Virus record (IMG/VR): IMGVR_UViG_3300024262_006558
Coordinates: 62,001-126,000 of that record
Origin: a virus
Length of the DNA: 64,000 bases
Direction: 5' to 3' (one strand)
Shown: positions 1-64,000 of the stretch, piece after piece
How the letters are laid out: the number at the start of each line of letters is the position of its first letter
Numbering within the stretch: position 1 is the first letter of the stretch
Made by a program: the position numbers and the translations under genes
The notes under the pieces: generated by a model
Seen by the model: the letters and a program-made list of their open reading frames with translations, nothing else
What the model was told of the DNA's origin: nothing
Databases searched by the model: none

Positions 1-1602
1 AGTATGAATCTTACTTGCAAACACATTATTTAAATTTGTCCCTCCTGAATATATATTACTAACATCCAATGATTCCCCAAAAAACACTGCCTCTGTTGTG
101 TTTCCAGAAAAAACATCAGAATAAGTTGTTCCTGTTATATATAAATCTGTAAAATTTTGAGTTTCTAAACTTCCAGAGTCTCCCTTTAGTCCTCTAGGGC
201 CTTGTATTTTAACAATATTAAGAGAGGATCCATTGGCTTGTAATTGAAGTGTCCCACCTCCCTGTCCTCTTCTAAATCCTATTCTTAATTTATACCCTTC
301 TTTTAAATCTAAAGAAACAAAAAATGATCCTGTTGCACCAAACCCTGTTTGCCTGATATACATCTCAGATAACGTACCGTCTACTTCTTGCCATGTGGAT
401 CCTGTGTTTATTTCTAGTCTACATTCTGCCTGAGTTCTACTAGTACTACCAGTTCCTTTTATAGACACTCTACCAAGAACAAGATATGTAAAATCTGAAT
501 TTATAGTAACTTCATCACTGTCTACTATTACATCATGAGAAAAGTTTAAATCTGTTTTCCTTTCTTCATTTAGAGGTACTGTTGCGACCCAGGCTGTAGA
601 TGTTGTCGTTGTTCCCCCGACTCCATCATAAGCATCAAAATAAGAAGTTGATAAACCTGATAGCGACTCATCTATTATAGAGTCTATTATATCTTCTAAA
701 TATGTTCCGCCAGAATATATAGTAGTAGCCGATAATATATTAAATAATGAATCTCCACTAACTGAGATGTTATCAAATGAACCTCCACTTATATTTACCG
801 TTGGATTATTGTCCGTCCCCCCAGTAAATGTATTTAACCCATCTTGAACTCTTGTTATGTCACTTGTGCCCCCAGTTGGTATCAAAGATATAATTACATC
901 CTCTAAATCTGTTCCGCCTGAATATATAGTCCCACCAGATAATGTCGGAGCATAAACTCCTCCAATAAACGTAGCGCCAGATAAATTAGCTTTAGAATCT
1001 AGGATGCCCTGGAGATTGTTTATATCACTTATATTATGCGTGTGAATCTTGCTTGCAAACACATCACTTAAATCCGTGCTTCCAGAATATATAGTAGTAG
1101 CCGATAACGCATTAAATAAAGAACTTCCACTAATTGAAATGTTATCAAATGACCCCCCGCTTATATTCACAGTAGGATTTAAAATAGTACCTCCAGTAAA
1201 TGTATTTAATCCATCTTGTATTTTTGATGAATTTTGTGCTGTAGATGCCGTTATTACACTTTCTAAATCAGTTCCACCTGACAATATCACACCAAAAGAT
1301 GCTGTAGACGCTGTTACATTCCCAACTATTGTTACATCTGAATTTATAACACCATTATATGCTGCTATATAATTAATTCCTACCGTATTAACATTTATAA
1401 TTAAATCCCCGTCTGATGATAAAATAATATCACCAGAATCAACACTACTTTGAAGATCCAATGAAGCCCTTACTTCATCAATAGTAAAATTGCCATCAGG
1501 AGAAATTAACTCGGTAGAAGTGCCTGCTGAAAAAATAGTTCCATTAGGCTCTATTAAATCACTTATTAATTGAGTTGTTATAGCGCTTAATATAATCCCC
1601 AT
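1..1602 (-). CDS. Tail fibre protein, 3' end beyond window
   Basis: Open from an ATG at 1602 to the window edge (534 residues seen, no stop). The start overlaps the stop of the upstream fibre gene as TAATG, so the two are translationally coupled. The protein carries two copies of the fibre module (NTFTGGT...NPTVNISGGSFDN, then LSATTIYSGSTDL), then a beta-rich segment of about 150 residues that looks like a C1q/TNF-type jelly roll, a short collagen-like stretch (GPRGLKGDSG), and another IYSGGTNL module where the window cuts it. Such architecture is typical of trimeric phage fibres that contact the host surface. The exact role is inferred; no ligand can be read from sequence. Confidence 0.8.
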   Translation of the reverse strand, partial: MGIILSAITTQLISDLIEPNGTIFSAGTSTELISPDGNFTIDEVRASLDLQSSVDSGDIILSSDGDLIINVNTVGINYIAAYNGVINSDVTIVGNVTASTASFGVILSGGTDLESVITASTAQNSSKIQDGLNTFTGGTILNPTVNISGGSFDNISISGSSLFNALSATTIYSGSTDLSDVFASKIHTHNISDINNLQGILDSKANLSGATFIGGVYAPTLSGGTIYSGGTDLEDVIISLIPTGGTSDITRVQDGLNTFTGGTDNNPTVNISGGSFDNISVSGDSLFNILSATTIYSGGTYLEDIIDSIIDESLSGLSTSYFDAYDGVGGTTTTSTAWVATVPLNEERKTDLNFSHDVIVDSDEVTINSDFTYLVLGRVSIKGTGSTSRTQAECRLEINTGSTWQEVDGTLSEMYIRQTGFGATGSFFVSLDLKEGYKLRIGFRRGQGGGTLQLQANGSSLNIVKIQGPRGLKGDSGSLETQNFTDLYITGTTYSDVFSGNTTEAVFFGESLDVSNIYSGGTNLNNVFASKIHT

Positions 1603-4493
1603 TATATACTTAGTTTTGTTATTGTTATATTACTATCATTAGCAATTGTTGTTAATGAACCACTTCCAGCATGAATAGATATTTGAACTTTTATCTTATC
1701 TCCTGAGTTAAATCTTTGTTTTATAGTTTTTGAAATGCTGCATTCGCCATTTGCTGTGCTTCTATGATATCCATAAGAAGCGCTTCTAAATATTTCATTA
1801 TATCCACCGCCAGAGTCTAACACAATTCTATTTTTTGAATTCTTTCTACCTCCTGAATTAATATCTATAGATAATCCATATGTTACCTCATAGAAACCAT
1901 CAGTTAATAGAGAAACTTCAGTGCCAGAATGAGAATAATTACTTCCAACTATTATTTCTGAATCCCAATTAACATCAGAATACACCCCTGTAGTAATAGT
2001 TGTCCCTGATTGGTATATGTCTAAATTCCAATCTTCTTTTATTATTTGATCATAACTTACTCCGCCAGTAATGGTAATATTATTTAAATCATTTCTGCTT
2101 AGCGTAAATGTTCCCCCTGACGAAACCGTACCTCCTGTAACAAAGGTGTCTGAAGAATTTATAATATCCTCAAGATTAGTCCCTCCAGAATATATAGTAC
2201 CCCCACTTATCGTAGGAGCATAGACTACACCAGTAAATGTTGCTCCAGATAAACTTGCTTTTGTATCAAGGCTTCCCTGTAGATTGTTTATATCATTTAT
2301 TTCATGAGTATGTCCAGTTACTGAAAATAACTCATATAAATTAGTGGATCCTGAATTTATAGTGTCAGCACTTAATGTGTTAAGATTTGTTGATCCAGTT
2401 ACAATTAAACTATCAAATGTTCCACCGCTAATATTGACTGTTGGATTATTTGCAGTGCCTCCAGTAAATGTGTTGATACCATTCCCAATACGGGTTATAT
2501 CACTTGTGTCCCCGCTTAAAATTAAAGAAATTATTATATCTTCAAGATCCGTTGAACCAGAATACAAAGTTCCACCACTTAGGGTAGGAGCGTAAACCCC
2601 ACCAATGAATGTTGCTCCAGATAAATTTGCTTTTGAATCAAGACTTCCCTGTAGATTGTTTATGTCACCTATTTCATGAGTATGTCCAGTTACCGAGAAT
2701 ATCTCATATAGATTAGTGGAGCCAGATATTATAGTACTAGCACTTAATGTGTTAAATGAGGATGATCCACTTACTGAAATGCTATCAAATGTTCCACCGC
2801 TAATATTAATTATTGGATTTAACTCAGTTCCTCCAGTATATGTATTTAAACCATTTTGGACACGAGTGACATCTAACAATTCAGTTTCGGATGCAATTGA
2901 TCTAATTATATCATCAAGTTCAGTAGAACCAGAATATATAGTGCCACCGCTTAATGTTGGAGCATATACTCCCCCAGTAAATGTTGCCCCAGAAAGATTA
3001 GCCTTTGAATCAAGGCTTCCCTGCAGATTGTTTATGTCACCTATTTCATGAGTATGTCCAGTTACTGAGAATATCTCATATAAATTTGTAGACCCTGAAC
3101 TTATATTGCTAGCACTTAATGCATTAAGATTTGTTAGCCCAGTTACAATTAAACTATCAAATGTTCCTCCAGTGATGTTAATTGTTGGATTATTATCTGT
3201 ACCTCCCGTAAAAGTATTTATTCCATTACCAACGCGAGTTACATCACTCGTATCCCCGCTTAATATTAAAGAAATGATTACATCTTCAAGATTTGTTGAT
3301 CCTGAAAACAAAGTCCCTCCACTTAGTGTATTTGCGCTAAATGAGTTAGACGAGCTTGTTCCTGATACATAAAGATTATCTAAGCTAGCGCCAGTAATAT
3401 TAACTGTTGGATTTAAATCAGTTCCTCCCGTAAAAGTATTTATTCCATTACCAACGCGGGTTACATCACTAGTATCACCGCTTAATATCAAAGAAATGAT
3501 TACATCTTCAAGATTGGTTCCTCCAGAATATATGGTGCCACCGCTTATTGTTGGAGCATATACTCCCCCAGTAAATGTTGCTCCAGAAAGATTAGCTTTT
3601 GAATCAAGACTGCCTTGTAAATTAAGTATATCGCTTATTTCATGAGTATGTATCTTGCTTGCAAACACATCATTAAGATTGGTGTTTCCAGAATAAATAC
3701 TACTTCCTGAAAGTGATGTCGCTGCAAATCCTACATTTGAATTCCAGTCTCCATTGAAAATTGTGGATATGCTTGATGAACTACCATCAGTCTGTCCAGA
3801 CAATACTGTTATCCCTCCGCCTACAGCGCTAAGATGTGTACCACCATAATTAAGATCAATGTTATTGTCTTTAGATTGAACTACTTCTGTGTTTAATGTC
3901 GTAGCTGTGCCAAGCACTTCTAAATCTCCAGTAATCGAAACATTTCCTGTGATAGTCCCGCCTGTTTTGTCATACTTAGAAACATTTAGATCATTAATAA
4001 AAAACCCTAAATCAGTACTTCCAGAATAAAATGTGGTAGCACTCAGCGTGTTAAACGCAGCTTCTCCACTAACTATTATATTATCAAAAGTTCCCCCAGT
4101 AACATTAACTGTTGGATTATTATCTGTGCCTCCCGTAAAAGTATTTATTCCATTACCAACGCGAGTTACATCACTAGTATCACCGCTTAATATCAAAGAA
4201 ATGATTACATCTTCAAGATTGGTTCCTCCAGAATATATGGTAGACGCGCTTAGCGTATCAAATAAAGATGCTCCACTTACTGATATATTATCAAAAGTTC
4301 CTCCAGTAATATTTACTGTAGGGAATAATTTAGTGCCTCCAGTAAATGTATTTAAACCATTTTGTACTGAAGTAGCATTTTGATTTAATATAAATCCAAG
4401 CTCAGTAGACCCTGAATAGTAAGTTGACGCACTAAAAGATTGCCTCACTATAGAGCTTCTATCAATATCTAACCCTCCCTTTACTTTTGCCAT
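1602..4493 (-). CDS. Repeat-rich tail fibre protein with C-terminal jelly-roll-like domain
   Basis: 963 residues. Six copies of the module FTGGT-x2-NPTVNITGGTFDN fill most of the chain, alternating with SGATFTGGVYAPTLSGGT units and with HTHEIGDINNLQGSLDSKA, a motif common in phage fibres. A central block (about residues 165-270, starting near SKYDKTGGTITGNVSITG) is also present in the fibre gene at 18833-20821. The last 140 residues lack repeats and resemble a C1q/TNF-like beta domain, the likely receptor-binding tip. The repeats are also close at DNA level (compare 2587-2700 with 2949-3080), so recombination between copies is plausible. A CTATTTATA-type element lies about 13 nt upstream of the start. 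Confidence 0.85.
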   Translation of the reverse strand: MAKVKGGLDIDRSSIVRQSFSASTYYSGSTELGFILNQNATSVQNGLNTFTGGTKLFPTVNITGGTFDNISVSGASLFDTLSASTIYSGGTNLEDVIISLILSGDTSDVTRVGNGINTFTGGTDNNPTVNVTGGTFDNIIVSGEAAFNTLSATTFYSGSTDLGFFINDLNVSKYDKTGGTITGNVSITGDLEVLGTATTLNTEVVQSKDNNIDLNYGGTHLSAVGGGITVLSGQTDGSSSSISTIFNGDWNSNVGFAATSLSGSSIYSGNTNLNDVFASKIHTHEISDILNLQGSLDSKANLSGATFTGGVYAPTISGGTIYSGGTNLEDVIISLILSGDTSDVTRVGNGINTFTGGTDLNPTVNITGASLDNLYVSGTSSSNSFSANTLSGGTLFSGSTNLEDVIISLILSGDTSDVTRVGNGINTFTGGTDNNPTINITGGTFDSLIVTGLTNLNALSASNISSGSTNLYEIFSVTGHTHEIGDINNLQGSLDSKANLSGATFTGGVYAPTLSGGTIYSGSTELDDIIRSIASETELLDVTRVQNGLNTYTGGTELNPIINISGGTFDSISVSGSSSFNTLSASTIISGSTNLYEIFSVTGHTHEIGDINNLQGSLDSKANLSGATFIGGVYAPTLSGGTLYSGSTDLEDIIISLILSGDTSDITRIGNGINTFTGGTANNPTVNISGGTFDSLIVTGSTNLNTLSADTINSGSTNLYELFSVTGHTHEINDINNLQGSLDTKASLSGATFTGVVYAPTISGGTIYSGGTNLEDIINSSDTFVTGGTVSSGGTFTLSRNDLNNITITGGVSYDQIIKEDWNLDIYQSGTTITTGVYSDVNWDSEIIVGSNYSHSGTEVSLLTDGFYEVTYGLSIDINSGGRKNSKNRIVLDSGGGYNEIFRSASYGYHRSTANGECSISKTIKQRFNSGDKIKVQISIHAGSGSLTTIANDSNITITKLSI

Positions 4494-4505
4494 TACTAGT
4501 GTTTT

Positions 4506-4515
4506 TTATAAATAT
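4506..4515 (-). promoter_or_regulatory. Late-promoter-like element
   Basis: Sense strand reads ATATTTATAAA, ending about 13 nt before the ATG at 4493. It belongs to the family described in the findings; function is inferred from recurrence only. Confidence 0.5.
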
Positions 4516-4549
4516 CAAAAACTTATTAAAATAAGCTTTTTATTATGCT

Positions 4550-6868
4550 TTAAATGTCAACCGTTGTAATAACAGCCATGCATATTTTAATGCCATTTAT
4601 ACCGACCCCGCTACCTGATTGATTTTCAAACTCAATACCTATTAGATCTCCAGATGATATAGATCCAGAAATATCTAAATTAGCACTTTGAAAGGCGTTG
4701 CCAGTCAAATCATTATTAACCCCTATACCTGATGTATCACTAAGCACTATGTTAGCTGTTTCTAGCAATGTTCTAGATGAATATAAATGTTTGTATATAT
4801 TAATCCTTAAAGTTGGACTGAGGCCAACAGAAGCATTGTCAACAGATGCGTTTGCAATAGTAATAGATATGTTTTTTAGATTTGAATCCTTTGGTATTAT
4901 AAAAGGGTTGATGCTTCCTCCACTAAAAACGTTTACGCTACTGGTTGTTGTTATGCCAGAATCATTAGTGAATTTATAAAAAGGGGCGGTAGCTCCCGTT
5001 ATCTCATTGAGATATTCAAACTGATATTCTCTTTCTTTTTTAGTTAAAGAGTTAATTATAGTTTCAAGATCAGTTCCTCCAGATAAAAAGAGAGATGAGT
5101 CTATGGAATTAATTCCACTTAAATCATTTGAATCGTTTAAAAGTACATTGGAGCCTTTTATCACTTTCCCGCTTGTTCCATTAAATCTAGATAATGAATT
5201 ATTTATAGAAGATGCTGGAGCAATAACATCACCAAACGACCCTCCAGATACAATTACATTAGAAGAACCGCATTTCTGAACTATCGTTCTGATTGTACAA
5301 CCGCTATCACCCACAAATACTCTAATAGATTCATTATTTAACCTTTCAATATCTCCAGGTATAATATCTCTATTATTTGTTAGATCATATGCAGTTATAT
5401 CAACATCTAAACTTCCTAAATTATGCTTAAAGTCTGCATAGTAAAAAGATGTGTCTGCTGAAAACGGAAACCAAGTACTAAGAGTGGTTGCTGTGCATCC
5501 AGTTATTTCTGGTATAGCATCTTTTATAATGTCGTATAGATCAGTGGTCCCAGAGTAGAAAGTAGCAGCTGTTATAGTTGTAGCGCTCAAAGCGTTGAAC
5601 ACGCTTTGACCTGAAGCGTTAATGCTATTAACTATTGGATCATCAATTAATCCAACTATTGGCTTATTAGCCGTGCCTCCAGTATAAATATTGTTTCCAG
5701 GCTGAACTCTTGTCAATTCACCGCTCGTAACAGTTGAACCGCATTTCTGAACCAGTGTTCTAATGGTACACCCGCTATCGCTTATGTAAAGCCTTACATC
5801 ATCAACGCTTATTCTTTGTATGTCATCTAAAAAAATGTCTTTTTTAGTAAAAAAGTCATAAGCAGTAACATCAACATCGTAAGTATCTAGATTGTGATTA
5901 AAATCTGCATAGTACAAAGTGGGGTCTCCTGAAAATGGCAGCCAGGAACTTATTGTAGTAGAAGCACATCCTGAAATTTCAAAGTTAATTAAATTACTTA
6001 TTATCTCTTCAAGATTTGTTCCTCCAGAATAAAAAGTGGTAGCCGATATTGTAATAGCGCTCAATGTGTTAAACACAGAGTCTCCGCTTACATATATATT
6101 ATCAAAAGTTCCACCAGTAATATTAACTGTTGGAAAATTATCAGTGCCTCCAGTAAATGTGTTTACACCACTTTGTACACGAGTTATGTCTCCAGTTGCA
6201 CCGCTGCCAACCAGGGATATGATTACATTTTCAAGATTTGTTCCTCCAGAATATATAGTGGTTGCGCTTAAAATATTAAGACTAGTTGCCCCGCTTACAT
6301 TTAACGTATCAAAAGTTCCTCCAGTAATGTTAACTGTTGGGTAATTATCTGTGCCTCCAGTAAATGTGTTTATACCACCTTGAACGCGAGTGATATCTCC
6401 AGTAGCCCCGCTTCCAGCTAGTGATATTATTATATCCTCAAGATTAGTGTTTCCAGAATAAATTGTAGTAGCTGACAGTTCATTAAATGAAGAGTCCCCA
6501 CTAACTGTTATATTGTCAATTGATAAACCTGTTACATTTACCTCTGGGTAATTATCAGTTCCTCCAGTAAATGTGTTTATACCACCTTGAACGCGAGTGA
6601 TATCTCCACTCCCCCCTCCTCCACTTCCAAAAATATCATATAAATCAGTAGAGCCAGAATATATAGTTCCAGCAGAAATTGTAACCGCGCTAACACCAGC
6701 ATTAAACGTAGTTAACCCTGTAACGGTCCCGCCAGATAAAGGTAGGAAGTTTTTAGAAAAATAATCATTACAATAATTTATAGATTCGAAATTATCATTT
6801 AACTTTATTCGAAGTCTATGCTCATTGTTAATGTCCGTGTTAAATATTTCTTGAAGATTACAAGGCAT
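4550..6868 (-). CDS. Tail fibre protein with S/G/T repeats
   Basis: 772 residues. The N-terminus (MPCNLQEIFNTDINNEHRLR...FLPLSGGTVTGLT) is unique and may be the attachment end. Four fibre modules follow (GGINTFTGGTDNYPEVNVTG and relatives). Two related inserts of about 80 residues contain STWFPFSADTSFYYADFKH and end in DSGCTIRTIVQKCG; the recurring Cys pairs in this otherwise Cys-poor family are unusual. The C-terminal 170 residues are a non-repetitive beta-rich domain. Role as a fibre is inferred from module sharing with its neighbours. Confidence 0.82.
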   Translation of the reverse strand: MPCNLQEIFNTDINNEHRLRIKLNDNFESINYCNDYFSKNFLPLSGGTVTGLTTFNAGVSAVTISAGTIYSGSTDLYDIFGSGGGGSGDITRVQGGINTFTGGTDNYPEVNVTGLSIDNITVSGDSSFNELSATTIYSGNTNLEDIIISLAGSGATGDITRVQGGINTFTGGTDNYPTVNITGGTFDTLNVSGATSLNILSATTIYSGGTNLENVIISLVGSGATGDITRVQSGVNTFTGGTDNFPTVNITGGTFDNIYVSGDSVFNTLSAITISATTFYSGGTNLEEIISNLINFEISGCASTTISSWLPFSGDPTLYYADFNHNLDTYDVDVTAYDFFTKKDIFLDDIQRISVDDVRLYISDSGCTIRTLVQKCGSTVTSGELTRVQPGNNIYTGGTANKPIVGLIDDPIVNSINASGQSVFNALSATTITAATFYSGTTDLYDIIKDAIPEITGCTATTLSTWFPFSADTSFYYADFKHNLGSLDVDITAYDLTNNRDIIPGDIERLNNESIRVFVGDSGCTIRTIVQKCGSSNVIVSGGSFGDVIAPASSINNSLSRFNGTSGKVIKGSNVLLNDSNDLSGINSIDSSLFLSGGTDLETIINSLTKKEREYQFEYLNEITGATAPFYKFTNDSGITTTSSVNVFSGGSINPFIIPKDSNLKNISITIANASVDNASVGLSPTLRINIYKHLYSSRTLLETANIVLSDTSGIGVNNDLTGNAFQSANLDISGSISSGDLIGIEFENQSGSGVGINGIKICMAVITTVDI

Positions 6869-6885
6869 TTATAAATTTTTTTTTA

Positions 6886-6895
6886 TATAAATAGC
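6886..6895 (-). promoter_or_regulatory. Late-promoter-like element
   Basis: Sense strand GCTATTTATA, about 17 nt before the ATG at 6868; one of the best matches to the family consensus. Confidence 0.55.
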
Positions 6896-6930
6896 TGTCA
6901 TTTTAAAGCAAGACAGCTGTATATAAAAAA

Positions 6931-7359
6931 CTACCTTATATAAGATTTGGTGCCAAACACTCTCACCATAGCATATCTTATAATATTATCAGTTAAACTC
7001 CACAATGTCCTATCATTTAAAACATTGCTCCACATTAACTGCTCTTTATCGGCAAGTTTTTTAGCTACTTTAACTCCAGAAATGCTTCTTACATAGTCAA
7101 ACTCATACATCCAATCATGTATCATTGCAGCAAACAAAAATGGGCCATAAGCTGGGAAAATCCCCCTTAATAATCTAGGTGAAGAGCTGCCATTAAAATT
7201 AAAGCCTTTATCTATAGTTATTATACTTCCGCAAGAAAGTTGTATGTCTATTTCTTTGTTTACAATAAAATACTTTTCATCATCAACAAACTTATTAGAA
7301 ATAACTCCTATATATTTATTAAGATCTAATTCTTTAACATTAACTAAAGTAACTAGCAT
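6931..7359 (-). CDS. DUF1353-like phage protein
   Basis: 142 residues. The pattern GFNFNGSSSPRLLRG...GPFLFAAMIHDWMYEF (about residues 53-90) matches the DUF1353 signature of phage proteins, in which a D/N-x-S-x-P-R segment is followed by a hydrophobic helix and an HDxLY-type motif. The biochemical role of this family is not established; members usually lie among tail genes, as here. The start overlaps the preceding stop as TAATG, coupling it to the 109-residue gene upstream. Confidence 0.7.
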   Translation of the reverse strand: MLVTLVNVKELDLNKYIGVISNKFVDDEKYFIVNKEIDIQLSCGSIITIDKGFNFNGSSSPRLLRGIFPAYGPFLFAAMIHDWMYEFDYVRSISGVKVAKKLADKEQLMWSNVLNDRTLWSLTDNIIRYAMVRVFGTKSYIR

Positions 7360-7688
7360 TATAATTGTATTTCTACAATCCCAGTAGCACCAGAGCTATA
7401 TCCTAATTTTTCTAAAACCCAATACTTCAAGTATTCGTTAACACCCTCTGGGTCTAAAGCTAAATATCCTGCCTGATCTAAAACTAGATTATAATTGTTA
7501 GGAAATTCATTTATTCTTCTAATTTTTGACATCCCATTATCATAGTCAGTCTCAGATCTGTATATACTTAAATTGTAGTCAACGTTATATCCTTTTTCTG
7601 GAAATATTGTTGAAAATTTTACTAATGATCCAGATGCTACAACTCCACCATCTGGTGTGTTTAATTCTTCGTTTATTTTAAGTGCCAT
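7359..7688 (-). CDS. Small tail-locus protein, function unknown
   Basis: 109 residues, no signal peptide or membrane segment. It begins MALKINEELNTPDGGVVASGSLVKF and ends in a Gly/Ser-rich tail. It sits between two fibre genes and is coupled through TAATG to the DUF1353-like gene, which suggests a shared role in the baseplate or fibre region. I do not recognise the family. Confidence 0.65.
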   Translation of the reverse strand: MALKINEELNTPDGGVVASGSLVKFSTIFPEKGYNVDYNLSIYRSETDYDNGMSKIRRINEFPNNYNLVLDQAGYLALDPEGVNEYLKYWVLEKLGYSSGATGIVEIQL

Positions 7689-7730
7689 TTTTGTATTATT
7701 TATTTTAAATATTATTCTTAAATATTATTT

Positions 7731-10268
7731 TTAATGGAAATCAACCCACGTACTTCCATCATACCCTCTAAATTTGCTAGTAGTAGAATTAAAAACTATC
7801 ATTCCAGCCGTTGCTGTCAACGCTCCCTCCTCGGTAGTATCTACAACATTAGTTTTAAAAACTCTTGTTGTAGATTTCAAATCTAAACCAACAGAGGAGG
7901 TTGTCGCAGTAAGCCCGTGTATTACTAAAGCGCCAGTTCCATTTATGTATTGATCTTCAGTTTTAGCAAACAACACTCTAGGCACGTCTTCAGCCCATCC
8001 AAGAGCAAAAGAATCACTTAGTAAATTATCTACTGAATCCCCCATTGTAATAGAACGAGCCCCTAAAGCCTGATTGTAATTAACATTATTACCAATACTT
8101 ATAGTGTTTATTCCAGATGTTCCAGTAGTACCTCCTCCAGCTCTATATCCAATACAAACTTGAGCCTGAGCTCTAGCTGCAGATTGCGTACCTATAGACA
8201 CAGCATTTGTGCTATCCACTGTAGCATCTCCAATAGCTATAGACCCATTACCACTCGCAAAAGAACTACTTCCAATAGCGATAGACCCGCTACCATCACT
8301 TCTAGATGTGCTACCAATAGCTAAAGCTGTACTGCCAGAAGAGCTTGCTCCTGGACCTATTGTGACTGAGTTTGCTCCGATTGTTGCAGCGTTATAATTA
8401 GTCGCGCTTCCTATGGTTATAGAAGAGGCACCAAACGTTGTCACATTACCACCACCCGCTCTATATCCTAAAGAAATTGCTCCATTAGCATCGCTTTCAG
8501 ATTGATTTCCGATAGCTACAGCATTTGCGTCTTTAGCTTCAGACTGAGTCCCTATTGCTACAGAGTTGGATCCTATGTTTACAGATCCATCGTTTGATTG
8601 ATATCCTATAGAAACCGAAGAATTCCCTTTTGTCCCTGTCGTATTTCCAGCGTTATACCCAACAGCTATAGCTCCAAGAACTTCGCTTGTAGCTACATTT
8701 CCTATAGACAAAGAATATTGACCTGATGCTACTGAGCTCCTCCCTAGTGATATAGAATATAAACCGCTAGAATCCACATTATGACCTACAGCTACAGAGG
8801 ATGTAGTTGTTGCTTGCGATAAGTAACCTATACATACTGATTCACCTCCCGATGACGTAGTTGTACTGCCGACTGCTACTGAATTATTACCTATATCTGT
8901 AGTGCCTTGATTTGAGTTATACCCCATTGACACCGTCACTGAACCTTTGGTTCCAGTGGTGTTTCCAGCGTTTTTACCAATGGTTACAACTCCTAAATTC
9001 TCAGCTTTAGCTGACCTACCTATAGCTATAGATTCAAGACCTGAAGCTATAGAATTGTATCCTACAGAAACTGAATCATTTCCATCTGACTGAGAAAAGC
9101 CTCCAACTGATATACCTCTTTCCCCCTTAGCATTTGAAGCTCCTCCAATAGACACAGATGTTACACCTGTAGCTTCAGCCAAATACCCTAAGGAAACAGA
9201 GTAGTTAGAACGAGTCTTAGATTGATATCCTATTGCAACAGAATCTAAACCTATATCATTAGATCCATTATTAGATAAATGCCCAATGCTTATTGCATAA
9301 TTATTTTTTGCACCGCTAGTGTTTCCAGCATTATACCCAATCGACACGCACCCTGAAGCAGATTTAGAAAGCCTACCTATAGAAATGCTATCGGTTTCTG
9401 TAGATGAAGCTTCCGAGCCTATAGCAATGGAATAGTCACCAATTGCATCCGACTGATACCCTACAGCAGTAGGTCTAACTCCAGAAGCGTTAGCGCTCTC
9501 ACCTACAGATACAGCTGAAGAACTACTTCCAGAAGCCAAATAACCTAAACTAAAAGAGCCATCATTTTTTAAAGTTAATAAATCATTCGACCCAGTTTTG
9601 AAATCCAAATCATAACCATTAAGCTCTAGTGAGGTGTCTTGAATTATGCTACCTCCAAACCCAAAAGTGTTTGCGCTATATTCAGTTATAGCATTTACAA
9701 AACTATTAGAAGATCCACCCCCGCCTAATAGTAAAGATAAATCCGTACTACCTGAATAAAACGTGGTTGCACTTATCGTAGATGCGCTAAACGAGTTAGC
9801 TGAATTACTTCCGCTTACGTATAAATTATCTAAACTTGCTCCAGTGATATTTACCGTTGGTAAATTTTCCGTCCCGCCAGTGAATGTGTTTACACCATTA
9901 CCAATTCGAGTAATATCCACAGCTCCATTTCCAAACAACAAAGACAAATCCGTACTTCCTGAATATATTGTTGCAGCGCTTATTGTAATAGCGCTAAACG
10001 AGTTAACCTGACTATCTCCACTTACCGTAATATTATCAACAGTTAAGCCAGTAATGTTTACCGTTGGTATATTATCCGTTCCTCCAGTAAATGAATTTAC
10101 ACCATTACCAACGCGAGTAACATCTATAGACCCGCTTCCAAACAATAAAGACAAATCCGTACTTCCAGAATATATAGTGTCACCCGAAATAGATGGATTC
10201 GAATTTACACTGCTTAAAAAATTATTTTCATCTAATCCCCTTCTAGGAAAACCACTCTTACTTCCCAT
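7731..10268 (-). CDS. Tail fibre/adhesin with YadA-like head repeats
   Basis: 845 residues. Residues 1-210 hold two fibre modules and three SGSTDLSLLFG units. The centre (about 225-750) is a long run of roughly 14-residue repeats of the type SVAIGYQSKTRSNYS and GYNAGNTTGTKG, the left-handed beta-roll of trimeric autotransporter (YadA-like) heads. The end (MIVFNSTTSKFRGYDGSTW) matches a C-terminal motif common in phage fibres. A trimeric, host-binding fibre is the natural reading; the host receptor is unknown. Confidence 0.85.
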   Translation of the reverse strand: MGSKSGFPRRGLDENNFLSSVNSNPSISGDTIYSGSTDLSLLFGSGSIDVTRVGNGVNSFTGGTDNIPTVNITGLTVDNITVSGDSQVNSFSAITISAATIYSGSTDLSLLFGNGAVDITRIGNGVNTFTGGTENLPTVNITGASLDNLYVSGSNSANSFSASTISATTFYSGSTDLSLLLGGGGSSNSFVNAITEYSANTFGFGGSIIQDTSLELNGYDLDFKTGSNDLLTLKNDGSFSLGYLASGSSSSAVSVGESANASGVRPTAVGYQSDAIGDYSIAIGSEASSTETDSISIGRLSKSASGCVSIGYNAGNTSGAKNNYAISIGHLSNNGSNDIGLDSVAIGYQSKTRSNYSVSLGYLAEATGVTSVSIGGASNAKGERGISVGGFSQSDGNDSVSVGYNSIASGLESIAIGRSAKAENLGVVTIGKNAGNTTGTKGSVTVSMGYNSNQGTTDIGNNSVAVGSTTTSSGGESVCIGYLSQATTTSSVAVGHNVDSSGLYSISLGRSSVASGQYSLSIGNVATSEVLGAIAVGYNAGNTTGTKGNSSVSIGYQSNDGSVNIGSNSVAIGTQSEAKDANAVAIGNQSESDANGAISLGYRAGGGNVTTFGASSITIGSATNYNAATIGANSVTIGPGASSSGSTALAIGSTSRSDGSGSIAIGSSSFASGNGSIAIGDATVDSTNAVSIGTQSAARAQAQVCIGYRAGGGTTGTSGINTISIGNNVNYNQALGARSITMGDSVDNLLSDSFALGWAEDVPRVLFAKTEDQYINGTGALVIHGLTATTSSVGLDLKSTTRVFKTNVVDTTEEGALTATAGMIVFNSTTSKFRGYDGSTWVDFH

Positions 10269-10279
10269 AATTAACTTTA

Positions 10280-10801
10280 TTAATAAATAGCATCAAATAT
10301 ACCTCTTGAATCCATCTCTAAAACTTTATTTCTAATCGCGTCTGGTAATGTTGCGTTTTTTTCAATCATTACTAAATTAAAGAAATAATCAAACTCACCT
10401 ATCTCCGTCTCCATTCCTTCATTTAATAAAAAATCATTACCTATTTTGAACGTGTGTCTCTTCTCAATAGGTAAACCCGATTCATCTATATATGTTATCA
10501 ACATAGAAGCGTACATAGTTCTAGTGGAAAAATCCATGGGCATTGAGAGAATTGTTACCTTCCTTTCATTGTCAGTTTCTTCAAAAACATAATTTGAAAT
10601 TATTACATCAAATATTGATTCTTCTTCTAAATCAAAATCGAAAACAATGGAGCTATAATCAATATTCTTTCTTCTAAAAAAGTGTATAGCCTCATCCAGT
10701 TCACCAACAAAAGCTTTTTCTTTTGTTCTAGTTATAGACGTTTCTTCATGCTCTATACATGAAAGAACTTCTGTGTCGTTGTATAATATTCTATACTCCA
10801 T
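10280..10801 (-). CDS. Hypothetical protein in fibre locus
   Basis: 173 residues, mixed alpha/beta and acidic (EELE-rich), with no fibre repeats, so not itself a fibre shaft. The size and place between two fibre genes would suit a fibre chaperone or a small baseplate protein, but no motif proves either. The downstream gene's promoter-like element lies over its stop codon. Confidence 0.65.
   Translation of the reverse strand: MEYRILYNDTEVLSCIEHEETSITRTKEKAFVGELDEAIHFFRRKNIDYSSIVFDFDLEEESIFDVIISNYVFEETDNERKVTILSMPMDFSTRTMYASMLITYIDESGLPIEKRHTFKIGNDFLLNEGMETEIGEFDYFFNLVMIEKNATLPDAIRNKVLEMDSRGIFDAIY
10281..10291 (-). promoter_or_regulatory. Late-promoter-like element inside the 3' end of the upstream gene
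   Basis: Sense GCTATTTATTA overlaps the last codons and stop of the upstream gene and lies about 12 nt before the ATG at 10268. Confidence 0.45.
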
Positions 10802-10816
10802 AATTATTTATTATTT

Positions 10817-13498
10817 TTAAATTCCACCACCATCAATTATTACCCAAGATGAATTGCTTATTAAGTTTGCTCTAGCTGTATCTGCCGCCCCACCTAGAGT
10901 GTATGTAGAAGAGCCAAAATCAGCAGTGACACTAGATTGAACCGCTCCACCTTCCCATGCTATTAATAGAGCATCATAATCAGCTGTTGATATATTAGTG
11001 CCATTTAAGAAACCTGTCATATCGGTAACGCCTGAAATGTCCCATTCATCAAAATTAACACTAGTTAATGAAGTGCAATCTTTAAATGTATCCACTAACG
11101 TTGTATCTAAAATTAAATCTGGAATATCTGTTGCTGTTACTTCTAAGTTAGCGCATCCATTAAGATTAAGAGTGTATGGCTTATTAGTACCCCATTGTTT
11201 CACTTTTTTAATTTTCAACTTATCCCCCGTATCATCAAAATGAAAATGTGGTATATCTGTATTGTTTAACGACATCATTCTTATTTCATATGTACCAGCA
11301 GTACTATATTCGTGACTTAAATCAGGTGTTGTATTATGTCGCTCCGCTTCATCATCTCCCCAAAACACCTTAAAATTATTAGCACCTGCTCCTATATCTT
11401 GTGTAGGTAAAGTAAACGTTTCGTTACCACTTGTCGTTTCTACTTCAATGATAAACTCATTCCATATTTCAGATTCAGTTGTAACAGACCATCCAGCATT
11501 AGTCAAAGTTGTCACGGCAGATAACCCATCATAACCACCACTAGTGCCATCGGGTGCTGAATTGTTTGATATATTCAAACTTCCGCTTCCATAACTATGT
11601 GTAGTTTCCATACTAGCAATATCCACTAATATTTTATTTACTTGTGCTGTTGTAAAATAATTAGTAGTTAATTGTATATCTGTTCCTAAACAGTTTAATG
11701 CTGAAAAAGCATTTATATCTAAATCTGTAGTTAATCCATATAAATTTGTTAACCACAAATTTGTCCCTCTTGACCCTCTTGCTAAATAACCACCTGTTCT
11801 AAAAGGGATTTCTTTTACTCTATGAAAATGTTGCAATCTTAAATCTCTGTGATTTATAAATCCCGACATATCACATACTGTTCCATCATATTGATTTGTA
11901 AGAGCAAGGAAAGACGATGGTGGCGTAACATCACTACCACTAGGAGGAAATATAATATTAACGTCAGTGATGCTTAAATTTGATATATCTCTACAATCCA
12001 TCCAAGCTGAAGCAATCATGTCTTCTCTTGATAAATCAAGAGTACCTGTTAAGTTAGGCACAAATCTACAATTAAACTGAGTAATTCTACCAAACGTATT
12101 TGATGGAGTAAACATGTTAACGGTTGCTAAATTAACATTATTGCTTATAGTAAAGCTACCACCCAAAAAAATAGAGGTAGATAAATCTAATTCTGTGATA
12201 GTGCCATTATTTGTCAAATTTAATCCTCTAATTCTAGTCCCATCAAAATCGTATGATGAAACATTTAGATTTCCAAGTGATAATGATACACCATCAGTTC
12301 TTTGGTATGCTGAAAAATCTAAACTACCAGTGATACCACCGTTATTTGTTAAGTTCAATGTTGAAATATTACTTTCTTGCCCATTATCTACTGTAAAAGA
12401 TGTTAATCCAATATCATCTAATTGTAAATTGGCATCAACAAATGTAACACCTGTCAAATCCAATACTCCAATATTAGCACTAGAATTACTACCTATGTCT
12501 AACTCTGTATATGTTGTTGTTGCGTTTGGCGGCAAAGTTATAGATGTTAAATTTCCTGTTCCTTGCCCTTGAACTCGGAGTATCCCATTAAAATTTTTAA
12601 AACCAGATAAGTCTAAAGTGTTTATTGTATTGTTATATAATCTTACTTGTGTGATTTCATTAGTTATATTACTATTAAATGTTAATGTACTAATTTCACA
12701 ATGATTTAAAAAAATATTACCACCTAAATTATGCATTGCTGATAAATCAAATACTTTATCAGCAGTATTATCAACACCAGTACCTTCTGTAAAATCTATT
12801 TTAGTTATTATAGGAGCATCCAATTCTACGAATGTTGGAAATGTTATACCACTATGCACTGTTCTATCTATTGTTATAGAACCACCCAATCTTGACCATG
12901 TTGATAAATCTAATACCGCATCAGCATTGGTATTGTTATCTCTTAGATTTAATATCGTCACTGGTCTAGTCACATTTATTGGTAGAATTGGGTCATTAAC
13001 ACCAAATATGTTAGAAAAATTTATTATACCACCAAACATACCATTTACATTCAATGGTGTTAAATCCAACCTACCATCTATTGAATTTTCACCGCCATAT
13101 GTTACTATTCCATCTAAATCATTAATTTGTGCTAACGGTACTACAATCTCTGGTAATGTTATATTATCAGCACTCAAAAAAACAGAGCCTAATTGAATGT
13201 ACTCTAGATATTTATATTCGGATAAATCTAAAACACCAATAGTGTTGGTATCAGGAACAGTATATGTATTACCTCTTTTTTGTTGTATTATTAAAGTTTC
13301 TAGTTTGTTTGTAAATCCAATATCATCATCACTCTGCTTAACGCCATAATCAATAAAATATGTGTTATTACTATATGAGCCATCTGCGTATTTTATTAAA
13401 CCGAAATTACCACTACCATAACCAGATTCTTCATAATTTGGTCTAGGTATGACTAATCTTTTATACTTCGCTGATGCTAAAATTCCTCCAAATCCCAT
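10817..13498 (-). CDS. LRR-like adhesin with BspA/DUF285 C-terminus
   Basis: 893 residues. From about residue 60 to 610 there are irregular leucine-rich-type repeats with the recurring core LDLS or LNLTNNG every 20-30 residues (LDLSTWSRLGG, LDLSGFKNFNG, LDLTGVTFVDA), which would fold as a beta-solenoid. The last 90 residues contain TFKDCTSLTSVNFDEWDIS and GVTDMTGFLNGTNIS, typical of the DUF285/BspA-like surface repeats of Bacteroidota and Firmicutes. It lacks the IYSGGT module of neighbouring fibres and has no signal peptide, so it is probably a virion adhesin rather than secreted. Likely acquired from a host-type surface protein. Confidence 0.78.
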   Translation of the reverse strand: MGFGGILASAKYKRLVIPRPNYEESGYGSGNFGLIKYADGSYSNNTYFIDYGVKQSDDDIGFTNKLETLIIQQKRGNTYTVPDTNTIGVLDLSEYKYLEYIQLGSVFLSADNITLPEIVVPLAQINDLDGIVTYGGENSIDGRLDLTPLNVNGMFGGIINFSNIFGVNDPILPINVTRPVTILNLRDNNTNADAVLDLSTWSRLGGSITIDRTVHSGITFPTFVELDAPIITKIDFTEGTGVDNTADKVFDLSAMHNLGGNIFLNHCEISTLTFNSNITNEITQVRLYNNTINTLDLSGFKNFNGILRVQGQGTGNLTSITLPPNATTTYTELDIGSNSSANIGVLDLTGVTFVDANLQLDDIGLTSFTVDNGQESNISTLNLTNNGGITGSLDFSAYQRTDGVSLSLGNLNVSSYDFDGTRIRGLNLTNNGTITELDLSTSIFLGGSFTISNNVNLATVNMFTPSNTFGRITQFNCRFVPNLTGTLDLSREDMIASAWMDCRDISNLSITDVNIIFPPSGSDVTPPSSFLALTNQYDGTVCDMSGFINHRDLRLQHFHRVKEIPFRTGGYLARGSRGTNLWLTNLYGLTTDLDINAFSALNCLGTDIQLTTNYFTTAQVNKILVDIASMETTHSYGSGSLNISNNSAPDGTSGGYDGLSAVTTLTNAGWSVTTESEIWNEFIIEVETTSGNETFTLPTQDIGAGANNFKVFWGDDEAERHNTTPDLSHEYSTAGTYEIRMMSLNNTDIPHFHFDDTGDKLKIKKVKQWGTNKPYTLNLNGCANLEVTATDIPDLILDTTLVDTFKDCTSLTSVNFDEWDISGVTDMTGFLNGTNISTADYDALLIAWEGGAVQSSVTADFGSSTYTLGGAADTARANLISNSSWVIIDGGGI

Positions 13499-13515
13499 TT
13501 AATTAAATCTATTTT

Positions 13516-15882
13516 TTAGTTATAACCTATACCTGTATCAATACTAATATCAACACCATCATATTGGATGAATACTTTATTCGTATCATTCGCTATTGTG
13601 CTTAACGCTAATGGTGATTTAATACCATTATTGGCAACAATTGCAGTATTTGCAATGGTAACTTCGTGTCCACCTGTCCCATCTTGTTTAATGTTGGCTT
13701 GATATTCTCCACCATTTACATGGTTAGAAATTGTGATTGTGGTATCCGCTGTTATTGTTATGGTAATCTTTGGCTCCACCGAAACATCCCATGCATAAGT
13801 TACTCCAGTGTTTCCAACTGCTGTAAAGGCGGTTGGGCCGCCTCCAGACAAGTCTCTAATAATTGTTTCTACATCCGTAGATCCAGAATAAAATGTAGTT
13901 GCGCTTAATGATGTGAAAGATGACTCTCCACTAACCGTTATATTATCAACAGTTAACCCAGTTACGTTTATCGTTGGTAAATTTTCCGTCCCGCCAGTGA
14001 ATGTATTTACACCACTTTGAACTCTTGTGATATCAGCATTGTCACCAGTAGTATCTAAATCAACATACTCTTCAGGATTAAAGAACATCCTACCATCATA
14101 ATACCAACCAACCTGCTGAAGGAATCCACTAGAATACTGGTTGTCAGTTAACCCTCCAAGAACAGTTTGAGAAAGATAAATAGCTGTAGCGCTTGAGTAG
14201 CCCAAATCTATATCTAAAGTTGACCCAACCGTGCCTATATTGATAGTATTAGCGTCTACAACAGAGCTTACATAGTTTGTAACAAAGCTATCATTAATAT
14301 CAGCGCTAGAGTTAGCTATAGATTTTGTCCAAACGGATCCGCTTATACTCACCATATCACCTACTGATAATCCGTGACTAGCTTGAGTATAACTCAGGGA
14401 TTCTGTAGCAAATATATCAAGTAAATTCGTGCTTCCTGAATAAAAAGAGGTTGCTGAAACCGATCCTTGAGCATTAAAATTGATCCCATAAACAGTGTCC
14501 TCCGTTTCCCCAGTAATGCTTTGCCCCCCTAAAATAACAGATCTAAAAGCCGCTGGTGTTAACATGTTGCTTTGGCCGCCTAATATTGCAGACTCGCTAG
14601 ATATTACAGTTGATCCCGAAGAGTGAATAAATGATCTTGGTCCAATAGCTGAAGATTTAGACCCTCCCGCGTGAGTATTATTTCCTAGCGCTGTAGTATA
14701 CTCCCCTTCTGAATGAGAATTGGGCCCAGAAGCAGTAGTTGAATAACCTTCAGCATGAGACGCTATACCTATAGCTTTATTGCTTAGACCTTCAGAAAAG
14801 GAAGCGTTACCTGACGCTGTTGTGCCAGAACCTATCGCGAAAGAAAAGTCGCCAGTAGATAAATTGTTCCCACTTACAGAGAGTATAGCCCCGTTTATTG
14901 GATTTCCACTAAGTGGGGATGATGTTATATTCTCTTTTATTAAACCTATTGATGGTATGTTATTATCGTCAGTTGACCAGGTTACATTAGGTTCATCAGA
15001 TGCTCTATCAAAAAACTTTAAACCTCTACCTGTATAGCTTTCTCTTATCGTGGTTCCTGAGTTAGAGACTCCATCAGGGTAAATGTAAAACCCTTGATAT
15101 GTTGTGCTTGAAGAATATGTTTTTCTGTGTATTATTCCAATTCTTGTTGCAGAAACACCTGTAACTTCACCTCTAAGAGCAATTTCAGATCTAGTGATAG
15201 AAGAATAGTGGTCTGGATATCCTGCATTAGCTCTAAATGAAATTTTCCCTGGACCTGTTTCATATGGGACCCCAAAATAATCACCTTTTCTATTTGACCC
15301 TTGACTCGTATCAAAACTAGAAGAGTCGCCTACTTTTGTTGGGAATGAATTAAAATATAATCCAGCATTTGTTTTTCCAACCGCATCAGATGATGATGTT
15401 GTAAAATCAATATAACCTCCAAACCCAGTAGTTCCAGACCCGATGTTATTAAAAAACATTCCATCATTAGTCTTAAACCCTCCTTGTTTTAATCTAGATG
15501 ATGAAGTACCTAGTGAAAGAATATTCGTGTCTCCACCATTTAAATTTCTACTAGATGTTAATGTGCCATCGCTGTTATATATATTTGTCTCCCCTCCAAA
15601 CAAATCAGACAGATCAGTCCCCCCAGAATATATAGTGGTTGCTGAAATTGAACCTGTTATATCCAGATCTCCTACAACTGTTCCCCCACTTAAATTTAGA
15701 TAAGATTTAGCTCCAATTTCAAAAATGTTACTTCCGTCATAGGAAAACAACTTTTGATCAGCCGTGTTCAAAGCAAGCTCGCCTTGCTTAATAAGATTAG
15801 ACTCGCTACCAGTAGTTCCAGATGGAACTCTACTAGGAATCGCGGTTTTCTTTACTATTAACCGTACGCTTCTATCTGACAT
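13516..15882 (-). CDS. Tail fibre with YadA-like head and shared C-terminal modules
   Basis: I start this at the ATG at 15882 (MSDRSVRLIVKK) instead of a TTG eight codons upstream, giving 788 residues. After a phage-type N-terminus (GELALNTADQKLFSYDG) come IYSGGTDL units, a non-repeated middle, then YadA-like repeats (SHAEGYSTTASG, SHSEGEYTTALG). The block ILGGQSNMLTPAAFRSV...DTVYGINFNAQGSVSAT is nearly shared with the next fibre at 16011-18254, which indicates cassette exchange. One fibre module and a 100-residue beta domain end the protein. Confidence 0.83.
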   Translation of the reverse strand: MSDRSVRLIVKKTAIPSRVPSGTTGSESNLIKQGELALNTADQKLFSYDGSNIFEIGAKSYLNLSGGTVVGDLDITGSISATTIYSGGTDLSDLFGGETNIYNSDGTLTSSRNLNGGDTNILSLGTSSSRLKQGGFKTNDGMFFNNIGSGTTGFGGYIDFTTSSSDAVGKTNAGLYFNSFPTKVGDSSSFDTSQGSNRKGDYFGVPYETGPGKISFRANAGYPDHYSSITRSEIALRGEVTGVSATRIGIIHRKTYSSSTTYQGFYIYPDGVSNSGTTIRESYTGRGLKFFDRASDEPNVTWSTDDNNIPSIGLIKENITSSPLSGNPINGAILSVSGNNLSTGDFSFAIGSGTTASGNASFSEGLSNKAIGIASHAEGYSTTASGPNSHSEGEYTTALGNNTHAGGSKSSAIGPRSFIHSSGSTVISSESAILGGQSNMLTPAAFRSVILGGQSITGETEDTVYGINFNAQGSVSATSFYSGSTNLLDIFATESLSYTQASHGLSVGDMVSISGSVWTKSIANSSADINDSFVTNYVSSVVDANTINIGTVGSTLDIDLGYSSATAIYLSQTVLGGLTDNQYSSGFLQQVGWYYDGRMFFNPEEYVDLDTTGDNADITRVQSGVNTFTGGTENLPTINVTGLTVDNITVSGESSFTSLSATTFYSGSTDVETIIRDLSGGGPTAFTAVGNTGVTYAWDVSVEPKITITITADTTITISNHVNGGEYQANIKQDGTGGHEVTIANTAIVANNGIKSPLALSTIANDTNKVFIQYDGVDISIDTGIGYN

Positions 15883-15908
15883 AACAACGAAATTATATAA
15901 CTTCAATT

Positions 15909-15942
15909 ACCGCCCTTAAAGAGCGGTGAACTATAGAGTTCA
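15909..15942 (-). promoter_or_regulatory. Two small hairpins in the 5' leader
   Basis: Between the promoter-like element and the ATG at 15882 lie two inverted repeats, ACCGC/GCGGT (15909-15928) and the palindrome GAACTATAGAGTTC (15929-15942). Most other late genes here have leaders of only 10-20 nt, so this structured 60-nt leader is exceptional. Confidence 0.4.
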
Positions 15943-15945
15943 TAA

Positions 15946-15955
15946 TATAAATAAC
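15946..15955 (-). promoter_or_regulatory. Late-promoter-like element
   Basis: Sense GTTATTTATA, about 63 nt before the ATG at 15882 and immediately after the terminator of the preceding gene. Confidence 0.45.
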
Positions 15956-15956
15956 A

Positions 15957-15991
15957 AAAAAAAAAGCCCTTTCTATATAGAAAGGGCTTTT
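15957..15991 (-). terminator. Rho-independent terminator after fibre gene
   Basis: Near-perfect stem AAAAGCCCTTTCT/AGAAAGGGCTTTT with a short ATAT loop, followed on the minus strand by a run of ten or more T. It ends transcription of the fibre gene at 16011-18254. Confidence 0.85.
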
Positions 15992-16010
15992 GGTTTCAAT
16001 TATTTTTTAG

Positions 16011-18254
16011 TTAGAAGGTTCCCCCATCTAAAACATCAAGCTCAGCTAAAAGCCTAACCCCGTTAGGTGACGAAATCGTCCCTGTCTCTCTTATTCTTAC
16101 ATCTTCCAAGTTCGTGGTAAACGCTCTATTGGAAATTCCAGTAGACGCCCCTCTTATGTCAAAGAATACATCTGTACCAGGAGTTCCTGAACCGTCTTGT
16201 ATTGACCAACCTGAACCTAAAGATGTAGATTCTGTAGAAGCTGTAGGGTTAAAATTTAATTCAATTTTATTGTCCTCAATATAAAGCTCTGAAGTAAATC
16301 CTGAAATAGCATCTCCAATTAAAAGAATATTACCATATACTGTTGCTGTTGTATCCGCTGTTGTAGCTGGATTACCAATAACAATGCTTGGAGTTTTCAA
16401 CTCGTTGTTAACAGCGTCATAAGTAAATCCTGCCTCACCTGTTAAAACTCCATCAGTCCCAGCATAAGCAACTTGCTGATCTGTAAAACCGCCAGTCTCA
16501 GTTAAAAAAATTGATGATAAATCCGTAGATCCAGAATAAAACGTGGTAGCCGAAACTGAACCTTGAGCATTGAAGTTGATTCCGTAAACCGTATCAGATT
16601 CAGTCCCTGTAATATTCTGGCCACCTAAAACAACCGATCTAGCCGCAGATGAGGTTAACTCATTATTATTACCGCCTAGTATCGCAGATTCAGCGCCTCC
16701 AGCAATTGAGCTTCTACCGTGAACAAAAGAATACTGAGTGTCCGCTGTGGTACCATATCCTCCAGCGTGAGACTGATCTCCCAAAGCTTGAGTGCTATAC
16801 CCTTCAGCATGTGACGCCACCCCTGACGCTGTAGTGTAACCTCCTTCAGCATGAGAGCTTTGACCATTTGCTGTTGTATTAAATCCTTCAGCATGAGAAG
16901 ATGCCCCTAACGCTTTAGAGTATTGACCTTCAGCATGAGCTTGGCTTCCCGCTGTAGTAGATAAACCTTCAGCGTGACCAAATGATCCAGTAACTAATGT
17001 ATATTGACCTTCAGCGTGAGATGCTAGTGTGGTTGCAGATGTCTTAAAACCTTGAGCGTTTGCAAATGAACTTGTTGCCTCAGTTCTATATCCAGTCGCT
17101 GTAGACCCTTGTCCTGATGCTATAGAATAAAATCCTGCCGCATGAGACTGATCTCCAGAAGCTATTGTGTGAAATCCTTCAGAGTGAGAACCGCTTCCTG
17201 ATGCTGTGGTATTTTCACCTTCAGCGTGAGACTGATCCCCTGAGGCTAACGTGTATTGACCTTCAGCGTGAGATGAAAATGTTGTAGCTGATGTTTTAAA
17301 TCCTTGAGCGTTCGAATAACTACCAGAGGCAACATTCTGTTTACCTCCATTGACTATTGAATAGGACCCTGATGAAATATTACTACCGCTAATAGTGCTT
17401 ATTGCTCCATTAATAGAGTTCCCGCTAAAAGGTGAGTTTATATCAGCAGCAGTTAAGAATAAATCTTCTAAATTAGTAGAACCAGAATAAATACTTCCAC
17501 CACTTAAATTTACAGCATAAACCCCATTTAATACCGTATCATTAGTTACGGTTAAATTATCTAAAGTTCCCCCAGATATATTTACAGTTGGACTATTATC
17601 TGTTCCTCCAGTATAGGTATTTAAACCATTTCCAACACGAGTTACATCTAATAATTCAGTCTCACTTGCAATAGTTCTTATTACTGAGTCAAGATCAGTA
17701 GAGCCAGAATAAATAGTTACACCACTTAAATTTGTTACATCAGCATTAGTTATTGTTGCTGTAGTAATAGTAGAAACTCCAGATACAGATAAATTATTTA
17801 CTGATGGACTATCTACTAAACTAACAATAGGAAGCGCAATAGTCCCCCCCGTTGCGATGTTTGATCCTGGTTGTACTTTTGTGGGATCTAAAGAATCCGC
17901 TATATTAGTTATATTAGCAAGAACAAATCCGTCAGTTGTTCCAGATAGAAACTTACCAGTAAGACCAGAGCCATTAACCCCTTCATATGTTGATATTGTG
18001 CCAGTGTCTCCAGATATGACGAATTTAGAATTTATCGATAATCTATTTGAGATAGATGAATTGAATAGTCTAGAACCCACTTCAAAGACACCGCTTTCAC
18101 TTGATGTTTCAAAAGATCCTCCAGTTACACCAGAGTACTTTAGTATACCATCGTATGCATTTACAAAACCTTCCCCAAAAAGTGCGTCTCCTGGTAACCC
18201 TCCGCCTGTAGTTAATTTTTTTCTTGTTAATATTGTTGCGCTTCTATTAGCCAT
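16011..18254 (-). CDS. Tail fibre with SHAEG-type YadA-like repeats
   Basis: 747 residues. The N-terminus (RKKLTTGGGLPGDALFGEG) resembles other phage fibre N-termini. IYSGSTDL and YTGGTDNSPTVNISGG modules occupy about residues 130-270. About eleven units of the type SHAEGQYTLASGDQ then run to about residue 530 and should form a YadA-like beta-roll. The linker ESAILGGNNNELTSSAARSV...VYGINFNAQGSVSAT matches the neighbouring fibre. The C-terminal 170 residues (VIGNPATTADTTATVYGN...) are unique. It forms its own transcription unit, with an upstream promoter-like element and a downstream terminator. Confidence 0.84.
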   Translation of the reverse strand: MANRSATILTRKKLTTGGGLPGDALFGEGFVNAYDGILKYSGVTGGSFETSSESGVFEVGSRLFNSSISNRLSINSKFVISGDTGTISTYEGVNGSGLTGKFLSGTTDGFVLANITNIADSLDPTKVQPGSNIATGGTIALPIVSLVDSPSVNNLSVSGVSTITTATITNADVTNLSGVTIYSGSTDLDSVIRTIASETELLDVTRVGNGLNTYTGGTDNSPTVNISGGTLDNLTVTNDTVLNGVYAVNLSGGSIYSGSTNLEDLFLTAADINSPFSGNSINGAISTISGSNISSGSYSIVNGGKQNVASGSYSNAQGFKTSATTFSSHAEGQYTLASGDQSHAEGENTTASGSGSHSEGFHTIASGDQSHAAGFYSIASGQGSTATGYRTEATSSFANAQGFKTSATTLASHAEGQYTLVTGSFGHAEGLSTTAGSQAHAEGQYSKALGASSHAEGFNTTANGQSSHAEGGYTTASGVASHAEGYSTQALGDQSHAGGYGTTADTQYSFVHGRSSIAGGAESAILGGNNNELTSSAARSVVLGGQNITGTESDTVYGINFNAQGSVSATTFYSGSTDLSSIFLTETGGFTDQQVAYAGTDGVLTGEAGFTYDAVNNELKTPSIVIGNPATTADTTATVYGNILLIGDAISGFTSELYIEDNKIELNFNPTASTESTSLGSGWSIQDGSGTPGTDVFFDIRGASTGISNRAFTTNLEDVRIRETGTISSPNGVRLLAELDVLDGGTF

Positions 18255-18272
18255 TTTTTCTATTTATTTGAT

Positions 18273-18281
18273 TATAAATAC
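18273..18281 (-). promoter_or_regulatory. Late-promoter-like element
   Basis: Sense GTATTTATA, about 18 nt before the ATG at 18254. Confidence 0.5.
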
Positions 18282-18290
18282 TATTTTTTA

Positions 18291-18818
18291 TTAATAAAGA
18301 CCTCCGTCTAACGTGTCTCCAGATAGAAAAATATTATGCTCCGTCATTTCCCTTGTGCCTAATAATATTTTAGTGCTTGCTGTAAAATTGGTAGCTATAC
18401 CATTTTTAGTGTGCAAGTTCCTAAATCTCTTAAAGGCATTACCTATATCCACCGTATCATCTGCTATAGGATCAATACTATAACTAGCGTTTATCGTGCT
18501 TGAAGTTATAGTTGTTGATAATAAGGATGATGCCGTTGTAGATCCTGTAAAATTATAAGGACCTCCAGTGCCTCCAGATAATGCTAGGTATAAACCTAGA
18601 TCACTAGAAGTGCCTATAGATTCCCATGTAGGAACCGTCTTGTCCTTTAAAATATATAACTGCTTTTCAGTTTCAACAAAAACTTGAAGGCCATTAAATT
18701 CTCTACCTGAGCCAATTAAACTGTCTCTGGATGTAATACCAGTAGCGACATACCTATCTCCATCGATAGGGTCAGCTCCTGCTATTCTTACTCCAAAAGG
18801 TAAATTAAAAAATGCCAT
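18291..18818 (-). CDS. Short fibre-related protein sharing an N-terminal domain with its neighbour
   Basis: 175 residues. Residues 1-70 (MAFFNLPFGVRIAGADPIDG...) are nearly identical to the start of the 662-residue fibre upstream, and the DNA over the first 60 bases differs at only about one position. The remainder contains TINASYSIDPIADDTVDIGN, a motif found in phage fibre C-termini. This looks like a recent partial duplication giving a short fibre that uses the same attachment domain. Confidence 0.72.
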   Translation of the reverse strand: MAFFNLPFGVRIAGADPIDGDRYVATGITSRDSLIGSGREFNGLQVFVETEKQLYILKDKTVPTWESIGTSSDLGLYLALSGGTGGPYNFTGSTTASSLLSTTITSSTINASYSIDPIADDTVDIGNAFKRFRNLHTKNGIATNFTASTKILLGTREMTEHNIFLSGDTLDGGLY

Positions 18819-18832
18819 TAAATTATATTATC

Positions 18833-20821
18833 TTAATTAATTGTTACGCTATAGTTAGCAGTAGATGGATACCCACCCCCTCCAATTGTTGTTGTATAAA
18901 CATCATATGAAACAGGGTTGCCTCCAGCATCATCAACATTAAATGTTGTAACTGAAAAAGATCCAGTCACATCAGCATTACTACTTTCCACATAAAGGAC
19001 TGTTGCCGTCTTCCCTGCAGGAACCGCAAAGAACACTAAAGGCTCACTTGCCGCAATTGTAATAGTAAACGAACCATTATTACTTCCATTTAAGAAAACT
19101 CTATCTGTACCAGTTCTTACCTCACTTGAGTTTGCTGGCAATATTCCAGTATCATAAAAGCCATAATACCTACCTGTTATAGTATTTGAGTTATCCGATA
19201 CGTTTCCAGCAACCCTACTACCATCTAAAGAAGTGTCTACACCACCTTTTGAATCGTAATAAAGTCCTGTTCCAATATCATGATTTACTAAAACGTTCCA
19301 AACATTAGACCCAAAGGCAACTTGTGAAGTTGTGAAACCTGTATCACTTGTTGTGATTGAAGTTGGGTTCGTTGAAGTGTCTACAACTGAAGTTGTTGAT
19401 ATACCTGGTCCAGTAAATGTAAATTTATTAGCAAGACCTACTAAATCTGGTCCAGAACTTCCATCACCATTCTCAATGTCACCCTGATTAAAAGTAGCAG
19501 TTAAAGTAGGGTCTAAAGTAGTACCCACCTCAACTGTAGACAATGAAGGTGTAAAAGATAAAATTACAGACTTAGCTACAGATATTGTAGAGAATACTGT
19601 AGGGAATAAGTAATTATCTATAAAATCTGAAAAAGTTTGCCCAGTAACATCACCAACAGTCAGGCCTCCTGGTATTGTCCAACCAGGTGAAGTAGTTGCT
19701 GGAGGTATAGATGAAGTGTATGTATCTTGATAGTTTATCCCTTTAAACAGCTCACTCATATTAGTGCCACCAGAATAGATGGTTGTAGCACTTAATATAT
19801 TAAGTTCAGTTGTTCCAGTGACTTCTAAATCATAAAAAGTACCACCAGTAATATTTACTGTTGGATTTAAGTCGGTACCTCCAGTATAAGTGTTTATACC
19901 ATCCTGTACACGAGTAACATCTAATTGCTCCGTTTCTGAAGCAATATTTCTAATTATAGTGTCAAGATCTGTAGATCCAGAATAAATAGTATCTCCAGAA
20001 ATGTTAGTAGCATAAAACCCTACATTTGAGTGCCAGTCTCCAGCATCATCAGAAAGTATGCTCGATGAACTGCCGTCAGTCTGTCCAGAAATTAATGTAA
20101 TACCTCCACCTACAGCGCTTATATGACTTCCGCTATAATTAAGATCAATGTTATTATCCTTAGTTTGAACAACTTCAGTGTTTAAAGTCGTGGCCGTACC
20201 TAATACTTCTAAATTTCCAGTGATGGAAACATTACCACTTATAGTTCCGCCAGATTTATCATATTTAGAAGAAACATCTAAATTACTTATAATATCTCCT
20301 AAATCTGTACTTCCTGAATAAAATGTAGTTGCGCTAATTGCTCCCTGAGCAAAAGCGTTTGGCATATAAACAGTATCTTCAGAAGTTCCAGTAATTCCAG
20401 TCCCTCCTAAAATTGTAGAGCCAGTAGCTGAATTAATCAGTAAACCTCCCTGCCCTCCTATTATAGAAGAGTAATTTCCATTTACTGTCCCACCTGTTCC
20501 TCCAGCTATAAAAGAGAAATCTCCAGAAGCAGTATTATCTCCCTCTACAGTGGAAATTGATCCGTTTACCGTATTAGCTGAGAAAGGGGATGTTGCCCCA
20601 GTCAAAGCTGAAGACCCTACTACATCCCAAGTACCTAGAGCCTTGTCTACTAATATGTATAATGTTTTATCAGATTCAACGAAAACTTGAAGTCCGTCAA
20701 ATTCTCTACCTGAACCAACTAAACTATCTCTTGTAGCTAAATCTACAGCTATATATCTATCTCCATCGATAGGGTCAGCTCCTGCTATTCTTACTCCAAA
20801 AGGTAAATTAAAAAACGCCAT
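18833..20821 (-). CDS. Tail fibre sharing modules with three other fibre genes
   Basis: 662 residues, a clear mosaic. Residues 1-70 match the neighbour at 18291-18818. YadA-like and DTVYMPNAFAQGAISATTFYSG segments follow. The block from SKYDKSGGTISGNVSITG (about 180-275) matches the fibre at 1602-4493. One fibre module comes next. The C-terminal 260 residues (GQTFSDFIDNYLFPTVFS onward) match the fibre at 20851-21927, including an 80-bp identical DNA stretch. The shared C-terminal domain is beta-rich and ends in TTIGGGGYPSTANYSVTI. Confidence 0.83.
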   Translation of the reverse strand: MAFFNLPFGVRIAGADPIDGDRYIAVDLATRDSLVGSGREFDGLQVFVESDKTLYILVDKALGTWDVVGSSALTGATSPFSANTVNGSISTVEGDNTASGDFSFIAGGTGGTVNGNYSSIIGGQGGLLINSATGSTILGGTGITGTSEDTVYMPNAFAQGAISATTFYSGSTDLGDIISNLDVSSKYDKSGGTISGNVSITGNLEVLGTATTLNTEVVQTKDNNIDLNYSGSHISAVGGGITLISGQTDGSSSSILSDDAGDWHSNVGFYATNISGDTIYSGSTDLDTIIRNIASETEQLDVTRVQDGINTYTGGTDLNPTVNITGGTFYDLEVTGTTELNILSATTIYSGGTNMSELFKGINYQDTYTSSIPPATTSPGWTIPGGLTVGDVTGQTFSDFIDNYLFPTVFSTISVAKSVILSFTPSLSTVEVGTTLDPTLTATFNQGDIENGDGSSGPDLVGLANKFTFTGPGISTTSVVDTSTNPTSITTSDTGFTTSQVAFGSNVWNVLVNHDIGTGLYYDSKGGVDTSLDGSRVAGNVSDNSNTITGRYYGFYDTGILPANSSEVRTGTDRVFLNGSNNGSFTITIAASEPLVFFAVPAGKTATVLYVESSNADVTGSFSVTTFNVDDAGGNPVSYDVYTTTIGGGGYPSTANYSVTIN
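18918..18997. repeat. 80-bp direct repeat, copy 1
   Basis: Identical base for base, as far as I can read, to 20936-21015. Both lie in the homologous C-terminal coding region of adjacent fibre genes, while flanking sequence is clearly diverged, which indicates recent gene conversion or recombination. Confidence 0.8.
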
Positions 20822-20850
20822 TTTATTTTTTTTATTTAAATTATTATTTA

Positions 20851-21927
20851 CTAAACTATTGTTACATTATAAGTTGCGTTAGACGGGTATCCCCCCCCTC
20901 CAATTGTTGTTGTATAAATATCATATGATACAGGATTGCCTCCAGCATCATCAACATTAAATGTTGTAACTGAAAAAGATCCAGTCACATCAGCATTACT
21001 ACTTTCCACATAAAGAACTGTTGCTGATTTACCCGCTGGAACTGCAAAAAACGCTAAAGGTTCATTTGCAGATATAGATATATTAAAACTACCAGCATTA
21101 CTTCCACTTAAAAAACTTTTACTAGACCCAACTCTTACTTCATTTGAATTTGTTGGTAATATCCCAGTATTATAAAAAGCATAATACCTTCCCGTTATAG
21201 TGTTTGAGTTGTCTGAAACATTTCCAGCAACTCTATTTCCATCTAAATTGCTGGCAATATTACCTTTTGAATCAAAATAAACACCCGTACCTATACTATG
21301 TATTATGTTTACACTCCAAATATTAGAACCAAATACAGCTTTAGATATTTCATAACCTGGGTTTGATGTATTTATATTTATAGGAGAAGACATTGAACTT
21401 ATCACAACAGAAGTCGCGATCCCTGGACCAGTAAAGGTGTAGGTATTTGGTAAACCCACTAAACTTGGCCCAGCAGATCCGTTCCCGTTCTGAATTTGCC
21501 CTTGATTAAATGATGCTGTTAAAGTTTCATTTAATGAAGTTCCAACCTCTACCGTATTTAATGTAGGAGTAGCTATTAGTTGTCCTGATTTATTTGAAGA
21601 TATACTTGCGTCCGTAGTAGGGAACACATAGTTATCTATAAAGTTTGAAAATGTTTGCCCTCTTATATCCTCTACAGTAGTTCCGACTGGAACATTGATT
21701 CCTGGAGAAGTGGTTCCGCTAAATAAATTGGTTTCATATATTGTAGCAGCAGTTAGGGTTGACGCTGTTGTTAAGAATATATTAGATATATCAGTATCTC
21801 CAGAGTAAATGGTGCCACCAGATAAAGTGCTGCCACTAATTCCATTAGTAAAGTTTGTCAAACCAGTTACGGTTCCACCTGACAAATCTAAAAAATTACC
21901 CGAAGGAAATATGTATCTACCAGCCAT
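20851..21927 (-). CDS. Short tail fibre with duplicated C-terminal domain
   Basis: 358 residues, consisting mainly of one fibre module (SGSTLSGGTIYSGDTDISNIF) and the same 260-residue C-terminal domain as the preceding fibre (GQTFSNFIDNYVFPTTDAS...GGGGYPSNATYNVTIV). The N-terminus MAGRYIFPSGNFLDLSGGTV is short. It is the first gene of the minus-strand fibre series and diverges from the tail tube gene at 22096. Confidence 0.8.
   Translation of the reverse strand: MAGRYIFPSGNFLDLSGGTVTGLTNFTNGISGSTLSGGTIYSGDTDISNIFLTTASTLTAATIYETNLFSGTTSPGINVPVGTTVEDIRGQTFSNFIDNYVFPTTDASISSNKSGQLIATPTLNTVEVGTSLNETLTASFNQGQIQNGNGSAGPSLVGLPNTYTFTGPGIATSVVISSMSSPININTSNPGYEISKAVFGSNIWSVNIIHSIGTGVYFDSKGNIASNLDGNRVAGNVSDNSNTITGRYYAFYNTGILPTNSNEVRVGSSKSFLSGSNAGSFNISISANEPLAFFAVPAGKSATVLYVESSNADVTGSFSVTTFNVDDAGGNPVSYDIYTTTIGGGGYPSNATYNVTIV
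20936..21015. repeat. 80-bp direct repeat, copy 2
   Basis: Second copy of the stretch at 18918-18997; see that entry. Confidence 0.8.
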
Positions 21928-21941
21928 TAAAAACTTTTCTT

Positions 21942-21951
21942 TATAAATAGC
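21942..21951 (-). promoter_or_regulatory. Late-promoter-like element
   Basis: Sense GCTATTTATA, about 14 nt before the ATG at 21927; it faces away from a matching element for the tail tube gene. Confidence 0.55.
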
Positions 21952-22056
21952 ACAAAAATATATAGCACGCGCTATTTCCCTATTTAATTAATGGTTTTTT
22001 TAATATTTAATCATATATAATAATAAAAGAAAAAACATGTGTAAAAAATTTTTTTG

Positions 22057-22066
22057 CTATTTATAA
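22057..22066 (+). promoter_or_regulatory. Late-promoter-like element of the tail tube gene
   Basis: Plus-strand CTATTTATAA preceded by G, about 29 nt before the ATG at 22096. It shows that the element keeps its orientation relative to transcription on the opposite strand. Confidence 0.6.
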
Positions 22067-22095
22067 TAAACAAACACAACTTAAACTGATACGAC

Positions 22096-22584
22096 ATGGC
22101 AGATATGTTTAGACCAGTTCCAATTGAACAGGAACCTAAAAGAAAAAATAGGTTTGCTCTTGAATTTCCTACCGAGCTTGGTATTGATCAATTCATAGTG
22201 CAAACTTCTGGGAAACCAAAGTTAAATATTAACCCAGTGGAAATACCATATATGAATACTAGTACTTGGGTTGCTGGTAGATCTGTATGGCAATCGATTG
22301 ATGTAACATTCATCGATGTTATCGGACCCTCTACTACTCAAAAGCTTATGGAATGGATTAGACTTCATTTCGAATCAGCTACTGGTCGTATGGGATATGC
22401 TGTTGGTTACAAAAAGAACTTAGTATTAAAAGCGCTTGATCCGACTGGTATAGAGGTGGAAAAATGGACTCTTATCGGCTCAATGATTACTAATATCGAT
22501 TTTGGTGGATTTGACTACGGCGATGATGGACTTGCTGACATCACAATAAGTGTTCAAATGGACAGATGTTTATTAGCAGCTTAA
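22096..22584 (+). CDS. Tail tube protein (T4 gp19-like)
   Basis: 162 residues against 163 in T4 gp19. The pattern RKNRFALEFPTELGI, then NINPVEIPYMNTSTW, SIDVTFIDVIGPSTTQKLMEWI, and a C-terminal DDGLADITISVQMDRC is typical of the contractile-phage tube/Hcp-like fold. The protein polymerises into the inner tail tube that the sheath drives through the envelope. It is transcribed divergently from the fibre locus, has its own late-promoter-like element, and is followed by a hairpin and T-run. Confidence 0.88.
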   Translation: MADMFRPVPIEQEPKRKNRFALEFPTELGIDQFIVQTSGKPKLNINPVEIPYMNTSTWVAGRSVWQSIDVTFIDVIGPSTTQKLMEWIRLHFESATGRMGYAVGYKKNLVLKALDPTGIEVEKWTLIGSMITNIDFGGFDYGDDGLADITISVQMDRCLLAA

Positions 22585-22603
22585 TTCTCTAAAAGAATAC
22601 TTT

Positions 22604-22652
22604 AAAAGGATTTGTCTAACCTACGTCAGGTTTTAGGCAAATCCTTTTTTTT
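22604..22652 (+). terminator. Terminator hairpin after tail tube gene
   Basis: Stem AAAAGGATTTG/CAAATCCTTTT with a long, partly self-complementary loop (CTAACCT/AGGTTTTAG), followed by eight T. It ends just before the next ATG at 22660, so some read-through presumably supplies that gene. Confidence 0.75.
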
Positions 22653-22659
22653 AACACTC

Positions 22660-23022
22660 ATGGCAAATATAAGACTATATAGAAAATTTGTATGTATTAG
22701 CGCTCCTACCAGCGCTACAACAGCTTATGAATTTATCACCCCTTTCGGACTAACCGCAAACACTACAACTGCAGCAAGTAGTGGTGGAACGTTTATTGAA
22801 TCTGGACTGAGTCCGATTCAAGAATCTAAAGGAATTTACTATGTAGATCTAAATCCCAATTTATATGCTGGAGATGTTACTTATGAATTGATATGGAATG
22901 TGATATACCTTGCTGGGGTTCCAGTTAAAAGGTTGCAAACCAGATTTAGAATAGCCCCAAATATAGTTGGGGGAAATTTGGCTATAGAGGTTATGAATTA
23001 CCCATTAGAGATTGGTATATAA
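22660..23022 (+). CDS. Small structural protein, function unknown
   Basis: I place the start at ATG 22660 (MANIRLYRKFVCISAPTS), because an earlier in-frame TTG lies inside the terminator stem. 120 residues, beta-rich, with TTAASSGGTFIESGLSPIQ and a final NYPLEIGI. It follows the tail tube gene, so a tail or baseplate role is likely. Family not recognised. Confidence 0.65.
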   Translation: MANIRLYRKFVCISAPTSATTAYEFITPFGLTANTTTAASSGGTFIESGLSPIQESKGIYYVDLNPNLYAGDVTYELIWNVIYLAGVPVKRLQTRFRIAPNIVGGNLAIEVMNYPLEIGI

Positions 23023-23048
23023 AATAATATGATTGATATTGAGATTGG

Positions 23049-23411
23049 TTAAGAATTGTTGAGATCATCATTAATTTCAATATCTATACCTCCCACCTGC
23101 GGAATAGTAAGTTTCCCTCCTCCCGTGTATGATAATTCAAACTCCCCTTTATAATTTCCTGAAACGTTAGTATCTCCAAGTTTCCAATTATACTGAATCA
23201 CCCCTCCTGAAACGCAAGTTATCTGAGCTTCTTGATTAAGTATTTTTGCTATGTCGCAAGAAGTGTCAACCATCGTAAAAGTAACTCCAGTTACCCCGCT
23301 TAAGCTATAGTATTGCTTTTGCAAAAGCCTACCTCTATCAATTACATTTACCATCAATGATGGCATTGTGTCATTTCTTTTTATTGCGAATGTAGTTTTA
23401 CTTAATGGCAT
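23049..23411 (-). CDS. Putative baseplate/fibre attachment protein (BppU-N-like)
   Basis: 120 residues. FAIKRNDTMPSLMVNVIDRG near the N-terminus, GVTFTMVD in the middle and NWKLGDTNVSGNYKGEFELS near the end resemble the Ig-like N-terminal domain of phage baseplate upper proteins. The assignment is by pattern only. It is transcribed toward the tail tube module and has its own late-promoter-like element. Confidence 0.5.
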   Translation of the reverse strand: MPLSKTTFAIKRNDTMPSLMVNVIDRGRLLQKQYYSLSGVTGVTFTMVDTSCDIAKILNQEAQITCVSGGVIQYNWKLGDTNVSGNYKGEFELSYTGGGKLTIPQVGGIDIEINDDLNNS

Positions 23412-23429
23412 CAGGAAACTCTATTTTAT

Positions 23430-23439
23430 TATAAATAGA
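23430..23439 (-). promoter_or_regulatory. Late-promoter-like element
   Basis: Sense TCTATTTATA, about 18 nt before the ATG at 23411. Confidence 0.5.
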
Positions 23440-23533
23440 TCAGAAAAATTAATGATTACCCTTTTTATTATCCTTAATTTCATTTAAAACTCTACTATAT
23501 TCTTCCCCCACTTTCATTTATAACATAATAACA

Positions 23534-23737
23534 TTATTTGTTTCTAATATACTTTTTTTTATTTATAGATTCTCTATCTCTTTTCTTAGATGTTAAGTGC
23601 CATCTATTACATAGATCGCATAAATATGACCTAATTGGCTTAACTCCTCTATTCTTAGCTCTCTTTATCCTTTTTAAATCCTTATTAGCAGACCCTTGAG
23701 ACACGTATCTAATTTTATCACACGATTCATCATTCAT
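23534..23737 (-). CDS. Small Zn-ribbon-like protein
   Basis: 67 residues, very basic. The centre reads YLCDLCNRWHLTSKKR, a CxxC-x2-WHLT motif seen in small phage and Bacteroidota proteins; with Cys6 and the His it could bind zinc. It directly follows the 134-residue gene without a gap (stop and start adjoin at 23737/23738). Confidence 0.6.
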   Translation of the reverse strand: MNDESCDKIRYVSQGSANKDLKRIKRAKNRGVKPIRSYLCDLCNRWHLTSKKRDRESINKKKYIRNK

Positions 23738-24142
23738 CTAAAATACCTCCAGTTCTGGAACCCATCTCTTAGGAATCCTTTTAAATTTAACTTCTATTCT
23801 ATCTGGTCCGCTTCCAGAATAAATTTCCCATTTTCTATGTTTAGGATCAGGTTTTCTATCATTATACCTAAAAGGGTTTGCCGCGTTCATTTGAACCTTG
23901 TCTTTCCAGAATTTCCAAATGTCTCTATGCTTACCTCGATGCCAAAGAGATAGGTTAACAAAATATTTTTCCTTGAAAGTCTGCTCTATATATTTTTCAA
24001 CTTCTCTCAGATATCCTTTAACTAGAAAATTTCCCTTACTTGAATATACGTATGCTAAAGTGTATGCCCCGCCCCACATGCCAGTTTCTCCGCTAGCAGG
24101 AACTTCAATAACGCTTCTCCATCTTGTTTTTTGTTTACTCAT
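23738..24142 (-). CDS. Hypothetical phage protein
   Basis: 134 residues, Trp-rich and basic (WRSVIEVPASGETGMWGG, LWHRGKHRDIWKFWKDKV). No membrane segment or known catalytic motif is seen. It forms a two-gene unit with the small Zn-ribbon protein downstream. Family not recognised. Confidence 0.6.
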   Translation of the reverse strand: MSKQKTRWRSVIEVPASGETGMWGGAYTLAYVYSSKGNFLVKGYLREVEKYIEQTFKEKYFVNLSLWHRGKHRDIWKFWKDKVQMNAANPFRYNDRKPDPKHRKWEIYSGSGPDRIEVKFKRIPKRWVPELEVF

Positions 24143-24202
24143 AAGAAAATTTTTAAAGAGGAAGGTATATTGAAATTTCCTTCTATTGGGTAGATTGAGC
24201 GT

Positions 24203-24331
24203 TTATAGTTCTACTCCTTTGTGAATCAGATAATGAACATAAGCCCAACCTGCAAAGCGAGAATACCACGGGAAATTTACCAAGGGCGTATTAAGCTTTC
24301 TGTATAGCCGCCACGTTTCACCTTCCTCTAA
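24203..24331 (-). pseudogene. Truncated ORF fragment without start codon
   Basis: An open frame of 42 codons encodes a natural-looking C-terminus (WRLYRKLNTPLVNFPWYSRF, then AGWAYVHYLIHKGVEL) but an upstream in-frame TAA precedes it with no ATG, GTG or TTG in between. It is best read as the 3' remnant of a gene cut at the edge of the cassette region. A non-canonical start cannot be excluded. Confidence 0.4.
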
Positions 24332-24397
24332 TTATTTAATAAGTTAATGTCTTATATAGTACAACGAAGAAAGTTATAGAATTGTTGCGTGAAGCAA

Positions 24398-24508
24398 CTA
24401 ATTATTTTTACCCTCTTCTTGCTTTCGAACTTCATATCCACATTCTCTACTGCATGCAGGAGAAGTTTCTTTAGGTAGTGGATTGCCACAAATTGTACAT
24501 GTTCCCAT
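24398..24508 (-). CDS. 36-residue Zn-finger protein
   Basis: A very short gene starting MGTCTICGNPLP and containing CSRECGYEVRKQ, giving a C-x2-C-x11-C-x3-C zinc-binding arrangement. The start is supported by the late-promoter-like element 2 nt upstream. It lies between the small-gene array and the tail genes. Function unknown; such mini zinc ribbons are common in phages. Confidence 0.55.
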   Translation of the reverse strand: MGTCTICGNPLPKETSPACSRECGYEVRKQEEGKNN

Positions 24509-24510
24509 GT

Positions 24511-24521
24511 TAATAAATAGA
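24511..24521 (-). promoter_or_regulatory. Late-promoter-like element
   Basis: Sense TCTATTTATTA, adjoining the ATG at 24508, so the transcript would be nearly leaderless. Confidence 0.4.
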
Positions 24522-24562
24522 CAAAAAAAGATTTGTAATGATCCCTTTTTAAATATTAATTA

Positions 24563-24624
24563 CGATAACAGAAAATAAAAGATAACTCTTCGAGTCGCTT
24601 AACGCTTATCTTTATTTTCGTGTT
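24563..24624 (-). repeat. attC-like inverted repeat, tandem with the next
   Basis: Sense arms begin ACACGAAAATAAAGATAA and end TTATCTTTTATTTTCTGTTA; each arm has an unpaired base, as in attC sites. About 58 of 59 positions match the plus-strand site at 60262-60321. It abuts the next repeat with no gene between, as if a cassette had been lost. Confidence 0.7.
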
Positions 24625-24682
24625 GTATGCCATTAAAACGGTACGCTCGTACCTCGCCATACAACATGGTATATAAAACATA
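24619..24682 (-). repeat. attC-like inverted repeat
   Basis: Sense TGTTGTATGGC pairs with GGCATACAACA around a loop containing GCGTACCGTTTTAAT. The same arms and loop occur in the plus-strand site at 59684-59750, with a short insertion here. It begins 7 nt after the stop of the 52-residue gene. Confidence 0.7.
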
Positions 24683-24688
24683 CACTCA

Positions 24689-24847
24689 CTACCACTTTTC
24701 TTCTTTAAGAATTATAGGGTCAAAGGCGTAACCTAAATACGCCTTATACAGTTCAGGTCTTATCCAACCCCTATGTTTAGTTTTTAACCAAATTCCTTTT
24801 TTTATACGCCTTATTATGCGTATTTCATTCCATATACTTGTTATCAT
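24689..24847 (-). CDS. Cassette ORF, 52-residue hypothetical protein
   Basis: A complete small gene, ATG at 24847 to TAG, beginning MITSIWNEIRIIRRIKKGIW. It is basic and aromatic, with no recognised family. The stop is followed by an attC-like repeat, as for the other genes of this array. The preceding sequence (24848-24890) carries a weak partial repeat. Confidence 0.5.
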   Translation of the reverse strand: MITSIWNEIRIIRRIKKGIWLKTKHRGWIRPELYKAYLGYAFDPIILKEEKW

Positions 24848-24890
24848 AATCCGTTCGTTTTACGTTTCATATACTTACCGTTGTAACACA

Positions 24891-25181
24891 TTAGCCAACT
24901 CTCGCTAAGTGCTTTCTAAAATCTTCGTTTTCCTTTTCCATAAATTCAGTAGCCTTTTGCATACATTCAATTAGGTTGTGGTTCTTGGTTTCTATTATTT
25001 CAGCAACTCCTTTCCATTGTCTTACTTCAGATGGGCTACCTTTGTCGCTTACATTTATGAAATAACCATCTTCATAGTCATACATAAAACAGATATTTCT
25101 TTCTTTTGCCAACGCTTCAAAACGTGTTACAACATTTTGTATAGTGCATGGCTTAATTTCGTTTTCTTTATTAGTGTTCAT
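24891..25181 (-). CDS. Cassette ORF, 96-residue hypothetical protein
   Basis: Begins MNTNKENEIKPCTIQNVV. It is predicted alpha-rich with a central beta segment (ICFMYDYEDGYFINVSDKGS). No family recognised. The 3' end abuts a partial inverted repeat containing TTACAACGGTAAGTATATG. No promoter of either class is evident. Confidence 0.6.
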   Translation of the reverse strand: MNTNKENEIKPCTIQNVVTRFEALAKERNICFMYDYEDGYFINVSDKGSPSEVRQWKGVAEIIETKNHNLIECMQKATEFMEKENEDFRKHLARVG

Positions 25182-25221
25182 CCTTATTTAAGTTTTTGGT
25201 CATTTATTTAATTAGCGGTTT

Positions 25222-25262
25222 CAAATCGCCACGACACCATACAAGATGCCGTTGTGTGTAAT
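25222..25262 (-). repeat. Partial attC-like site
   Basis: Sense TTACACACAACGGCATCTTG starts 2 nt after the stop of the gene at 25264. It closely matches the left half of the plus-strand site at 58935-59007 (AACGGCATCCTGTATGATGT), but its right arm is degenerate. Confidence 0.5.
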
Positions 25263-25263
25263 A

Positions 25264-25473
25264 CTAGCAACTACCATATCTGAAACTCCCAAATCCTTCA
25301 CCTTCGTATTCAGAATCAATAAAGAACCCTAATTTATCAAGTTCCTCAATATCATCCTTGCTCACTAATTCAGGGTCAATAGCTACATAAAAGTAGTCGT
25401 GTTCACAATGGCTTGGGTTTCTTGGGTTGCCATATTTTAAAAGTATTTGTAATGCTTTAATTAAATCTTCCAT
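25264..25473 (-). CDS. Cassette ORF, 69-residue hypothetical protein
   Basis: I use ATG 25473 (MEDLIKALQILLKYGN) because the extra 15 residues from an upstream ATG run into the neighbouring inverted repeat. The protein is acidic, with IDPELVSKDDIEELDKLGFF followed by EYEGEGFGSFRYGS, reminiscent of small uncharacterised integron-cassette proteins. No function assigned. Confidence 0.6.
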   Translation of the reverse strand: MEDLIKALQILLKYGNPRNPSHCEHDYFYVAIDPELVSKDDIEELDKLGFFIDSEYEGEGFGSFRYGSC

Positions 25474-25504
25474 CTTTCTATTTAGTTTGTGGCTTAAATT
25501 CCGT

Positions 25505-25606
25505 ACTACACACAACAATGTATATAGTTTATAAGCCTAATTAATATTATTTTTCAATTTGTAAATTTGTGCTATGGCTTACAAAACCATATACTCAACG
25601 TTATGC
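25505..25606 (-). repeat. Long attC-like inverted repeat
   Basis: About 100 nt. Sense GAGTATATGGTTTTGTAAGCC pairs imperfectly with GGCTTATAAACTATATAC around a 40-nt loop. The outer ends are GCATAACG and TTGTTGTGTGTAGTACGG. It begins 7 nt after the stop of the gene at 25613. Confidence 0.65.
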
Positions 25607-25612
25607 TTAACA

Positions 25613-25870
25613 CTATTGCATTAATTCTAACATAGCGTCTATACCATGTATTTGTTTAGTTGCTTTGAGTGTATCGTCTTCTTTGCTCTCTATATTTAAA
25701 GAGTAGCTTTTGCCATAACAAACTACTTTATCACTATGTATGTGGCAAAATCCAGCACTTATAGGTTCAAGGTGTTTAAAAGTCGAGTGTTCTATTGTTG
25801 TCGGGAAAATTATAATTTCGTCATATTCTCCTAATCTTACGTATTTCTGTTTTGTATCGTACATTTTCAA
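25613..25870 (-). CDS. Cassette ORF, 85-residue hypothetical protein
   Basis: Begins MKMYDTKQKYVRLGEYDEII and ends IHGIDAMLELMQ. It appears beta-rich with a central FCHIHSDKVVCYG segment. No family recognised. One gene, one following inverted repeat, same direction as its neighbours. Confidence 0.6.
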   Translation of the reverse strand: MKMYDTKQKYVRLGEYDEIIIFPTTIEHSTFKHLEPISAGFCHIHSDKVVCYGKSYSLNIESKEDDTLKATKQIHGIDAMLELMQ

Positions 25871-25902
25871 TTTTAGTTTAGTGGTTTAACAATCCGTGAT
25901 AA

Positions 25903-25957
25903 GCATAACACAACCTATAAAGCCAAAAAAAAGGCTTATAGCTTTGTGCATTAGGCA
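25903..25957 (-). repeat. attC-like inverted repeat
   Basis: Sense CACAAAGCTATAAGCC pairs with GGCTTTATAGGTTGTG around an eight-T loop, with GTTATGC at the end. Unpaired bases (AA opposite GT) interrupt the stem. It starts 3 nt after the stop of the gene at 25961. Confidence 0.7.
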
Positions 25958-25960
25958 CAA

Positions 25961-26185
25961 TTAAGAAACGAACTCATTAAATTCATCTTCCTTAATTTCT
26001 CGTGCTTTACTATTCGTTACACCACCATACTTTTTAGATACCTTTAAAACCGCATCATCTTCATTTAATGCAAATGTGTAAGCACTCGAAGGTGTACAGT
26101 AAGGTCTTGATACCCTATAAAATTTAACTGTGCCTAACATTGTGTATAGCACATTGCTTTCGGTGTTTTTTGATACTGTATTCAT
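25961..26185 (-). CDS. Cassette ORF, 74-residue hypothetical protein
   Basis: Begins MNTVSKNTESNVLYTMLGTV. A short beta region (KFYRVSRPYCTPSSAYTFAL) is followed by ALNEDDAVLKVSKKYGG, which looks like a small fold that recognises no cofactor I can name. Same cassette arrangement as its neighbours. Confidence 0.58.
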   Translation of the reverse strand: MNTVSKNTESNVLYTMLGTVKFYRVSRPYCTPSSAYTFALNEDDAVLKVSKKYGGVTNSKAREIKEDEFNEFVS

Positions 26186-26213
26186 AGTTTTAAGTTTTTT
26201 ATTTTCAATTTAA

Positions 26214-26254
26214 GTTAGTGAGGCAACGCGCCATACACTCGTTCGTTATAGTGC
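26214..26254 (-). repeat. Short, weak attC-like site
   Basis: Sense GCACTATAACGAACGAGTGT, then GGCGCGTTGCC and CACTAACTT follow the stop of the gene at 26258. Pairing is poor compared with the other sites; it may be a truncated copy. Confidence 0.35.
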
Positions 26255-26257
26255 ATA

Positions 26258-26440
26258 TTATTGCTTTACTTCTTTACCACAATCAAAACACTCGTATTCT
26301 GTTTCGCTTATTGGTTTTTGCATACTTGGCTGCACACAATCGCAATAAAACGTACCCTTCGGCACAATAACATTATCTATATTTAATAGCTTGTTTTCTG
26401 CTTCCTTTTTACCTTCGTTGTACATTTGAAAATCATTCAT
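26258..26440 (-). CDS. Cassette ORF, 60-residue Zn-ribbon protein
   Basis: Begins MNDFQMYNEGKKEAENKLLN and contains CDCVQPSMQKPI and YECFDCGKEV, that is C-x-C plus C-x2-C, which could hold one zinc ion. No DNA-binding or enzyme motif is visible beyond the ribbon. One of a series of single-gene units. Confidence 0.6.
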   Translation of the reverse strand: MNDFQMYNEGKKEAENKLLNIDNVIVPKGTFYCDCVQPSMQKPISETEYECFDCGKEVKQ

Positions 26441-26500
26441 AATTCATATTTTTAAGTTATTAATCGCTACTAAAACATAGACCTTACATTATATTTAATG

Positions 26501-26698
26501 CTACTTATGTAGTTCTAAACAACGGTATCTAAAATTATATTCATCGTACCAAAAACTTCTACAATTCCACATATTTATAGCATCCCCATAAACATTATTA
26601 TCAAACTTTAACCCTCTTTCTTCTGCTTGTTTGCAACTGTCTATCACTTTAAATCTGTGATAAAAGCATACAGTCATAAATCTTAATATTTTTTTCAT
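26501..26698 (-). CDS. Cassette ORF, 65-residue hypothetical protein
   Basis: Begins MKKILRFMTVCFYHRFKVID. It is aromatic-rich with a central DAINMWNCRSFWYDEYNF. The start is uncertain, as Met8 is an alternative. The downstream 60 nt carry only a weak partial repeat (GTAGCATTAAA...TTTTAGTAGCG) whose end resembles the cassette boundaries elsewhere. Confidence 0.5.
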   Translation of the reverse strand: MKKILRFMTVCFYHRFKVIDSCKQAEERGLKFDNNVYGDAINMWNCRSFWYDEYNFRYRCLELHK

Positions 26699-26732
26699 TT
26701 TATCTATTTTGTTTTTAGTTAATTAACCGCAC

Positions 26733-26790
26733 TAAAATATAACACGGTATAAAATGGCATTAAAACGCCATCTATACAACCGTTATATGC
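26733..26790 (-). repeat. attC-like inverted repeat
   Basis: Sense GCATATAACGGTTGTATAGA and ATGGC pair with GCCATTTTATACCGTGTTAT around the loop GTTTTAAT. It is the most regular site of this array. It begins 3 nt after the stop of the gene at 26793. Confidence 0.72.
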
Positions 26791-26792
26791 AA

Positions 26793-27101
26793 TTATAGTT
26801 TTAGTATTTGTTTAATGTCTGAATAACTAAACGTGCTACTTTTGAATTGATTCTTATCATTAGGGTTATACTTACCTATTTTATGACAATCTCTTTGTAT
26901 ATGATACAATAAATCACCAGTAGCGTACAGACTGCCATCTTTATTTATGCTGTAAACTACCCCTTCTTTTACCGTGTACAAATCTCTTCTTGCAACATAA
27001 TCTCTACCACAATAACACAAAGATATTTCCGCAAACAACCCACCTTCAAGCTCTCCACTTATTCTTAAATTTTCGGATAGTTCTTTTTCTATTAAATCCA
27101 T
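26793..27101 (-). CDS. Cassette ORF, 102-residue hypothetical protein
   Basis: Begins MDLIEKELSENLRISGELEG. A CYCGRDYVARRDLYTVKEG segment is followed by a helical end (SYSDIKQILKL). No family recognised. It is the first clear unit of the minus-strand array; the 155 nt upstream (27102-27256) hold only a half repeat (GCCGTTTACTATATGCTGTA) and no gene. Confidence 0.6.
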   Translation of the reverse strand: MDLIEKELSENLRISGELEGGLFAEISLCYCGRDYVARRDLYTVKEGVVYSINKDGSLYATGDLLYHIQRDCHKIGKYNPNDKNQFKSSTFSYSDIKQILKL

Positions 27102-27256
27102 TCTATTAAGTTTATCGGTTAATAATCAACTGCATACAGCATATAGTAAACGGCAATACAAAACTTCTACTTTAACATTATGAGCAACATTTTAACCATT
27201 TCTTTATTTGTGGTTATTTATCCGTAAAATAAAACATTTTATAGCTGTACTCATTA

Positions 27257-27895
27257 TCACCCTATTAGCTTAGTGTTTTGTTGAATTAACAATTGAGCAC
27301 CTTCTGAATCTAGATCAAAAAACAAAGACATTTTTTTAACTAGTTCTTGCATGCCCTTTTTGATGTTTTCAAAGAACTCAAGATTATCTTTAGTGTATTC
27401 AATAAACGTCATCCCATCCAATACGGTCCAGTGAATATTATTTACTGAAGAGACTTTATGATCCTCATCTACTGGAAAATACTCATTAGACTTCCCATTA
27501 AATACCTCCATGAAAATTTTATAATCAATTCCAATAGCGCAATCTGGAGCAGTAAAAGCATCGAACCCTTTTATCTTGCGCGACACGCCTTCAATCGTAC
27601 CTGAATAACTACCTTCACTTACACTATTCATCGTTAGAGAAGTTGTTGCTTTGCATCTGTAAGCTATTACAAGGCGTTCACTTTTTTTAAATTCATGATA
27701 CTTTGGTATGGCTTTATATATAGCTTCTGTCAGCTCAGCTTCTGTGTTGTAGCCAGCATTACTAACTCCCGTCAAATTAAAGAACTCCTCATCTATCCCT
27801 CTAATTTCAAAACCATATTTTTGAGTATAAAACAAAGGGTAGGACACTGGATGTTCTGTGCCAATTCTAAATTCTTTTTTACCAACTTTAGCCAT
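27257..27895 (-). CDS. Hypothetical phage protein, 212 residues
   Basis: Begins MAKVGKKEFRIGTEHPVSYP. Mixed alpha/beta with a C-terminal helix (ENIKKGMQELVKKMSLFFDL). No enzyme motif is seen. It lies between the tail sheath terminator and the cassette array, and may be a phage gene carried beside the array. Function unknown. Confidence 0.62.
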   Translation of the reverse strand: MAKVGKKEFRIGTEHPVSYPLFYTQKYGFEIRGIDEEFFNLTGVSNAGYNTEAELTEAIYKAIPKYHEFKKSERLVIAYRCKATTSLTMNSVSEGSYSGTIEGVSRKIKGFDAFTAPDCAIGIDYKIFMEVFNGKSNEYFPVDEDHKVSSVNNIHWTVLDGMTFIEYTKDNLEFFENIKKGMQELVKKMSLFFDLDSEGAQLLIQQNTKLIG

Positions 27896-27974
27896 AACAT
27901 ATTTCTTTTGTATGATTTAATAACGAATTAATTTTAAATTTGTTGCCTATGAATCCGTTATAATATTATTACTT

Positions 27975-27993
27975 AATCGGAAATTTTCCGATT
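27975..27993. promoter_or_regulatory. Palindrome, possible operator
   Basis: AATCGGAAA-T-TTTCCGATT is a near-perfect 19-bp palindrome about 80 nt upstream of the start at 27895. It has no T-run in either direction, so a protein-binding site is likelier than a terminator. Confidence 0.35.
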
Positions 27994-28023
27994 ATCATAT
28001 CTCATATTTACATTTTTAGCAAA

Positions 28024-28053
28024 AAAAAAGAGACCCTTTTGAGGTCTCTTTTT
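28024..28053 (-). terminator. Terminator after tail sheath gene
   Basis: Stem AAGAGACC/GGTCTCTT with a 7-nt loop, followed on the minus strand by nine T. It lies 25 nt past the stop of the sheath gene. Confidence 0.85.
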
Positions 28054-28076
28054 ATATATTTGATTATTAATCTCTG

Positions 28077-30458
28077 TTAAAAATCTTCGAACGAAGCGCC
28101 AGTTGGTAAAACTTGAAAGGTCAAGTCGATGAATTCAACTGATGGAGTTGGTTGTAATTGAATCTTACCTACCAATGTGTTTCTATCAATTGTATCTGTA
28201 GAGTTCAAAGTGTCATCCATTACCACATTAAAAGCATTTAAACCTCTTTGGTTTTGGATATTCAATAATATTGGCTCCACTTTCGCTAAGAATTGATCTC
28301 TTAACGTCTGATCGTTTTGTTCGAAAAGCAATGTTAAAGATGCTGCAGCTACTAATCTTCTTACTTGAAGTAATAATCTTCTTACGTTGATTCTATCAAG
28401 TGAAGAACTTTGTCTCTGTAGTGTCTTCTGACCAAAGATAACGATACCTTGTTGAACGAAAGATGCAATTGGATTGACTCTTCCTTGGTAAAGCGTATCT
28501 CTGTTTCCAGCGTTCATTTTCACATCAACTTTGTTTACAAAGTCTCCTAACAAACCTCTGTTGATACCTGCTGGCGCGAACCATGGGTTAGCAACATTAT
28601 CTGTAAGCGCGATTGCTTGAACAGCTCCCATTGTAGGTGCTTGGTAAGTATAAACACTATTGTTAGCGTCTATAATTTGAATCCAAGGCCAATAAGTAGC
28701 AGCATAACTAGAATCAATTCCTGTTGAATCTAATATAGACACAATCTCTTCTGGAGTTCCCTTAACTTCACCAGAGGTAAGTCTTGGAGCATCCATTATG
28801 TATAAGCTATCAGCTCTATCTTCAACCATTTCAAGCGCAGAATTAATTAACTCAAAGTTATTTGAGAAATCTATACCTGGCGTTGCGAATAGGTTGATGT
28901 CAACCTCTTCTGGATTAGAAAATGTTCCAATACCTGCTTTAAATGAATTTGAGTTATCTATTTTAGATGCTGCAAATTCTTCATATTGCTCTTCATAAGA
29001 ATACAATTTATCCCATCCATCAAAACCGCCTGCTGGCACTAATGTGAATTTCAATTTATTTCTATCAATTCTAGTTCCTGCAGCATTAGTATAAGCTGAC
29101 ATTGAAATTTTATCTCCAGTAGTAAATCCTGTTGGCGCAGCGCTTTCCATATGGAAACCGTTAACAGTTGTCATTCCGCTAGAAACCCCTCCTTGATAAG
29201 AGAAAAAATCTTTCTCAAGAGTCTTGATAGAATTCTGGAAAGAAATCTCATTTTGAGTTTGAGAAGTGTATCCAAGCTCAGTAAGACCTAAATAAGATCT
29301 AAAGATTGAATCTCCTGACAAATATGTAGTTTTATAAAATAAATCTGGAGCAGTTGTTCCAGAAACTCCATTATTTCTAATGCTATATCCTCTAAAACCA
29401 CCTGGTACAGTGTTAGATGGTATATTTTGAGCCATCTCTACAGTTATGTAAGAAGATCTCCTTGGGTAATCCTCATCAGTTGTACCAATTACTCTTGCAA
29501 TGTAACCGTTTGAAGTTTCATCTAACGAAAGATTAGAGAATCTTTCAAGAGCTGTTTGGCTAGCTGTTTTGTCTGTATCATTAAAGCTTCTTACTAGAAG
29601 ATCGAATGTATAGTTGTTAATGTCAATGTTTTGAATTGATATCTTGATTTCTTCATTTGCAGAATCACCATCAGAAATTGTTCTAACCTTGAAAAGGTTT
29701 CTAACTTCATTTCCTATAACTCTAGAAACAACCCATGGAGTAACTGCGTCAGAATAACTGTCAGCATAATCTGTATAAGAAGCATCATTTGCGTATACTA
29801 AAGTAGGACTCAAATCTGACAACTCACCTCTTGCAAAAGATTCTCTCACATAATGAGGAAAAATACTTTCAACATAAAGATCAATTTCCCCTGTTATAAC
29901 ATCTGGACTTTCACCTAACGCTCTAACAATGTAATCATCTCTAGTTTCATCTAAAGATACTGTCATTCCGCTTCCAGTAATCCCTGTCATAGGACCTGTA
30001 GTTGCGCTTAATACGAATGAACTAAGAGGTGTACTACCTGTAGTTAACCCCCCTATAGTCACGTCACTTTCCTCATTGAATGAGAACTCTCCGCTAATTT
30101 GATTTGCTTTACTTCTAAGAACTGCTAATACTGATCCAGCATTAGTTGATCCTGTTCCAGCAACGATTAACCACGCTCCTGAGTTAGTAAAACCATTTTG
30201 TCCCAAAATTCTTGTGACCGTTAACTCATTGGACTGTGCCAAGAATGCGTTCGCAACATAAGGGAGTGAAAATTTAGGGTTTGTGCTTCCAAATCTTGCA
30301 AGGTACTCATCGGTACTTGCAATTTTTACTGGTTCGAAAGCAGGCCCTTTTAACGTTTTACCAACAAGACCCAATCTTGTGATACCAACTCTTGATGCAA
30401 AGATGGTAAAATCTTGTTCTCTAGTAAAAACACCTGGTGATAAGAATACTGTAGCCAT
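28077..30458 (-). CDS. Tail sheath protein (T4 gp18-like)
   Basis: 793 residues (T4 gp18 has 659). The N-terminus MATVFLSPGVFTREQDFT is typical of contractile sheath proteins, whose N-terminal arm links neighbouring subunits. FGSTNPKFSLPYVANAFL and RILG follow. The C-terminal domain (RINVRRLLLQVRRLVAAASL ... VGKIQLQPTPSVEFIDLTF) is the conserved inner domain that contacts the tube. Extra length lies in the central, exposed domains. The protein forms the contractile sheath around the gp19-like tube. Confidence 0.92.
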   Translation of the reverse strand: MATVFLSPGVFTREQDFTIFASRVGITRLGLVGKTLKGPAFEPVKIASTDEYLARFGSTNPKFSLPYVANAFLAQSNELTVTRILGQNGFTNSGAWLIVAGTGSTNAGSVLAVLRSKANQISGEFSFNEESDVTIGGLTTGSTPLSSFVLSATTGPMTGITGSGMTVSLDETRDDYIVRALGESPDVITGEIDLYVESIFPHYVRESFARGELSDLSPTLVYANDASYTDYADSYSDAVTPWVVSRVIGNEVRNLFKVRTISDGDSANEEIKISIQNIDINNYTFDLLVRSFNDTDKTASQTALERFSNLSLDETSNGYIARVIGTTDEDYPRRSSYITVEMAQNIPSNTVPGGFRGYSIRNNGVSGTTAPDLFYKTTYLSGDSIFRSYLGLTELGYTSQTQNEISFQNSIKTLEKDFFSYQGGVSSGMTTVNGFHMESAAPTGFTTGDKISMSAYTNAAGTRIDRNKLKFTLVPAGGFDGWDKLYSYEEQYEEFAASKIDNSNSFKAGIGTFSNPEEVDINLFATPGIDFSNNFELINSALEMVEDRADSLYIMDAPRLTSGEVKGTPEEIVSILDSTGIDSSYAATYWPWIQIIDANNSVYTYQAPTMGAVQAIALTDNVANPWFAPAGINRGLLGDFVNKVDVKMNAGNRDTLYQGRVNPIASFVQQGIVIFGQKTLQRQSSSLDRINVRRLLLQVRRLVAAASLTLLFEQNDQTLRDQFLAKVEPILLNIQNQRGLNAFNVVMDDTLNSTDTIDRNTLVGKIQLQPTPSVEFIDLTFQVLPTGASFEDF

Positions 30459-30481
30459 TTAACTTCTATTTTTAGTCTTTT

Positions 30482-30835
30482 TTACTCGGTTTTTTTTGTT
30501 TTTTTACTTTTTGCAGAAGAAGCTTCCTTAATGATTTCCGAATCTTTCTCATCAATCACTCCGTCCTTGTTTACATCTGCAATATATTCTTCAGTTTGTT
30601 CTTTAGCCTTTTCCACTTCAGAAATCACTTTCTTTGGTGCTTCAGGGGCTGGAGCTGCTATTGAAGCTTCTACTAGGTGTCCATGTTTAAATAGAAATTT
30701 GTTAACCACTTGATCAACACTATTCAAAGTTGGAATATCAACCGTTTCACCAGCTAATATCTTGTATACAACCGATCTAACTCCATCTTTGAAGTGTAAT
30801 GTGGCATATCCTTGTTTTGTGTTCCTAACTATCAT
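30482..30835 (-). CDS. Small structural-module protein with an EF-hand-like loop
   Basis: 117 residues. The N-terminal 60 residues (MIVRNTKQGYATLHFKDGVR) look like a compact beta domain. A charged, low-complexity tail contains DVNKDGVIDEKDSE, a calcium-binding EF-hand/dockerin-like loop. It lies 24 nt upstream of the sheath gene and shares its transcript, so a tail role is likely. Confidence 0.62.
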   Translation of the reverse strand: MIVRNTKQGYATLHFKDGVRSVVYKILAGETVDIPTLNSVDQVVNKFLFKHGHLVEASIAAPAPEAPKKVISEVEKAKEQTEEYIADVNKDGVIDEKDSEIIKEASSAKSKKTKKTE

Positions 30836-30852
30836 TCTACACGCTATTTTTA

Positions 30853-30862
30853 GATAAATAGA
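30853..30862 (-). promoter_or_regulatory. Late-promoter-like element
   Basis: Sense TCTATTTATC, about 17 nt before the ATG at 30835; it would serve this gene and the sheath gene. Confidence 0.45.
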
Positions 30863-30902
30863 TAAAAATTTTCAAACTTATGCTTATTTACCTGAATACT
30901 AA

Positions 30903-31622
30903 TTAATCTTTTTTCTCGCAAATATTGATTGCTATTTTAGTAATCGTACTTACTTTCTCAAAGTCAGAAGGGTCTATTAATTTTCCGTGTACCTCTAAAG
31001 GTATTCTCACCGTATAAATAGACTCTTGAGTCAAATCATCAATATTATTTTCAGTGCTTGGATCTCCAGACATATATGCTGGAACATCGTATCCATTTAT
31101 TTTCATATATCCTTGAAAATCTGAAAAACCATCTCTTATAATCATCTCATAAAACTCATTTACATCTTCCATGTAATGAGTTTCAAAAATTAATTCATAA
31201 CCAGTATTAACATAAGTTGGTTGTGGAATTTTATAAATATCATACCCTTTTAAAGTTCCGTCAAAAACAGGAACTTTAACAAATGAAAATTTTCTCTTTC
31301 TTGGTATTGTTGACTTAAGTGGGGATAAGCCTTTTTTCACATTCGTCCTATGGATAGTAACAAACGGTCTAGCTATTTCCTCCCCTCTTTCTTCATTATT
31401 AAAAGCCCAGTTTTGTTTTCTTTCCGCCCAAAGTTCTTTGTTTCCCCAAAGAACTGGTACGGGTATTTGCTTATCCGTTTGATCTGTAACAGAAAAATTT
31501 AACTCTTTTATGTAATCAAAAACTCCTAGATCTAAATCCTCTAAAGCAAGCTTCTGAGGCAAAAAATTGCTGTTTTCAAAATTCTTATCCAGTAAATCTT
31601 GTTGGTTTTTTATAGTACCCAT
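30903..31622 (-). CDS. Putative tail sheath stabiliser (T4 gp15-like)
   Basis: 239 residues (T4 gp15 has 272). Three landmarks align in order with gp15 as I remember it: KQIPVPVLWGNKELWAERKQ (gp15: a VPITYASKEH segment), ARPFVTIHRTNVKKG, and PTYVNTGYELIFETHYMEDV followed by the DVNEFYEMII helix. gp15 caps the sheath and tube and completes the tail before head joining. The position next to sheath and neck genes agrees. Confidence 0.65.
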   Translation of the reverse strand: MGTIKNQQDLLDKNFENSNFLPQKLALEDLDLGVFDYIKELNFSVTDQTDKQIPVPVLWGNKELWAERKQNWAFNNEERGEEIARPFVTIHRTNVKKGLSPLKSTIPRKRKFSFVKVPVFDGTLKGYDIYKIPQPTYVNTGYELIFETHYMEDVNEFYEMIIRDGFSDFQGYMKINGYDVPAYMSGDPSTENNIDDLTQESIYTVRIPLEVHGKLIDPSDFEKVSTITKIAINICEKKD

Positions 31623-31633
31623 AGAGATGTTTA

Positions 31634-31645
31634 TTAATAAATAGC
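31634..31645 (-). promoter_or_regulatory. Late-promoter-like element
   Basis: Sense GCTATTTATTAA, about 11 nt before the ATG at 31622. Confidence 0.48.
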
Positions 31646-31736
31646 TAACAAATATTTGATTTTTCGCTTTTTACGAGATATATTTGTTTTGTTGTAACCC
31701 TTAAAAGGGTGTGAAAGGATATTAAATACTTGAACA

Positions 31737-31904
31737 TTAAACTACGTTCCCCAATGAGATACACGGGTAATTGTTACGAATGCATCCCCATAATACTAGG
31801 GGGTAAATGCTAAGTCTATTATCTTTGTTCTGAGGTGTTATTGAGATAATGGAGCCTAAATCAATGGGGAACTCGTCTTCACAGGAAGTTATCTCGGTTA
31901 ACAT
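31737..31904 (-). CDS. Possible 55-residue protein
   Basis: ATG 31904 opens a frame starting MLTEITSCEDEFPIDLGSII and ending CISLGNVV. The composition looks like a real short protein. An earlier ATG at 31976 would read through a GC-rich hairpin and is rejected. No family recognised, and the surrounding sequence differs in base composition from the phage genes, so this region (31,646-32,017) may be an insertion. Confidence 0.35.
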   Translation of the reverse strand: MLTEITSCEDEFPIDLGSIISITPQNKDNRLSIYPLVLWGCIRNNYPCISLGNVV

Positions 31905-31910
31905 GCAATA

Positions 31911-31958
31911 AGCGCCCCCTATAGATTCCCTTTTTAAAGAGGGGGACTTTAGGGGGTG
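31911..31958. repeat. GC-rich REP-like hairpin
   Basis: Minus-strand CCCCCTAAAGTCCC pairs with GGGAATCTATAGGGGG around a TTTAAA-containing loop. Its G/C runs contrast with the A/T-rich phage. It resembles interspersed hairpin repeats of Bacteroidota chromosomes, and could mark a host-derived insertion. Confidence 0.5.
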
Positions 31959-32017
31959 TTTCTTGCAGATGACCAATCTGCAAAAGAATCTATCTTCTAG
32001 GAATTTATTCTTGAGCC

Positions 32018-32494
32018 TCAGTTAATAAAAGACTCTACTGACTCAATAAAAAATTCTATCTCAAACTGAAGGTTAGAAAAAGTGTTATCATATGATGAAA
32101 CGGGAGATTTAACTGATTCGGGACATACGCCTCGAAGAGCGTATTCACGAATTACATTACCTTCTTCAGAAATCTTCCTAATTACTCCAGATTTTCTAAA
32201 GTTATTGTAATTAACGTCACTTCCAGCGCCAATCCAATTTTTTATTTGATTAAGTGTTCTTTCATCCGCCCTTCTTAATGTTAATTTTAAACTAGCAATT
32301 GTTCTTCCAATTAATCTATTTGTAGCAATTACATGATCCACTAAAAGCTCCTCTTGACCCACAGTTATAATCCCTTCACAAATAAAATTATTGATATTAT
32401 CAAAATCAACCTCAAATAAACCATTTTCATAAAGGCTCGTTATTGGAGAATATTCCTTAATGATGTTATAAGCAATATAGAATTGTTTTCTCAT
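32018..32494 (-). CDS. Tail/neck-region structural protein, function unknown
   Basis: 158 residues. The segment LKLTLRRADERTLNQIKNWI precedes a beta-rich end (SNLQFEIEFFIESVESFI), a layout seen in small tail-completion or tube-like proteins. It lies between the gp15-like and neck-protein genes, where contractile phages keep head-tail joining genes. No direct family match that I recognise. Confidence 0.6.
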   Translation of the reverse strand: MRKQFYIAYNIIKEYSPITSLYENGLFEVDFDNINNFICEGIITVGQEELLVDHVIATNRLIGRTIASLKLTLRRADERTLNQIKNWIGAGSDVNYNNFRKSGVIRKISEEGNVIREYALRGVCPESVKSPVSSYDNTFSNLQFEIEFFIESVESFIN

Positions 32495-32531
32495 AATGGA
32501 ATTTATTGATTTAAAATGTTAATGTAAACAA

Positions 32532-33098
32532 TTATCTTGCTCTAAAAACATCCCCATCTACCTCTTTCGCTTTTATCGTAAGAGAGAATCTTCTATCTCC
32601 AGCGTAAGAGTGTTGATTAGATATTTGAGCAAATCCATCGTCATATATTTCATAGAATTGACCTTTATGAGCAATGAAATCCCCAGGGTGAAGGTCTACT
32701 GTAATATCGCCACCATCTTTTTTAACCAATCCTTTTTCTTCAAGGTGAGAAATGTGAACAGCAGCAGTAAGGTTCCCAAATGCTTTTTTGTAAGGACCAA
32801 CTCCATTTCTTTTAGATGGATCATTAACTTCTACATTAATTCTACCAAATACTTCAATTTCTTCTTTCCAGTTTTTCTTTTTAGCTTCACCATACAATTT
32901 ATGAGCCCTAGTTTTTTTCATATCCACTCTATAGAGAATAAACGCTTCTTTGAGAATGTCTATAGTTAATTCTTTACCAACTTGATCAAAAAATCTAGCT
33001 TCAGCTTCACCAAAGAAAAGATCAATACCTGTCTTTTTTGTAAGGTTTTCGTTTGCCTCATTGGGTCTTTGTCCAAATTCTCCTAATCCGTCTTTCAT
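32532..33098 (-). CDS. Putative neck protein (T4 gp14-like)
   Basis: 188 residues. Features include LFFGEAEARFFDQVGKELTI near the start, a KRNGVGPYKKAFGNLTAAVH centre and DLHPGDFIAHKGQFYEIYD toward the end. T4 gp14 and its relatives carry a comparable DxxPGDxI...YEI segment. Spacing to the upstream gp13-like gene is 6 nt, so the two are co-transcribed. The assignment leans on position. Confidence 0.6.
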   Translation of the reverse strand: MKDGLGEFGQRPNEANENLTKKTGIDLFFGEAEARFFDQVGKELTIDILKEAFILYRVDMKKTRAHKLYGEAKKKNWKEEIEVFGRINVEVNDPSKRNGVGPYKKAFGNLTAAVHISHLEEKGLVKKDGGDITVDLHPGDFIAHKGQFYEIYDDGFAQISNQHSYAGDRRFSLTIKAKEVDGDVFRAR

Positions 33099-33104
33099 AA
33101 TTTA

Positions 33105-34283
33105 TTAACCCCAGAATATACCTAAAGGAATTGATTGTAAAGATTTGTTAACTGCTTCTTGCATAGCAGCTCTGTCTTCTAATATTTTCTTTAAAGAAAG
33201 TTTATCTAAAGTCTCTTTAAGTTGATCTAGTAACCTGTCTTGATCAGCTCTACCATTAGTAATAAGGTCAGCGCTATTCATTGTAACAGTTCCATCAGGT
33301 ATAGGTAATTCTCCACTAAATTTACCTCTAATACCAATCCCTAACAACTCTTTAGATAAAGCTTCAGCATAAGCCTTTACCCAGTTTTTACCAACATCAT
33401 TTAAATCATCAAATGCAATATTATATAAAGGCGCATCAGCTGGTCCAGAAACAAGTCCATTACCCGTTTTTCCAGTATCTCCTAATCCTTGAGGATTAGC
33501 AGTATTACCACTAAAAAGTGCATTACCATCAGTACCTACTCTATCAAAGTATCTATAAAATAAAGTACCAGGAGTACCAGCGCCCATTGTATAAACATTT
33601 GATTCTCCAGAGCCTTGAGTTCTTGTAGGAATAGGATATAATCTTAAAACTCTAGTTCCGCCAGATCCAGCATGTATTGTGTAAGAAAATTCTGAACCTC
33701 GAACTTTATTTCTCAACTCCATCGCCTGAGCTGTAAGAATTGTATCAAAAACTGGAACAACAGAATATAATGAGTTTCCAGCGAAACTTGCTCCAAACTC
33801 ATAAAAATCTATACCATTATTACTAAAAGGGCTTAAACCATAAAGATTAATAAAACTAGGCGTGTACCACATAATTTCTTCAACCTCCCTGTTAGCTGGT
33901 ATAGAATAATTCTGAGTACCTGCAGTTAATGATAAACCATCAGTTTTTAACTCTCGCGTAGTATTAACACCTCCACCAATCATTTCTGAAGGATGTTTAG
34001 CCATAGATTTCTCCATGTACAAGCTATTTGCTACATACTTAAGAGTAACGTCTTCATTATTTGGAAGCCCTAGCATTTCTGCCATCCTATTCTCTAAAGC
34101 CCAATTGTTAATGTTACTAGAATACATTTCGATAGCTTGGCATATACACTCTTCTATTTGCTCATCTACTAACTCTACAGTAAGTACAGGAGCGCCAATT
34201 TTTCTACGAATCCTCCTGAAAAGCGCCTGTTGAGCGCTTTCAGTCATTCCAGTTAAACATTTTTCTACTACACAGATGCTCAT
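33105..34283 (-). CDS. Putative neck protein (T4 gp13-like)
   Basis: 392 residues. The N-terminus has a helical segment (QALFRRIRRKIGAPVLTVEL, VDEQIEECICQAIEMYSSNI) like that of head-completion proteins. The C-terminus includes WVKAYAEALSKELLGIGIRG and GTVTMNSADLITNGRADQD, typical of gp13-like neck proteins of T4-related phages. It would bind the portal side of the filled head before tail joining. Confidence 0.68.
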   Translation of the reverse strand: MSICVVEKCLTGMTESAQQALFRRIRRKIGAPVLTVELVDEQIEECICQAIEMYSSNINNWALENRMAEMLGLPNNEDVTLKYVANSLYMEKSMAKHPSEMIGGGVNTTRELKTDGLSLTAGTQNYSIPANREVEEIMWYTPSFINLYGLSPFSNNGIDFYEFGASFAGNSLYSVVPVFDTILTAQAMELRNKVRGSEFSYTIHAGSGGTRVLRLYPIPTRTQGSGESNVYTMGAGTPGTLFYRYFDRVGTDGNALFSGNTANPQGLGDTGKTGNGLVSGPADAPLYNIAFDDLNDVGKNWVKAYAEALSKELLGIGIRGKFSGELPIPDGTVTMNSADLITNGRADQDRLLDQLKETLDKLSLKKILEDRAAMQEAVNKSLQSIPLGIFWG

Positions 34284-34292
34284 AATTATTTA

Positions 34293-34589
34293 TTAGTTAG
34301 GGAATACAACAGTGTTTGGATTAAAGCCTGGCTTGTCACCTTTTGTTCTAAAACCTACAAATGTACCTGAGGAAACCGAATAGCTTCCAACCATTATTTT
34401 TACACTTTGACCAGTAGTCATTGGGAATATTGCCGTTCCACCGCCTATAGCCGAAAGCTCAATTGACCCTGATGCAGTACAATAAACTTCGTGAACGGTT
34501 GTAGCTAATACTCCATCATAACCTGCTGCAGCTAAATCTTGAGTTCCAGAAAGGTTTAGAAATGAATAATTTGTATTATGAAATGCCAT
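34293..34589 (-). CDS. Small virion protein, function unknown
   Basis: 98 residues, beta-rich and low in charge, starting MAFHNTNYSFLNLSGTQDLA. A small capsid-decoration or head-completion protein would fit size and place, upstream of the neck genes, but nothing in the sequence proves it. Confidence 0.6.
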   Translation of the reverse strand: MAFHNTNYSFLNLSGTQDLAAAGYDGVLATTVHEVYCTASGSIELSAIGGGTAIFPMTTGQSVKIMVGSYSVSSGTFVGFRTKGDKPGFNPNTVVFPN

Positions 34590-34607
34590 GATTAAATACT
34601 TTTTATT

Positions 34608-34617
34608 TATAAATAGC
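34608..34617 (-). promoter_or_regulatory. Late-promoter-like element
   Basis: Sense GCTATTTATA, about 18 nt before the ATG at 34589; a best-class match heading the neck-gene unit. Confidence 0.55.
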
Positions 34618-34640
34618 TTTGAAAATTCTTCCTTAAGCTG

Positions 34641-34672
34641 TTTGGATATGATTATTCAAATCTATACATTTA
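34641..34672 (+). promoter_or_regulatory. Host-type (Bacteroidota) promoter
   Basis: TTTG, 20 nt, then TACATTTA matches the Bacteroidota housekeeping sigma consensus TTTG-N19-21-TAnnTTTG. It is placed 31 nt before the ATG at 34704 and would drive the five-gene plus-strand operon. Confidence 0.55.
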
Positions 34673-34703
34673 CTAAAATACATACATATTAACAAAATAA
34701 ATT

Positions 34704-34958
34704 ATGTCCGAAAAGAAAATAACGTTAACTAAATGTATTGAATGCCCACATCATTCAGTAATAGGAGATCCTGATCCTAACGATTCTTTTTGCTACGATG
34801 ACGAAGCCATAGTTTGTACTAAAACAGAAAAAGATGAGTCAGAAATTAATTTTAATTCTTCATATGCTGTAGATTGGCAGAAGTTTAGAGCTGCAGATTC
34901 TGGCTGTAGACCATATCAAATTAAAAACGTTAAAATACCTGACTGGTGCCCTTTATAA
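34704..34958 (+). CDS. Cys-rich putative metal-binding protein
   Basis: 84 residues with KCIECPHHSVIGDPDPNDSFC and a second cluster (VCTKTEK ... GCRPYQIKN ... PDWCPL). The CxxC and separated Cys residues suggest a zinc-bound fold; the ending IPDWCPL is recurrent in small phage proteins of this kind. First gene of the plus-strand operon. Function unknown. Confidence 0.65.
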   Translation: MSEKKITLTKCIECPHHSVIGDPDPNDSFCYDDEAIVCTKTEKDESEINFNSSYAVDWQKFRAADSGCRPYQIKNVKIPDWCPL

Positions 34959-34959
34959 T

Positions 34960-35667
34960 ATGAAATTTAAACTTCCAGAAGAGCACTTCTTCCTTACAGA
35001 GGAAGAAAGTGATCTGATATCTCAAAAAGTCATCAATCTTAAATCTAAATGGATTAGTAGAGAAGGGTTTTATACATTAGGAGCAGCCTCTTATTTAGAT
35101 AGTAGAGATATTGATGTCTATAAAAAATTATCAGACAATTCAAACGTGATTTTACGTAAAGAATTTGAATCTGTTTATGATAAGATAAAATCATTCTTCG
35201 AATTAAAATTAGGGAAGCCAGTCAAATTCGACCTCGCGTGGCCTGGATTTCACATATTCGAATTTAATAAACAATTTTCTGAGATGAAAAATACTCAATA
35301 CATAGCAAGTATACATGTAGATAAACCTTACTCAAATCATGATTGGGGTTTTGAGGTCAATGAAGAAGAGACGTTCTCATTTACTATACCAGTTAGAATC
35401 CCTAAAAATGGAGCAGGATTAAACTGTTTTAATACCGAAACTGGTCGTAATTATATAGAATTCTACAACTCACCTAATGAGTTACAAGAGCAATTGTTAG
35501 CTTCTAAAAATAGAATTGATTATATTAATGGCAATTTATATTACCATGAGTTCGGTTTACTACATCAGATTTCTAATGATTCACCATTGACACATGGAGA
35601 TATGCGTATAACCATTCAAGGGCACGGGGTTCTTTGTCATAATGAATATTACAATATATTCTTTTAA
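34960..35667 (+). CDS. Putative 2OG-Fe(II) dioxygenase
   Basis: 235 residues, starting 1 nt after the previous stop. ASIHVDKPYS supplies an H-x-D pair, and HEFGLLHQISNDSP with DMRITIQGHG supplies a later His and an Arg, the usual facial triad plus 2-oxoglutarate anchor of this superfamily. A bacteriophage enzyme of this class could hydroxylate protein, nucleotide or sugar; the substrate cannot be told. The assignment is by motif and order only. Confidence 0.5.
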   Translation: MKFKLPEEHFFLTEEESDLISQKVINLKSKWISREGFYTLGAASYLDSRDIDVYKKLSDNSNVILRKEFESVYDKIKSFFELKLGKPVKFDLAWPGFHIFEFNKQFSEMKNTQYIASIHVDKPYSNHDWGFEVNEEETFSFTIPVRIPKNGAGLNCFNTETGRNYIEFYNSPNELQEQLLASKNRIDYINGNLYYHEFGLLHQISNDSPLTHGDMRITIQGHGVLCHNEYYNIFF

Positions 35668-35714
35668 AGGCAACAAAAAACAAGAATTTACGTTAATAAA
35701 ACAAATACAGACTT

Positions 35715-36275
35715 ATGAACGCATTAGAAAGGCTAAAAAAACATTTTTTCATAAAACTATATACTTTTTCAGAGTATAGAGATTATATAGATGATGAGCA
35801 TGATGAAACAATGGATTTCATTGAAGAGTCTTACGGTATAAATGGTTTAGTATTGATTGCTTGGAGAGGTGAGTATATGGTTGATTCTCATATAACAGAA
35901 ATATATCCCTCACTAGAAGATTTGGGTATACTTGAAGAATGTGAAGGTTTCATGGTGTCTTCTGGAATACCTGAAAAAGACATGCTTGAAAGTAAGTTAA
36001 ATGCTATGGGGTTTAAAACGAATATGGAAGACATGGAACCACTATCAGATCAGCTATTCTATAAATTAATAGACGAGATAGATGAAATGGACGAGAGTGA
36101 AAGAGGGGGCATGGCTCAAGGCTATACTACTATTTCAGATCTAATGGCAGGTAAAACTAAAGAAGAAATTGACATAGAGAGATATACTCGGTTTTTAAAT
36201 AAAGCTGTAGAGGAAGAGGATTATATATTAGCTGCAGAGTTTAGAGATAAACTAAAAGAGGTCACGGGTGAATGA
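35715..36275 (+). CDS. Acidic protein with C-terminal UVR-like motif
   Basis: 186 residues. The C-terminal 30 residues (YTRFLNKAVEEEDYILAAEF, then RDKLKEV) match the UVR motif of UvrB/UvrC and McsA, which mediates protein-protein contact. The rest is acidic, with no nuclease or helicase motifs. It overlaps the next start by 4 nt (ATGA), so translation is coupled. Confidence 0.6.
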   Translation: MNALERLKKHFFIKLYTFSEYRDYIDDEHDETMDFIEESYGINGLVLIAWRGEYMVDSHITEIYPSLEDLGILEECEGFMVSSGIPEKDMLESKLNAMGFKTNMEDMEPLSDQLFYKLIDEIDEMDESERGGMAQGYTTISDLMAGKTKEEIDIERYTRFLNKAVEEEDYILAAEFRDKLKEVTGE

Positions 36276-36886
36276 TTGACTGGATTTACTGTTTAGACCT
36301 TTTTGGTACTGGCATTTTCGCTATATCTGGAGTATTGATGGCGATTAGAAAAAAGTTTGACCTGGTCGGAACTTTAGTTATTGGTTTCGCAACCGCAGTC
36401 GGTGGCGGAACCATAAGAGATTTATTAATAGGAGTAAGTCCAGTTGGCTGGCTAAATGATAGAAATTATTTTATTGCAATAATATTTGGATACATCATAA
36501 CTTATGCATTTAAAAACAATATTATACAATTTAAACGTAGCATGTTCATATTTGATACTATAGGTATTGGAGTATTTACTATACTTGGGATAGAAACTAC
36601 TATGTCACATAATCTTAATATAGAAATTTGTTTAATAATGGGGGTTATTTCCGCTTGTTTTGGAGGTGTTATAAGAGACGTTCTCACAAATGAGGTGCCA
36701 TTGATATTTAGAAGAGAGATTTACGCATCAGCATGCTTGGTAGGAGGAATAACATACCTTTTATCATCAAAACTAAGCTCGTATAGCGATCTAAATGTAA
36801 TAACTTCTATTTTAGTTGTAATATGCATAAGATATCTTTCAGTAAAATATAAGTGGACACTAAACACGACATTCAAAAAGAAATAA
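36272..36886 (+). CDS. TRIC/UPF0126-family membrane protein
   Basis: 204 residues, full length for the family, with about seven hydrophobic segments. Two duplicated halves carry the hallmark glycine motifs GFATAVGGGTIRDLLIG and GVISACFGGVIRDVLTN. Family members form trimeric cation channels in bacterial membranes. In a phage it is probably an acquired host gene acting in the host inner membrane during infection; the specific benefit is unknown. Confidence 0.85.
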   Translation: MIDWIYCLDLFGTGIFAISGVLMAIRKKFDLVGTLVIGFATAVGGGTIRDLLIGVSPVGWLNDRNYFIAIIFGYIITYAFKNNIIQFKRSMFIFDTIGIGVFTILGIETTMSHNLNIEICLIMGVISACFGGVIRDVLTNEVPLIFRREIYASACLVGGITYLLSSKLSSYSDLNVITSILVVICIRYLSVKYKWTLNTTFKKK

Positions 36887-36896
36887 ATTTACCTAC

Positions 36897-37586
36897 ATGA
36901 AAACAAATGTAACATTAAAAAGCTCTGATAGAGATCTTTTTGGAATAAAGATAAGGCAACAAACAAAAACTGAAATGCTTTCAGTTACAGATCTTCAAAA
37001 ATCATACGAAAAAGCTAGATGGTCTTATGGTTGGTCTGAAAGAACTTATCATACCGTAATGCAATCTAAAGATTTTCAAGAAAGATTGTTTTTTATATTA
37101 AAAGAGCAGGATTTCATAAACTTAGGAATTCCTCAGTTTATGGAAATGATAAAAAAAGAGTCGATTGCAAAGGTTTTGAAAGGTTTAGGGGTGTGGAAAA
37201 CAACTGGTAGAGGAGAAAATAGGATGACAGTTTGCAATCCTTATATTTGGGTTCTTTTAGCGTTGGAGCTAAACCCTATGATTTATGCTAAGGTTATAAT
37301 ATGGCTTACTGACTCCTTAGTGTTTGATAGAATTGAGGCTGGCACAGAATTCTTACCTATGAACTCAGCTATTAAATCTATTATCGAAAAACCTAATTAC
37401 CCAGAATACTCCAGGACAATTAATAGAAAAGTTTTTGGAACTCATCAGAGAGGTATTAGGGATTTATCATCATCTAAACAATTGAGGAAAATATCAGATA
37501 TAGAGAAATTTGTCACAAATTGCATTAATATGAAAATTGTAACAAATGAAGCTCAGTTGTTTACTGTAATTAATGGGTATAAATAA
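36897..37586 (+). CDS. KilA-N domain protein
   Basis: 229 residues. LSVTDLQKSYEKARWSYGWS and NRMTVCNPYIWVLLALELNP, then KVIIWLTDSLVFDR, follow the KilA-N pattern of phage and Bacteroidota DNA-binding proteins. The C-terminal 80 residues contain basic helices. It may regulate phage or host genes. It is the last gene of the operon and is followed by a terminator shared with the converging capsid gene. Confidence 0.75.
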   Translation: MKTNVTLKSSDRDLFGIKIRQQTKTEMLSVTDLQKSYEKARWSYGWSERTYHTVMQSKDFQERLFFILKEQDFINLGIPQFMEMIKKESIAKVLKGLGVWKTTGRGENRMTVCNPYIWVLLALELNPMIYAKVIIWLTDSLVFDRIEAGTEFLPMNSAIKSIIEKPNYPEYSRTINRKVFGTHQRGIRDLSSSKQLRKISDIEKFVTNCINMKIVTNEAQLFTVINGYK

Positions 37587-37587
37587 A

Positions 37588-37614
37588 AAAGCCCCGACCA
37601 AAAGGTCAGGGCTT
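37588..37614. terminator. Bidirectional terminator
   Basis: Stem GCCCCGACC/GGTCAGGGC (one mismatch), AAAA loop, flanked by A-run and T-run. It separates the converging KilA-N and major capsid genes. Confidence 0.75.
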
Positions 37615-37638
37615 TAATGTAGTTATATTATCTACTGA

Positions 37639-39297
37639 TTATGCTGCACCGTAAGTGTTAACATTATCGATAATTACAACTCCGTAGAAACGGTTATTAA
37701 CCATTTTCTTAGCGTATCTAGTCATGATACCTTTTCTTGGAGTGAAATCATTTGGATCGTAGATAGTTTGAGTCAATTGTAAAGGAATGTATGGAGCGTA
37801 GATATATCCAGCTTCAAGGAACGTAGACCCTTTGTGACCAACTAATACAATTTGAGAAGGTAAATAAGGATCTTTAAATACAGAGTATCTGTTTCCTAAG
37901 TTACCAATTTTTTCAACACCTAAGTTGTACTTCTCCATATCAGGAGCTGCAGATCCAGCAACGTGGAAGTAATCCAAGTCATCAAATATTGCACCCGCCT
38001 CAGCAGAACATACAATCCAGTTAGCACCACCTCTTAAAGTAGCCTTGTGAATTTGAGCTGAAAGTTCATTTACTCTAGTAATAAGAGTTTGGTTCCAGTC
38101 TTTTTGCGTTCCGAAGAAGTTAGCATTGTTAGAAAGACCATTGTAATCCCATCTTGCTCTGAATGGAGCTTGGTTGATTAAGTCAATGATGATTTCTCTA
38201 TCAACCTCTGCAGCAATGTGCTCAGAAAGAAGAGCTGTTAACTCAGCTTCTGCATCGATAGAGTGGTATGCTTCAAGATCTTGCGCTAATTCTGGAGTCC
38301 AGTGAGCTCTAAGTTTTCTTGTGATAGTTGTTACAGTTACAGAAGAGAATCTGATTGTAAGTTCAGCCATTTCAGACTTACCTTCAAGGTCGTTAAACAC
38401 TTCGTAAGCAGGAGTTATAGCAATATTGAATGCCGCACCAGAATTACCAGCTCCGTCATTTATATTTGCAGAACTAAAGCTTGAAGAATCAACTCCAGCA
38501 GGTCTCAAGTCAAGAATAACATCAGCGAACTGAGAGCTAAACATATCTTGAGTATAATCTTGGATTTGGTGGTAATAAGGTACACCTTGACCAGCTGCTA
38601 CAACTAATAAGTTCTGAGAACCTGAAGAGTAGTAGATGTCAGTTCCAGCAGAGAATCTTAAAGTAGCAGAAGACTGTTGCTTAGAGATATCAAAACCTTG
38701 ACCTAAATCGAAAGTAGTAGATAAAATACCATTTGTCCATCCAGAAGCGTTAAGCGCTGCTGCAGTACCAACTACAGTTTCTCCTGTCCCGAAAGAAAGA
38801 TCAAAACCCTTGTTGTTATAAAATCTTTCATATGCAGATGTGCTTGCAAATGTAGGACCAGGCTTTTCAGTAGCAGTGTTTGCAGGTGCAACTCTCTGTA
38901 CTCTAGCCAATTCTTGTTGTCTAGTTAATTGATTTTTTTGAGTGTTATCAGCACCATTCCAAGATACTCTCGCATCAAGATAAAATAACAATCCAGAAGG
39001 AAGTGCTAAAGGTTGTACAGAAACTAACTCGTTAGCTAATAATCTTGAGAATACTCTTCTCACGATTGGAAAAGCTACAGTATCAAAACGACCTGCAGAT
39101 GTATCAAGAGTAACCTCTTGTAACATGTGAGATGCTTGATTTTCTAGAAGTTGAGCGATGTTCGCTTTCTCCATTCCTTGAAGTCCTTTTAAAAGACCAG
39201 AGTTATCCCAAGAAGCCACGATAGACTTTCTTTGCTCTGCAAGGCTTTTAATGTTGGTTAAACCAACTTTGCCGCTTGTTAATAATTCGCTTGCCAT
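37639..39297 (-). CDS. Major capsid protein (T4 gp23-like)
   Basis: 552 residues (T4 gp23 has 521). N-terminal helices (NIAQLLENQASHMLQEVTLD) are followed by FDTVAFPIVRRVFSRLLANE, and the core has FSSVTVTTITRKLRAHWTPE and LAQDLEAYHSIDAEAELTAL, hallmark gp23 strings. The C-terminal KKMVNNRFYGVVIIDNVNTY is likewise characteristic. In T4 the first 65 residues are removed by gp21; a comparable propeptide probably exists here. Forms the hexamers of the head. Confidence 0.92.
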   Translation of the reverse strand: MASELLTSGKVGLTNIKSLAEQRKSIVASWDNSGLLKGLQGMEKANIAQLLENQASHMLQEVTLDTSAGRFDTVAFPIVRRVFSRLLANELVSVQPLALPSGLLFYLDARVSWNGADNTQKNQLTRQQELARVQRVAPANTATEKPGPTFASTSAYERFYNNKGFDLSFGTGETVVGTAAALNASGWTNGILSTTFDLGQGFDISKQQSSATLRFSAGTDIYYSSGSQNLLVVAAGQGVPYYHQIQDYTQDMFSSQFADVILDLRPAGVDSSSFSSANINDGAGNSGAAFNIAITPAYEVFNDLEGKSEMAELTIRFSSVTVTTITRKLRAHWTPELAQDLEAYHSIDAEAELTALLSEHIAAEVDREIIIDLINQAPFRARWDYNGLSNNANFFGTQKDWNQTLITRVNELSAQIHKATLRGGANWIVCSAEAGAIFDDLDYFHVAGSAAPDMEKYNLGVEKIGNLGNRYSVFKDPYLPSQIVLVGHKGSTFLEAGYIYAPYIPLQLTQTIYDPNDFTPRKGIMTRYAKKMVNNRFYGVVIIDNVNTYGAA

Positions 39298-39327
39298 TTT
39301 TTAATAGTTTAATTTTAAATGCTTAAT

Positions 39328-39338
39328 CTTAAATAGTC
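39328..39338 (-). promoter_or_regulatory. Variant late-promoter-like element of the capsid gene
   Basis: Sense GACTATTTAAG, about 30 nt before the ATG at 39297; it departs from the consensus at its 3' end. Confidence 0.35.
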
Positions 39339-39358
39339 TGGAAAAACTGTTTTTCCAG
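39338..39358. promoter_or_regulatory. Palindrome upstream of the capsid gene
   Basis: CTGGAAAAAC-T-GTTTTTCCAG is a perfect 10-bp inverted repeat abutting the promoter-like element. It has no T-run on the minus strand, so it may be an operator, an mRNA-stabilising hairpin or a weak attenuator after the scaffold gene. Confidence 0.4.
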
Positions 39359-39361
39359 TTT

Positions 39362-40828
39362 TTAACCATTTAGTGGTTTAATTCCCGCTAAATTTTGCCA
39401 TCTTCTTGACTCATCACTTTCGTAAAGAGTTTCAGTTTCTGACTTTTCAGTTGGTTGTCCAGCTTTGATACTTGAACTTCTCACTTTATCAAGTCCAGAT
39501 TTCTTAATAGAAATACTGTGCTCTTTGATGATCTTGTCATATACCTTCTTAGCTGCTTCTGCATTAGATGCTTCAGCAAATGCTTCGTTGATAGCGACTT
39601 TCTCACTGTTAGTTAAGCCTCCGTTCGTAAGAATCTTGTTAGCTAAAGCCAACTTTGCATTAAGAGTGTTCATTTCGTGAAACTGTGTTCTAAGTTCGAT
39701 GAATGAATTTTTATATTCCTCGATCTCAGTTTTTAAACTATCGTTTTCCTCGTTCAGCTCCTCTATGTTAGAGTCTTGTTGAGCCGTCAGTTCCGAGAAC
39801 TCTTTATGTTCTTTGTTTATTCTTTTACTTTGTGATTTTGGGTTGTTCTCCCCGCCAAATTTAGAGCTTTGACCTTTAGTAGATACAGAATGAGAAACTC
39901 CATGCATTTCTTCCATACCCTCTTCTCCTTCAACAGATTCGAAATCATCTTCATCAACAATTTCAATCGTTTCTTCTAATTGCTCATCTTCAGCAATGAA
40001 ATCACTTTCTTCAAAAGTGTTCATGCTAAACTCTTCTTCCATAGCTGGAGCTTCTTCCTCCGCTTCTGGTTCCATTGCAGTTTCGTCTCCAGCAGGCTCT
40101 TCACCTAAAGGGTCTTCCATCACTTCTTCCTCTCCACCCAATTCTTCTCCAGGCTCAGCTACTTCTTCGTCATCAACGATTTCAACTTCTCCTTCAGCAT
40201 CGCCTTCATCAGATGTTCCACCTTCTAGTTTAGATTCAATATCATCTAGTCTACTAAGAATAATATCAAACGGATTAGCCATTTCTGGTTCCCCCTCATC
40301 TTCTAATTCTTGGTCCTCTACAATTTCTTTAATCTCAAAAAGAGTTTCTTCAATCTCTTCAGGCTCTTCCTCATCTTCATCATCTTCATCAGATGTTTCA
40401 TCGTCAATTTCTTCAGCTTCAGCTTCTTCAGAATCGAATGTTTCAATTTCATCTTCGGCGTCACCACCTTCAATTTCTTCCTCATCTCCGATAGCTTCAA
40501 AACCTGATTCAATTTCTCCACCCATAATAGGCTCAATTTCAGACCCCATTTCAGCTCCCATATCGAAACCAGATTCAACTTCTGCTTCACTATCCCCAAC
40601 AGTAACTTTAGTGCCACCCTTTTCAATAGTTACTGTAGTATCAGTAACTTCAACATCAACACCATCCTTTTCGATAGAGATGTTTTCTTTCAATTGTTTG
40701 TCGAGAATTTTCTCTAGCTTGGAATCTACTTTTTTTGCCATATCTTCTTTAGCTTCTTTCATAGCGAATTCAGTTATTTGGTTGTATTCTGCAATAGCTT
40801 CCTTGATGATGTGTTTTTTGTCTGCCAT
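39362..40828 (-). CDS. Prohead core scaffolding protein (T4 gp22-like)
   Basis: 488 residues, very acidic (long Glu/Asp runs from about residue 70 to 300), with a C-terminal coiled coil (AQQDSNIEELNEENDSLKTE) and a helical end. It lies between the protease and capsid genes, exactly where T4 keeps gp22. The scaffold forms the prohead core and is digested by the protease during maturation. It is larger than T4 gp22 (269 residues); the excess is the acidic region. Confidence 0.82.
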   Translation of the reverse strand: MADKKHIIKEAIAEYNQITEFAMKEAKEDMAKKVDSKLEKILDKQLKENISIEKDGVDVEVTDTTVTIEKGGTKVTVGDSEAEVESGFDMGAEMGSEIEPIMGGEIESGFEAIGDEEEIEGGDAEDEIETFDSEEAEAEEIDDETSDEDDEDEEEPEEIEETLFEIKEIVEDQELEDEGEPEMANPFDIILSRLDDIESKLEGGTSDEGDAEGEVEIVDDEEVAEPGEELGGEEEVMEDPLGEEPAGDETAMEPEAEEEAPAMEEEFSMNTFEESDFIAEDEQLEETIEIVDEDDFESVEGEEGMEEMHGVSHSVSTKGQSSKFGGENNPKSQSKRINKEHKEFSELTAQQDSNIEELNEENDSLKTEIEEYKNSFIELRTQFHEMNTLNAKLALANKILTNGGLTNSEKVAINEAFAEASNAEAAKKVYDKIIKEHSISIKKSGLDKVRSSSIKAGQPTEKSETETLYESDESRRWQNLAGIKPLNG

Positions 40829-40844
40829 TTTTTGTCTTATTTTA

Positions 40845-40854
40845 CAATAAATAT
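40845..40854 (-). promoter_or_regulatory. Variant late-promoter-like element of the scaffold gene
   Basis: Sense ATATTTATTG, about 16 nt before the ATG at 40828. Confidence 0.38.
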
Positions 40855-40890
40855 TTTGAAAAAATCAAAAAACGAGTATTACCTCATTTT

Positions 40891-41562
40891 TTATATATTT
40901 TTCCAGAAATCGTCGTTTAACATATTATTTAACTTCTGGTGATATTCGTAGATACTTCCACTATCGTCCTTGGCTAATTTAAAAATCTTTTCGGCCTCTG
41001 GAGTAAGAGGGACCATTCCTCGCTTAGCATCCACCCCTTCCTTGAACATGTATGCTCCAGGTGTTGAAGGTGATGAAACAAAGTCAAATGCAATTAATTC
41101 AAAATCTTCTTGAACAACATCATTTCCACCTTTTGAAGTTACAGAACCCACCCCTCTTGATGAGATACCTAAAGTTCCTCCCATCTTTAAAAGTGATTTT
41201 AATTTTTTACCTGCATCATCTTCTGGATCAACTACTACTTTGCCATAAAGAGTCTTCTCTTGCCACCACATATCTGTTACCAAATGTGATACGTTAGCTA
41301 AACTAACTACAGCTGAATCTGGATGATCTAACTCTCCGTAAGCAACGCCTTTTTCTACACATTCCTGCATATAAGTTTCAGCTTGACGCTTAAGTATGTC
41401 GTATGGATAAATTCTACCGTTCCTATTTAGTGTGTCGGCTTTTTGTAAAATTCCAACTAAAGTAATAAGCCCGCCCTGCTCAATCGCTTCTTTAATAAGT
41501 TGCGGATCAGCTTTGAACTCGAAATATTCCGAGATGATGTATTTTTCCGATTTTGTGCTCAT
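40891..41562 (-). CDS. Prohead protease (T4 gp21-like)
   Basis: I start at ATG 41562 (MSTKSEKYIISEYFEF, 223 residues) because an upstream ATG would add 24 residues that overlap the promoter-like element. NRNGRIYP (47-53), GELDHP with His80 and GISSRG with Ser134 or Ser135 match the His-Ser catalytic pattern of the phage prohead proteases. The enzyme cleaves scaffold and capsid precursors. T4 gp21 has 212 residues, so length agrees. Confidence 0.9.
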   Translation of the reverse strand: MSTKSEKYIISEYFEFKADPQLIKEAIEQGGLITLVGILQKADTLNRNGRIYPYDILKRQAETYMQECVEKGVAYGELDHPDSAVVSLANVSHLVTDMWWQEKTLYGKVVVDPEDDAGKKLKSLLKMGGTLGISSRGVGSVTSKGGNDVVQEDFELIAFDFVSSPSTPGAYMFKEGVDAKRGMVPLTPEAEKIFKLAKDDSGSIYEYHQKLNNMLNDDFWKNI

Positions 41563-41565
41563 GTC

Positions 41566-41574
41566 TATAAATAT
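41566..41574 (-). promoter_or_regulatory. Late-promoter-like element
   Basis: Sense ATATTTATA, ending 3 nt before the ATG at 41562, which would give a leaderless transcript. Confidence 0.4.
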
Positions 41575-41685
41575 TGGTTTTTTTTCTAATTCACGTATTT
41601 TAGAATTAAAACAAAAAAATAAATCCATTTGCATGGATTTATATAGACAATTGCTAGGAACTGTTAAAAAATATGTGCTACAAAG

Positions 41686-42177
41686 TTATTTTTTCCGAGA
41701 CACATCAAAAATAGGGTTTTCATTCAAGTGAGGTGATTTGCATATTATTTGAGCTATTTTTAAAGCCTCATCATATAAAGTTGTATTCTTTTTATTACTT
41801 AAAGGGAAGAAAGATTTACCATCTAAATTAATAGTGTGCAATGTAACATCAATAGAAACAAAATTCTTTTTTCCATTGTAGTCAATGTTTTCAGGAATAT
41901 TTAATATGTATAAATTATCTTTAAATTTCGGAAAGAATTCATTATCTCTTAAAACAGGATCAAGGTCTTGAGTGTTTATTTCGCTCAATTGTTTATGTAA
42001 AGCCTTTCTTAGTTCTTTAGAAGAAATATCGTGTTTTTTGTTTTTGATCCAAAAAGATATCTCCACATATATTGTTTCTGGTTTGTCCCTATTTTCAGCT
42101 GTACCTATTTTAATACTAACTGACTGATTATCAAATTCTTCAGGCTTTAACTTTATTTCTCTAGCTTTTACTAACAT
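41686..42177 (-). CDS. Hypothetical protein of capsid module
   Basis: 163 residues, basic, mixed alpha/beta (YVEISFWIKNKKHDISSKEL). No known fold recognised. Position beside the protease suggests a head-assembly role. Its upstream region has TTATAAATAAATAAATAA on the sense strand instead of the usual element. Confidence 0.6.
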   Translation of the reverse strand: MLVKAREIKLKPEEFDNQSVSIKIGTAENRDKPETIYVEISFWIKNKKHDISSKELRKALHKQLSEINTQDLDPVLRDNEFFPKFKDNLYILNIPENIDYNGKKNFVSIDVTLHTINLDGKSFFPLSNKKNTTLYDEALKIAQIICKSPHLNENPIFDVSRKK

Positions 42178-42227
42178 TGCTTATTTATTTATTTATAACT
42201 TAAACAAAAATTATAAATTAAGCAAAA

Positions 42228-42258
42228 AAAATGAGAGATGTTTTGCATCTCTCATTTT
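42228..42258 (-). terminator. Terminator
   Basis: Perfect stem AAAATGAGAGATG/CATCTCTCATTTT with a 5-nt loop, then a T-run on the minus strand. It ends transcription of the gene at 42281-43090. Confidence 0.8.
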
Positions 42259-42280
42259 AAGTATATATCTTTGCAAAATT

Positions 42281-43090
42281 TTATTTAGATAATATCTCTT
42301 TTAGTTCGAAGCAAGAAATAATAGCCTCATCTATTTGAGCGATATCCTGGGAATCAATCTTATCAAGTTTCTGTCTAAAGTTTCCTAGAGCAGCTACCTC
42401 TAATTCTTCAGAGCCACTTTCAATAAGTTTTTCTATAAGAGCTATGTTTTCTAATTTTAGATCTTCCAAATAATTTGTTTTATGATTACTTGGAGAAAGT
42501 AAGACTTTTAATAAAGATCTATCCCCCTCATTAAGATGCTCATATCTTTTATTAAAATTATTAACAGCTAAACTAGTTACGAATTTCCAAGATCCAATTT
42601 TAGGATTTTCTGTTGATTCATTAACCTGTTCAGGTTCAATAACTTCTTCAAGAGCAGGTCTCATGATATAATTTAAAACAACCTCATAAGCCTCTTGATC
42701 TTCAGTAGGGTTTATAGCATGACACCTAGACTCGATCAAAGTGTTTATAGAGTTAAAAAGTTCATCTTTACCTGAGGTGGAGCTTACATGGCTCTCACCT
42801 AAGAACTTAACCCTTACGTATTCATTAGTTTTTAGAATGTCTTTCCAATCCAATCCTTCAAACAATCTAAAGCTTTGATTTATGAATCTTTCAGCAAGAT
42901 GATCTTTAGTGAAAGGTTTTGCGTTTTCAAAAATCTTATATATTAGATATTGTTTTTTAAGAATTTCGTTATTCTGTATTTCTTCCGCAAACCCACTAAC
43001 GGTTTCCTTGTCTTCATTTAAGAATTGGTTAGCAGAATATCTAAGAACAGATTCTTTTATAGCGCCAAAGTTTAGAGATATTTCTTTCAT
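42281..43090 (-). CDS. Hypothetical protein of head module
   Basis: 269 residues, largely alpha-helical (VSGFAEEIQNNEILKKQYLI, FRQKLDKIDSQDIAQIDEAI). No membrane segment or motif that I recognise. It has its own late-promoter-like element and terminator, so it is a single-gene late unit. Confidence 0.62.
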   Translation of the reverse strand: MKEISLNFGAIKESVLRYSANQFLNEDKETVSGFAEEIQNNEILKKQYLIYKIFENAKPFTKDHLAERFINQSFRLFEGLDWKDILKTNEYVRVKFLGESHVSSTSGKDELFNSINTLIESRCHAINPTEDQEAYEVVLNYIMRPALEEVIEPEQVNESTENPKIGSWKFVTSLAVNNFNKRYEHLNEGDRSLLKVLLSPSNHKTNYLEDLKLENIALIEKLIESGSEELEVAALGNFRQKLDKIDSQDIAQIDEAIISCFELKEILSK

Positions 43091-43103
43091 TACAATGTTT
43101 TCC

Positions 43104-43113
43104 TATAAATAGA
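43104..43113 (-). promoter_or_regulatory. Late-promoter-like element
   Basis: Sense TCTATTTATA, about 13 nt before the ATG at 43090. Confidence 0.52.
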
Positions 43114-43127
43114 TGAAAAAAGAGAAA

Positions 43128-44408
43128 TTACGCTTTAATAATTTCCTTTTTATCAGTCATAATGCTTTTGTAGAAATCCACTCTTTCTTCAGTAACTTTC
43201 TTTATGTTGTATTTCTCGATAACAAACTGGTGAAGGTTATCAGCTAATTCCTCTCTGTAATCCTTGTCGAGAATAACTTTTTTAATAGCTTTATACCACT
43301 CTTTGTTATGCTTCTTTTTACATGGTATCAGTATACCGTTTTTACCATCTTCAATTAACTCTTTATAGATACCGAAATCCTGAGCAATAAGAGTCTTCCT
43401 TTTTATACCAGCTTCAATAATCTTTAATTCAGATTTAACTTCATTAAAAATATTGTGTTGATTAATTATTTGACCTTTAGGAGTTCTTATTTGATCTACA
43501 TCACAAATAGGAGCTAAACATACATCACAGTAGTCATAATGCTTCCCGTACTGAGTTAATGGCAAAGTCCATCTTCTTACATAATTTTGCTCGTTAGCGG
43601 TCTTATATGGATCTTTAACGATTCTATTTAAATAATCAGTGTAATCTGGATTGTCTCCATTTACCTTGTAATCTGAAGTAACTATTTCTTCAAACCTTTT
43701 CCAAACACTCTCATTTGGAGTTATCGGCCTAGTTTTCTGACGCCCATCTGGACTTACTTCCGTAATATTACCCCTAGTATCAAATCCGCAAAGCACCATT
43801 TGATATTTATCTTTAAGCTCAGCACTTGAGTGTAATATGCCCATAGAAGTTTCTAGCAATTTCAAATCAGCATGGTGAGAAGATCCTCCAATCCAAGCAA
43901 TTCTAACTTTGTCATTATCCTCAGATCTTTGATCGGTACCGCTCCACATTTTATGCTCTGGATATACAGAGTTTGGCAACACGGAAACATTAGGATTATA
44001 TTTCAATATTTCATTTCTAAATATACTAGTGGTAGTAGTAACGTGATCAACTAAAGGTAATAGCGATCTAATTTTATCACCTATCTTTTCTTGTTTTATT
44101 ATGTAATAGAGAGGGTGAGCTCCAAAAGGTTCCCAGTAATCATCAATATCCATAATCACAGTTAAACCCAAACTTTTAAGCATTTGAATTTGTTTTGGAG
44201 ATGTGTTTATATCCCCAAGTTGCCTATGAAAATGAACTATATCAAATTTTTTGAAATATTCTAAATCATTAAAGTCTGGAGTTGTATTTATCTCCACTTC
44301 TATCTCATCTTGATGGTTTCTGTTGATAGCCTGAGCTGGCCATATGTTACGAAAGTGACCAACACCCATTGTGTCAGAAGGAAGCATCAAAAGTTTTATC
44401 TTGCCCAT
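43128..44408 (-). CDS. Glycosyltransferase, GT4-like (GT-B fold)
   Basis: 426 residues. The first Rossmann half contains DTMGVGHFRNIWPAQAIN and FDIVHFHRQLGDIN, and the second VRIAWIGGSSHHADLKLLE. SELKIIEAGIKRKTLIAQDF then GIYKELIEDGKNGILIP carry the E-x-G/E motif of retaining GT4 enzymes. Its placement inside the capsid module suggests that it glycosylates virion proteins, but host glycans are possible. Donor sugar unknown; GDP- or UDP-sugars are usual. Confidence 0.82.
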   Translation of the reverse strand: MGKIKLLMLPSDTMGVGHFRNIWPAQAINRNHQDEIEVEINTTPDFNDLEYFKKFDIVHFHRQLGDINTSPKQIQMLKSLGLTVIMDIDDYWEPFGAHPLYYIIKQEKIGDKIRSLLPLVDHVTTTTSIFRNEILKYNPNVSVLPNSVYPEHKMWSGTDQRSEDNDKVRIAWIGGSSHHADLKLLETSMGILHSSAELKDKYQMVLCGFDTRGNITEVSPDGRQKTRPITPNESVWKRFEEIVTSDYKVNGDNPDYTDYLNRIVKDPYKTANEQNYVRRWTLPLTQYGKHYDYCDVCLAPICDVDQIRTPKGQIINQHNIFNEVKSELKIIEAGIKRKTLIAQDFGIYKELIEDGKNGILIPCKKKHNKEWYKAIKKVILDKDYREELADNLHQFVIEKYNIKKVTEERVDFYKSIMTDKKEIIKA

Positions 44409-44506
44409 AATTAGGTTTTTAGGAAAACTTAATCATACTTTCTTAGATTATAAAGCTTGGCAAGGAAAAAGTTTGTATATTTGTTTCTTATATATAAATA
44501 AATTAT

Positions 44507-44806
44507 ATGAAACAACTAAAAAGTGAGCCATTATATTTAATGGTGACAATGTTTGTTATTGCAATATTCTTGACTGGGTGCGCTGATTCAATTAATATTG
44601 ATTAATGCGCAATTGATGAACCTTATGGATTTTTCTCAGGATTATGGCATGGGTCTATCGTCATTTTCTCTTTCATAGGAAGTTTATTCTATGACGATAT
44701 AAGCATTTATGCTATGAATAATTCTGGCGGGATGTATGATTTTGGCTTTATGCTAGGCAGTGGATTGATTGGTTTTTCAGCAGTTAAAGGGACATCTAGA
44801 AGATAA
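44507..44806 (+). pseudogene. Lipoprotein gene interrupted by one in-frame TAA
   Basis: ATG 44507 begins a lipoprotein signal peptide (MVTMFVIAIFLTGCADS, lipobox LTGC). Codon 33 is TAA (44603-44605), after which the same frame stays open for 66 codons (CAIDEPYGFFSGLWHGSIVI, then FSFIGSLFYDDISIYAMNNS) to a TAA at 44804. The downstream part has the look of a known small lipoprotein family with a YGFxxGLWHG motif, so both halves belong together. It is either a recent nonsense mutation, a read-through product or a sequencing error. A terminator follows directly. Confidence 0.7.
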
Positions 44807-44838
44807 AAAAAAGGATCTCGTTTGGAGATCCTTTTTTT
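44806..44838. terminator. Bidirectional terminator
   Basis: Stem AAAAAGGATCTC/GAGATCCTTTTT, loop GTTTG, with A- and T-runs on both sides. Shared by the interrupted lipoprotein gene and the converging gene at 44837. Confidence 0.85.
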
Positions 44839-45145
44839 ATTTCATGTATTCATCAGTATTACTTTGGACTTTATCTATATGCCCAATTTCATATTGTTCT
44901 CCGAGTGGTAAATCTAATACGGAATTATCAAACTCTTCATCTATAGTCACAAACCTTCTTCGGTTTTGAGCATCTAATGATGTAGTTATTTGAGCCATTC
45001 CTATTACAAAATTTCCAGGCTCTATAATAACAGCTTTACTTGCGTTACTGTTTATTTTAACAACTACTTTAACTTTTTGAGAGCTTGGAGCCCCAGAGTT
45101 ACCAGTGTTGTTGATTACTTTCCAAAATTTAGGTTGTGCTTTCAT
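44837..45145 (-). CDS. Hypothetical protein
   Basis: 102 residues, starting MKAQPKFWKVINNTGNSGAP. Beta-rich centre (VKVVVKINSNASKAVIIEPG, NFVIGMAQIT), acidic end. Predicted soluble. It lies downstream of the 364-residue virion-type gene and probably shares its transcript; a small head protein is possible. Confidence 0.6.
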   Translation of the reverse strand: MKAQPKFWKVINNTGNSGAPSSQKVKVVVKINSNASKAVIIEPGNFVIGMAQITTSLDAQNRRRFVTIDEEFDNSVLDLPLGEQYEIGHIDKVQSNTDEYMK

Positions 45146-45193
45146 AATGTCTTTTCTTTGAATTTAACACATTCTTTATCATATGTAAAGCGA

Positions 45194-46288
45194 TTATCGC
45201 TTTACATAGCATTTGTTAGAAGAAATTATATTTACAGGATAAAAGTAAGACACGCCTTCAAACTTTAATTCTTGTACTTCTTTACCTTTAGAGACTAATA
45301 AACTATCTACATTTTTAGGGTCAGACAATGACTCTACTAACCCTTTTGGAGCATCGACTTTTCTATAAGCCCTCTCATTCATAGCAAGTTCTACCATTTT
45401 AATCTCATTCTCCTCAGCTTCAGATATTTCAGTTTTTACACTATTTCTCCCCATAGCATCTTGCGCGTTATCTGCAATAATTAAATTCTCTTCTGTTTTT
45501 TTAGGAGACTCTTGCATAGGCATTTCTGGAGTTGGAGTTTCAGTTTCTGGAGCCTGCATTTGAAAGCTAGTATTTAACTGAGCTCTCAAAGCGTCTTCAA
45601 TATACTTCTTCATCATACCTTCTATATTAATGGAACTTAGATCCATAGTAATAGGTCCAGCTGAATTACTTCCAGTAACCTGCAAGTTAGCTGATCCGTC
45701 TGCGTATGGATTCTGCTTCTCTCCAGGGATTGAAATATTATTAATTCTCTTTTCCTCGAATTTAGAAGTTCCAGCTAACGGGTCAAAGGATATATCTCCA
45801 ATCTCTTCGAATTTAGCAACATATACTTTCGCTTTCCTTTTACCCTCCTCAATCCAGCATTGATGTATTGATCTCCTAATATCAGGATTATCAAAAGTTC
45901 TGAATTGTTTGTTTGAAAGATTTACCCCACCTTCACTTAACTCGTTCATATCAAATACTACAAATTGATCTGGCTCTATTTTATCTAGAAAAGAAGGCAT
46001 TTGAGGCGTGTATCCTTCCACGTTAGCTTCAGTTGAGAAATCAGTATTATTAGGATCTTCTCCCCCTCCAGGTAGAGAGTCAACTACCCCACCGTCCTCC
46101 ACATCCTCTTGTACAGCAGCGCTTTCTTCAGTGTCCACTTCCTCTTCTAAAACAGGAGTGTTAATTTTTTCAGATACTGTTTTTCGAACCTGATCAATGA
46201 ATTCTTCGTTGAAAACAGTGTTCATTCCCATTTCTTTTATTTGTGAGGCTATCTCAGTAGCTAGTTGTTCTTTGGATAGATTTTTCAT
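45194..46288 (-). CDS. Hypothetical acidic virion-module protein
   Basis: 364 residues. The N-terminus is helical (MKNLSKEQLATEIASQIKEM), then a Glu-rich linker, a central beta region (FLDKIEPDQFVVFDMNELSE ... IRRSIHQCWIEEGKRKAKVY), a Pro/Met-rich spacer and a C-terminal domain. Its bias resembles the other acidic proteins of the head module. It diverges from phoH, each with a promoter-like element. No family recognised. Confidence 0.65.
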   Translation of the reverse strand: MKNLSKEQLATEIASQIKEMGMNTVFNEEFIDQVRKTVSEKINTPVLEEEVDTEESAAVQEDVEDGGVVDSLPGGGEDPNNTDFSTEANVEGYTPQMPSFLDKIEPDQFVVFDMNELSEGGVNLSNKQFRTFDNPDIRRSIHQCWIEEGKRKAKVYVAKFEEIGDISFDPLAGTSKFEEKRINNISIPGEKQNPYADGSANLQVTGSNSAGPITMDLSSINIEGMMKKYIEDALRAQLNTSFQMQAPETETPTPEMPMQESPKKTEENLIIADNAQDAMGRNSVKTEISEAEENEIKMVELAMNERAYRKVDAPKGLVESLSDPKNVDSLLVSKGKEVQELKFEGVSYFYPVNIISSNKCYVKR

Positions 46289-46306
46289 CTTTAAGATCTT
46301 TTTTGA

Positions 46307-46316
46307 TATAAATATC
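46307..46316 (-). promoter_or_regulatory. Late-promoter-like element
   Basis: Sense GATATTTATA, about 18 nt before the ATG at 46288. Confidence 0.48.
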
Positions 46317-46367
46317 TAGATTTTTGTGATTTTTTTGTTTAGGTTATTTAAAAGGTATAAATGAAAC

Positions 46368-46379
46368 CTATTTATTAAC
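46368..46379 (+). promoter_or_regulatory. Late-promoter-like element of phoH
   Basis: CTATTTATTAAC on the plus strand, 9 nt before the ATG at 46389. Confidence 0.48.
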
Positions 46380-46388
46380 AAAAAACGT

Positions 46389-47138
46389 ATGGCTAAAGGT
46401 AAAAACCTATCGAGAGAACAAAAAGAAGAGTTTGATTTATATCAAATGTCTCAAGAGTTAAAGGAAAAAACTCATAAACGTATTAAGGAAATTAATTATA
46501 AACCTGGAATAAAAGCCAAGAATCCCTCCCAAGAAAAGCTTATACAGAAAATAAAAAATAACAATATAACGTTCGTCTCTGGACCAGCTGGTGTTGGTAA
46601 AACTTTAATCGCACTTAAAGCGGCTATGGATGCTATGAAAAATAATGAAAAAATCACTCGACTAATCTTTACAAAACCTATTGTGGAAGCTGATGAGTCT
46701 ATGGGGTTTCTTCCAGGAGATATGTCTGAAAAGATAGCTCCATACATGTCTTCATATTATTCAAACATGGAGAAATTAATAGGTTCATCCCCTACTCAAT
46801 GGATGATTACAAACAAAATAATACAAGAAGAACCGCTTAATTTCATGAGAGGTAACACGTATGATGATGCTATAATGATCTTAGATGAAGCTCAAAATAC
46901 TACAATTAAAGGGCTAAAATTATTCATATCAAGATTAGGAGAAAATTCTAAAATGATTGTTATGGGAGACGCTGATCAGACAGATCTCAAACTTAAAGGT
47001 AATGAAAAGTCTGGATTACAAGATGCTTTTGAAAGGTTTCAGGGATTACAAGGCGTTACCACTCACGAGTTCGAGGAGAAGGATATAGTTAGAAACAGCA
47101 TACTTATAGAGGTTATGAAAAGGTATAAAAACAAATAA
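46389..47138 (+). CDS. phoH: PhoH-family ATPase
   Basis: 249 residues. Walker A GPAGVGKT at 65-72, a Walker B region IMILDEAQNTTIKGLKLFIS and the sensor GDADQTDLKL are those of the PhoH/RNA-helicase-like ATPases common in phages. An N-terminal basic helix precedes the domain. The substrate is thought to be RNA, but the phage role is unsettled. Transcribed divergently from a virion-module gene and under a late-promoter-like element. Confidence 0.9.
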   Translation: MAKGKNLSREQKEEFDLYQMSQELKEKTHKRIKEINYKPGIKAKNPSQEKLIQKIKNNNITFVSGPAGVGKTLIALKAAMDAMKNNEKITRLIFTKPIVEADESMGFLPGDMSEKIAPYMSSYYSNMEKLIGSSPTQWMITNKIIQEEPLNFMRGNTYDDAIMILDEAQNTTIKGLKLFISRLGENSKMIVMGDADQTDLKLKGNEKSGLQDAFERFQGLQGVTTHEFEEKDIVRNSILIEVMKRYKNK

Positions 47139-47152
47139 CATACTTTTTACCT

Positions 47153-47162
47153 CTATTTATAA
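47153..47162 (+). promoter_or_regulatory. Late-promoter-like element
   Basis: CTATTTATAA on the plus strand, about 29 nt before the ATG at 47192, the same spacing as for the tail tube gene. Confidence 0.55.
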
Positions 47163-47191
47163 TTACTTAAGTACAATTTAAATAATCGATT

Positions 47192-47389
47192 ATGGACAAT
47201 TTTTTAACAGACAATTTACTTGACCCTAATGGTTTAGACAAAAACGGAAAACCATTAAATAAAGTTCAAGAACAAAAAAAGATCAATGTAGCTCAGGATG
47301 GGTTAATGGAGAGAAAGACTCCTAGCACGCCTTTAACTGATGATGGAAGATCTTTATTAAAAGAAGAAAGTCACAAAGGCCTTCTTTAA
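47192..47389 (+). CDS. Small hypothetical protein
   Basis: 65 residues, polar and probably disordered (MDNFLTDNLLDPNGLDKNGK, KTPSTPLTDDGRSLLKEES). It has its own promoter-like element and terminator, so it is likely a real late gene. Function unknown. Confidence 0.6.
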   Translation: MDNFLTDNLLDPNGLDKNGKPLNKVQEQKKINVAQDGLMERKTPSTPLTDDGRSLLKEESHKGLL

Positions 47390-47410
47390 GAAAAACTCTT
47401 TTAAAACAAA

Positions 47411-47442
47411 AAAGGATAGTCATTGACTATCCTTTTTTTTGT
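47411..47442. terminator. Bidirectional terminator
   Basis: Perfect stem AAAAAGGATAGTC/GACTATCCTTTTT, 3-nt loop, T-run on the plus strand and A-run before. It separates the convergent genes at 47192 and 47460. Confidence 0.88.
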
Positions 47443-47459
47443 TACTTATTACTTTAAAT

Positions 47460-48563
47460 TTACATTCCAGCTAAACGTTGCATTCTAGCTCTAAATGATT
47501 CAGAAAGTAAAGACGCACCTTCATCTTTACCCTCATTTAATTTTTCTTTTACAGTATCTATTATTTCTTTAGACTCTTTAGATGTCATTTTAGAAGCTAC
47601 GCTTTCTTGAATCTTTTCAAGATCAACCTCTTCCTCCACATCCTCTTCCTCTATAACCTCTTCTCCAGAAACTTCTTCCATCTCATACATTCCCATGTCT
47701 TCGATTTCAAAAACTTCTTCAGAATCATCAATTGAAAAGGAATCATCTTCCATTTCATCTAACTCTTCTTTTAACCACTCTGGTAGCATTTCGCTCCCTG
47801 GCTCTTCAATAGATTCCGAGCTAAATTCCTCAATCTCACCATCAACTATTTCTTCATCTTCAGCAACCATGCTAGTGTCTCCACCTTGAGCAGCGTCATA
47901 TTTAGCTTTAAGAACACCAACGTGTTTAGATAGAGCTTTTTCACCATCTGGATCAGTAAATACTATTTCACCATTCTCCATTTTAGCTATTGGAAGATCA
48001 TATAGCTTTGCTATGTCGCCCTCCCATTGAATTGCGTTCTCAAGACCTTCGTTAATTTCAGCCTCTCCCAAACCGCTTACTTCAGCAACCTCTTGGTTAG
48101 AATCGATTGAATTTGCAATTTTATCAGCAGAACCACCGCCTTTAGCGATTAGATTTTGAATATAACTATCTAAGTCTCCTTTACCTTGAACATCTCCTGG
48201 TGCAGAAATTTCTTCCCCATCACCTTCCGAAACAGATTGTTCACCACCGCCTTTAGCGACTAAGTTTTGAATATACTTATCTAAGTCTCCATCACTCTTA
48301 ACTTGGTCTGGAGAAGAAATATCACCTTCACCTTCCTCAGTTAAATGCGTTCCTTTAACATCAAAAACAGGCTCCTTTTGGCCCGCGTGATAATCCTGGT
48401 TTTTATCCATTTCGGATCCAGCCATCACTTCATTTAATTGATTTAGTTCAGCTTGAAGCTTTGCCTTTTCTTCTTGAAGCGTTTTTTTCTTCGCGAAGTT
48501 AACAAGCTCTTTCTTTACCATTTCGTAAAGTGCGCCTTTAGTAATTTCGTTTTTGTTTGCCAT
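47460..48563 (-). CDS. Acidic virion-module protein with internal repeat
   Basis: 367 residues, strongly acidic. A 40-residue unit is duplicated: GDLDKYIQNLVAKGGG and GDLDSYIQNLIAKGGG, each preceded by a (D/E)ISSPDQVKSD or EISAPGDVQGK segment. The C-terminus is a basic helix (LSESFRARMQRLAGM). Resembles a scaffold or internal head protein by composition, but no family is recognised. Confidence 0.65.
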   Translation of the reverse strand: MANKNEITKGALYEMVKKELVNFAKKKTLQEEKAKLQAELNQLNEVMAGSEMDKNQDYHAGQKEPVFDVKGTHLTEEGEGDISSPDQVKSDGDLDKYIQNLVAKGGGEQSVSEGDGEEISAPGDVQGKGDLDSYIQNLIAKGGGSADKIANSIDSNQEVAEVSGLGEAEINEGLENAIQWEGDIAKLYDLPIAKMENGEIVFTDPDGEKALSKHVGVLKAKYDAAQGGDTSMVAEDEEIVDGEIEEFSSESIEEPGSEMLPEWLKEELDEMEDDSFSIDDSEEVFEIEDMGMYEMEEVSGEEVIEEEDVEEEVDLEKIQESVASKMTSKESKEIIDTVKEKLNEGKDEGASLLSESFRARMQRLAGM

Positions 48564-48611
48564 TGTAATGGTTTTTGAGTTCTTAAATTAGATACAAAAA
48601 TAAAAATTCGA

Positions 48612-49010
48612 TTATTTTTTAATCGATTCTTTAATAGCTTTTTGCTCTTTTTTCATATCCTCGATTTGTTTTTTAAGTTCAGAAACAGTATCTACAAGAT
48701 CTTCATTCACTTGCTCTGTAGCTTTTTCTTGAGCTATAGTTTCTTCGTGAGCCGCTTGTATCTCAGCTCCTAAGCTAGATAATCTACCAGCGTAGAATTC
48801 GTTCTCAAATCCAGTTTTAGTTTTAGCTGCAGTATCTCCAGGAGCCGCAAAGCCATGAGAGCTAACCATTCCTCTATGAGCTTCCTCAATAGTAGTCAAT
48901 TCCTTAGCTATTTCAACAGCCTTACCCCAAAGCTCTTCTTTCTTCTTATTAAGAATAGCAGTTTCGATAATTATTTTCTTAAGAGATTCTTTTGAAAGTC
49001 CTTTTGCCAT
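48612..49010 (-). CDS. Coiled-coil hypothetical protein
   Basis: 132 residues. Two helical segments (SLKKIIIETAILNKKKEELW and EDLVDTVSELKKQIEDMKKE) flank a Gly/Ala centre (SSHGFAAPGDTAAKTKTGFE). It is upstream of the acidic protein and probably co-transcribed. Likely a structural or scaffold-interacting protein; not recognised. Confidence 0.62.
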   Translation of the reverse strand: MAKGLSKESLKKIIIETAILNKKKEELWGKAVEIAKELTTIEEAHRGMVSSHGFAAPGDTAAKTKTGFENEFYAGRLSSLGAEIQAAHEETIAQEKATEQVNEDLVDTVSELKKQIEDMKKEQKAIKESIKK

Positions 49011-49028
49011 GATCGGTTATGTTTTTTT

Positions 49029-49041
49029 TAATAAATAGAAC
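49029..49041 (-). promoter_or_regulatory. Late-promoter-like element
   Basis: Sense GTTCTATTTATTA, about 18 nt before the ATG at 49010. Confidence 0.48.
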
Positions 49042-49229
49042 GAAAATTTATAAATTCCACGATTATAATTTGATTAAAAGGTGTAAAATGTTTAAATTTT
49101 AGTTACTGTCAATATTAAATAGTCTGGTTAATGGAAAATTCAATTAAAATTATCACACCTTTTTTATTTGGTTTTTACCACTATTTAATGGAGCGATTTG
49201 TTTAACAATAAAATAAAAGCTGTTGTGAT

Positions 49230-49874
49230 ATGAAAAAGCCAACTATAAACATATATTCAATAACAAGCTCTAATCAAAATTCATGTATATACATAGGAGT
49301 AACTTCTAGGAGTTTAAAAATTAGACTTTCTGAACATATTAGAAATAATACTGGAACATGTTTCAAACAATGGTTGGAGCAAGAAATTAGCCAAGGTCAT
49401 GAAATTTTTATTAACACACTAGATGTTGTATATAAAAAAGAGTCTAAATTTTGGGAAGGGTTTTGGATATGTAACTTTAAATCCTGGGGGTTTACAACCC
49501 TAAATTCAAATATTGGAGGAGGTGGCCCTCTTTATATGACTACACAACAAAAAGAGAAAATGAGTCTTTGTAAGAAGGGTGTGAAAAACCCTTTTTATAA
49601 TAAGAAGCACACAAAAATTTCTAAAGAAAAAATAAGCTGTAACAACTCCAGGTATTGGAAAGGTAGAAAATTAAGACCAGAAATGGTTAGAAAACTTTCT
49701 GAATCCAACTCTATACCAGTGGATCAATTTGATAAATTAGGGAACTTTATAAAGCATTGGAGCTCTATAACAGAGGCTTCAAACATATTGGGTATAGACT
49801 CAAGTTCAATCGTTAAAGTGTTAAAAAACAAAAGAAAAAAAGCAGGAAACTATGGATGGAAATATAAAAAATAG
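49230..49874 (+). CDS. GIY-YIG homing endonuclease with NUMOD modules
   Basis: 214 residues. The GIY-YIG-like core spans INIYSITSSNQNSCIYIGVT and SRSLKIRLSEH (about 5-37). Two DNA-binding parts follow: a NUMOD3-like stretch (KKGVKNPFYNKKHTKISKEK, ..SRYWKGRKLRPEMVRKLS) and a C-terminal NUMOD1/IENR1 (FDKLGNFIKHWSSITEASNI, ..YGWKYKK). This is the T4 Seg-type arrangement of a free-standing mobile gene. It ends 23 nt inside the glycosyltransferase start, so insertion probably chose that intergenic boundary. Confidence 0.85.
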   Translation: MKKPTINIYSITSSNQNSCIYIGVTSRSLKIRLSEHIRNNTGTCFKQWLEQEISQGHEIFINTLDVVYKKESKFWEGFWICNFKSWGFTTLNSNIGGGGPLYMTTQQKEKMSLCKKGVKNPFYNKKHTKISKEKISCNNSRYWKGRKLRPEMVRKLSESNSIPVDQFDKLGNFIKHWSSITEASNILGIDSSSIVKVLKNKRKKAGNYGWKYKK

Positions 49875-50607
49875 ATTTGTTATTATCACCCCTTTCTATA
49901 ACCCAGGGGAGTTTTTAGATATTTGTGTTAGAAGCGTCATGACTCAAAAGTATGATGACTTTAAAGTTATTTTCATAGATGATGCGTCTACAGATGACTC
50001 ATGGGACAAGTTGCCACATGAAGATAGTAGAGCAGTTTGCATTCGTAATGAAGAAAATCTTACCGCGCTGGAAAATATCCATAACGCCACCATGAATCAT
50101 TGCGATCCAGATGATATTATTGTATTAGTTGATGGTGATGACTGGTTAAGTTCAAACAAAGTTTTAAATTACCTTAATGATTTTTACAATGAAAATGATT
50201 GCTGGATTTCTTACGGACAAGCCTCTTGGACTAACGGGATGAGAGGTATAGCTAGGCCTATGCCAAAAGAGGTATTTGAAAATATGAGAGAGCACTCTTT
50301 TTACATTTCTCATATAAGAACCTACAGAGCTGGACTGTATCAGAAGATTCAGGAACAAGATGAAAATTTTTCTTGCATGAAAGATAAAGATGGTAAATTC
50401 TATCGATGCACTTACGATGTAGCTATTATGTATCCTATTATGGAAATGGCTGGATATGACAAGACGAAGTATAACGATAAACCTTTGTACATATACAATA
50501 GAGATAATCCAATTTCTGATGATAGAGTTAGACAGGGCATGCAATGGCAAATACATCAAGAAATACTTAAAAAGACAGCCTTTAAAAAGATTGAAAGCTA
50601 TAAATAG
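49852..50607 (+). CDS. Glycosyltransferase family 2 (GT-A)
   Basis: 251 residues. FVIITPFYNPGEFLDICVRS and VIFIDDASTDDSW (Asp43, Asp44) bind the nucleotide, and VLVDGDDWLS (94-97) holds the metal-binding DxD. An aromatic C-terminal part follows. It heads the glycan cluster, and the start (MDGNIKNRF) overlaps the endonuclease. Acceptor and donor unknown. Confidence 0.85.
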   Translation: MDGNIKNRFVIITPFYNPGEFLDICVRSVMTQKYDDFKVIFIDDASTDDSWDKLPHEDSRAVCIRNEENLTALENIHNATMNHCDPDDIIVLVDGDDWLSSNKVLNYLNDFYNENDCWISYGQASWTNGMRGIARPMPKEVFENMREHSFYISHIRTYRAGLYQKIQEQDENFSCMKDKDGKFYRCTYDVAIMYPIMEMAGYDKTKYNDKPLYIYNRDNPISDDRVRQGMQWQIHQEILKKTAFKKIESYK

Positions 50608-51056
50608 TGAAAAAGATATTCTACATATCTCAATGCCCGCTACCGCATCCTAACTTAGACCTTGAAAGTGAGGTAGGTGAATTCATTGAAAAATTTATTC
50701 ACCTACCTTTTATTCATCAAACAAATGCGTGGTATGAGAAAAGATTTAATGAAGCTATAGACGCTTTTAATTCCCAGAGAGATAGTATAGGCAACGATCT
50801 ATTTAATACTGGAGGTAAGATGAGATTAAAAAGGGATTCAATATTATGGATCAGGAAAATTGCTCATATAAAAATTAAAATCGACCTTCTTGAAGGTATG
50901 GAAATAAATAATTCAGAATCAACCCCTATATACAATCAAAAGTTTATAGAAAAAAAGATTCTAAAATTAGAAGGGGATTTAAAATTAAACACACTTTTCC
51001 CTTTTCACAATTACGCTAATAGGTTTGATATAGCAAATGGAGGAATGGTAGTATAA
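50607..51056 (+). CDS. Hypothetical protein of glycan cluster
   Basis: 149 residues. A GTG start (MKKIFYISQCPLPHPNLDLE) overlaps the previous stop by one base, so it is coupled. Helical throughout, with PFIHQTNAWYEKRFNEAIDA. It has no glycosyltransferase motif and may be an accessory subunit. Not recognised. Confidence 0.62.
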   Translation: MKKIFYISQCPLPHPNLDLESEVGEFIEKFIHLPFIHQTNAWYEKRFNEAIDAFNSQRDSIGNDLFNTGGKMRLKRDSILWIRKIAHIKIKIDLLEGMEINNSESTPIYNQKFIEKKILKLEGDLKLNTLFPFHNYANRFDIANGGMVV

Positions 51057-51058
51057 TT

Positions 51059-51970
51059 ATGGTAAATAACCCGAAAAATATGATAGATGAAATCAATGAT
51101 AACATCTTCGATTATGATTCTGTAAAAAAAGACAGTATAATAATCATTCAAAACCCTGATGAAATTTATGACATCAATGTTATAATTCCAGTGAAAGGTA
51201 GAAGGGAGTTTGCTCTACCTATGTACAACAGCTTTGTGGCAGCTAGGGAAAGTAGCGGTTTAAACATAACATATACAATAGTTGAATTTTCTGATATACC
51301 TGAGCATTCACAATTTTGTAAGAATAATAAAATAAATTATTTATGGATCCCCAGCAAGCCTGGAGACCTGTTTAATAAATGCCTAGCATTCAATATAGGG
51401 GTATTCTTTAGTAATAGAGCAAAGTATATTTTAATGCATGATATAGATTGTTTAATGCAATCTGATTTTTTTGTAAAACTAGAAGAGAATGTATCAGTTA
51501 AGAAATGTAAAGCAATACAATGCTTTACAGGGAGAAGGGTCCTATATTGTAATTCAGAATTGACTTCAAAAATTATAGATGGAAATTTCGACATTGACAA
51601 CCTAAGTATAGATATGCCAGAGGTTGATTACCCTAGGATGGGAGGTCAAATAATGATAGGAGCTCCAGGGGGATCCATCATGATTGATAGGGAATTGTTT
51701 TTTGAAGTTGGAGGTTATGATCCAGAATTATTTCAAGCCAATTCCCCAGAAGACGCATTCTTTTGGGAGAAAGTTAATACTATTTCTAAGATGGAAACAG
51801 CAAATGAGCCAGACATAGAAATATACCATATGTTTCACCCCCCTACATATTATAGCAATCCTAAACTGCAAGACATGCAAGCTATACATCAATACTTCCA
51901 AAGAATGGATACTGATAGTAAAAAAAAAGTGATTGACTATAAATCAGATTTAATAAAAAAATATAAATAA
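51059..51970 (+). CDS. GT-A glycosyltransferase, galactosyltransferase-like
   Basis: 303 residues. DINVIIPVKGRREFALPMYN opens the fold, LMHDIDCLM (Asp128, Asp130) supplies the DxD, and GGQIMIGAPGGSIMIDRELF with GYDPELFQANSPEDAFFWEK is the C-terminal acceptor motif seen in beta-1,4-galactosyltransferase-like (GT7C/GT27-type) domains. Sits in an unbroken run of coupled genes. Probable role: adding a hexose to a phage or host glycan. Confidence 0.75.
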   Translation: MVNNPKNMIDEINDNIFDYDSVKKDSIIIIQNPDEIYDINVIIPVKGRREFALPMYNSFVAARESSGLNITYTIVEFSDIPEHSQFCKNNKINYLWIPSKPGDLFNKCLAFNIGVFFSNRAKYILMHDIDCLMQSDFFVKLEENVSVKKCKAIQCFTGRRVLYCNSELTSKIIDGNFDIDNLSIDMPEVDYPRMGGQIMIGAPGGSIMIDRELFFEVGGYDPELFQANSPEDAFFWEKVNTISKMETANEPDIEIYHMFHPPTYYSNPKLQDMQAIHQYFQRMDTDSKKKVIDYKSDLIKKYK

Positions 51971-51971
51971 T

Positions 51972-53162
51972 ATGACACCCACCTGGAAAGATGTAATGAA
52001 ATTTGAATTGCCTGATAACCCTATTATTTTTGATATAGGAGGATTTAATGGAGACTGGACCCAAATAGCGTTAGATGAATATACTGCACCAACGATTTAT
52101 GTGTTTGAGCCTGTAAAGCAGTTTTATGAAAAAATCAAAAAAAGATACGCCGATAAAAAAAATGTTAAAGTATTTCATTTTGGATTATCTGACTCCACAA
52201 CATCTTTGGAAATTTCTGTATCTGGAGACGCCTCTTCTGTATTTAAGACAAATGGCGCCTCAGAAACTATACAGCTTAAAAGCATTGTTGAATTCATGAA
52301 GGAAGAGGGGGTTTACCATGTTGATCTTGCTAAGATCAACATAGAAGGGGAAGAATATAGACTCTTAGAGCACTTGGTAAAACTGCCTGAACTAAACATT
52401 TTTAACAATTTTTTAATACAATTTCATAAGTTTGTAGACAATTACGAAGAGAGAAGAAGGCTAATTCAAAAGGAGTTATCTAAATATTATGACATGCCTT
52501 TTAATTTTGAAATGATCTTTGAAGGATGGTCTAATAAAAAGGTTGAATTGATTAATTGTGTAGGAGATAGTCATGTTAGCAATTTTGCTAACACAGAAAA
52601 ATTGACTGATATGAAAGTGCCGTCTATCAATAATATGTTTAAAACTTATAGAGCTGGCCCGTACACTGCTTTTAATGTAAATCAAAAAAGCGATGTTAAA
52701 AACTATATAGAATCTATTAGCGATAAAGAGTCTTTACTTATTTGTTTTGGGGAAATAGACTGCAGAGCGCAAGTGAAAAAGGTAATGGAAAATACCAACA
52801 GGAAATATAGAGAAGTGATAGACGAAATTATAGATAACTATATAGATATAATTCAAAACTTTAAAGGTGACAATGTATATTTATGCTCAATAACCCCATG
52901 CATAGAGGATAAACCTCACTGGTACTACTATGAATCTCACCAGGAAGCCTTTGACTGCCCTAAAGGGACTAAGGAAGAAAGAAATTCATATAAAGAATAT
53001 TTTAATGAAAAATTAAAAAGTATATCTTCAAAAAAAGGATATAAATTCATTAGCATTTTTGACTATGTCAAAGATAGAAAAGATTTTTACCTAGATGATA
53101 TACATCTATCTCCAAAAAAAGTTAATTACTTAATAAGAAGGGAGGTACTAAAATTAGCATAA
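51972..53162 (+). CDS. FkbM-type methyltransferase fused to an SGNH hydrolase domain
   Basis: 396 residues. The N-terminal half has an S-adenosylmethionine loop FDIGGFNGDW (20-29) and DLAKINIEGEEYRLLE (118-133), typical of FkbM O-methyltransferases. The C-terminal half starts at INCVGDSH (198-201) with a GDS(L)-like block, then LLICFGEIDCRA (SGNH block III-like) and DDIHLSP (Asp376/His378) near the end, matching the catalytic Asp-His of SGNH esterases. A single enzyme that methylates and (de)acylates glycan is implied. Confidence 0.75.
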   Translation: MTPTWKDVMKFELPDNPIIFDIGGFNGDWTQIALDEYTAPTIYVFEPVKQFYEKIKKRYADKKNVKVFHFGLSDSTTSLEISVSGDASSVFKTNGASETIQLKSIVEFMKEEGVYHVDLAKINIEGEEYRLLEHLVKLPELNIFNNFLIQFHKFVDNYEERRRLIQKELSKYYDMPFNFEMIFEGWSNKKVELINCVGDSHVSNFANTEKLTDMKVPSINNMFKTYRAGPYTAFNVNQKSDVKNYIESISDKESLLICFGEIDCRAQVKKVMENTNRKYREVIDEIIDNYIDIIQNFKGDNVYLCSITPCIEDKPHWYYYESHQEAFDCPKGTKEERNSYKEYFNEKLKSISSKKGYKFISIFDYVKDRKDFYLDDIHLSPKKVNYLIRREVLKLA

Positions 53163-53959
53163 TGAAAGACATAATAGTAAAAAGTAATTGGGGCATGAAA
53201 GTTAATCTACAACATGAAAAACAAATATATCTTTTTGTTGATGATTTATCTGGAGCGAACACTCAAGTTGACGGTGTTAAGATTTTGTATTTATGTGAGC
53301 CAAATGAAATTTCAGGATTAGCTCAAAAAGCTATTTTAGAAAGCAGCAAATTTGATTACGTATTAACCCATGAATCAACAGTGTTAGACAGATGTAAAAA
53401 TGCTGTACTGTTTGAATTTGGAGGTTGTTGGATTCAAGGATATGAGTTCCCAGAAAAAGAGTTCTCAGTTTCAACAATCGTAGGTTTTAAGAAAATGGCT
53501 GAAGGTCATCTATTAAGACATAATTTATGGATTAGACAAGATGCTATAACTACTCCTAAAAAGTTCTTTATTAGCGGTAATGATCCTCACCACTTAAGGA
53601 TGCCAGCATTTGGAGAAAACCCAGTATTGGAAGGGGAAAAAACCCCATTGTTTGATAGCATGTTTCATATTGTTATTGAAAACTGTAAGAAAGACAATTG
53701 GTTTACAGAAAAGTTAATAGACACATTACAAACGAAGACATTACCTATTTACTGGGGATGCCCTAATATAGGTAACTGGTTCAATACTGACGGGATGATA
53801 ATAGTTAATAATGTTGACGATCTTATTGAGCAAGTAAATAAATTAACCCCAGAATTATATCAAGAAAAACTTTCTTTTATTGAAAGAAATTACGAAAAAT
53901 CCAAAGAGTTTATTAACTTAAGTGATAGGGTTGCAGATAAATTAAAAGAGATTTTATAA
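53162..53959 (+). CDS. Putative GT10-type (alpha-1,3-fucosyltransferase-like) transferase
   Basis: 265 residues; its start overlaps the previous stop by one base. SMFHIVIENCKKDNWFTEKL and PIYWGCPNIGNWF are the conserved GDP-fucose-binding stretch of GT10 enzymes. The N-terminal half is divergent. It suits a GDP-deoxysugar donor, which the gmd and fcl/colD genes could supply. Confidence 0.7.
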   Translation: MKDIIVKSNWGMKVNLQHEKQIYLFVDDLSGANTQVDGVKILYLCEPNEISGLAQKAILESSKFDYVLTHESTVLDRCKNAVLFEFGGCWIQGYEFPEKEFSVSTIVGFKKMAEGHLLRHNLWIRQDAITTPKKFFISGNDPHHLRMPAFGENPVLEGEKTPLFDSMFHIVIENCKKDNWFTEKLIDTLQTKTLPIYWGCPNIGNWFNTDGMIIVNNVDDLIEQVNKLTPELYQEKLSFIERNYEKSKEFINLSDRVADKLKEIL

Positions 53960-54032
53960 TGAGGGTCATAGGAAACTATTTTTTCACCATTCTAGAAAAA
54001 GGGGAAGTTTGAAACTTTAAAATATATTGAAA

Positions 54033-54824
54033 ATGTATAAAAATATTGTCACATCTCAACTTGCTGGAGGCCTTGGCAACTATTTATTTCAAATAGCTGC
54101 AGCATACTCTTATGCTCTAAAGCATGGCAAAAAGCCAGTTTTTAACACTAATTTATCCATAAAAGTTCACAGGGGAATAGAATGTTATTTTGACAACATA
54201 CTTCGATCGATAGAGAAGAAAGATACGGTAGCAACTCAGACCACAATTGGTGAACAAGGATTTCAATTTACAGAATTGCCTTTTGTTGCAAATGGAGTAG
54301 CTTTAACTGGATATTTTCAATCTGAAAAATACTTTAAGGAATACGAAAAAGAGATTAAAGATCTCTTTTCCTGCCCTGATCACATAAAAGAATCTATAAA
54401 CAAAAGATTCCCTAGTATGGATAGTGTGGAATCATGTTCTATACATGTCCGCAGAGGTGACTATGTAAAACTGCAAGATATACACCCAGTTCAGAGCATG
54501 CCTTACTTTATGAAAGCTTTAAATAAGATGCCAAAAGATTGTAGCATATTTGTTTTTTCTGATGATATAGAGTGGTGTAAAAATTCTTTCCCAGATATGG
54601 GGGAAAGAATTCATTTCGTAGAAGGATATTCCGATGTAGAAGATTTGTATTTAATGTCAATGTGTGATCATAACATTATTTCAAATAGCACTTTTTCATG
54701 GTGGGCTGCCTGGTTAAATGATAATCCTAAAAAAATAGTAGTGGCTCCAAAGAAATGGTTTGGGCCAATGAACTCTCATTTAGATACAAAGGATATTTAT
54801 CCAGAAAAATGGGAGAAAATATAA
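54033..54824 (+). CDS. GT11-like alpha-1,2-fucosyl/colitosyltransferase
   Basis: 263 residues from ATG 54033 (MYKNIVTSQLAGGLGN); a TTG two codons earlier is less likely. GGLGNYLFQIAAAYSYALKH, HVRRGDYV and SNSTFSWWAAWLN are the three classic GT11 motifs that bind GDP-fucose. Some GT11 enzymes in E. coli O-antigen loci transfer colitose instead, which fits the ColD-like gene here. Confidence 0.85.
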   Translation: MYKNIVTSQLAGGLGNYLFQIAAAYSYALKHGKKPVFNTNLSIKVHRGIECYFDNILRSIEKKDTVATQTTIGEQGFQFTELPFVANGVALTGYFQSEKYFKEYEKEIKDLFSCPDHIKESINKRFPSMDSVESCSIHVRRGDYVKLQDIHPVQSMPYFMKALNKMPKDCSIFVFSDDIEWCKNSFPDMGERIHFVEGYSDVEDLYLMSMCDHNIISNSTFSWWAAWLNDNPKKIVVAPKKWFGPMNSHLDTKDIYPEKWEKI

Positions 54825-54908
54825 TGATTTAGGTAGTGATATTAATCTGAATCACTTTTGAATTTTGAAGGACCTAAAATGAGGAAAATGTTAAACGATA
54901 AAGGTAGT

Positions 54909-54932
54909 AAATGATTATCTAGATAATCATTT
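54909..54932. promoter_or_regulatory. 24-bp perfect palindrome
   Basis: AAATGATTATCT/AGATAATCATTT is perfectly symmetric. It lies about 45 nt upstream of the start at 54977 and just before a TATTTATAAA element, so it may be an operator or a weak terminator. Confidence 0.4.
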
Positions 54933-54976
54933 AATAAATAGAATTAAACGTATTTATAAAAAAGATTGTGAAATTT

Positions 54977-55348
54977 ATGAGAAAACTCTTCTACGTAAAT
55001 AATAGTGGATATAAAACGTCTCTTAATCAAACTCTCAGGCAAGCTGAAGAATCTGCCACAATTAATTACATAAGGGAGAAGTGCAGCGTTTTTATAGCTC
55101 AAATGATTGAATTAAATATAGAGTCGACATTTGGCCCAATGGAATTGCATAACTTTAATATAAGGTGTAGCAAATTTTTTAAGACTATTAATGTCCATGA
55201 TTTTGGTGTAGTATATGATGAGTCTATTTGGATGCCTCAAGACATACCAAGAAATATGTTAAGGGTAACAGTTCAATTAAGCAGTTATTTACATGCATAT
55301 GAGATGGACTTCTCTATATCTAATATTAAGAAAAAATACAATTTATGA
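54977..55348 (+). CDS. Hypothetical protein of glycan cluster
   Basis: 123 residues from ATG 54977 (MRKLFYVNNSGYKTSLNQTL); a GTG at 54968 adds three residues. It contains CSVFIAQMIELNIESTFGPM and VQLSSYLHAYEMDFS. Its stop overlaps the start of the next gene (TGA/ATG at 55345). The family is not recognised. Confidence 0.55.
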   Translation: MRKLFYVNNSGYKTSLNQTLRQAEESATINYIREKCSVFIAQMIELNIESTFGPMELHNFNIRCSKFFKTINVHDFGVVYDESIWMPQDIPRNMLRVTVQLSSYLHAYEMDFSISNIKKKYNL

Positions 55349-56277
55349 AAAGTAAAAGACCGACTAATACAATAATAGTAACTGGAGGCTCTGGGTTACT
55401 TGGAAAACATTTACGAGAAATATGGGATAATGATCACGTAATTTATATTTCATCTAAAGACTTTGATCTCACAAACGAGCAATCGGTTAGAACAATGTTT
55501 AAATTTTACCAACCAAAAGTTGTAGTTCATCTAGCGGCTCAAGTTGGAGGTATTATGGATAATTCTAAACATCCAGTTAAATACCTTAACAATAACATAA
55601 AGATGGATGCTAATGTGTTAAAGTGGGCTGAAGATTTCGGAGTCGAAAAAGTAATAGGCATGCTTAGTACATGTATATATCCTGATAATCTAAATGAAGA
55701 TCAATATCCTATGAAAGAGGAAGTGCTTCATGATGGACCTCCAGCTATAACAAATTTCTCATACGGATACGCCAAGCGATGCATGGCAGTTCAAATGGAG
55801 GCGTACAATAAAGAGTTTGGAACCAATTTTCAATGGATTGCTCCATGCAATCTTTATGGGGAGCATGATAATTTTGATCACGAACAAAAAGCTCACTTTA
55901 TTACAGCTTTAATCAAAAAGATTGATACTGCAGTAAAAAATGGAGATGATAATATTCAACTGTTCGGAACTGGGTCTCCATTGCGTCAATTTATGCATGC
56001 TGGAGATTTAGCTAAAATTATCATAGATTGTGTCGAAAATGATTATAATTTAAATATGAATGTTGCAGTCCCTTGGAATTACTCAATTAAGGATATGGCT
56101 GAAATAGCTCTTAAAGCTTGCGGGGCTGAGCATCTAAAGATAGAATTTGACCCATCTAAGCCAGATGGTCAATATAGAAAAGATGCATCAACTGAAAGGT
56201 TTAAAAAAACCTTCCCCGACTTTCAGTTTACCTCACTTGAAGAAGGTATAAAAAAGGTTTATCAAGCATTGCAATAA
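55345..56277 (+). CDS. GDP-L-fucose/colitose synthase (Fcl/ColC-like SDR)
   Basis: 310 residues. The NADP loop TGGSGLLG (13-20), VVHLAAQVGGIMDNSKHP, LSTCIYP (Ser and Cys of the epimerase site), YGYAK (Tyr-x3-Lys) and NLYGEHDNFDHE match GDP-4-keto-6-deoxymannose epimerase-reductases. PDGQYRKDAS resembles the GDP-binding end motif. With gmd the product is GDP-L-fucose; after a ColD step the same fold makes GDP-L-colitose. Which one applies cannot be settled from sequence. Confidence 0.82.
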   Translation: MKSKRPTNTIIVTGGSGLLGKHLREIWDNDHVIYISSKDFDLTNEQSVRTMFKFYQPKVVVHLAAQVGGIMDNSKHPVKYLNNNIKMDANVLKWAEDFGVEKVIGMLSTCIYPDNLNEDQYPMKEEVLHDGPPAITNFSYGYAKRCMAVQMEAYNKEFGTNFQWIAPCNLYGEHDNFDHEQKAHFITALIKKIDTAVKNGDDNIQLFGTGSPLRQFMHAGDLAKIIIDCVENDYNLNMNVAVPWNYSIKDMAEIALKACGAEHLKIEFDPSKPDGQYRKDASTERFKKTFPDFQFTSLEEGIKKVYQALQ

Positions 56278-56389
56278 AGTTTAGATATTCATAAAGATGA
56301 TCCTGCTATAGTTTGACAGGTATTGCATTTTAAACTCAAAAATGATACCTTTACCTTTTGACTCTGAATAATAACTTTAATATATCTAT

Positions 56390-56701
56390 ATGAAGCTTAT
56401 AAATCTAAAACAAGTATCTGATCATAAAGTTAACAAATGGCTTGAGGATAATATAGCTGAACTAACCGCATACCAAAAAGAGCGCATTAGAAATGATGAG
56501 ATGGTAAGATGGGCTCCTTTTAAATTCTATGAACGTAGGAAGAAGGTTGACAGTATATGGATTAGGATATCTGCTTTGTTTATACCTTTAGCGTGGACCG
56601 TGCTAGTTATTGGGCTGCCTTTCGACTTTCTCATTACTGGAACTTGGGGATATAATAAGATAGACTGGTTTAGCAACTGGAGCAGCGCTTGTGGGTTTTA
56701 A
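56390..56701 (+). CDS. Small membrane protein
   Basis: 103 residues. A charged N-terminal half (LEDNIAELTAYQKERIRNDE) is followed by a hydrophobic stretch ISALFIPLAWTVLVIGLPFD likely to cross the membrane once, then a Trp-rich C-terminus. No known family recognised. It begins the small-gene region after the glycan cluster. Confidence 0.6.
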   Translation: MKLINLKQVSDHKVNKWLEDNIAELTAYQKERIRNDEMVRWAPFKFYERRKKVDSIWIRISALFIPLAWTVLVIGLPFDFLITGTWGYNKIDWFSNWSSACGF

Positions 56702-56738
56702 TGTTAAGTATATGAGTAGGATTTTAAACGATTAAGTA

Positions 56739-56876
56739 ATGAGCAGTAAAAAGCACGATAAATTAAACAACGCAGAAGTTATAAAGGTGTTAGAAGAAAT
56801 AACAACGGAAGAGAAGTTAGCAATGTTTGGAATAACTAAACCAAGTACAGATGATAAAGATAAGCCGAAAAAGTAA
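56739..56876 (+). CDS. 45-residue hypothetical protein
   Basis: Complete small frame starting MSSKKHDKLNNAEVIKVLEE and ending in a charged PSTDDKDKPKK tail; predicted helical. It overlaps the next gene by 26 nt in another frame. Function unknown. Confidence 0.5.
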   Translation: MSSKKHDKLNNAEVIKVLEEITTEEKLAMFGITKPSTDDKDKPKK

Positions 56877-57051
56877 GTTTAAAATATTACGCATATACCT
56901 TGTTGTGAAGCGTTTTATGGGCGAGATGTTTACTTTTGAGTGCCACCATAAAAAATGCGATGGTAGGTGCTCTTACTTAGGTGATGATAGGCAGACAGGA
57001 GTTTGGATTAGCTTATATGAATGCAATAAGTGCGGAACTGAATGGATGTAA
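56851..57051 (+). CDS. Zn-ribbon protein
   Basis: 66 residues. FTFECHHKKCDGRCSYLG then YECNKCGTEWM form a classic four-Cys ribbon. ATG 56917 (MGEMFTFECH) is an equally good start and avoids the overlap. No enzyme domain; probably DNA- or protein-binding. Confidence 0.58.
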   Translation: MIKISRKSKFKILRIYLVVKRFMGEMFTFECHHKKCDGRCSYLGDDRQTGVWISLYECNKCGTEWM

Positions 57052-57073
57052 TGCTTTACAATAATATATATAT

Positions 57074-57382
57074 ATGACATTTGAAGAAATAGAAACAAAC
57101 CCTGATCTTTCAAACAATTCAGAGCAGGAATATGTTAGACTTAAAAAAAGAAACGTAATGATCAGAAAGTCATTCTACCATAGCTACAATAAATCGGTCT
57201 GCGAGTATGATGTAAACGGTCATCCTACCAAATGCGAATGTGGATGCGAGGATTTCGATCAAGATATCATAGAAATGGTCGAAGGTCATATTCATGAATA
57301 TGACCTTACATGCTCAAATGAAGGCTGTAGAAAAATAGTTGGATACTGGTCTTATGGATCTTGGCAGTCTTTAGAATTGTAA
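57074..57382 (+). CDS. Zn-ribbon-like protein
   Basis: 102 residues. CECGCEDFDQD and CSNEGCRKIVGYWSYGSW give two Cys pairs spaced for one zinc; the YWSYG motif is common in small phage ribbons. A variable N-terminal helix (EIETNPDLSNNSEQEYVRLK) precedes it. Function unknown. Confidence 0.62.
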   Translation: MTFEEIETNPDLSNNSEQEYVRLKKRNVMIRKSFYHSYNKSVCEYDVNGHPTKCECGCEDFDQDIIEMVEGHIHEYDLTCSNEGCRKIVGYWSYGSWQSLEL

Positions 57383-57395
57383 TAAAACACATATA

Positions 57396-57635
57396 ATGAA
57401 AAAATTTATAGACATAGAATTGCCTAAAAATTTTATGAACGTATCTATTACCGATAACAACGAATTAGTAGCGGATAACAATAGTAGTTCGGAATGGGAT
57501 ACTTTAAAATTCCCATTGCCAAAAAGGGTGTGGGGAGTGTATAGCTATGAAGCTACCGTAGATAATCAAAACGCTAAATCTATTGCTAGACTAGTTGATT
57601 GTCGAGGTTGGATAAGAAGGTTCTTAGAGGTTTAA
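57396..57635 (+). CDS. Hypothetical protein
   Basis: 79 residues. MKKFIDIELPKNFMNVSITD begins a beta-rich domain ending CRGWIRRFLEV. It follows the ribbon protein closely and is not followed by an inverted repeat, so I do not count it as a cassette. Confidence 0.55.
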   Translation: MKKFIDIELPKNFMNVSITDNNELVADNNSSSEWDTLKFPLPKRVWGVYSYEATVDNQNAKSIARLVDCRGWIRRFLEV

Positions 57636-57645
57636 TTATAGAATT

Positions 57646-57825
57646 ATGGATATAAAAGAAATAAAAAAAGAAGAGGTAAGTGAAATATATGACTTTTTAG
57701 AGGGGCTGCAAGATTACGGACACATTTACCACTACCCGCCCGAAAATCTTGACGAACCTTTCAAAAAGATAATGGAAGGAATTGAAGAGGTGCAGGGATT
57801 GATGAAAGATAGCTTTGGGATGTAA
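57646..57825 (+). CDS. 59-residue hypothetical protein
   Basis: A short gene starting MDIKEIKKEEVSEIYDFLEG; helical with a central HYPPENLDEPFKK turn. It lies 10 nt after the previous stop. Function unknown. The 358 nt that follow hold two nested inverted repeats but no gene. Confidence 0.55.
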   Translation: MDIKEIKKEEVSEIYDFLEGLQDYGHIYHYPPENLDEPFKKIMEGIEEVQGLMKDSFGM

Positions 57826-57925
57826 TCTTATTTACATGCTGTTAATAAAACTAGGGCAACGTTTAACGTTTTCTAGTAGATTATAATATGCACTCTACCA
57901 TGTGCCCGACATCGGCAACATGGTT

Positions 57926-58058
57926 TTATGTTGAATTAAATAGGGGTGGGATTAAATGAACGTCTGCACTAGTCGAGTTGAAAATATACTTGCAAGTTGG
58001 TACTAAAGCCAACTATCCTAGCCAACGGGCTTTGCGGTTCACCCTATTTAATGTAACG
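57926..58058 (+). repeat. Long inverted repeat, attC-like, reversed polarity
   Basis: GTTGAATTAAATAGGGGTG pairs with CACCCTATTTAATGTAAC over a loop of about 95 nt. It starts with GTT and ends with AAC, the reverse of most sites here. The next site overlaps its right end. Confidence 0.5.
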
Positions 58059-58139
58059 CTTTGTGTATGGTTAGTAAACCCTTGCACAGACTTTCAAAAT
58101 TAGTATAAACCTTGGTGGGTTTATTACCTACAATGTTAA
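58053..58139 (+). repeat. attC-like inverted repeat before the first cassette gene
   Basis: TAACGCTTTGTGTATGGTTA and GTAAACCC pair with GGGTTTATTACCTACAATGT and TA; several bases are unpaired, mainly on the left arm. The loop holds about 38 nt. It ends 45 nt before the ATG at 58184. Confidence 0.62.
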
Positions 58140-58183
58140 ATGTATGCTTTGCTAGAGATTACGGACAGATAACCACTAAAACA

Positions 58184-58489
58184 ATGGACTTAAAAAAGAG
58201 AATAGAAGAAATTACACAAAACGGAACGCTTGAAAGCGGTGAACAAATAACCTATGTAGATACCGATGACCTTTACTTGTTGCTGAATGAAGTAAACTCT
58301 AGTGAAGTCATACATCTTGTTAGCGATTGGAATGATTGGGTATATGGATCACCTACATCAATAATAGATGGGAGTCATATTGAAGTTATGTGGTCTGACA
58401 ACTCAGTCACTAAAGTTTTTTATGAATGGAGAAGTAAATCTATGGCACATAAGTTACCACCAATAAAGTGGAGGTATTCTAATAGCTAA
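58184..58489 (+). CDS. Cassette ORF, 101-residue hypothetical protein
   Basis: Starts at ATG 58184 (MDLKKRIEEITQNGTLESGE); the earlier ATG at 58112 lies inside the inverted repeat. It is acidic, with DDLYLLLNEVNSSEVIHLVS and a Trp-rich C-terminus. The stop codon is the first base set of the next attC-like site. Function unknown. Confidence 0.6.
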   Translation: MDLKKRIEEITQNGTLESGEQITYVDTDDLYLLLNEVNSSEVIHLVSDWNDWVYGSPTSIIDGSHIEVMWSDNSVTKVFYEWRSKSMAHKLPPIKWRYSNS

Positions 58490-58550
58490 CGGTTTGGCTA
58501 TGTGCTGAACGTAGAGCAACGGAGTTTTGCATATAGCTAGTGTTATATGC
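58485..58550 (+). repeat. attC-like inverted repeat
   Basis: TAACGGTTTGGCTATGTGC pairs with GCATATAGCTAGTGTTA; G, TT and other bases stay unpaired. It overlaps the stop codon of the gene at 58184-58489. Confidence 0.7.
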
Positions 58551-58581
58551 TTTTAATTATTAACAACTAAAGATTATAAAA

Positions 58582-58932
58582 ATGAGTGAAACAGTACATT
58601 ACAGAGGGATTGCTACTAAAATTGAGCAACCAAACGACAAGACATTAATTGATGTCGCAAAAAGTATTTTAACAGAACGTAACAAAGAAATAGCCGACTA
58701 TTATGACAATGTAATAGAGTGTTTGTGTGATAGCTATTATAGAGAATTTTTCTACCATTCAAAAACACAGACCCTTTACAAATTAGACAATAATGAATAC
58801 GAGCCTGATGAAGATATAATAAGAGCAGAACCGAAAGAAAACGGGACTATTGAATATGAGTTAAGATATTATAACGGTGGTGCTGGATTTGATGAATGTA
58901 TGGAAGAGGCTTTTGATAAGCTCGATGCTTAA
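58582..58932 (+). CDS. Cassette ORF, 116-residue hypothetical protein
   Basis: MSETVHYRGIATKIEQPNDK opens it, with NVIECLCDSYYREFFYHSKT in the middle and YNGGAGFDECMEEAFDKLDA at the end. A complete, plausible soluble protein with no family that I recognise. The stop is 2 nt before the next repeat. Confidence 0.65.
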   Translation: MSETVHYRGIATKIEQPNDKTLIDVAKSILTERNKEIADYYDNVIECLCDSYYREFFYHSKTQTLYKLDNNEYEPDEDIIRAEPKENGTIEYELRYYNGGAGFDECMEEAFDKLDA

Positions 58933-58934
58933 TT

Positions 58935-59007
58935 GCATATAACGGCATCCTGTATGATGTCGTGAAACGAAGTGGAATGCATTCATACACCGTGTTGTGT
59001 GTAGTGC
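58935..59007 (+). repeat. attC-like inverted repeat
   Basis: GCATATAACGGCATCCTGTA with TGATGT pairs with TCATACACCGTGTTGTGTGT. Its left half matches the minus-strand half-site at 25222-25262. The trailing AGTGCGGATTA recurs after the next site, marking the cassette boundary. Confidence 0.7.
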
Positions 59008-59036
59008 GGATTATTAACTGATAACAAAATTAAAAG

Positions 59037-59216
59037 ATGAATGTATTTGATGAATTTTTAATGGAATCTGAAAAGGAACAATTAAAAGACAACCGACTGA
59101 AAGAACAGAAAGATAAAAAAGACTACTCGTATGAACACGATGGTAGAATAGAAACATGTGACGATTGTAGAACACCTATAAACTCACACGGACACTGCCC
59201 TAGATGCGATTACTAG
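59037..59216 (+). CDS. Cassette ORF, 59-residue Zn-ribbon protein
   Basis: MNVFDEFLMESEKEQLKDNR is followed by a charged helix and CDDCRTPINSHGHCPRCDY, a four-Cys ribbon at residues 41-57. The stop is directly followed by the short repeat at 59217. Function unknown. Confidence 0.58.
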   Translation: MNVFDEFLMESEKEQLKDNRLKEQKDKKDYSYEHDGRIETCDDCRTPINSHGHCPRCDY

Positions 59217-59250
59217 CATTACACACAACGGATGGTAATATGAATAGTGC
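59217..59250 (+). repeat. Short attC-like site
   Basis: CATTACACACAACGG matches the pairing arm of other sites (compare GTTGTGTGTAGTGC at 58993), but the right arm is nearly lost, ending TGAATAGTGCGGATTA. Probably a deleted site. Confidence 0.45.
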
Positions 59251-59267
59251 GGATTAAAAACATAAAA

Positions 59268-59435
59268 ATGGCAAAGACACGAGAACAAAAAAGAATTGAA
59301 AGTGCGGATAAAGTTTGTAGAGAACTTAGATACCAAATAGTTAAATATGGATTGATAGGTGATTGGGACGCATTAAATAAGCACTTTAATTCTTGGATGA
59401 ATAACGCTAAGAAATCTAAATACGACAGACCCTAG
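59268..59435 (+). CDS. Cassette ORF, 55-residue hypothetical protein
   Basis: Starts at ATG 59268 (MAKTREQKRIESADKVCREL) and ends AKKSKYDRP. Basic and helical. A GTG seven codons upstream lies in the repeat boundary and is not used. Function unknown. Confidence 0.55.
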   Translation: MAKTREQKRIESADKVCRELRYQIVKYGLIGDWDALNKHFNSWMNNAKKSKYDRP

Positions 59436-59436
59436 C

Positions 59437-59497
59437 ATTATTTATATTACGTGTTGTGCGCACGTTTTAATTGCGACACAACGCTAAGTATAACAAA
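59437..59497 (+). repeat. attC-like inverted repeat
   Basis: ACGTGTTGTGCGC pairs with GCGACACAACGC with one unpaired base; loop ACGTTTTAATT. It follows the stop by 1 nt. The outer bases (TTACG/CTAAG) are imperfect. Confidence 0.55.
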
Positions 59498-59514
59498 CGG
59501 AAAATTTACGACTT

Positions 59515-59673
59515 ATGAGATTTGAATTAATGCAATGGAAATGGTATAGGAAGTGGAAAGGTGGCTCTTATTACCTTATATGGAATTGGCTACCTATGAA
59601 CACTTTTTGGAGCGACAAACTTATTACAAGCTGTGGAGGCAGAGCCATTAAAGAGGAACACTACCCTAAGTAA
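59515..59673 (+). CDS. Cassette ORF, 52-residue hypothetical protein
   Basis: MRFELMQWKWYRKWKGGSYY is aromatic and basic, ending AIKEEHYPK. No family recognised. It lies between two attC-like sites and is in phase with them. Confidence 0.5.
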   Translation: MRFELMQWKWYRKWKGGSYYLIWNWLPMNTFWSDKLITSCGGRAIKEEHYPK

Positions 59674-59683
59674 ATTTTATGTT

Positions 59684-59750
59684 TTGTTATACAATGTTGT
59701 ATGGCAAAGCGTACCGTTTTAATGGCATACAACGGTTGAGTATAAACGTA
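59684..59750 (+). repeat. attC-like inverted repeat
   Basis: GTTATACAATGTTGTATGGC pairs with GGCATACAACGGTTGAGTAT (and AAC). The core matches the minus-strand site at 24619-24682, including GCGTACCGTTTTAATGGC. Confidence 0.68.
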
Positions 59751-59791
59751 GTGTTTAACTGAACTTAATTTGAAACACAAAACTTAAAATT

Positions 59792-59992
59792 ATGATAAAA
59801 AGATTGATTGAAAAACTGAAAACATTACGTTTATACTTTGTTAGAAAACGTTGTTTTGAGGTGTATTTCACAGATACCAAAAGTGGAAAGGAAGGAAGAA
59901 TTAATTTATGGGTGAAAGATGTCGATGAAGTAGAACCTTACTTTGAAAAACACTTTCCACATTTGGAATTATATGATATAGGAGAATGTTGA
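59792..59992 (+). CDS. Cassette ORF, 66-residue hypothetical protein
   Basis: MIKRLIEKLKTLRLYFVRKR is strongly basic and followed by FEVYFTDTKSGKEGRINLWV and an acidic end. No family recognised. The following repeat starts 11 nt after the stop. Confidence 0.58.
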   Translation: MIKRLIEKLKTLRLYFVRKRCFEVYFTDTKSGKEGRINLWVKDVDEVEPYFEKHFPHLELYDIGEC

Positions 59993-60002
59993 TTACAATG
60001 TT

Positions 60003-60066
60003 TTCTAACGACCTGTGTAAAATTTCGTGTGAGGCACGAGCAATGAATTTTAAACCTTGTTAGCGT
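60003..60066 (+). repeat. attC-like inverted repeat
   Basis: CTAACGACCTGTGTAAAATT pairs with AATTTTAAACCTTGTTAGCG, with an unpaired GA/CTGT set. It has the TAAC...GTTAG ends of classical integron recombination sites. Confidence 0.72.
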
Positions 60067-60102
60067 TTCGTTTTTGAGCGTTGGCATTTAAAAACTAAAA
60101 AG

Positions 60103-60264
60103 ATGAAAGTAAGTATTCAGTTCACAAAAGAAGAATTAAGATTATTAAAAAAGGCGTTATTTTTTGGAATAACACATAATGAAAACAACCAAGAAGCAAA
60201 TAAAATGAATGAATTAGATGCGAAAATGAATTTACTGTGTGCGTTGGCAGAAAATGAACGCTAA
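60103..60264 (+). CDS. Cassette ORF, 53-residue hypothetical protein
   Basis: MKVSIQFTKEELRLLKKALF is helical and ends LLCALAENER. The TAA stop is the first three bases of the following site, a feature often seen in integron cassettes. Function unknown. Confidence 0.6.
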   Translation: MKVSIQFTKEELRLLKKALFFGITHNENNQEANKMNELDAKMNLLCALAENER

Positions 60265-60328
60265 CACGAAAATAAAGATAAGCGTTAAGCGACTCAAAGA
60301 GTTATCTTTTATTTTCTGTTATAACGCG
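60259..60328 (+). repeat. Terminal attC-like inverted repeat
   Basis: TAACACGAAAATAAAGATAA pairs with TTATCTTTTATTTTCTGTTA, one extra C on the left and one extra T on the right arm. Nearly identical to the minus-strand site at 24563-24624. Confidence 0.75.
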
Positions 60329-60349
60329 CTTTTAGCTACATAATTTTTA

Positions 60350-60381
60350 TTGATTATATTCAAAAATTTGTTTATGTTTTG
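60350..60381 (+). promoter_or_regulatory. Host-type (Bacteroidota) promoter
   Basis: TTG, 20 nt, then TATGTTTTG. Placed 14 nt before the ATG at 60395, just after the last attC-like site, and would drive the ColD/GMD pair. Confidence 0.5.
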
Positions 60382-60394
60382 AATAAAATCATAA

Positions 60395-61594
60395 ATGACG
60401 GAAGTAAAGATACCCTTAGTAAAAGACACTATATCACATGAGGATATGGATGCTCTTGCGGATTGGATTAAAACCTACCCTCGCCTTACGAAAGGCCCAG
60501 AAACAAATGAATTTGAAAAAGAGTGGTCTGAATGGCTAGGTACAAAGTATTCCGTATTTTGTAACTCTGGATCTTCAGCAAACCTTCTTATGCTTTACGC
60601 TCTTATCGTAGCGAAAAGACTTAACAATAAAAAAATAGTGGTACCAGCATTAGCTTGGGCTACGGATCTTGCTCCAGTAATGCAATTGGGTCTTGAGCCA
60701 ATTATATGCGATTGTAATGGTCAAAATCTCGCTGTAGACCTAAATGATTTAGAACGTATTTTCCAGAAAGACAACCCTTCAGCCCTTATGCTGGTATCGG
60801 TTCTTGGTATCCCTCCAAATATGGATGAGATAATTGTTCTTTGTAAAAAGTATGGAGTTATCCTTTTAGAGGATGCTTGTGAATCACTAGGTTCTGAATA
60901 CAAAGGCAATAAACTCGGAACTTTCGGATCCATGTCAACATTCTCACTATATTTCGGACACCATCTTTCAACTATTGAAGGTGGTATGGTATGCACTGAT
61001 GATGAAGAGCTTTATGAAATATTGAAATCTATTCGTTCTCATGGTTGGGACAGAGATGCTTCAGAAGAGTATCGTAAAAAGTGGAGAGATAAATGGGATG
61101 TGGATGATTTTAACGGCCTTTACACTTTCTACCACCCTGGATTCAATTTAAGAGCTACAGATTTACAAGCATTTATAGGTAGAAGGCAAATTAAAAAAGC
61201 TGATGAAGTTTCTAAAATCAGAGCTGCTAATTTTCAGAAATATCAAGAATTGATATCCGATCATTCTGCATGGAAACCTGAACCGCCAGAAGGCGCTTTT
61301 GTTTCCAATTTTTGTTACCCTGTACTGCACGCAAAGAGAAAAGAGATAGTAACAGATCTAATCGCTAATGGCGTTGAAACTAGACCTATGATATGTGGAT
61401 CTATGAGTACTCAACCATTTTATGTGGACAAATACGGCAGAAAAGAATTATACACCGCAAAGCAAATAGATGATTACGGATTCTACGTGCCTAATAATGA
61501 TAAAATGACTGATGAGGACATTCAAACCGTATGCAACATAATCAATAAGCATACTGTAAACCCTGAAGTAGAACCGCAAGAAAACAATCAATAA
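60395..61594 (+). CDS. GDP-4-keto-6-deoxymannose 3-dehydratase (ColD-like)
   Basis: 399 residues, DegT/DnrJ/EryC1-type PLP fold. [37 protein letters not shown] and [14 protein letters not shown] are its active-site segments. At the place where aminotransferases hold the PLP-binding lysine there is His189 (GHH). That replacement is the hallmark of ColD, which removes the 3-hydroxyl on the colitose pathway, and also of the RfbH/E1 dehydrases. The neighbouring gmd makes the substrate, favouring ColD. The stop is 1 nt before the gmd start. Confidence 0.78.
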
Positions 61595-61595
61595 A

Positions 61596-63608
61596 ATGAA
61601 AGAAGATAAAAAGAAAGCTCTCATTATAGGTATCACTGGAATGGATGGGTCTCACTTGTCTGAATTACTTTTAGATAAAGGATATGAAGTTCACGGGGTT
61701 ATTAGAAGACATTCTCATATAGGGGGAACTGGACGAATTGATCACATATTCGATGAATTGAAACTTCATTATGGAGACGTTACTGACGCTTTAAATATAT
61801 CTAGGTTAATTTCCGAAATACAACCCGATGAAATTTACAACCTATCAGCTCAGAGCCATGTAAAAGTTTCTTTTGAAGAACCTGGATATACAGCTCAAGT
61901 AGATGCAATTGGAACATTAAACGTAATGGAATCAGCTAGAATCCATTGTCCTAATGCGAAGATTTACCAAGCATCAACCTCTGAGATGTTTGGAGGTTTA
62001 GCTTACAATAGACCTGAAAATGGTTATACTGAAGAATCTCCATTTCACCCGCGATCACCTTATGGTGTCGCTAAGGTGTACGGTTTTTGGATAGTAAAAA
62101 ACTATAGAGAAGCATACAATATGCATGCTTCCAACGGTATATTATTCAATCATGAAGGTGAAAGACGTGGAGTAACTTTTGTTACTAGAAAAGTGACCAG
62201 AGCATTGGCGGCCATTAAGAAGGGTGAGCAAGATGTTTTGACTCTCGGTAACATGGATTCCTTAAGAGACTGGGGATATGCTAAAGAGTATTGTATAAAT
62301 TTAGATGTACCTATTTTGACAACTAGTGGATGGAAATTTTATGATGAAATTTCTGAAGGTGATCAAATAATTAATTTTAATTCTGAAGAAAATCACATAA
62401 CTACAGATACAGTTAAAAGCAAAATAGTAATTAAATCAAATGGTGAAAAAATTAAATTAACAGGCAGAGGAGTTTGTATAAACGTAACTCCAGATCATCG
62501 GATTTACTATCAGAAAAAAAGTAAAAAATCAAAAGGTGGATGGTCAAAATACAAAATTTGTACAGCTAAAGAATTTTATGATTTATTAAAAAATAAAGCG
62601 TACAGAACAAAGTATGACTATAGGCTGCCGCATTTTCAAGATTATGACAAAAAAGAAAATGAAAAATACTCAGATAACGAACTTTATTTAATAGGGGCTT
62701 TATTGGCGGAAGGTTGTCTATCTAATTCAAATCCTGGGAGAGGGTCTATAGTTTCCTTATCTCAATCTTTTATTAAAAATGAAAAAATTCACAAAAAATT
62801 ACAAAAAATAATAGATGATGAAAAACTTGAAGCTAGGTTATGCAATAAAAACAATGGTGTAACTGAATGGGTCTTTACAGCAGATAGTTCTAAAAAAATT
62901 ATTGAATATTTTGATGGATTTGATGTGCATGTGATGCCTAAAGATTTCTATAATTTAAGCAGTAGGCAATGTAAAATTGTATTTGACTCTTTAATGGATT
63001 GCGATGGATGTTGGGGATCATACACATACACTTCTAAACGTAATTTACTAGCATCTGATTTCCAAACTATAGCTCATCTTGCAGGATATAGAACTACGGG
63101 CGTAAAATTTGTAAATAACGTTTACATAACTAGTGTTATAACACGATCCAAAAAACATATGTATATACAAAATGTGGAATCATATAATGATAACAATGAT
63201 AAAGTTTGGTGTGTGAATAGCAATAATGGAACTATCATAACTAGAGATCAAAACTGCATTAATATAGTAGGTAATTGTGAAGGAATGTGGAGAATGTTGC
63301 AACAAGACACTCCTGATGACTATGTACTGGCAACTAACGAAACTCATACAGTAAGACAATTTGTAGAAGAAGCAGTTAGGTATTGCGGATGGGATATCGA
63401 GTGGAGAGGTGAGGGCGTAGATGAAAAAGGTTATGATAAGTCAACTGGTAAACTTCTCATCGAAATTAACCCTAAATATTATAGACCATCTGAAGTTGAT
63501 CTATTGTTAGGGGACGCTACCAAAGCAAAGGAGAAGATGGGTTGGGAACCTAAAACTAAATTTAAAGATCTAGTCAAATTAATGATGGAGCATGATCTGA
63601 AAGCTTAA
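61596..63608 (+). CDS. gmd: GDP-mannose 4,6-dehydratase interrupted by an intein
   Basis: 670 codons. The extein (342 residues once spliced) has the NADP loop GITGMDGSH (12-20), STSEMFGG (catalytic Thr/Ser-Glu region), YGVAK (Tyr-x3-Lys) and RDWGYAKEY, then [17 protein letters not shown], the family order for dehydratases that turn GDP-mannose into GDP-4-keto-6-deoxymannose. A 328-residue intein lies between Tyr232 and Cys561, in the strongly conserved cofactor-contact loop. Splicing is required for activity. The GMD product can feed both ColD and the Fcl-like enzyme at 55345. Confidence 0.9.
62292..63275 (+). mobile_element. Intein with LAGLIDADG homing endonuclease, within gmd
   Basis: Residues 233-560 of the precursor. 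Cys233 starts block A ([20 protein letters not shown]), NVTPDH (298-301 TPDH) is block [11 protein letters not shown] (366-374) and SLMDCDGCW (465-473) are the two LAGLIDADG motifs, and [20 protein letters not shown] with IVGN ends block F/G. Asn560 and the following Cys561 support splicing; the residue before Asn is Gly where His is usual, a variant seen in phage inteins. Both endonuclease motifs look intact. Confidence 0.88.
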
Positions 63609-63620
63609 ATGTGGAAAAAT

Positions 63621-63651
63621 TTGTTTTTCTGTTTAAAAAACTATAAATTCG
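63621..63651 (+). promoter_or_regulatory. Host-type (Bacteroidota) promoter
   Basis: TTG, 20 nt, then TAAATTCG, about 27 nt before the ATG at 63679. Confidence 0.42.
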
Positions 63652-63678
63652 CAATTAGAAGAAGTAAATTAAATACCT

Positions 63679-64000
63679 ATGAAGTTCAAAGAGTTAACTG
63701 AAGAAGATATATCTAAAATCAAAAAGATATACTTTGACAAGGAGATGAAATATGGAAAGAGAATTCAGATCATATCAGATTTTTTTGGAAAAGAAGAGCG
63801 ACAAACAAGAAAATGGCTAGTTAAACTAGGTATTAAAGAAAAAAAGGATGTAGATGAGCCAGAAGACTTTAAAAAAGCGAAAGGTAAACAAACAGATACT
63901 TCCAAAAAGAGATTTATAGTAACTTGGGCACAGAACGCCACCTCTATTCATCACGAATTCTTTCACTTAATAGAACATTACGCAAAAGATATAGATGCTG
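63679..64000 (+). CDS. Hypothetical protein with N-terminal HTH-like region, 3' end beyond window
   Basis: 107 residues are visible, beginning MKFKELTEEDISKIKKIYFD. IQIISDFFGKEERQTRKWLV looks like a helix-turn-helix. The next part begins KRFIVTWAQNATSIHHEFFH, a string I associate with uncharacterised phage proteins. No stop before the window edge. Function cannot be told. Confidence 0.6.
   Translation, partial: MKFKELTEEDISKIKKIYFDKEMKYGKRIQIISDFFGKEERQTRKWLVKLGIKEKKDVDEPEDFKKAKGKQTDTSKKRFIVTWAQNATSIHHEFFHLIEHYAKDIDA

Follow-up and report, generated by a model that had tools for sequence, protein, structure and literature searches.

Array A2, which occupies positions 24565-27101 on the minus strand of the 64,000-nucleotide stretch of DNA analysed here (the window), is probably an integron-type cassette array of the clusters-of-attC-without-integrase (CALIN) kind, carried by a jumbo phage. 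The window belongs to a 388,594-bp myovirus contig (G000) with four arrays of tiny genes, and the phage probably infects Bacteroidota. The description 'integron-like cassette array' in an initial annotation of this DNA is supported by cassette-specific complementary ends and covarying attC-like hairpins, by the occurrence of the site type in recombinase-linked bacterial arrays, and by the absence of the array from the nearest relatives of the phage. The inverted polarity of its ORFs is atypical for a cassette array.

The minus-strand ORFs listed in that annotation (at 24689, 24891, 25264, 25613, 25961, 26258, 26501 and 26793) are all present with 52-102 codons (Table 1), internal ATGs being the probable starts of two of them (25264 and 25613), and the late-promoter element (CTATTTAT-type) that stands before many structural genes is indeed absent at every one of them. 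No enrichment of promoter-like TAnnTTTG was seen before cassettes or in hairpins, and Rfam and tRNA scans of the window returned no matches. Pfam and PHROGs searches gave nothing informative on the functions of the cassette ORFs, and a PHROG search with ORF 24689..24847 gave no match. It had also been claimed that each ORF ends shortly before an inverted repeat; most stops do lie within a few nucleotides of an AAC-ended box, but the repeat itself is found at only some junctions, about half being without a convincing hairpin. ORF 24891..25181 terminates in a GTGTTACAAC box (24880-24889), after which the hairpin is not preserved. The mini-unit ahead of the terminal hairpin has a close copy near 59700 in A1.

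Table 1. Features of arrays A1 and A2 and of the block around A2
Feature	Position	Strand	Basis
Block that nearest relatives L001/L026 lack between sheath and gene 23049	23412..28076		comparison
A2 terminal hairpin (anchor), ACGAAAATAAAGATAAGCGTTAAGCGAC[T/C]CGAAG[A/G]GTTATCTTTTATTTTCTGTTAT	24565..24621	-	copies and fold
Mini-unit without ORF, GTTGTATGGC..GGCATACAAC, ahead of anchor	24622..24665	-	sequence and fold
Cassette-like ORF, 52 aa, 5' box degenerate	24689..24847	-	ORF list
Cassette ORF, 96 aa	24891..25181	-	ORF list and fold
Complete cassette, GTTGTGTGTAGTAC ... ORF (ATG ~25473 to 25264) ... ATTACACACAAC	25251..25516	-	complementary ends, repeat search and scans
attC-like site between cassettes	25505..25611	-	model R1, E=1.8e-4
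Complete cassette, GTTATGCTTATCAC ... ORF (ATG 25864 to 25613) ... GTTAAGCATAAC	25600..25909	-	complementary ends, repeat search
attC-like site, strong hairpin	25896..25961	-	fold z -3.7; R1 E 0.05
Cassette ORF, 74 aa	25961..26185	-	ORF list
Cassette ORF, 60 aa, degenerate sites at both flanks	26258..26440	-	ORF list and fold
Cassette, GTTATATTTTAGTG ... ORF 26698-26501 (65 aa, phrog_35589) ... CATTAAATATAATG	26487..26743	-	near-complementary ends
attC-like site, best-preserved of A2	26730..26793	-	R1 E=5.9e-7; fold z -1.75
First cassette ORF, 102 aa	26793..27101	-	ORF list
Array A1	57900..60322	+	R1 sites 58479-58553, 58932-59005, 59998-60070
A1 cassettes	58542-58943, 58994-59229, 59840-60009, 60059-60265	+	scans
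A1 anchor	60266-60322	+	sequence copy

An intact unit consists of a GTT box, an ORF and a complementary AAC box, and the boxes are complementary to the other end of their own cassette and not to the neighbour across the junction (mean 9.2/10 within cassettes, a selected value, vs 5.4/10 across junctions). A repeat search recovered such ends in A2 at 25251-25264 with 25503-25516 and at 25600-25613 with 25896-25909, and the CALIN arrangement of one ORF with a site and own-end complementary boxes is clear in A1, A3 and A4, and in A2 for two cassettes or more. This mutual complementarity of the ends within each intact cassette, the strongest evidence, had escaped the initial annotation. Of the integron core GTTRRRY/RYYYAAC, GTT and AAC are invariant here, but the inner box is relaxed (GTTATAT, GTTGTGT, GTTATGC). 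A loose search for GTT/AAC boxes alone scored 542 vs about 447 in shuffles, with one control motif scoring higher; as this search did not stand above shuffles, hairpin criteria and a covariance model of the sites (R1), trained on other viral contigs with G000 left out, were added.

With these additions the sites have the character of the single-stranded attC hairpins of CALINs, with asymmetric unpaired spacers and a conserved core, as judged from covariation (0.574 in the site model vs 0.185 when shuffled and at most 0.114 when slid) and from strand stability, the model strand being the more stable in folding in 74 of 85 viral sites. Against shuffles, single-strand folding in A2 gives a z of -3.3 for 24560-24692 and of -3.7 for 25895-25966, both clear, and a marginal -1.75 for 26728-26798, the other junctions being no better than shuffles, while R1 matches A2 at 26732-26793 (E 6e-7) and 25505-25611 (E 2e-4) and marginally at 25898-25961 (E 0.05) and 25122-25262 (E 0.4). 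At E<=1, 18 of the 19 matches across 388.6 kb of G000 lie within the four arrays, and 25 related loci without arrays (423 kb) gave one match; the model recovers sites almost only where arrays are.

A plain run of small phage genes split by intrinsic terminators or processing hairpins would account for hairpins that come after stop codons, some of them T-rich (25895-25966), and for homologues of cassette ORFs that are ordinary genes in other huge phages, as is that of the 25600..25909 ORF in LR745206. Terminators would not lead one to expect that a gene's two ends are complementary, that hairpin families recur in phages unrelated to each other and break sharply at AAC, or that recombinase-linked bacterial arrays carry the same sites; the cassette-end rule and the breakpoints held in common already contradict this explanation, which is extremely improbable.

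The suggestion that A2 is an insertion is borne out by comparison with related phages, in that the distance from the sheath gene to gene 23049 is about 230 bp in L001/L026 vs 4.7 kb here; the missing block is wider than A2 because three non-cassette ORFs also lie within it. A2 is an older, partly decayed array, the most decayed of the four, and R1 finds intact sites kept in A1, A3 and A4. Such decayed junctions, the absence of an integrase from G000 and the identical cassette content of a near-identical strain (L020) would all suit an inert relic, in which an old cassette capture was followed by the end of recombination and the ORFs are now fixed phage genes. We regard this as unlikely, if deserving of real weight: against it stand the intact sites of the other arrays and a cassette gene common to G000 and L137 (dN/dS 0.10) that is under purifying selection with different neighbours, though without its own GTT box in L137.

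The cassette ORFs run opposite to attC polarity, as shown by hairpin shape and by hairpin inheritance. The ORFs of a CALIN have the direction of attC (R'' then R'), whereas those of G000 are inverted in 14 of 14 cases; the totals are 79:9 inverted for viral cassettes and 123:23 normal for bacterial arrays. Some IMG/VR contigs in the viral sample have no terminase or sheath match, and their viral origin therefore rests on the IMG/VR collection. The long spacer comes first in the ORF sense in 79 of 88 viral cassettes vs 15 of 84 in a recombinase-linked and 8 of 62 in an IntI-linked bacterial sample (Fisher p ~1e-22), sense to antisense R1 matches number 79:6 in viral and 7:24 in bacterial arrays, and a G.T at position 11 is found in 41/74 viral cassettes vs 1/75 bacterial ones. 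Among viral pairs with near-identical hairpins the GTT-side flank is common in 22 and the AAC side in 1, and duplicated cassettes in the IntI-linked locus L110 show the same inheritance. Since strand asymmetry and breakpoints match those of bacterial arrays, the recombination point is placed between AAC and the hairpin, and the inverted unit reads hairpin-GTT box-5'UTR-ORF-AAC box.

It is very improbable that these are plain bacterial IntI cassettes of normal polarity taken from a host integron, even with intI common in Bacteroidota (105/395 genomes) and with the demonstration that IntI1 in E. coli recombined a site from Polaribacter phage P12002L, the top strand not being recombined (Qi 2023; PMC9892861). 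The phage ORFs have the opposite polarity, the cassettes fall far short of bacterial ones in size (median ORF of 80 aa, as against 163-217 in bacterial arrays), and few of their ORFs match bacterial array loci. IntI integrons (TIGR02249; for example L109, L123, L126) share with G000 the cassette-end rule, the hairpin asymmetry and the breakpoint, but differ in normal ORF polarity, longer cassettes and an adjacent IntI. Canonical intI was also rejected as the partner of R1-type sites, as it is not enriched in R1-positive genomes (10/35 vs 105/395).

Neither G000 nor 12 other array-bearing records, except for a short one in Panino, encode a PF00589 protein, and G000 is not a complete integron with intI (TIGR02249), attI and promoter, having an anchor-like hairpin instead of a known attI. 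This anchor is the same 57-nt hairpin at the end of every G000 array, with five copies, one per array segment, each behind a different AAC box; if the array is read in the canonical attC direction, it occupies the attI position. A search of 395 Bacteroidota genomes gave a single match to the anchor, with 3 mismatches, which pointed to no host.

The same AT-rich site type matched by R1 is found in Bacteroidota arrays beside a tyrosine recombinase of about 370 aa (L187, L188, L190 and L193 among others), which, unlike G000, have the recombinase upstream of the array and ORFs in normal polarity. In a sample of 20 loci drawn by similarity of the recombinase, 12 have an array whose first cassette begins 30-400 bp downstream of that gene, and the hairpin ahead of the first GTT in arrays beside the non-IntI recombinase resembles the phage anchor. 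No array was adjacent to the Crocinitomicaceae, Flaviramulus and Winogradskyella recombinases (L077-L079). The array-linked enzymes score 191-214 against TIGR02249 (cut-off 265) and have no IntI-specific insertion ahead of the HxLRH box, and IntI groups separately from them (100/100); by these sequence features they would fall outside the IntI family. The recombinase type is present in 23/35 R1-positive genomes vs 113/395 overall. With the same site type beside such a recombinase, a host enzyme of this kind is therefore the likely mobiliser of the phage cassettes, a role that sequence comparison suggests.

In the mechanism we propose, a host tyrosine recombinase (of the I2-less Bacteroidota type, or IntI) would recombine folded single strands in trans, new cassettes would join the array at its 3' end, where the anchor lies, and transcripts reading through from a phage early promoter upstream would yield the small proteins of A3 and A4. 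The inverted ORFs accord with such a layout: for a cassette that enters at a 3' anchor to be read, its ORF has to point towards the anchor. A rival route of spread for the cassettes would be homologous recombination, or template switching, where hairpins resemble one another, with no site-specific recombinase; the recurring hairpin families, and one hairpin whose start codon leads into one ORF body in G000 and another in LR756500, might point that way. This is improbable given breaks at AAC on one side only (22:1) and cassette-specific boxes whose complementarity is maintained, something that a circle excised with a folded site would need.

The four arrays, with genes facing opposite to those of bacterial integron cassettes, suggest that the integron format for swapping genes exists in a form maintained by phages themselves, which may depend on bacterial recombinases for its shuffling. 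Rather more tentatively, with somewhat less than an even chance in our estimation, Bacteroidota phages would have a cassette pool to themselves, made up of inverted, self-contained units (hairpin-5'UTR-ORF) together with attI-like anchors, and an undescribed integron class whose recombinase is without the IntI-specific domain would shuffle these in trans, in an exchange network between phages and bacteria parallel to classical integrons. If so, jumbo phages would swap small accessory genes, putatively host-takeover or counter-defence factors, by integron logic, with polarity inverted for a 3' insertion site. The findings also point to an integron-like Bacteroidota recombinase class missed by IntI score thresholds, and open both the strand choice of these enzymes and the function of the IntI-specific insertion to direct testing.

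Phage attC arrays themselves are already known, CALINs having been described in phages such as P12002L, in which attC directions are divergent and no systematic inversion, repeated anchor or non-IntI platform was described (Qi 2023; PMC9892861); these three features appear to be new, and our literature search, which covered part of the field, found neither an integron whose recombinase is other than IntI nor one whose cassettes are inverted. As in G000, the attC-type sites of P12002L are without an integrase, and they match R1 on the coding strand. The array of Maribacter phage Panino (PP540027) likewise consists of small-gene cassettes sited between structural genes and, although this is a 77-kb phage with different cassette genes, one of its hairpins with GTT box is 98.6% identical to A1 and its terminal hairpin is of similar build.

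All eight small ORFs that the initial annotation placed in array A2 are present, and the array is a real one of the integron type, one of four in G000 and itself decayed. G000 is the 388,594-bp IMG/VR virus record of which the window is positions 62001-126000; its sheath and tube genes are those of a myovirus resembling Flavobacterium phages. The inverted repeat said to follow each ORF is less uniform: when eight junctions were folded, a clear fold relative to shuffled sequence was seen at 24560-24692 and 25895-25966 and a marginal one at 26728-26798, the remainder being unremarkable. More telling than junction folding is the complementarity between the two ends of one cassette (a GTT box, an ORF and an AAC box), as between 25251-25264 and 25503-25516, and between 25600-25613 and 25896-25909. 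A loose search for the boxes by itself gave no excess over shuffles; linked junctions scored with hairpins numbered 154 in viral loci versus 56 in one shuffle, and 116 in bacterial loci versus 11 in a shuffle, an excess lying mostly in a few arrays. In this linked set, boxes belonging to the same cassette agree at 9.2/10 positions (a selected value) and boxes on opposite sides of a junction at 5.4/10; were the repeats terminators, the opposite would be expected, with boxes matching across the junction and not within the cassette.

Locations of the cassette arrays and of array-linked tyrosine recombinases
Feature	Location	Strand	Remark
Array A1	window 57.9-60.3 kb		
Array A2	window 24565-27101	minus	subject of this analysis
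Array A3	G000 ~241.6-244.4 kb		outside window
Array A4	G000 ~247.7-249.15 kb		outside window
~370-aa tyrosine recombinase	L187:1883-2989		upstream of array
~370-aa tyrosine recombinase	L188:14768-15895		upstream of array
~370-aa tyrosine recombinase	L190:9788-10849		upstream of array
~370-aa tyrosine recombinase	L193:6760-7866		upstream of array

A covariance model of the attC-like site, R1, was built from 13 sites in other viral contigs and none in G000; its helix covariation is 0.574, against 0.185 with columns shuffled and at most 0.114 when slid. Its G000 matches at E<=1 number 19, of which 18 lie within the four arrays and 14 reach E<=0.0035; on 25 related loci (423 kb) it gives one match. 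This confinement, with the complementary cassette ends, bears out the designation as an integron-like cassette array. R1 also matches in the huge phage LR756500, Maribacter phage Panino, Polaribacter phage P12002L and many IMG/VR contigs, and integron remnants in phages are already known (Qi et al. 2023, PMC9892861). Two very large arrays, in L145 (IMGVR 3300025839_000011) and L059/L142 (3300033388_003553), have about 20 detected cassettes each over 13-15 kb, with ORFs nearly all in the same direction.

The proposal that A2 is an insertion splitting the structural module holds in part. L001 and L026, the closest relatives (sheath identity 68%), lack the array and have gene 23049 within about 230 bp after the sheath gene, but the corresponding 4.7 kb of G000 holds ORF 27257-27895 and ORFs 23738 and 23534 besides A2, and in other relatives tail-fibre-like genes occupy the interval; the site is thus variable, and what was inserted is larger than the array. 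The tail-fibre-like genes 20851 and 18833 (window 18833-21927) have repeated segments in common, and relatives L003-L025 carry many fragments of them between sheath and tube.

The polarity of the phage cassettes is unexpectedly and consistently inverted. In IntI-adjacent arrays (L109, L123, L126 and others), read in ORF sense, the order is AAC, short spacer, stem, then stem, long spacer and GTT, whereas in phage sites the long spacer comes first, the ORFs being opposite to site polarity. Among cassettes with one dominant ORF, 79 viral ones are inverted and 9 normal, compared with 15 and 69 in bacterial arrays sampled around a non-IntI recombinase and 8 and 54 in IntI-linked cassettes (Fisher p about 1e-22). 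The R1 strand agrees with ORF sense at 14/14 sites in G000, with sense:antisense ratios of 65:6 in other viral and 7:24 in bacterial sequences. Its fold is more stable than that of the complementary strand in viral, recombinase-linked and IntI-linked groups alike. At position 11 of the boxes, 41 of 74 viral cassettes have a G.T mismatch, a position that is mostly Watson-Crick in bacteria.

Breakpoints were sought in pairs of hairpins at least 80% alike with differing neighbours, where the flank inherited with the hairpin marks the cut. The GTT-side flank is common to 22 viral pairs and the AAC side to one, and duplicated cassettes of the IntI-linked array L110 show the same inheritance; wider bacterial sets gave no clear side, and with the L110 duplicates alone as the bacterial half of the comparison, cuts appear to fall at the same place with respect to the hairpin in phages and bacteria, the phage ORFs having been turned round. 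The phage unit runs hairpin, GTT box, 5'UTR, ORF, AAC box. One G000 cassette gene is 89% alike in contig L137 (dN/dS 0.10), where the same AAC box is followed by a different hairpin and the upstream sequence is unrelated, without a GTT box of its own. A hairpin containing a start codon and 18 codons is 95.6% identical between window 59731-59844 and LR756500 (L053:8001-8114) and leads into different ORF bodies, a site that gives a common N-terminus.

With a median of 80 aa, the ORFs of viral cassettes are short, and Pfam and PHROGs gave nothing informative on their functions. Three have homologues that are ordinary genes in the huge phages LR745206, LR756501 and LR756504, so the cargo is at least partly phage-derived.

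Every array segment in G000 closes with the same 57-nt hairpin, the anchor, which begins right after a variable AAC box, has unrelated phage DNA beyond it and, with the array read in the canonical direction, takes the attI position. In A3 and A4 an early-promoter-like element follows the anchor and a second precedes the array by one gene. From these positions we infer that new cassettes would enter at the anchor, lengthening a transcribed unit at its 3' end, and be expressed by read-through. The early-promoter-like GTACATArTwTCCCC..CCGTATATATT has about 42 copies, only at G000 231-275 kb and on the + strand. A CTATTTAT(A) element, the reverse complement of which resembles a T4-type late promoter, stands upstream of structural genes (e.g. 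window 18254, 21927, 31622) and, as first noted, is absent before cassettes.

G000 has no PF00589 protein; of 12 further records with arrays, only Panino has one, and it is short. Canonical intI exceeds the cut-off in 105 of 395 Bacteroidota genomes, without enrichment among those with R1 sites. Many of these intI genomes have textbook arrays, yet published surveys record hardly any integrons for the phylum; IntegronFinder 2.0 reports one complete integron in Bacteroidetes proper (PMC9024848). A different, ~370-aa recombinase occurs in 23 of 35 R1-positive genomes versus 113 of 395 overall, at an E-value cut that lets in some shorter relatives, and lies 30-100 bp upstream of arrays, in line with them, in L187, L188, L190 and L193. 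Among 20 loci chosen only by recombinase similarity (L199-L218), a cassette starts within 400 bp downstream of the recombinase's end in 12; together these loci make up integron-like platforms of Bacteroidota. The catalytic motifs of the protein are intact, and it has an additional region at the N-terminus. The IntI-specific insertion is absent, the score is under the IntI cut-off, and the tree keeps the protein separate from IntI; some of the arrays beside it, not all, have a strong R1 match. Its enrichment and position make this host-type enzyme the best candidate for a recombinase that would mobilise the phage cassettes in trans. A partial literature search found no description of inverted phage cassettes or of array-linked recombinases without the IntI insertion; IntI1 recombined one P12002L site in E. 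coli (PMC9892861). Panino, which has been isolated and whose host is known, has an array of some five small cassettes placed between structural genes (L054 7240-8340; PP540027) and would be a convenient test system.

Follow-up and report, generated by a model that had tools for sequence, protein, structure and literature searches.

Probable integron-type cassette arrays with reversed genes in a huge phage, and a candidate recombinase in Bacteroidota

Integron cassettes close into a circle and thereby complete their hairpin. How a gene comes to be joined to an attC, and what determines its direction, has to our knowledge not been settled for integrons. In Treponema, intI is oriented with its array. 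Cassette arrays without an integrase of their own (CALINs) are already known from phages, and in the accessible text of the 2023 report on them Polaribacter phage P12002L has, like the phage described here, tandem small cassettes, attC-like hairpins and no phage integrase (PMC9892861). The same text records that attC2 of P12002L recombined with attI1 and remarks on "divergent directions" of its attC sites (PMC9892861). Neither systematic gene reversal nor the side of the breakpoints, a terminal hairpin or the sharing of cassettes between phages is described in that accessible text, which is the closest to the present case in the open-licence literature, where no description of reversed phage cassettes was found (PMC9892861). 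For Bacteroidetes proper, the available part of the IntegronFinder 2.0 paper gives at first only In0 elements and then one complete integron, in Salinibacter ruber (PMC9024848). The "reverse integron" of Treponema includes ORF-less cassettes that may carry promoters, with which an ORF-less unit (E) and a unit of terminal hairpin plus promoter in the present phage can be compared; in the accessible portion of that source its genes are not described as reversed relative to attC (PMC6557892).

The window analysed here is a stretch of 64,000 nucleotides, bases 62,001-126,000 of a 388,594-bp virus record (G000). A tail-sheath gene at 28077-30458 of the window marks the virus as a huge, contractile-tailed phage; no tRNA genes and no Rfam matches were found in the 64-kb window. 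Two runs of small genes and hairpins lie within it, array 1 at 24398-27101 on the minus strand and array 2 at 58055-60322 on the plus strand, and a third is found at 241-249 kb of G000. We propose, with a probability of roughly 0.74 for the explanation as a whole, that the window arrays are integron-type cassette arrays without an integrase of their own (CALIN-like), that their hairpin family is special to Bacteroidota and that the integrase would be supplied in trans by the host. No match to PF00589 (Phage_integrase), the mark of a tyrosine recombinase, was found anywhere in the 388,594-bp record or in 38 of 39 related viral records, and the best score for IntI (TIGR02249) in the phage was only 11.3 bits (E 0.02). 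As in sedentary chromosomal integrons, sites within an array are uniformly oriented, the two ends of a cassette are complementary to each other and exchange appears to fall at G^TT. Unlike in integrons, the R' box is GTTRTRY, phage genes are reversed, IntI is absent (TIGR02249, 0 of 395 Flavobacteriales) and the recombinase gene found beside host arrays points toward the array. In this last respect the Treponema system is similar, its recombinase gene likewise being oriented with the array; the hairpin family of the present arrays is different, and the recombinase lineage is expected to differ as well.

Hairpins were located with a stem-scoring scan (AAC-spacer-stem...stem-spacer-GTT), which superseded a strict regular expression that gave too few sites; both the scan and its threshold were built on this hairpin family itself. 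The 388-kb phage record yielded 11 sites, all within cassette runs, compared with 0 in block-shuffled and 0 in reversed sequence. The cassette ORFs of array 1 (26793-27101, 26501-26698, 26258-26440, 25961-26185, 25613-25870, 25264-25518, 24891-25181 and 24689-24847) are on the minus strand, as is the ORF at 24398-24508 that follows the terminal hairpin, G; Pfam gave no match for six tested ORFs of this array. The attC-like hairpins on the same strand lie at 24663-24882 (score 20.8, 0 control matches, with the 52-aa ORF 24689-24847 in its loop), 25514-25602 (15.4), 26136-26247 (17.7) and 26741-26784 (a weak 11.9), and a further one at 25131-25253 is below the scan threshold and was recognised by eye. 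Array 2 opens with a hairpin at 58055-58137, also seen by eye below the threshold, and continues with attC-like hairpins at 58488-58544 (15.3; 88.9% identity with G000 242247-242340), 58941-58996 (by eye; a 76% match to G000 248752-248847 across 97 nt), 59731-59842 (21.9) and 60007-60061 (R' GTTAGCG; by eye, below the threshold), and with two long hairpins at 59227-59455 (16.3), which encloses ORF 59247-59435, and 59480-59698 (15.4), which encloses ORF 59515-59673. Its hairpins and cassette ORFs (58184-58489, 58582-58932, 59037-59216, 59247-59435, 59515-59673, 59792-59992 and 60103-60264) are all on the plus strand. Four tested ORFs of array 2 had no Pfam match, and ORF 58582-58932 matches phrog_6035 (function unknown). 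An ORF named aminotransferase-like by resemblance (60395-61594) follows the terminal hairpin of this array.

Several features of these arrays that had been taken for half-sites are in fact long hairpins, the loop of which holds a small ORF or overlaps the start of one. The half-site reported in array 1 is the left arm of 25131-25253, the right arm of which lies within ORF 24891-25181. This ORF, ORF 25961-26185 (hairpin 26136-26247) and ORF 59792-59992 (hairpin 59731-59842) begin in a hairpin loop and cross its right arm, so that all three would be shortened if the hairpin were cut at the GTT on its right. Small ORFs lie entirely within the long loops of 24663-24882, 59227-59455 and 59480-59698, and comparable hairpin loops of P12002L hold annotated genes.

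The hairpin family extends well beyond this phage. A consensus of the arms of the phage sites matched 27 cellular loci, all Bacteroidota by title, and 37 viral loci, which hold 50 and 71 sites, respectively (the 71 including L012), with 0 sites in reversed controls; since sites, pairs and loci are related to one another, these and the following counts are not independent. As in integrons and CALINs, the sites are imperfect AAC...GTT palindromes between small genes, with one orientation per array, and their R' box is mostly GTTRTRY (GTTATATG, GTTGTGTG) and in some cases GTTAGNN, rather than the GTTRRRY of integrons. P12002L carries the same hairpin family as the window. Queries with single hairpins matched phage records for two of the four hairpins used and gave no match for the other two. 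Phages of 735 kb and 635 kb and Cellulophaga phage Nekkels_1 share cassette-like genes, and no family hairpin was found in the stretches of them that were scanned; the core pattern of G gave no match in a first scan of cellular genomes.

The direction of genes relative to the hairpin was counted over the 50 cell sites and 60 of the 71 viral sites, 11 being omitted as duplicates of others over +/-60 nt. No direction could be assigned to 9 cell and 24 viral flanks, and a number of others were too short. Host genes are antisense to the hairpin at 79 of the 84 decided flanks, whereas phage genes are in sense with it at 81 of 89, and phage cassettes are thus reversed relative to the host (canonical) ones. 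The exceptions are eight phage flanks and five cell flanks, the latter all in locus L043 and in a Polaribacter filamentus prophage (L053), where two cassettes of the phage type adjoin three genes of the host type, with all hairpins on one strand. Among the host-type genes of this prophage (contig 2467018-2471529) is one for a metallo-beta-lactamase-fold protein like PDC-M48B/LmuA of PADLOC. In four isolates annotated in GenBank (Polaribacter phages P12002L and P12002S, Cellulophaga phages phi12:1 and phi18:3), 20 of 21 hairpins are in sense with the flanking genes; the remaining one is flanked by gp23(+) and gp24(-) in P12002L, and a small CDS on the opposite strand (gp39) overlaps one of the 20. 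When 12 nt were removed at either end of the viral hairpins, 30 of 31 interiors still resembled those of cells in the same orientation, which argues that the gene is reversed and not the definition of the hairpin. The integron arrangement, in which the 3' end of a gene borders on the attC belonging to its cassette, is found in the host arrays and not in the phages.

Reversal of the gene bears directly on the explanation that the window holds an ordinary CALIN. Within one integron, attC sites are homogeneous, as with VCRs, and the likeness of the window sites would then be of this kind, the phage having taken canonical cassettes from a host integron. The hosts have the same hairpin family, the cassette signature of complementary ends is present, and phage CALINs have been published, in the accessible text one with attC sites active with IntI1 (PMC9892861). 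However, phage genes run opposite to those of the hosts, sequence breakpoints fall before the hairpin and not after it, the pair P12002L and P12002S keeps the following hairpin, and a GTT cut would shorten the three window ORFs mentioned above; an ordinary CALIN is therefore quite unlikely. The canonical reading of a phage cassette, a gene plus the hairpin that follows it, was dropped on the orientation counts and the side of the breakpoints.

The start and the end of the same cassette are complementary at 4.9 out of 8 positions in phages (52 cassettes) and at 5.0 in hosts (24 cassettes; seven duplicate viral loci and L053 being omitted), compared with 2.6 and 2.4 of 8 for randomly paired ends, and 0 of 2000 resamples reach the observed values. 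The two ends of one linear site are complementary at only 2.9 (phage) and 2.5 (host) positions. By analogy with integrons, complementary cassette ends can be read as the mark of a cassette that circularises to complete its hairpin. Breakpoints between related sequences were taken from alignment pairs covering a hairpin, leaving out alignments >1500 nt and hairpins >130 nt. Of 207 phage pairs, 160 have the left end of the likeness within 0-4 nt of AAC and none has it >40 nt beyond, while the right end passes GTT by a median of 22 nt, by >40 nt in 18 pairs and, in 5, by 498-717 nt, which takes in the whole of the following gene. At cell sites the same edge is found (59 of 89 pairs within 0-4 nt of AAC). 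As far as can be read from such alignments, exchange falls at AA^C/G^TT, that is, at G^TT of the recombinogenic strand, and because the likeness starts at AAC and runs past GTT, the mobile phage unit would be the hairpin with its downstream gene. P12002L and P12002S, lytic isolates on the same host strain, give an example. An extra 914 bp in P12002S is exactly one hairpin and the methyltransferase gene behind it, and in P12002L the upstream flank of the first hairpin is fused at TAAC to the second hairpin. A second P12002S insert, of 1,094 bp, is joined about 8-14 nt inside a hairpin arm and not at AAC, which indicates that homologous or illegitimate recombination also acts.

The last join would be in keeping with hairpins that are not recombination sites but transcriptional terminators or RNA elements, distributed through gene conversion, homologous recombination and phage mosaicism, with G as a repeated terminator. 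Phages commonly carry terminators and promoters as repeat units; G folds as a terminator-like stem, and a cousin of it stands before a promoter in native phage DNA. Such a reading does not predict complementary cassette ends, sharp breaks at AAC or arrays of the same hairpins beside a host recombinase, and it is considered very unlikely as an account of the arrays.

Integron-type cassettes also give an account of the sequences that the two window arrays have in common, which the sequence-only reading had arranged in three pairs and attributed to one cassette pool with exchange or duplication within the phage. The first pair, at 24565-24624 (minus) and 60263-60322 (plus), is identical at 59 of 60 positions, with a local alignment score of 115 against a maximum of 39 over 200 dinucleotide shuffles of the array. 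Both members are copies of G (AACACGAAAATAAAG...TTTTCTGTTAT in the first) and form the 3' ends of array 1 and array 2. The second pair is also real; from TATGTTTT through CATACAAC, the copy in the minus-strand array can be aligned to its plus-strand counterpart with two gaps, of 6 nt and 1 nt, and a few mismatches (score 75). What it holds in common is the ORF-less E unit, found as E' at 24625-24662 (minus), between GTT and AAC, and, by alignment to E', as E at 59699-59730 (plus). The own start and own end of this unit are complementary, and it is a cassette body without an ORF. The third pair shows some likeness, 27 of 33 nt, but its score of 41 against the shuffle maximum of 39 is weaker than the match that had been claimed, and it fits the general family likeness of these hairpins. 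Genes adjoining the shared stretches differ, as had been stated. A common pool is borne out by hairpins and cassette parts that the window arrays, the array at 241-249 kb and many other phages have in common.

Five copies of G are present in the phage, at 86565 (minus), 122255 (plus), 243258 (plus), 244325 (plus) and 249091 (plus) of G000, with identities of 93-98%, and single copies of G are found in an unrelated viral contig of 39,990 bp and in a contig of a phage nearly identical to this one. Each of the five is the 3' end of a cassette run, and in all of them the common stretch opens at AAC and is preceded by different DNA. The first pair is thus a terminal hairpin that closes every cassette run and not a gene-carrying cassette. 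Directly after G, in three of the five places, stands the repeated promoter-like element of the phage, and a 144-bp unit of G plus promoter is duplicated at 98% within 1.1 kb. Together with breakpoints at the AAC edge, this duplication upholds the earlier suggestion of exchange or duplication. At 236297-236350 of G000 a G-like stem has the same promoter behind it and no cassettes before it, which makes G a probable terminator of the phage, with attC-like ends in addition; because G is without GTAT...ATAC arms and was missed by the stem-scoring scan, we infer rather than observe that it acts as an attC site. The identical copies in the window could instead be a recent duplication within the phage, segmental or by template switching, with no site-specific step. 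This concerns the first pair only and is compatible with the cassette explanation; identities of 93-98% and the 144-bp duplication speak for it, whereas a common stretch that opens at AAC after different DNA in every copy, and the presence of the same unit in the unrelated 40-kb contig, speak against it, and it is unlikely.

Recombination between the shared repeats had also been suggested to invert or delete the intervening 35 kb. The G copies of the window are oppositely oriented, so that recombination between them could only invert, and no evidence of either event was found. Four stretches between 21,044 and 57,061 of the window were compared with the one near-identical contig (G028, IMGVR_UViG_3300009149_000028) and proved colinear with it, although a single near-clone is weak evidence. 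At 37265 and 29239 of P12002L and at 36675 of P12002S, the same 68 bp, starting AACAACGGATAAAAC, stand behind cassette runs and are perhaps the analogue of G in these phages.

Under the proposed mechanism, the phage cassette would be [C - hairpin - GTT - leader - gene - AA] and would move as a circle closed at AA|C. A host-supplied integrase could exchange it at the AA^C that borders the following hairpin, with G possibly serving as acceptor. The hairpin of host cassettes would be retained together with its nick, which reads G^TT in the opposite strand, but the gene is inverted: in hosts the 3' end of the gene abuts the hairpin, in phages the 5' end. With the gene inverted, arrays would sit in the direction of phage transcription and grow before a fixed terminal hairpin G, in which case the identical copies of G would explain the first pair and a common ORF-less cassette the second.

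A host enzyme for this exchange was sought among Bacteroidota. Of 395 genomes sampled across the phylum to which G009 belongs, 106 have canonical IntI (TIGR02249 over its cut-off), but at E 1e-50 it was found in 0 of 395 genomes of Flavobacteriales, the order that includes Maribacter algarum; the control genomes gave no match at 1e-50 either, but the same search at 1e-60 had matches in 108 of the 395 wider-phylum genomes. Classical IntI was set aside as the acting enzyme, a family hairpin outside intI being present in only 1 of 30 IntI loci drawn from the 106 genomes. Genomes with these hairpins encode recombinases of about 280-460 aa that match TIGR02249 in two pieces, and the two that were tested both have Phage_int_SAM_4 and Phage_integrase domains. 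The distance from KGxKxR to HxLRH is 65-66 aa in the five measurable recombinases compared with 107 in seven IntI, and the IntI-specific insertion (about 40 aa before HxLRH) is absent from the array-linked recombinases. In a tree, the seven IntI form one clade with the array-linked recombinases outside it. Among 20 recombinase neighbourhoods (271,907 bp summed, picked by score among TIGR02249 matches), 8 hold 20 hairpins, every one of which is downstream of the recombinase gene on the opposite strand, while 20 arbitrary 20-kb windows hold one hairpin. Most of the 12 neighbourhoods without a hairpin end soon after the gene, although 10 kb in L177 and 3.4 kb in L166 follow it without one. From this linkage and the protein sequences, the IntI-sister tyrosine recombinase is put forward as the candidate enzyme for the phage arrays. 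In L163 (3124-3495) and L118 (about 1122-1560), a small ORF, zinc-ribbon-like by eye, is divergent from the IntI-like recombinase; that of L163 had no Pfam match.

A host array beside such a recombinase carries defence genes, as do sedentary chromosomal integrons. Next to an IntI-like recombinase of Polaribacter filamentus (L170, gene at 9372-10526), host cassettes at 12923-15807 encode a nuclease resembling NucC as well as a 4TM effector together with an oligonucleotide cyclase (CBASS-like), and the cargo of this array is anti-phage defence; phage cassettes of the annotated isolates carry methyltransferases. If the proposal holds, hosts would stock defence genes and phages methyltransferases and other genes with one exchange machinery and opposite reading directions, and cassettes inserted before a phage-borne terminal hairpin would be read from phage promoters. 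Opposite gene directions on the same hairpins would provide a natural test of selection, setting strand choice by the integrase against transcription, and a candidate recombinase is named for a large order of Bacteroidota in which IntI was not found. The reversal of the genes and the candidate recombinase appear to be new. The broader proposition, that phages of Flavobacteriales and related Bacteroidota keep their own pool of inverted-gene cassettes, mobilised in trans by a host recombinase other than IntI, is given about an even chance. Lytic isolates precisely gain or lose cassettes, so the exchange can be tested in culture.

The promoter-like element that follows G, GTACATARTnnCCCC-n-GTATATATTnnnGA, precedes most genes at 230293-273517 of G000, outside the window; by pattern, 52 copies lie at 230-274 kb, 51 of them on one strand. 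Long families of diverged direct repeats lie inside large reading frames at 62-69 kb of G000 (1-7 kb of the window), and similar families occur in large reading frames at 273-281 kb; these reading frames probably encode repeat proteins.

Follow-up and report, generated by a model that had tools for sequence, protein, structure and literature searches.

The cassette arrays described here very probably represent an integron-like system of Bacteroidota phages that is the mirror image of the classical integron. An integron-like function is well supported; membership among the integrons fails on the integrase. The sequences themselves show the units and where they end, the occurrence of the same units in different phages and, in related phages, an attI-like block and the association with a recombinase.

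Cassette arrays and their sites

The window, that is, the whole stretch of 64,000 nucleotides that was analysed, comprises bases 62001-126000 of an IMG/VR virus record of 388,594 bases (388.6 kb). The presence of tail sheath and major head genes in the window indicates a contractile-tailed giant phage. The record carries three cassette arrays, two of them (A and B) inside the window and the third at about 242-249 kb of the record. Array A, on the plus strand, sits between nucleotide-sugar genes, and array B, on the minus strand at 24.6-27.1 kb, adjoins the tail sheath gene. The genes flanking array A lie at 55345-56277, 60395-61594 and 61596-63608 (epimerase, DegT-type aminotransferase, GDP-mannose dehydratase-like). 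A terminal palindrome is common to both arrays (60262-60321 and 24567-24624), and array B has two degenerate junctions with AAT in place of AAC. Rfam and tRNA scans of the window gave no match, and its cassette proteins had only sub-threshold matches in Pfam.

The first-pass annotation had described unidirectional short ORFs with imperfect inverted repeats between them. These were seen again, with YAAC...GTT ends, as were the two stop codons it had placed inside the site (58487-58489 and 60262-60264). The sites are attC-like, being imperfect inverted repeats with R''/L''/L'/R' arms and a GTT core. Two of the repeats (about 59436-59484 and about 59676-59733) and the half-sites of array B are incomplete. 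They are halves of bigger sites whose loop contains either the next start codon (A5, B3, B6) or, apparently, an entire gene (A3, A4, B7), the whole-gene loops having been read by eye. A scan for YAACG, a stem and GTT returned 9 sites in the window against 0.2 in shuffles, and 79 against 1 in all the loci gathered by then. A covariance model (R1), which was trained on 19 sites and has a built-in bias as three of them (A1, A2, B1) come from the window, gave eight window matches at E<0.04 (best 2.8e-11), every one within array A or B. Over the whole record it gave 12 matches in three clusters. The features are as follows.

58055..58137, plus strand: site A0, weak (AAC 58055-58057, GTT 58135-58137); R1 22.5 bits, E 0.038; precedes ORF 58133-58489; own-end pairing was looked for and none was seen
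58488..58544, plus strand: site A1 (AAC 58488-58490, GTT 58542-58544); R1 48.6 bits; motif scan
58582..58932, plus strand: cassette ORF, 116 aa; cassette end AAC 58941-58943, complementary to R' at 58542
58941..58996, plus strand: site A2 (AAC 58941-58943, GTT 58994-58996); R1 65.8 bits
59037..59216, plus strand: cassette ORF, 59 aa; end AAC 59227-59229, complementary to R' at 58994
59227..59455, plus strand: putative site A3, whole ORF (59268-59435) in loop; from sequence reading; arms GGTAATATGAAT / ATTTATATTACG
59480..59698, plus strand: putative site A4, whole ORF (59515-59673) in loop; from sequence reading; arms GTATAACAAA / TTTGTTATAC
59731..59842, plus strand: site A5, contains the start and first codons of ORF 59792-59992; motif scan; module recurs in other phages before differing protein bodies
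59792..59992, plus strand: cassette ORF, 66 aa; cassette end AAC 60007-60009; entire cassette common to locus L052
60007..60061, plus strand: site A6 (AAC 60007-60009, GTT 60059-60061); R1 47.5 bits; near-identical in Maribacter phage Panino
60103..60264, plus strand: cassette ORF, 53 aa, the final one in array A; last AAC at 60263-60265, which is complementary to R' at 60059
60262..60321, plus strand: terminal palindrome of array A, common to array B
26741..26784, minus strand: site B1 (AAC 26784-26782, GTT 26743-26741); R1 44.3 bits
26136..26247, minus strand: site B3, contains the start of ORF 26185-25961; R1 25.6 bits; motif scan
25514..25602, minus strand: site B5 (AAC 25602-25600, GTT 25516-25514); R1 45.4 bits; own-end pair 25516/25251; precedes ORF 25473-25264
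25131..25253, minus strand: site B6, contains the start of ORF 25181-24891; R1 29 bits; own-end pair 25133/24880
24663..24882, minus strand: putative site B7, whole ORF (24847-24689) in loop; from sequence reading
24567..24624, minus strand: terminal palindrome of array B, common to array A

Two gene-less R'-to-R'' stretches of 30-38 bp with a GTTTTAAT loop were observed (59453-59482 and 59696-59733), downstream of the sites whose loop apparently contains an entire gene.

Folding gave a mixed picture. Extrahelical bases, which had been proposed by analogy with classical attC, were not consistently seen. A strand bias does exist, the sense strand folding better than the antisense strand in 109 of 116 sites. 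Random segments of the same loci behave likewise (119 of 164), and the bias exceeds this control, itself biased, only partly. A folding gain in the circular form was dropped as evidence, because the partner arm had been chosen by complementarity. A Bacteroidota promoter box inside the sites was also set aside as weak (22 sites, with 13 expected).

Cassette ends and boundaries

Among 99 neighbouring site pairs from related arrays, 48% had complementarity of 8 nt or more between the two ends of the same cassette, compared to 3.4% for the two arms of one linear site and 4.0% at random. Pairing of the R arms extends over about 10-14 nt, and position 11 is almost always mismatched. Such own-end pairing is what an integron-type system predicts, since each cassette carries both arms; taken alone, it is compatible with a cut on either side of the site.

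The boundaries come from cassettes shared between phages. Three full-cassette cases are available, all with AAC-to-AAC ends: L184 and L188 (100% over 315 bp), L195 and L199 (99.4% over 495 bp), and the window and L052 (93% over 281 bp). A block shared by L213 and L057 begins instead at GTT, which suggests that hairpin exchange also occurs. Directly after the variable arm and AAC of the last cassette, about 55 nt before the recombinase ATG, lies a conserved attI-like block (e.g., TACTATATGTAAAA). A strict pattern picked up this block in 58 of 75 loci, against a background of 1.8%, and in most of the remaining loci it can be seen by eye; the window has no attI-like block of this recombinase-locus type. 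L184 and L185 share a stretch of 1229 identical bp that begins at the attI AAC and runs through the recombinase; their last cassettes differ.

Taken together, the AAC-to-AAC cassettes and the attI-like block point to a cassette composed of site, gene and arm, in that order, with genes reading toward the block. Each site thus belongs to the gene downstream of it, contrary to the initial proposal that the site follows its gene. Nearly all cassettes (102 of 104) have a sense ORF and none has a longer antisense ORF. In cassettes whose gene begins downstream of GTT, the median distance is 43 nt; in 11 cassettes the start falls inside the site. As read from these boundaries, cassette genes are inverted relative to attI and the recombinase when compared with the classical integron. 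N-terminal swapping at GTT, our first reading of site A5, was abandoned as AAC boundaries fit better, although GTT exchange also occurs.

Two other explanations were weighed against these data. The complementary ends of 8-14 nt or more on each unit would suit small transposons or MITE-like units with terminal inverted repeats and one gene each. We consider this very unlikely: end sequences vary from unit to unit with only AAC and GTT constant, no transposase was seen, and the units form one-direction, head-to-tail arrays bordering on a conserved block that adjoins a tyrosine recombinase. It is also true that the hairpins fall between genes and that integrases are common in phages, as would be the case for ordinary transcription terminators between small phage genes and an unrelated lysogeny integrase nearby. 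Terminators do not predict own-end pairing, identical AAC-cut cassettes in different contexts, or a conserved block following a last cassette that varies. All three were found, which makes this explanation extremely improbable.

The recombinase of related phages

Recombinases near the sites in some phages served as queries and led to 80 viral loci. The covariance model detected 127 sites in these loci. Every one of the 127 lies on the strand of the recombinase gene, and only two are not upstream of that gene; loci lacking model-detected sites still have own-end pairs upstream of the recombinase. The enzyme, of about 267 aa, retains the catalytic residues of tyrosine recombinases. In alignment it lacks the insertion specific to IntI, which Bacteroidota IntI proteins have. 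It scores 135-157 bits with TIGR02249 (cut-off 265), and it groups in a clade of its own, separate from the IntI clade, which has full support. Its predicted structure (mean pLDDT 86) matched IntI4 best and then XerA; the Foldseek match to IntI4 (PDB 2A3V) had an E-value of 5.5e-15 at 26-27% identity, with TM-scores of only 0.5-0.6. The best named family is the XerA-like NF040815, the recombinase being under the cut-off of every such family, and the nearest relative in named phage records is only 37% identical.

No integrase had been seen in the window at first pass, and this now extends to the whole 388.6-kb record, where no match to PF00589, TIGR02249 or a relative of the recombinase was obtained. 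The layout of the record is thus CALIN-like (at least two attC-like sites with no IntI nearby), and the enzyme of this site family elsewhere is not IntI. The original reading as a cassette array holds for an integron-like array of single-ORF cassettes with foldable sites in a phage, and the system differs from it in the enzyme, which in related phages is not IntI.

Distribution in phages and Bacteroidota

With a 16-base motif and two site sequences as queries, dozens of viral contigs bearing the same sites were recovered, some of them 150-430 kb long. The sites are also present in the isolated Maribacter phage Panino and in a 462-kb huge-phage record, and a phage major capsid gene was found in 13 of 18 records tested, that of the window among them. 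A 115-base site that includes the start MIKRLIEKLKTLRLYF recurs in several phages with different protein bodies after it, the switch falling at GTTAG. The motif after R' had no 24-mer match in 84,980 genomes, compared to 21 viral contigs; as an 18-mer it had six matches in the genome scans, none with a convincing YAACG..GTT hairpin. This motif is phage-biased and the cassette system is not, because the R1 model later found arrays in hosts.

Most cassette genes in related phages are unrecognised. The recognisable cargo comprises DNA adenine methyltransferases, an RNA ligase and ADP-ribosyltransferase-like proteins. A common N-terminal leader like MELRKFIATTIREYLNE was noticed on differing bodies, some ADP-ribosyltransferase-like (L193:4412, L187:6660, L204:1016, L220:3945, L222:6813 and L189:7428); it is perhaps a virion-targeting leader. 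Relatives of the window ORFs 25864-25613 and 25473-25264 are encoded in phage records of 635 and 735 kb (L047:6000-6245 and L048:6006-6211), apparently with no adjoining sites, and cassette genes may accordingly come from phage genes.

On the host side, the recombinase family was found in 95 of 297 sampled Bacteroidota genomes. Host own-end pairs lie mostly 3' of the recombinase and point toward it (28, vs. 8 in the three remaining combinations of side and strand together, and 2 in shuffles), and in several loci the last AAC is 80-140 nt from the recombinase gene. Host chromosomes thus have the same design with the recombinase flipped.

It was initially suggested that the phage had taken classical attC cassettes from host IntI integrons and carries them as a CALIN. 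The site architecture and own-end complementarity are integron-like, and IntI over the curated cut-off is common in Bacteroidota (84 of the 297 genomes). In addition, Qi et al. (2023; PMC9892861) report that IntI1 recombined some phage sites, one of them from Polaribacter phage P12002L, a phage that carries five strong sites of the window's family, each directly before a gene. Against this origin, boundaries are at AAC with the site ahead of the gene, the arrays adjoin a non-IntI recombinase instead, and no R1 sites were detected near Bacteroidota IntI genes in 12 neighbourhoods (L075-L096). The data give no sign that the cassettes stem from host integrons, and two cassette proteins have relatives in the 635- and 735-kb phages, apparently with no sites there. 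We regard this origin as unlikely.

Proposed mechanism and implications

In the mirror-image system that we favor, a cassette extends from AAC to AAC and comprises a hairpin site, one short gene and a variable arm R'' that ends in AAC and is complementary to the R' arm (GTT N7) of its own cassette. Judging from its sequence footprint, the tyrosine recombinase may act on a folded strand of the site. Insertion of cassette circles would take place at the attI-like AAC and leave the genes reading in the direction of attI and the recombinase. The window phage would hold arrays of the system without the enzyme; these may be served by recombinases of co-infecting phages or of the host, or may no longer be mobile.

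It is somewhat more likely than not that this is a capture system separate from integrons and common to Bacteroidota chromosomes and phages, giants included, with an Xer-like recombinase devoid of the IntI domain, a site that is the gene's own leader, and genes reading toward the insertion point. If so, hairpin-based cassette capture works without the IntI-specific domain, and viruses own and carry a cassette-capture system. Which parts of an integrase are needed to use folded single-stranded sites becomes testable. There would also be a pool of phage cassettes whose enzyme is missed when searches rely on IntI.

Comparison with known systems

Phage site clusters were already known. Qi et al. 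(2023) describe attC-like clusters without integrase (CALINs) in phages, P12002L included, much like the arrays studied here. They are interpreted there as ordinary attC cassettes with no dedicated enzyme, and the text consulted does not describe the mirror layout, the attI-like block or the phage recombinase. In P12002L, one methyltransferase cassette has ends that are complementary over almost 30 nt. No report of a mirror layout or of a non-IntI recombinase was found in the literature covered, preprints and most subscription papers being outside that coverage.

With XerA/XerC/XerD-type recombinases and IntI4, the phage enzyme has catalytic residues and fold in common; it differs in its length of about 267 aa, in falling under the family cut-offs and in the modest TM-scores noted above.

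Likeness to classical integrons (IntI, attI and attC; class 1 and sedentary chromosomal) is found in the one-way single-gene cassettes, the R''/L''/L'/R' hairpins with GTT core, the mutually complementary cassette ends and an insertion site adjoining a tyrosine recombinase, the attI-like block being present in related phages and absent for the window arrays. The definition of an integron requires an IntI-type integrase with the additional IntI-specific domain (PMC9668308). By score, alignment and separate clade the phage recombinase is not of this type, lying outside the IntI clade without the IntI insertion, and the window record has no enzyme. In classical integrons the boundary is G|TT, attC is downstream of the gene and genes read away from attI. 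In contrast, the phage cassettes are bounded at AAC and have their site ahead of the gene, their genes face attI, and pairing of the R arms covers about 10-14 nt, position 11 being a constant mismatch.
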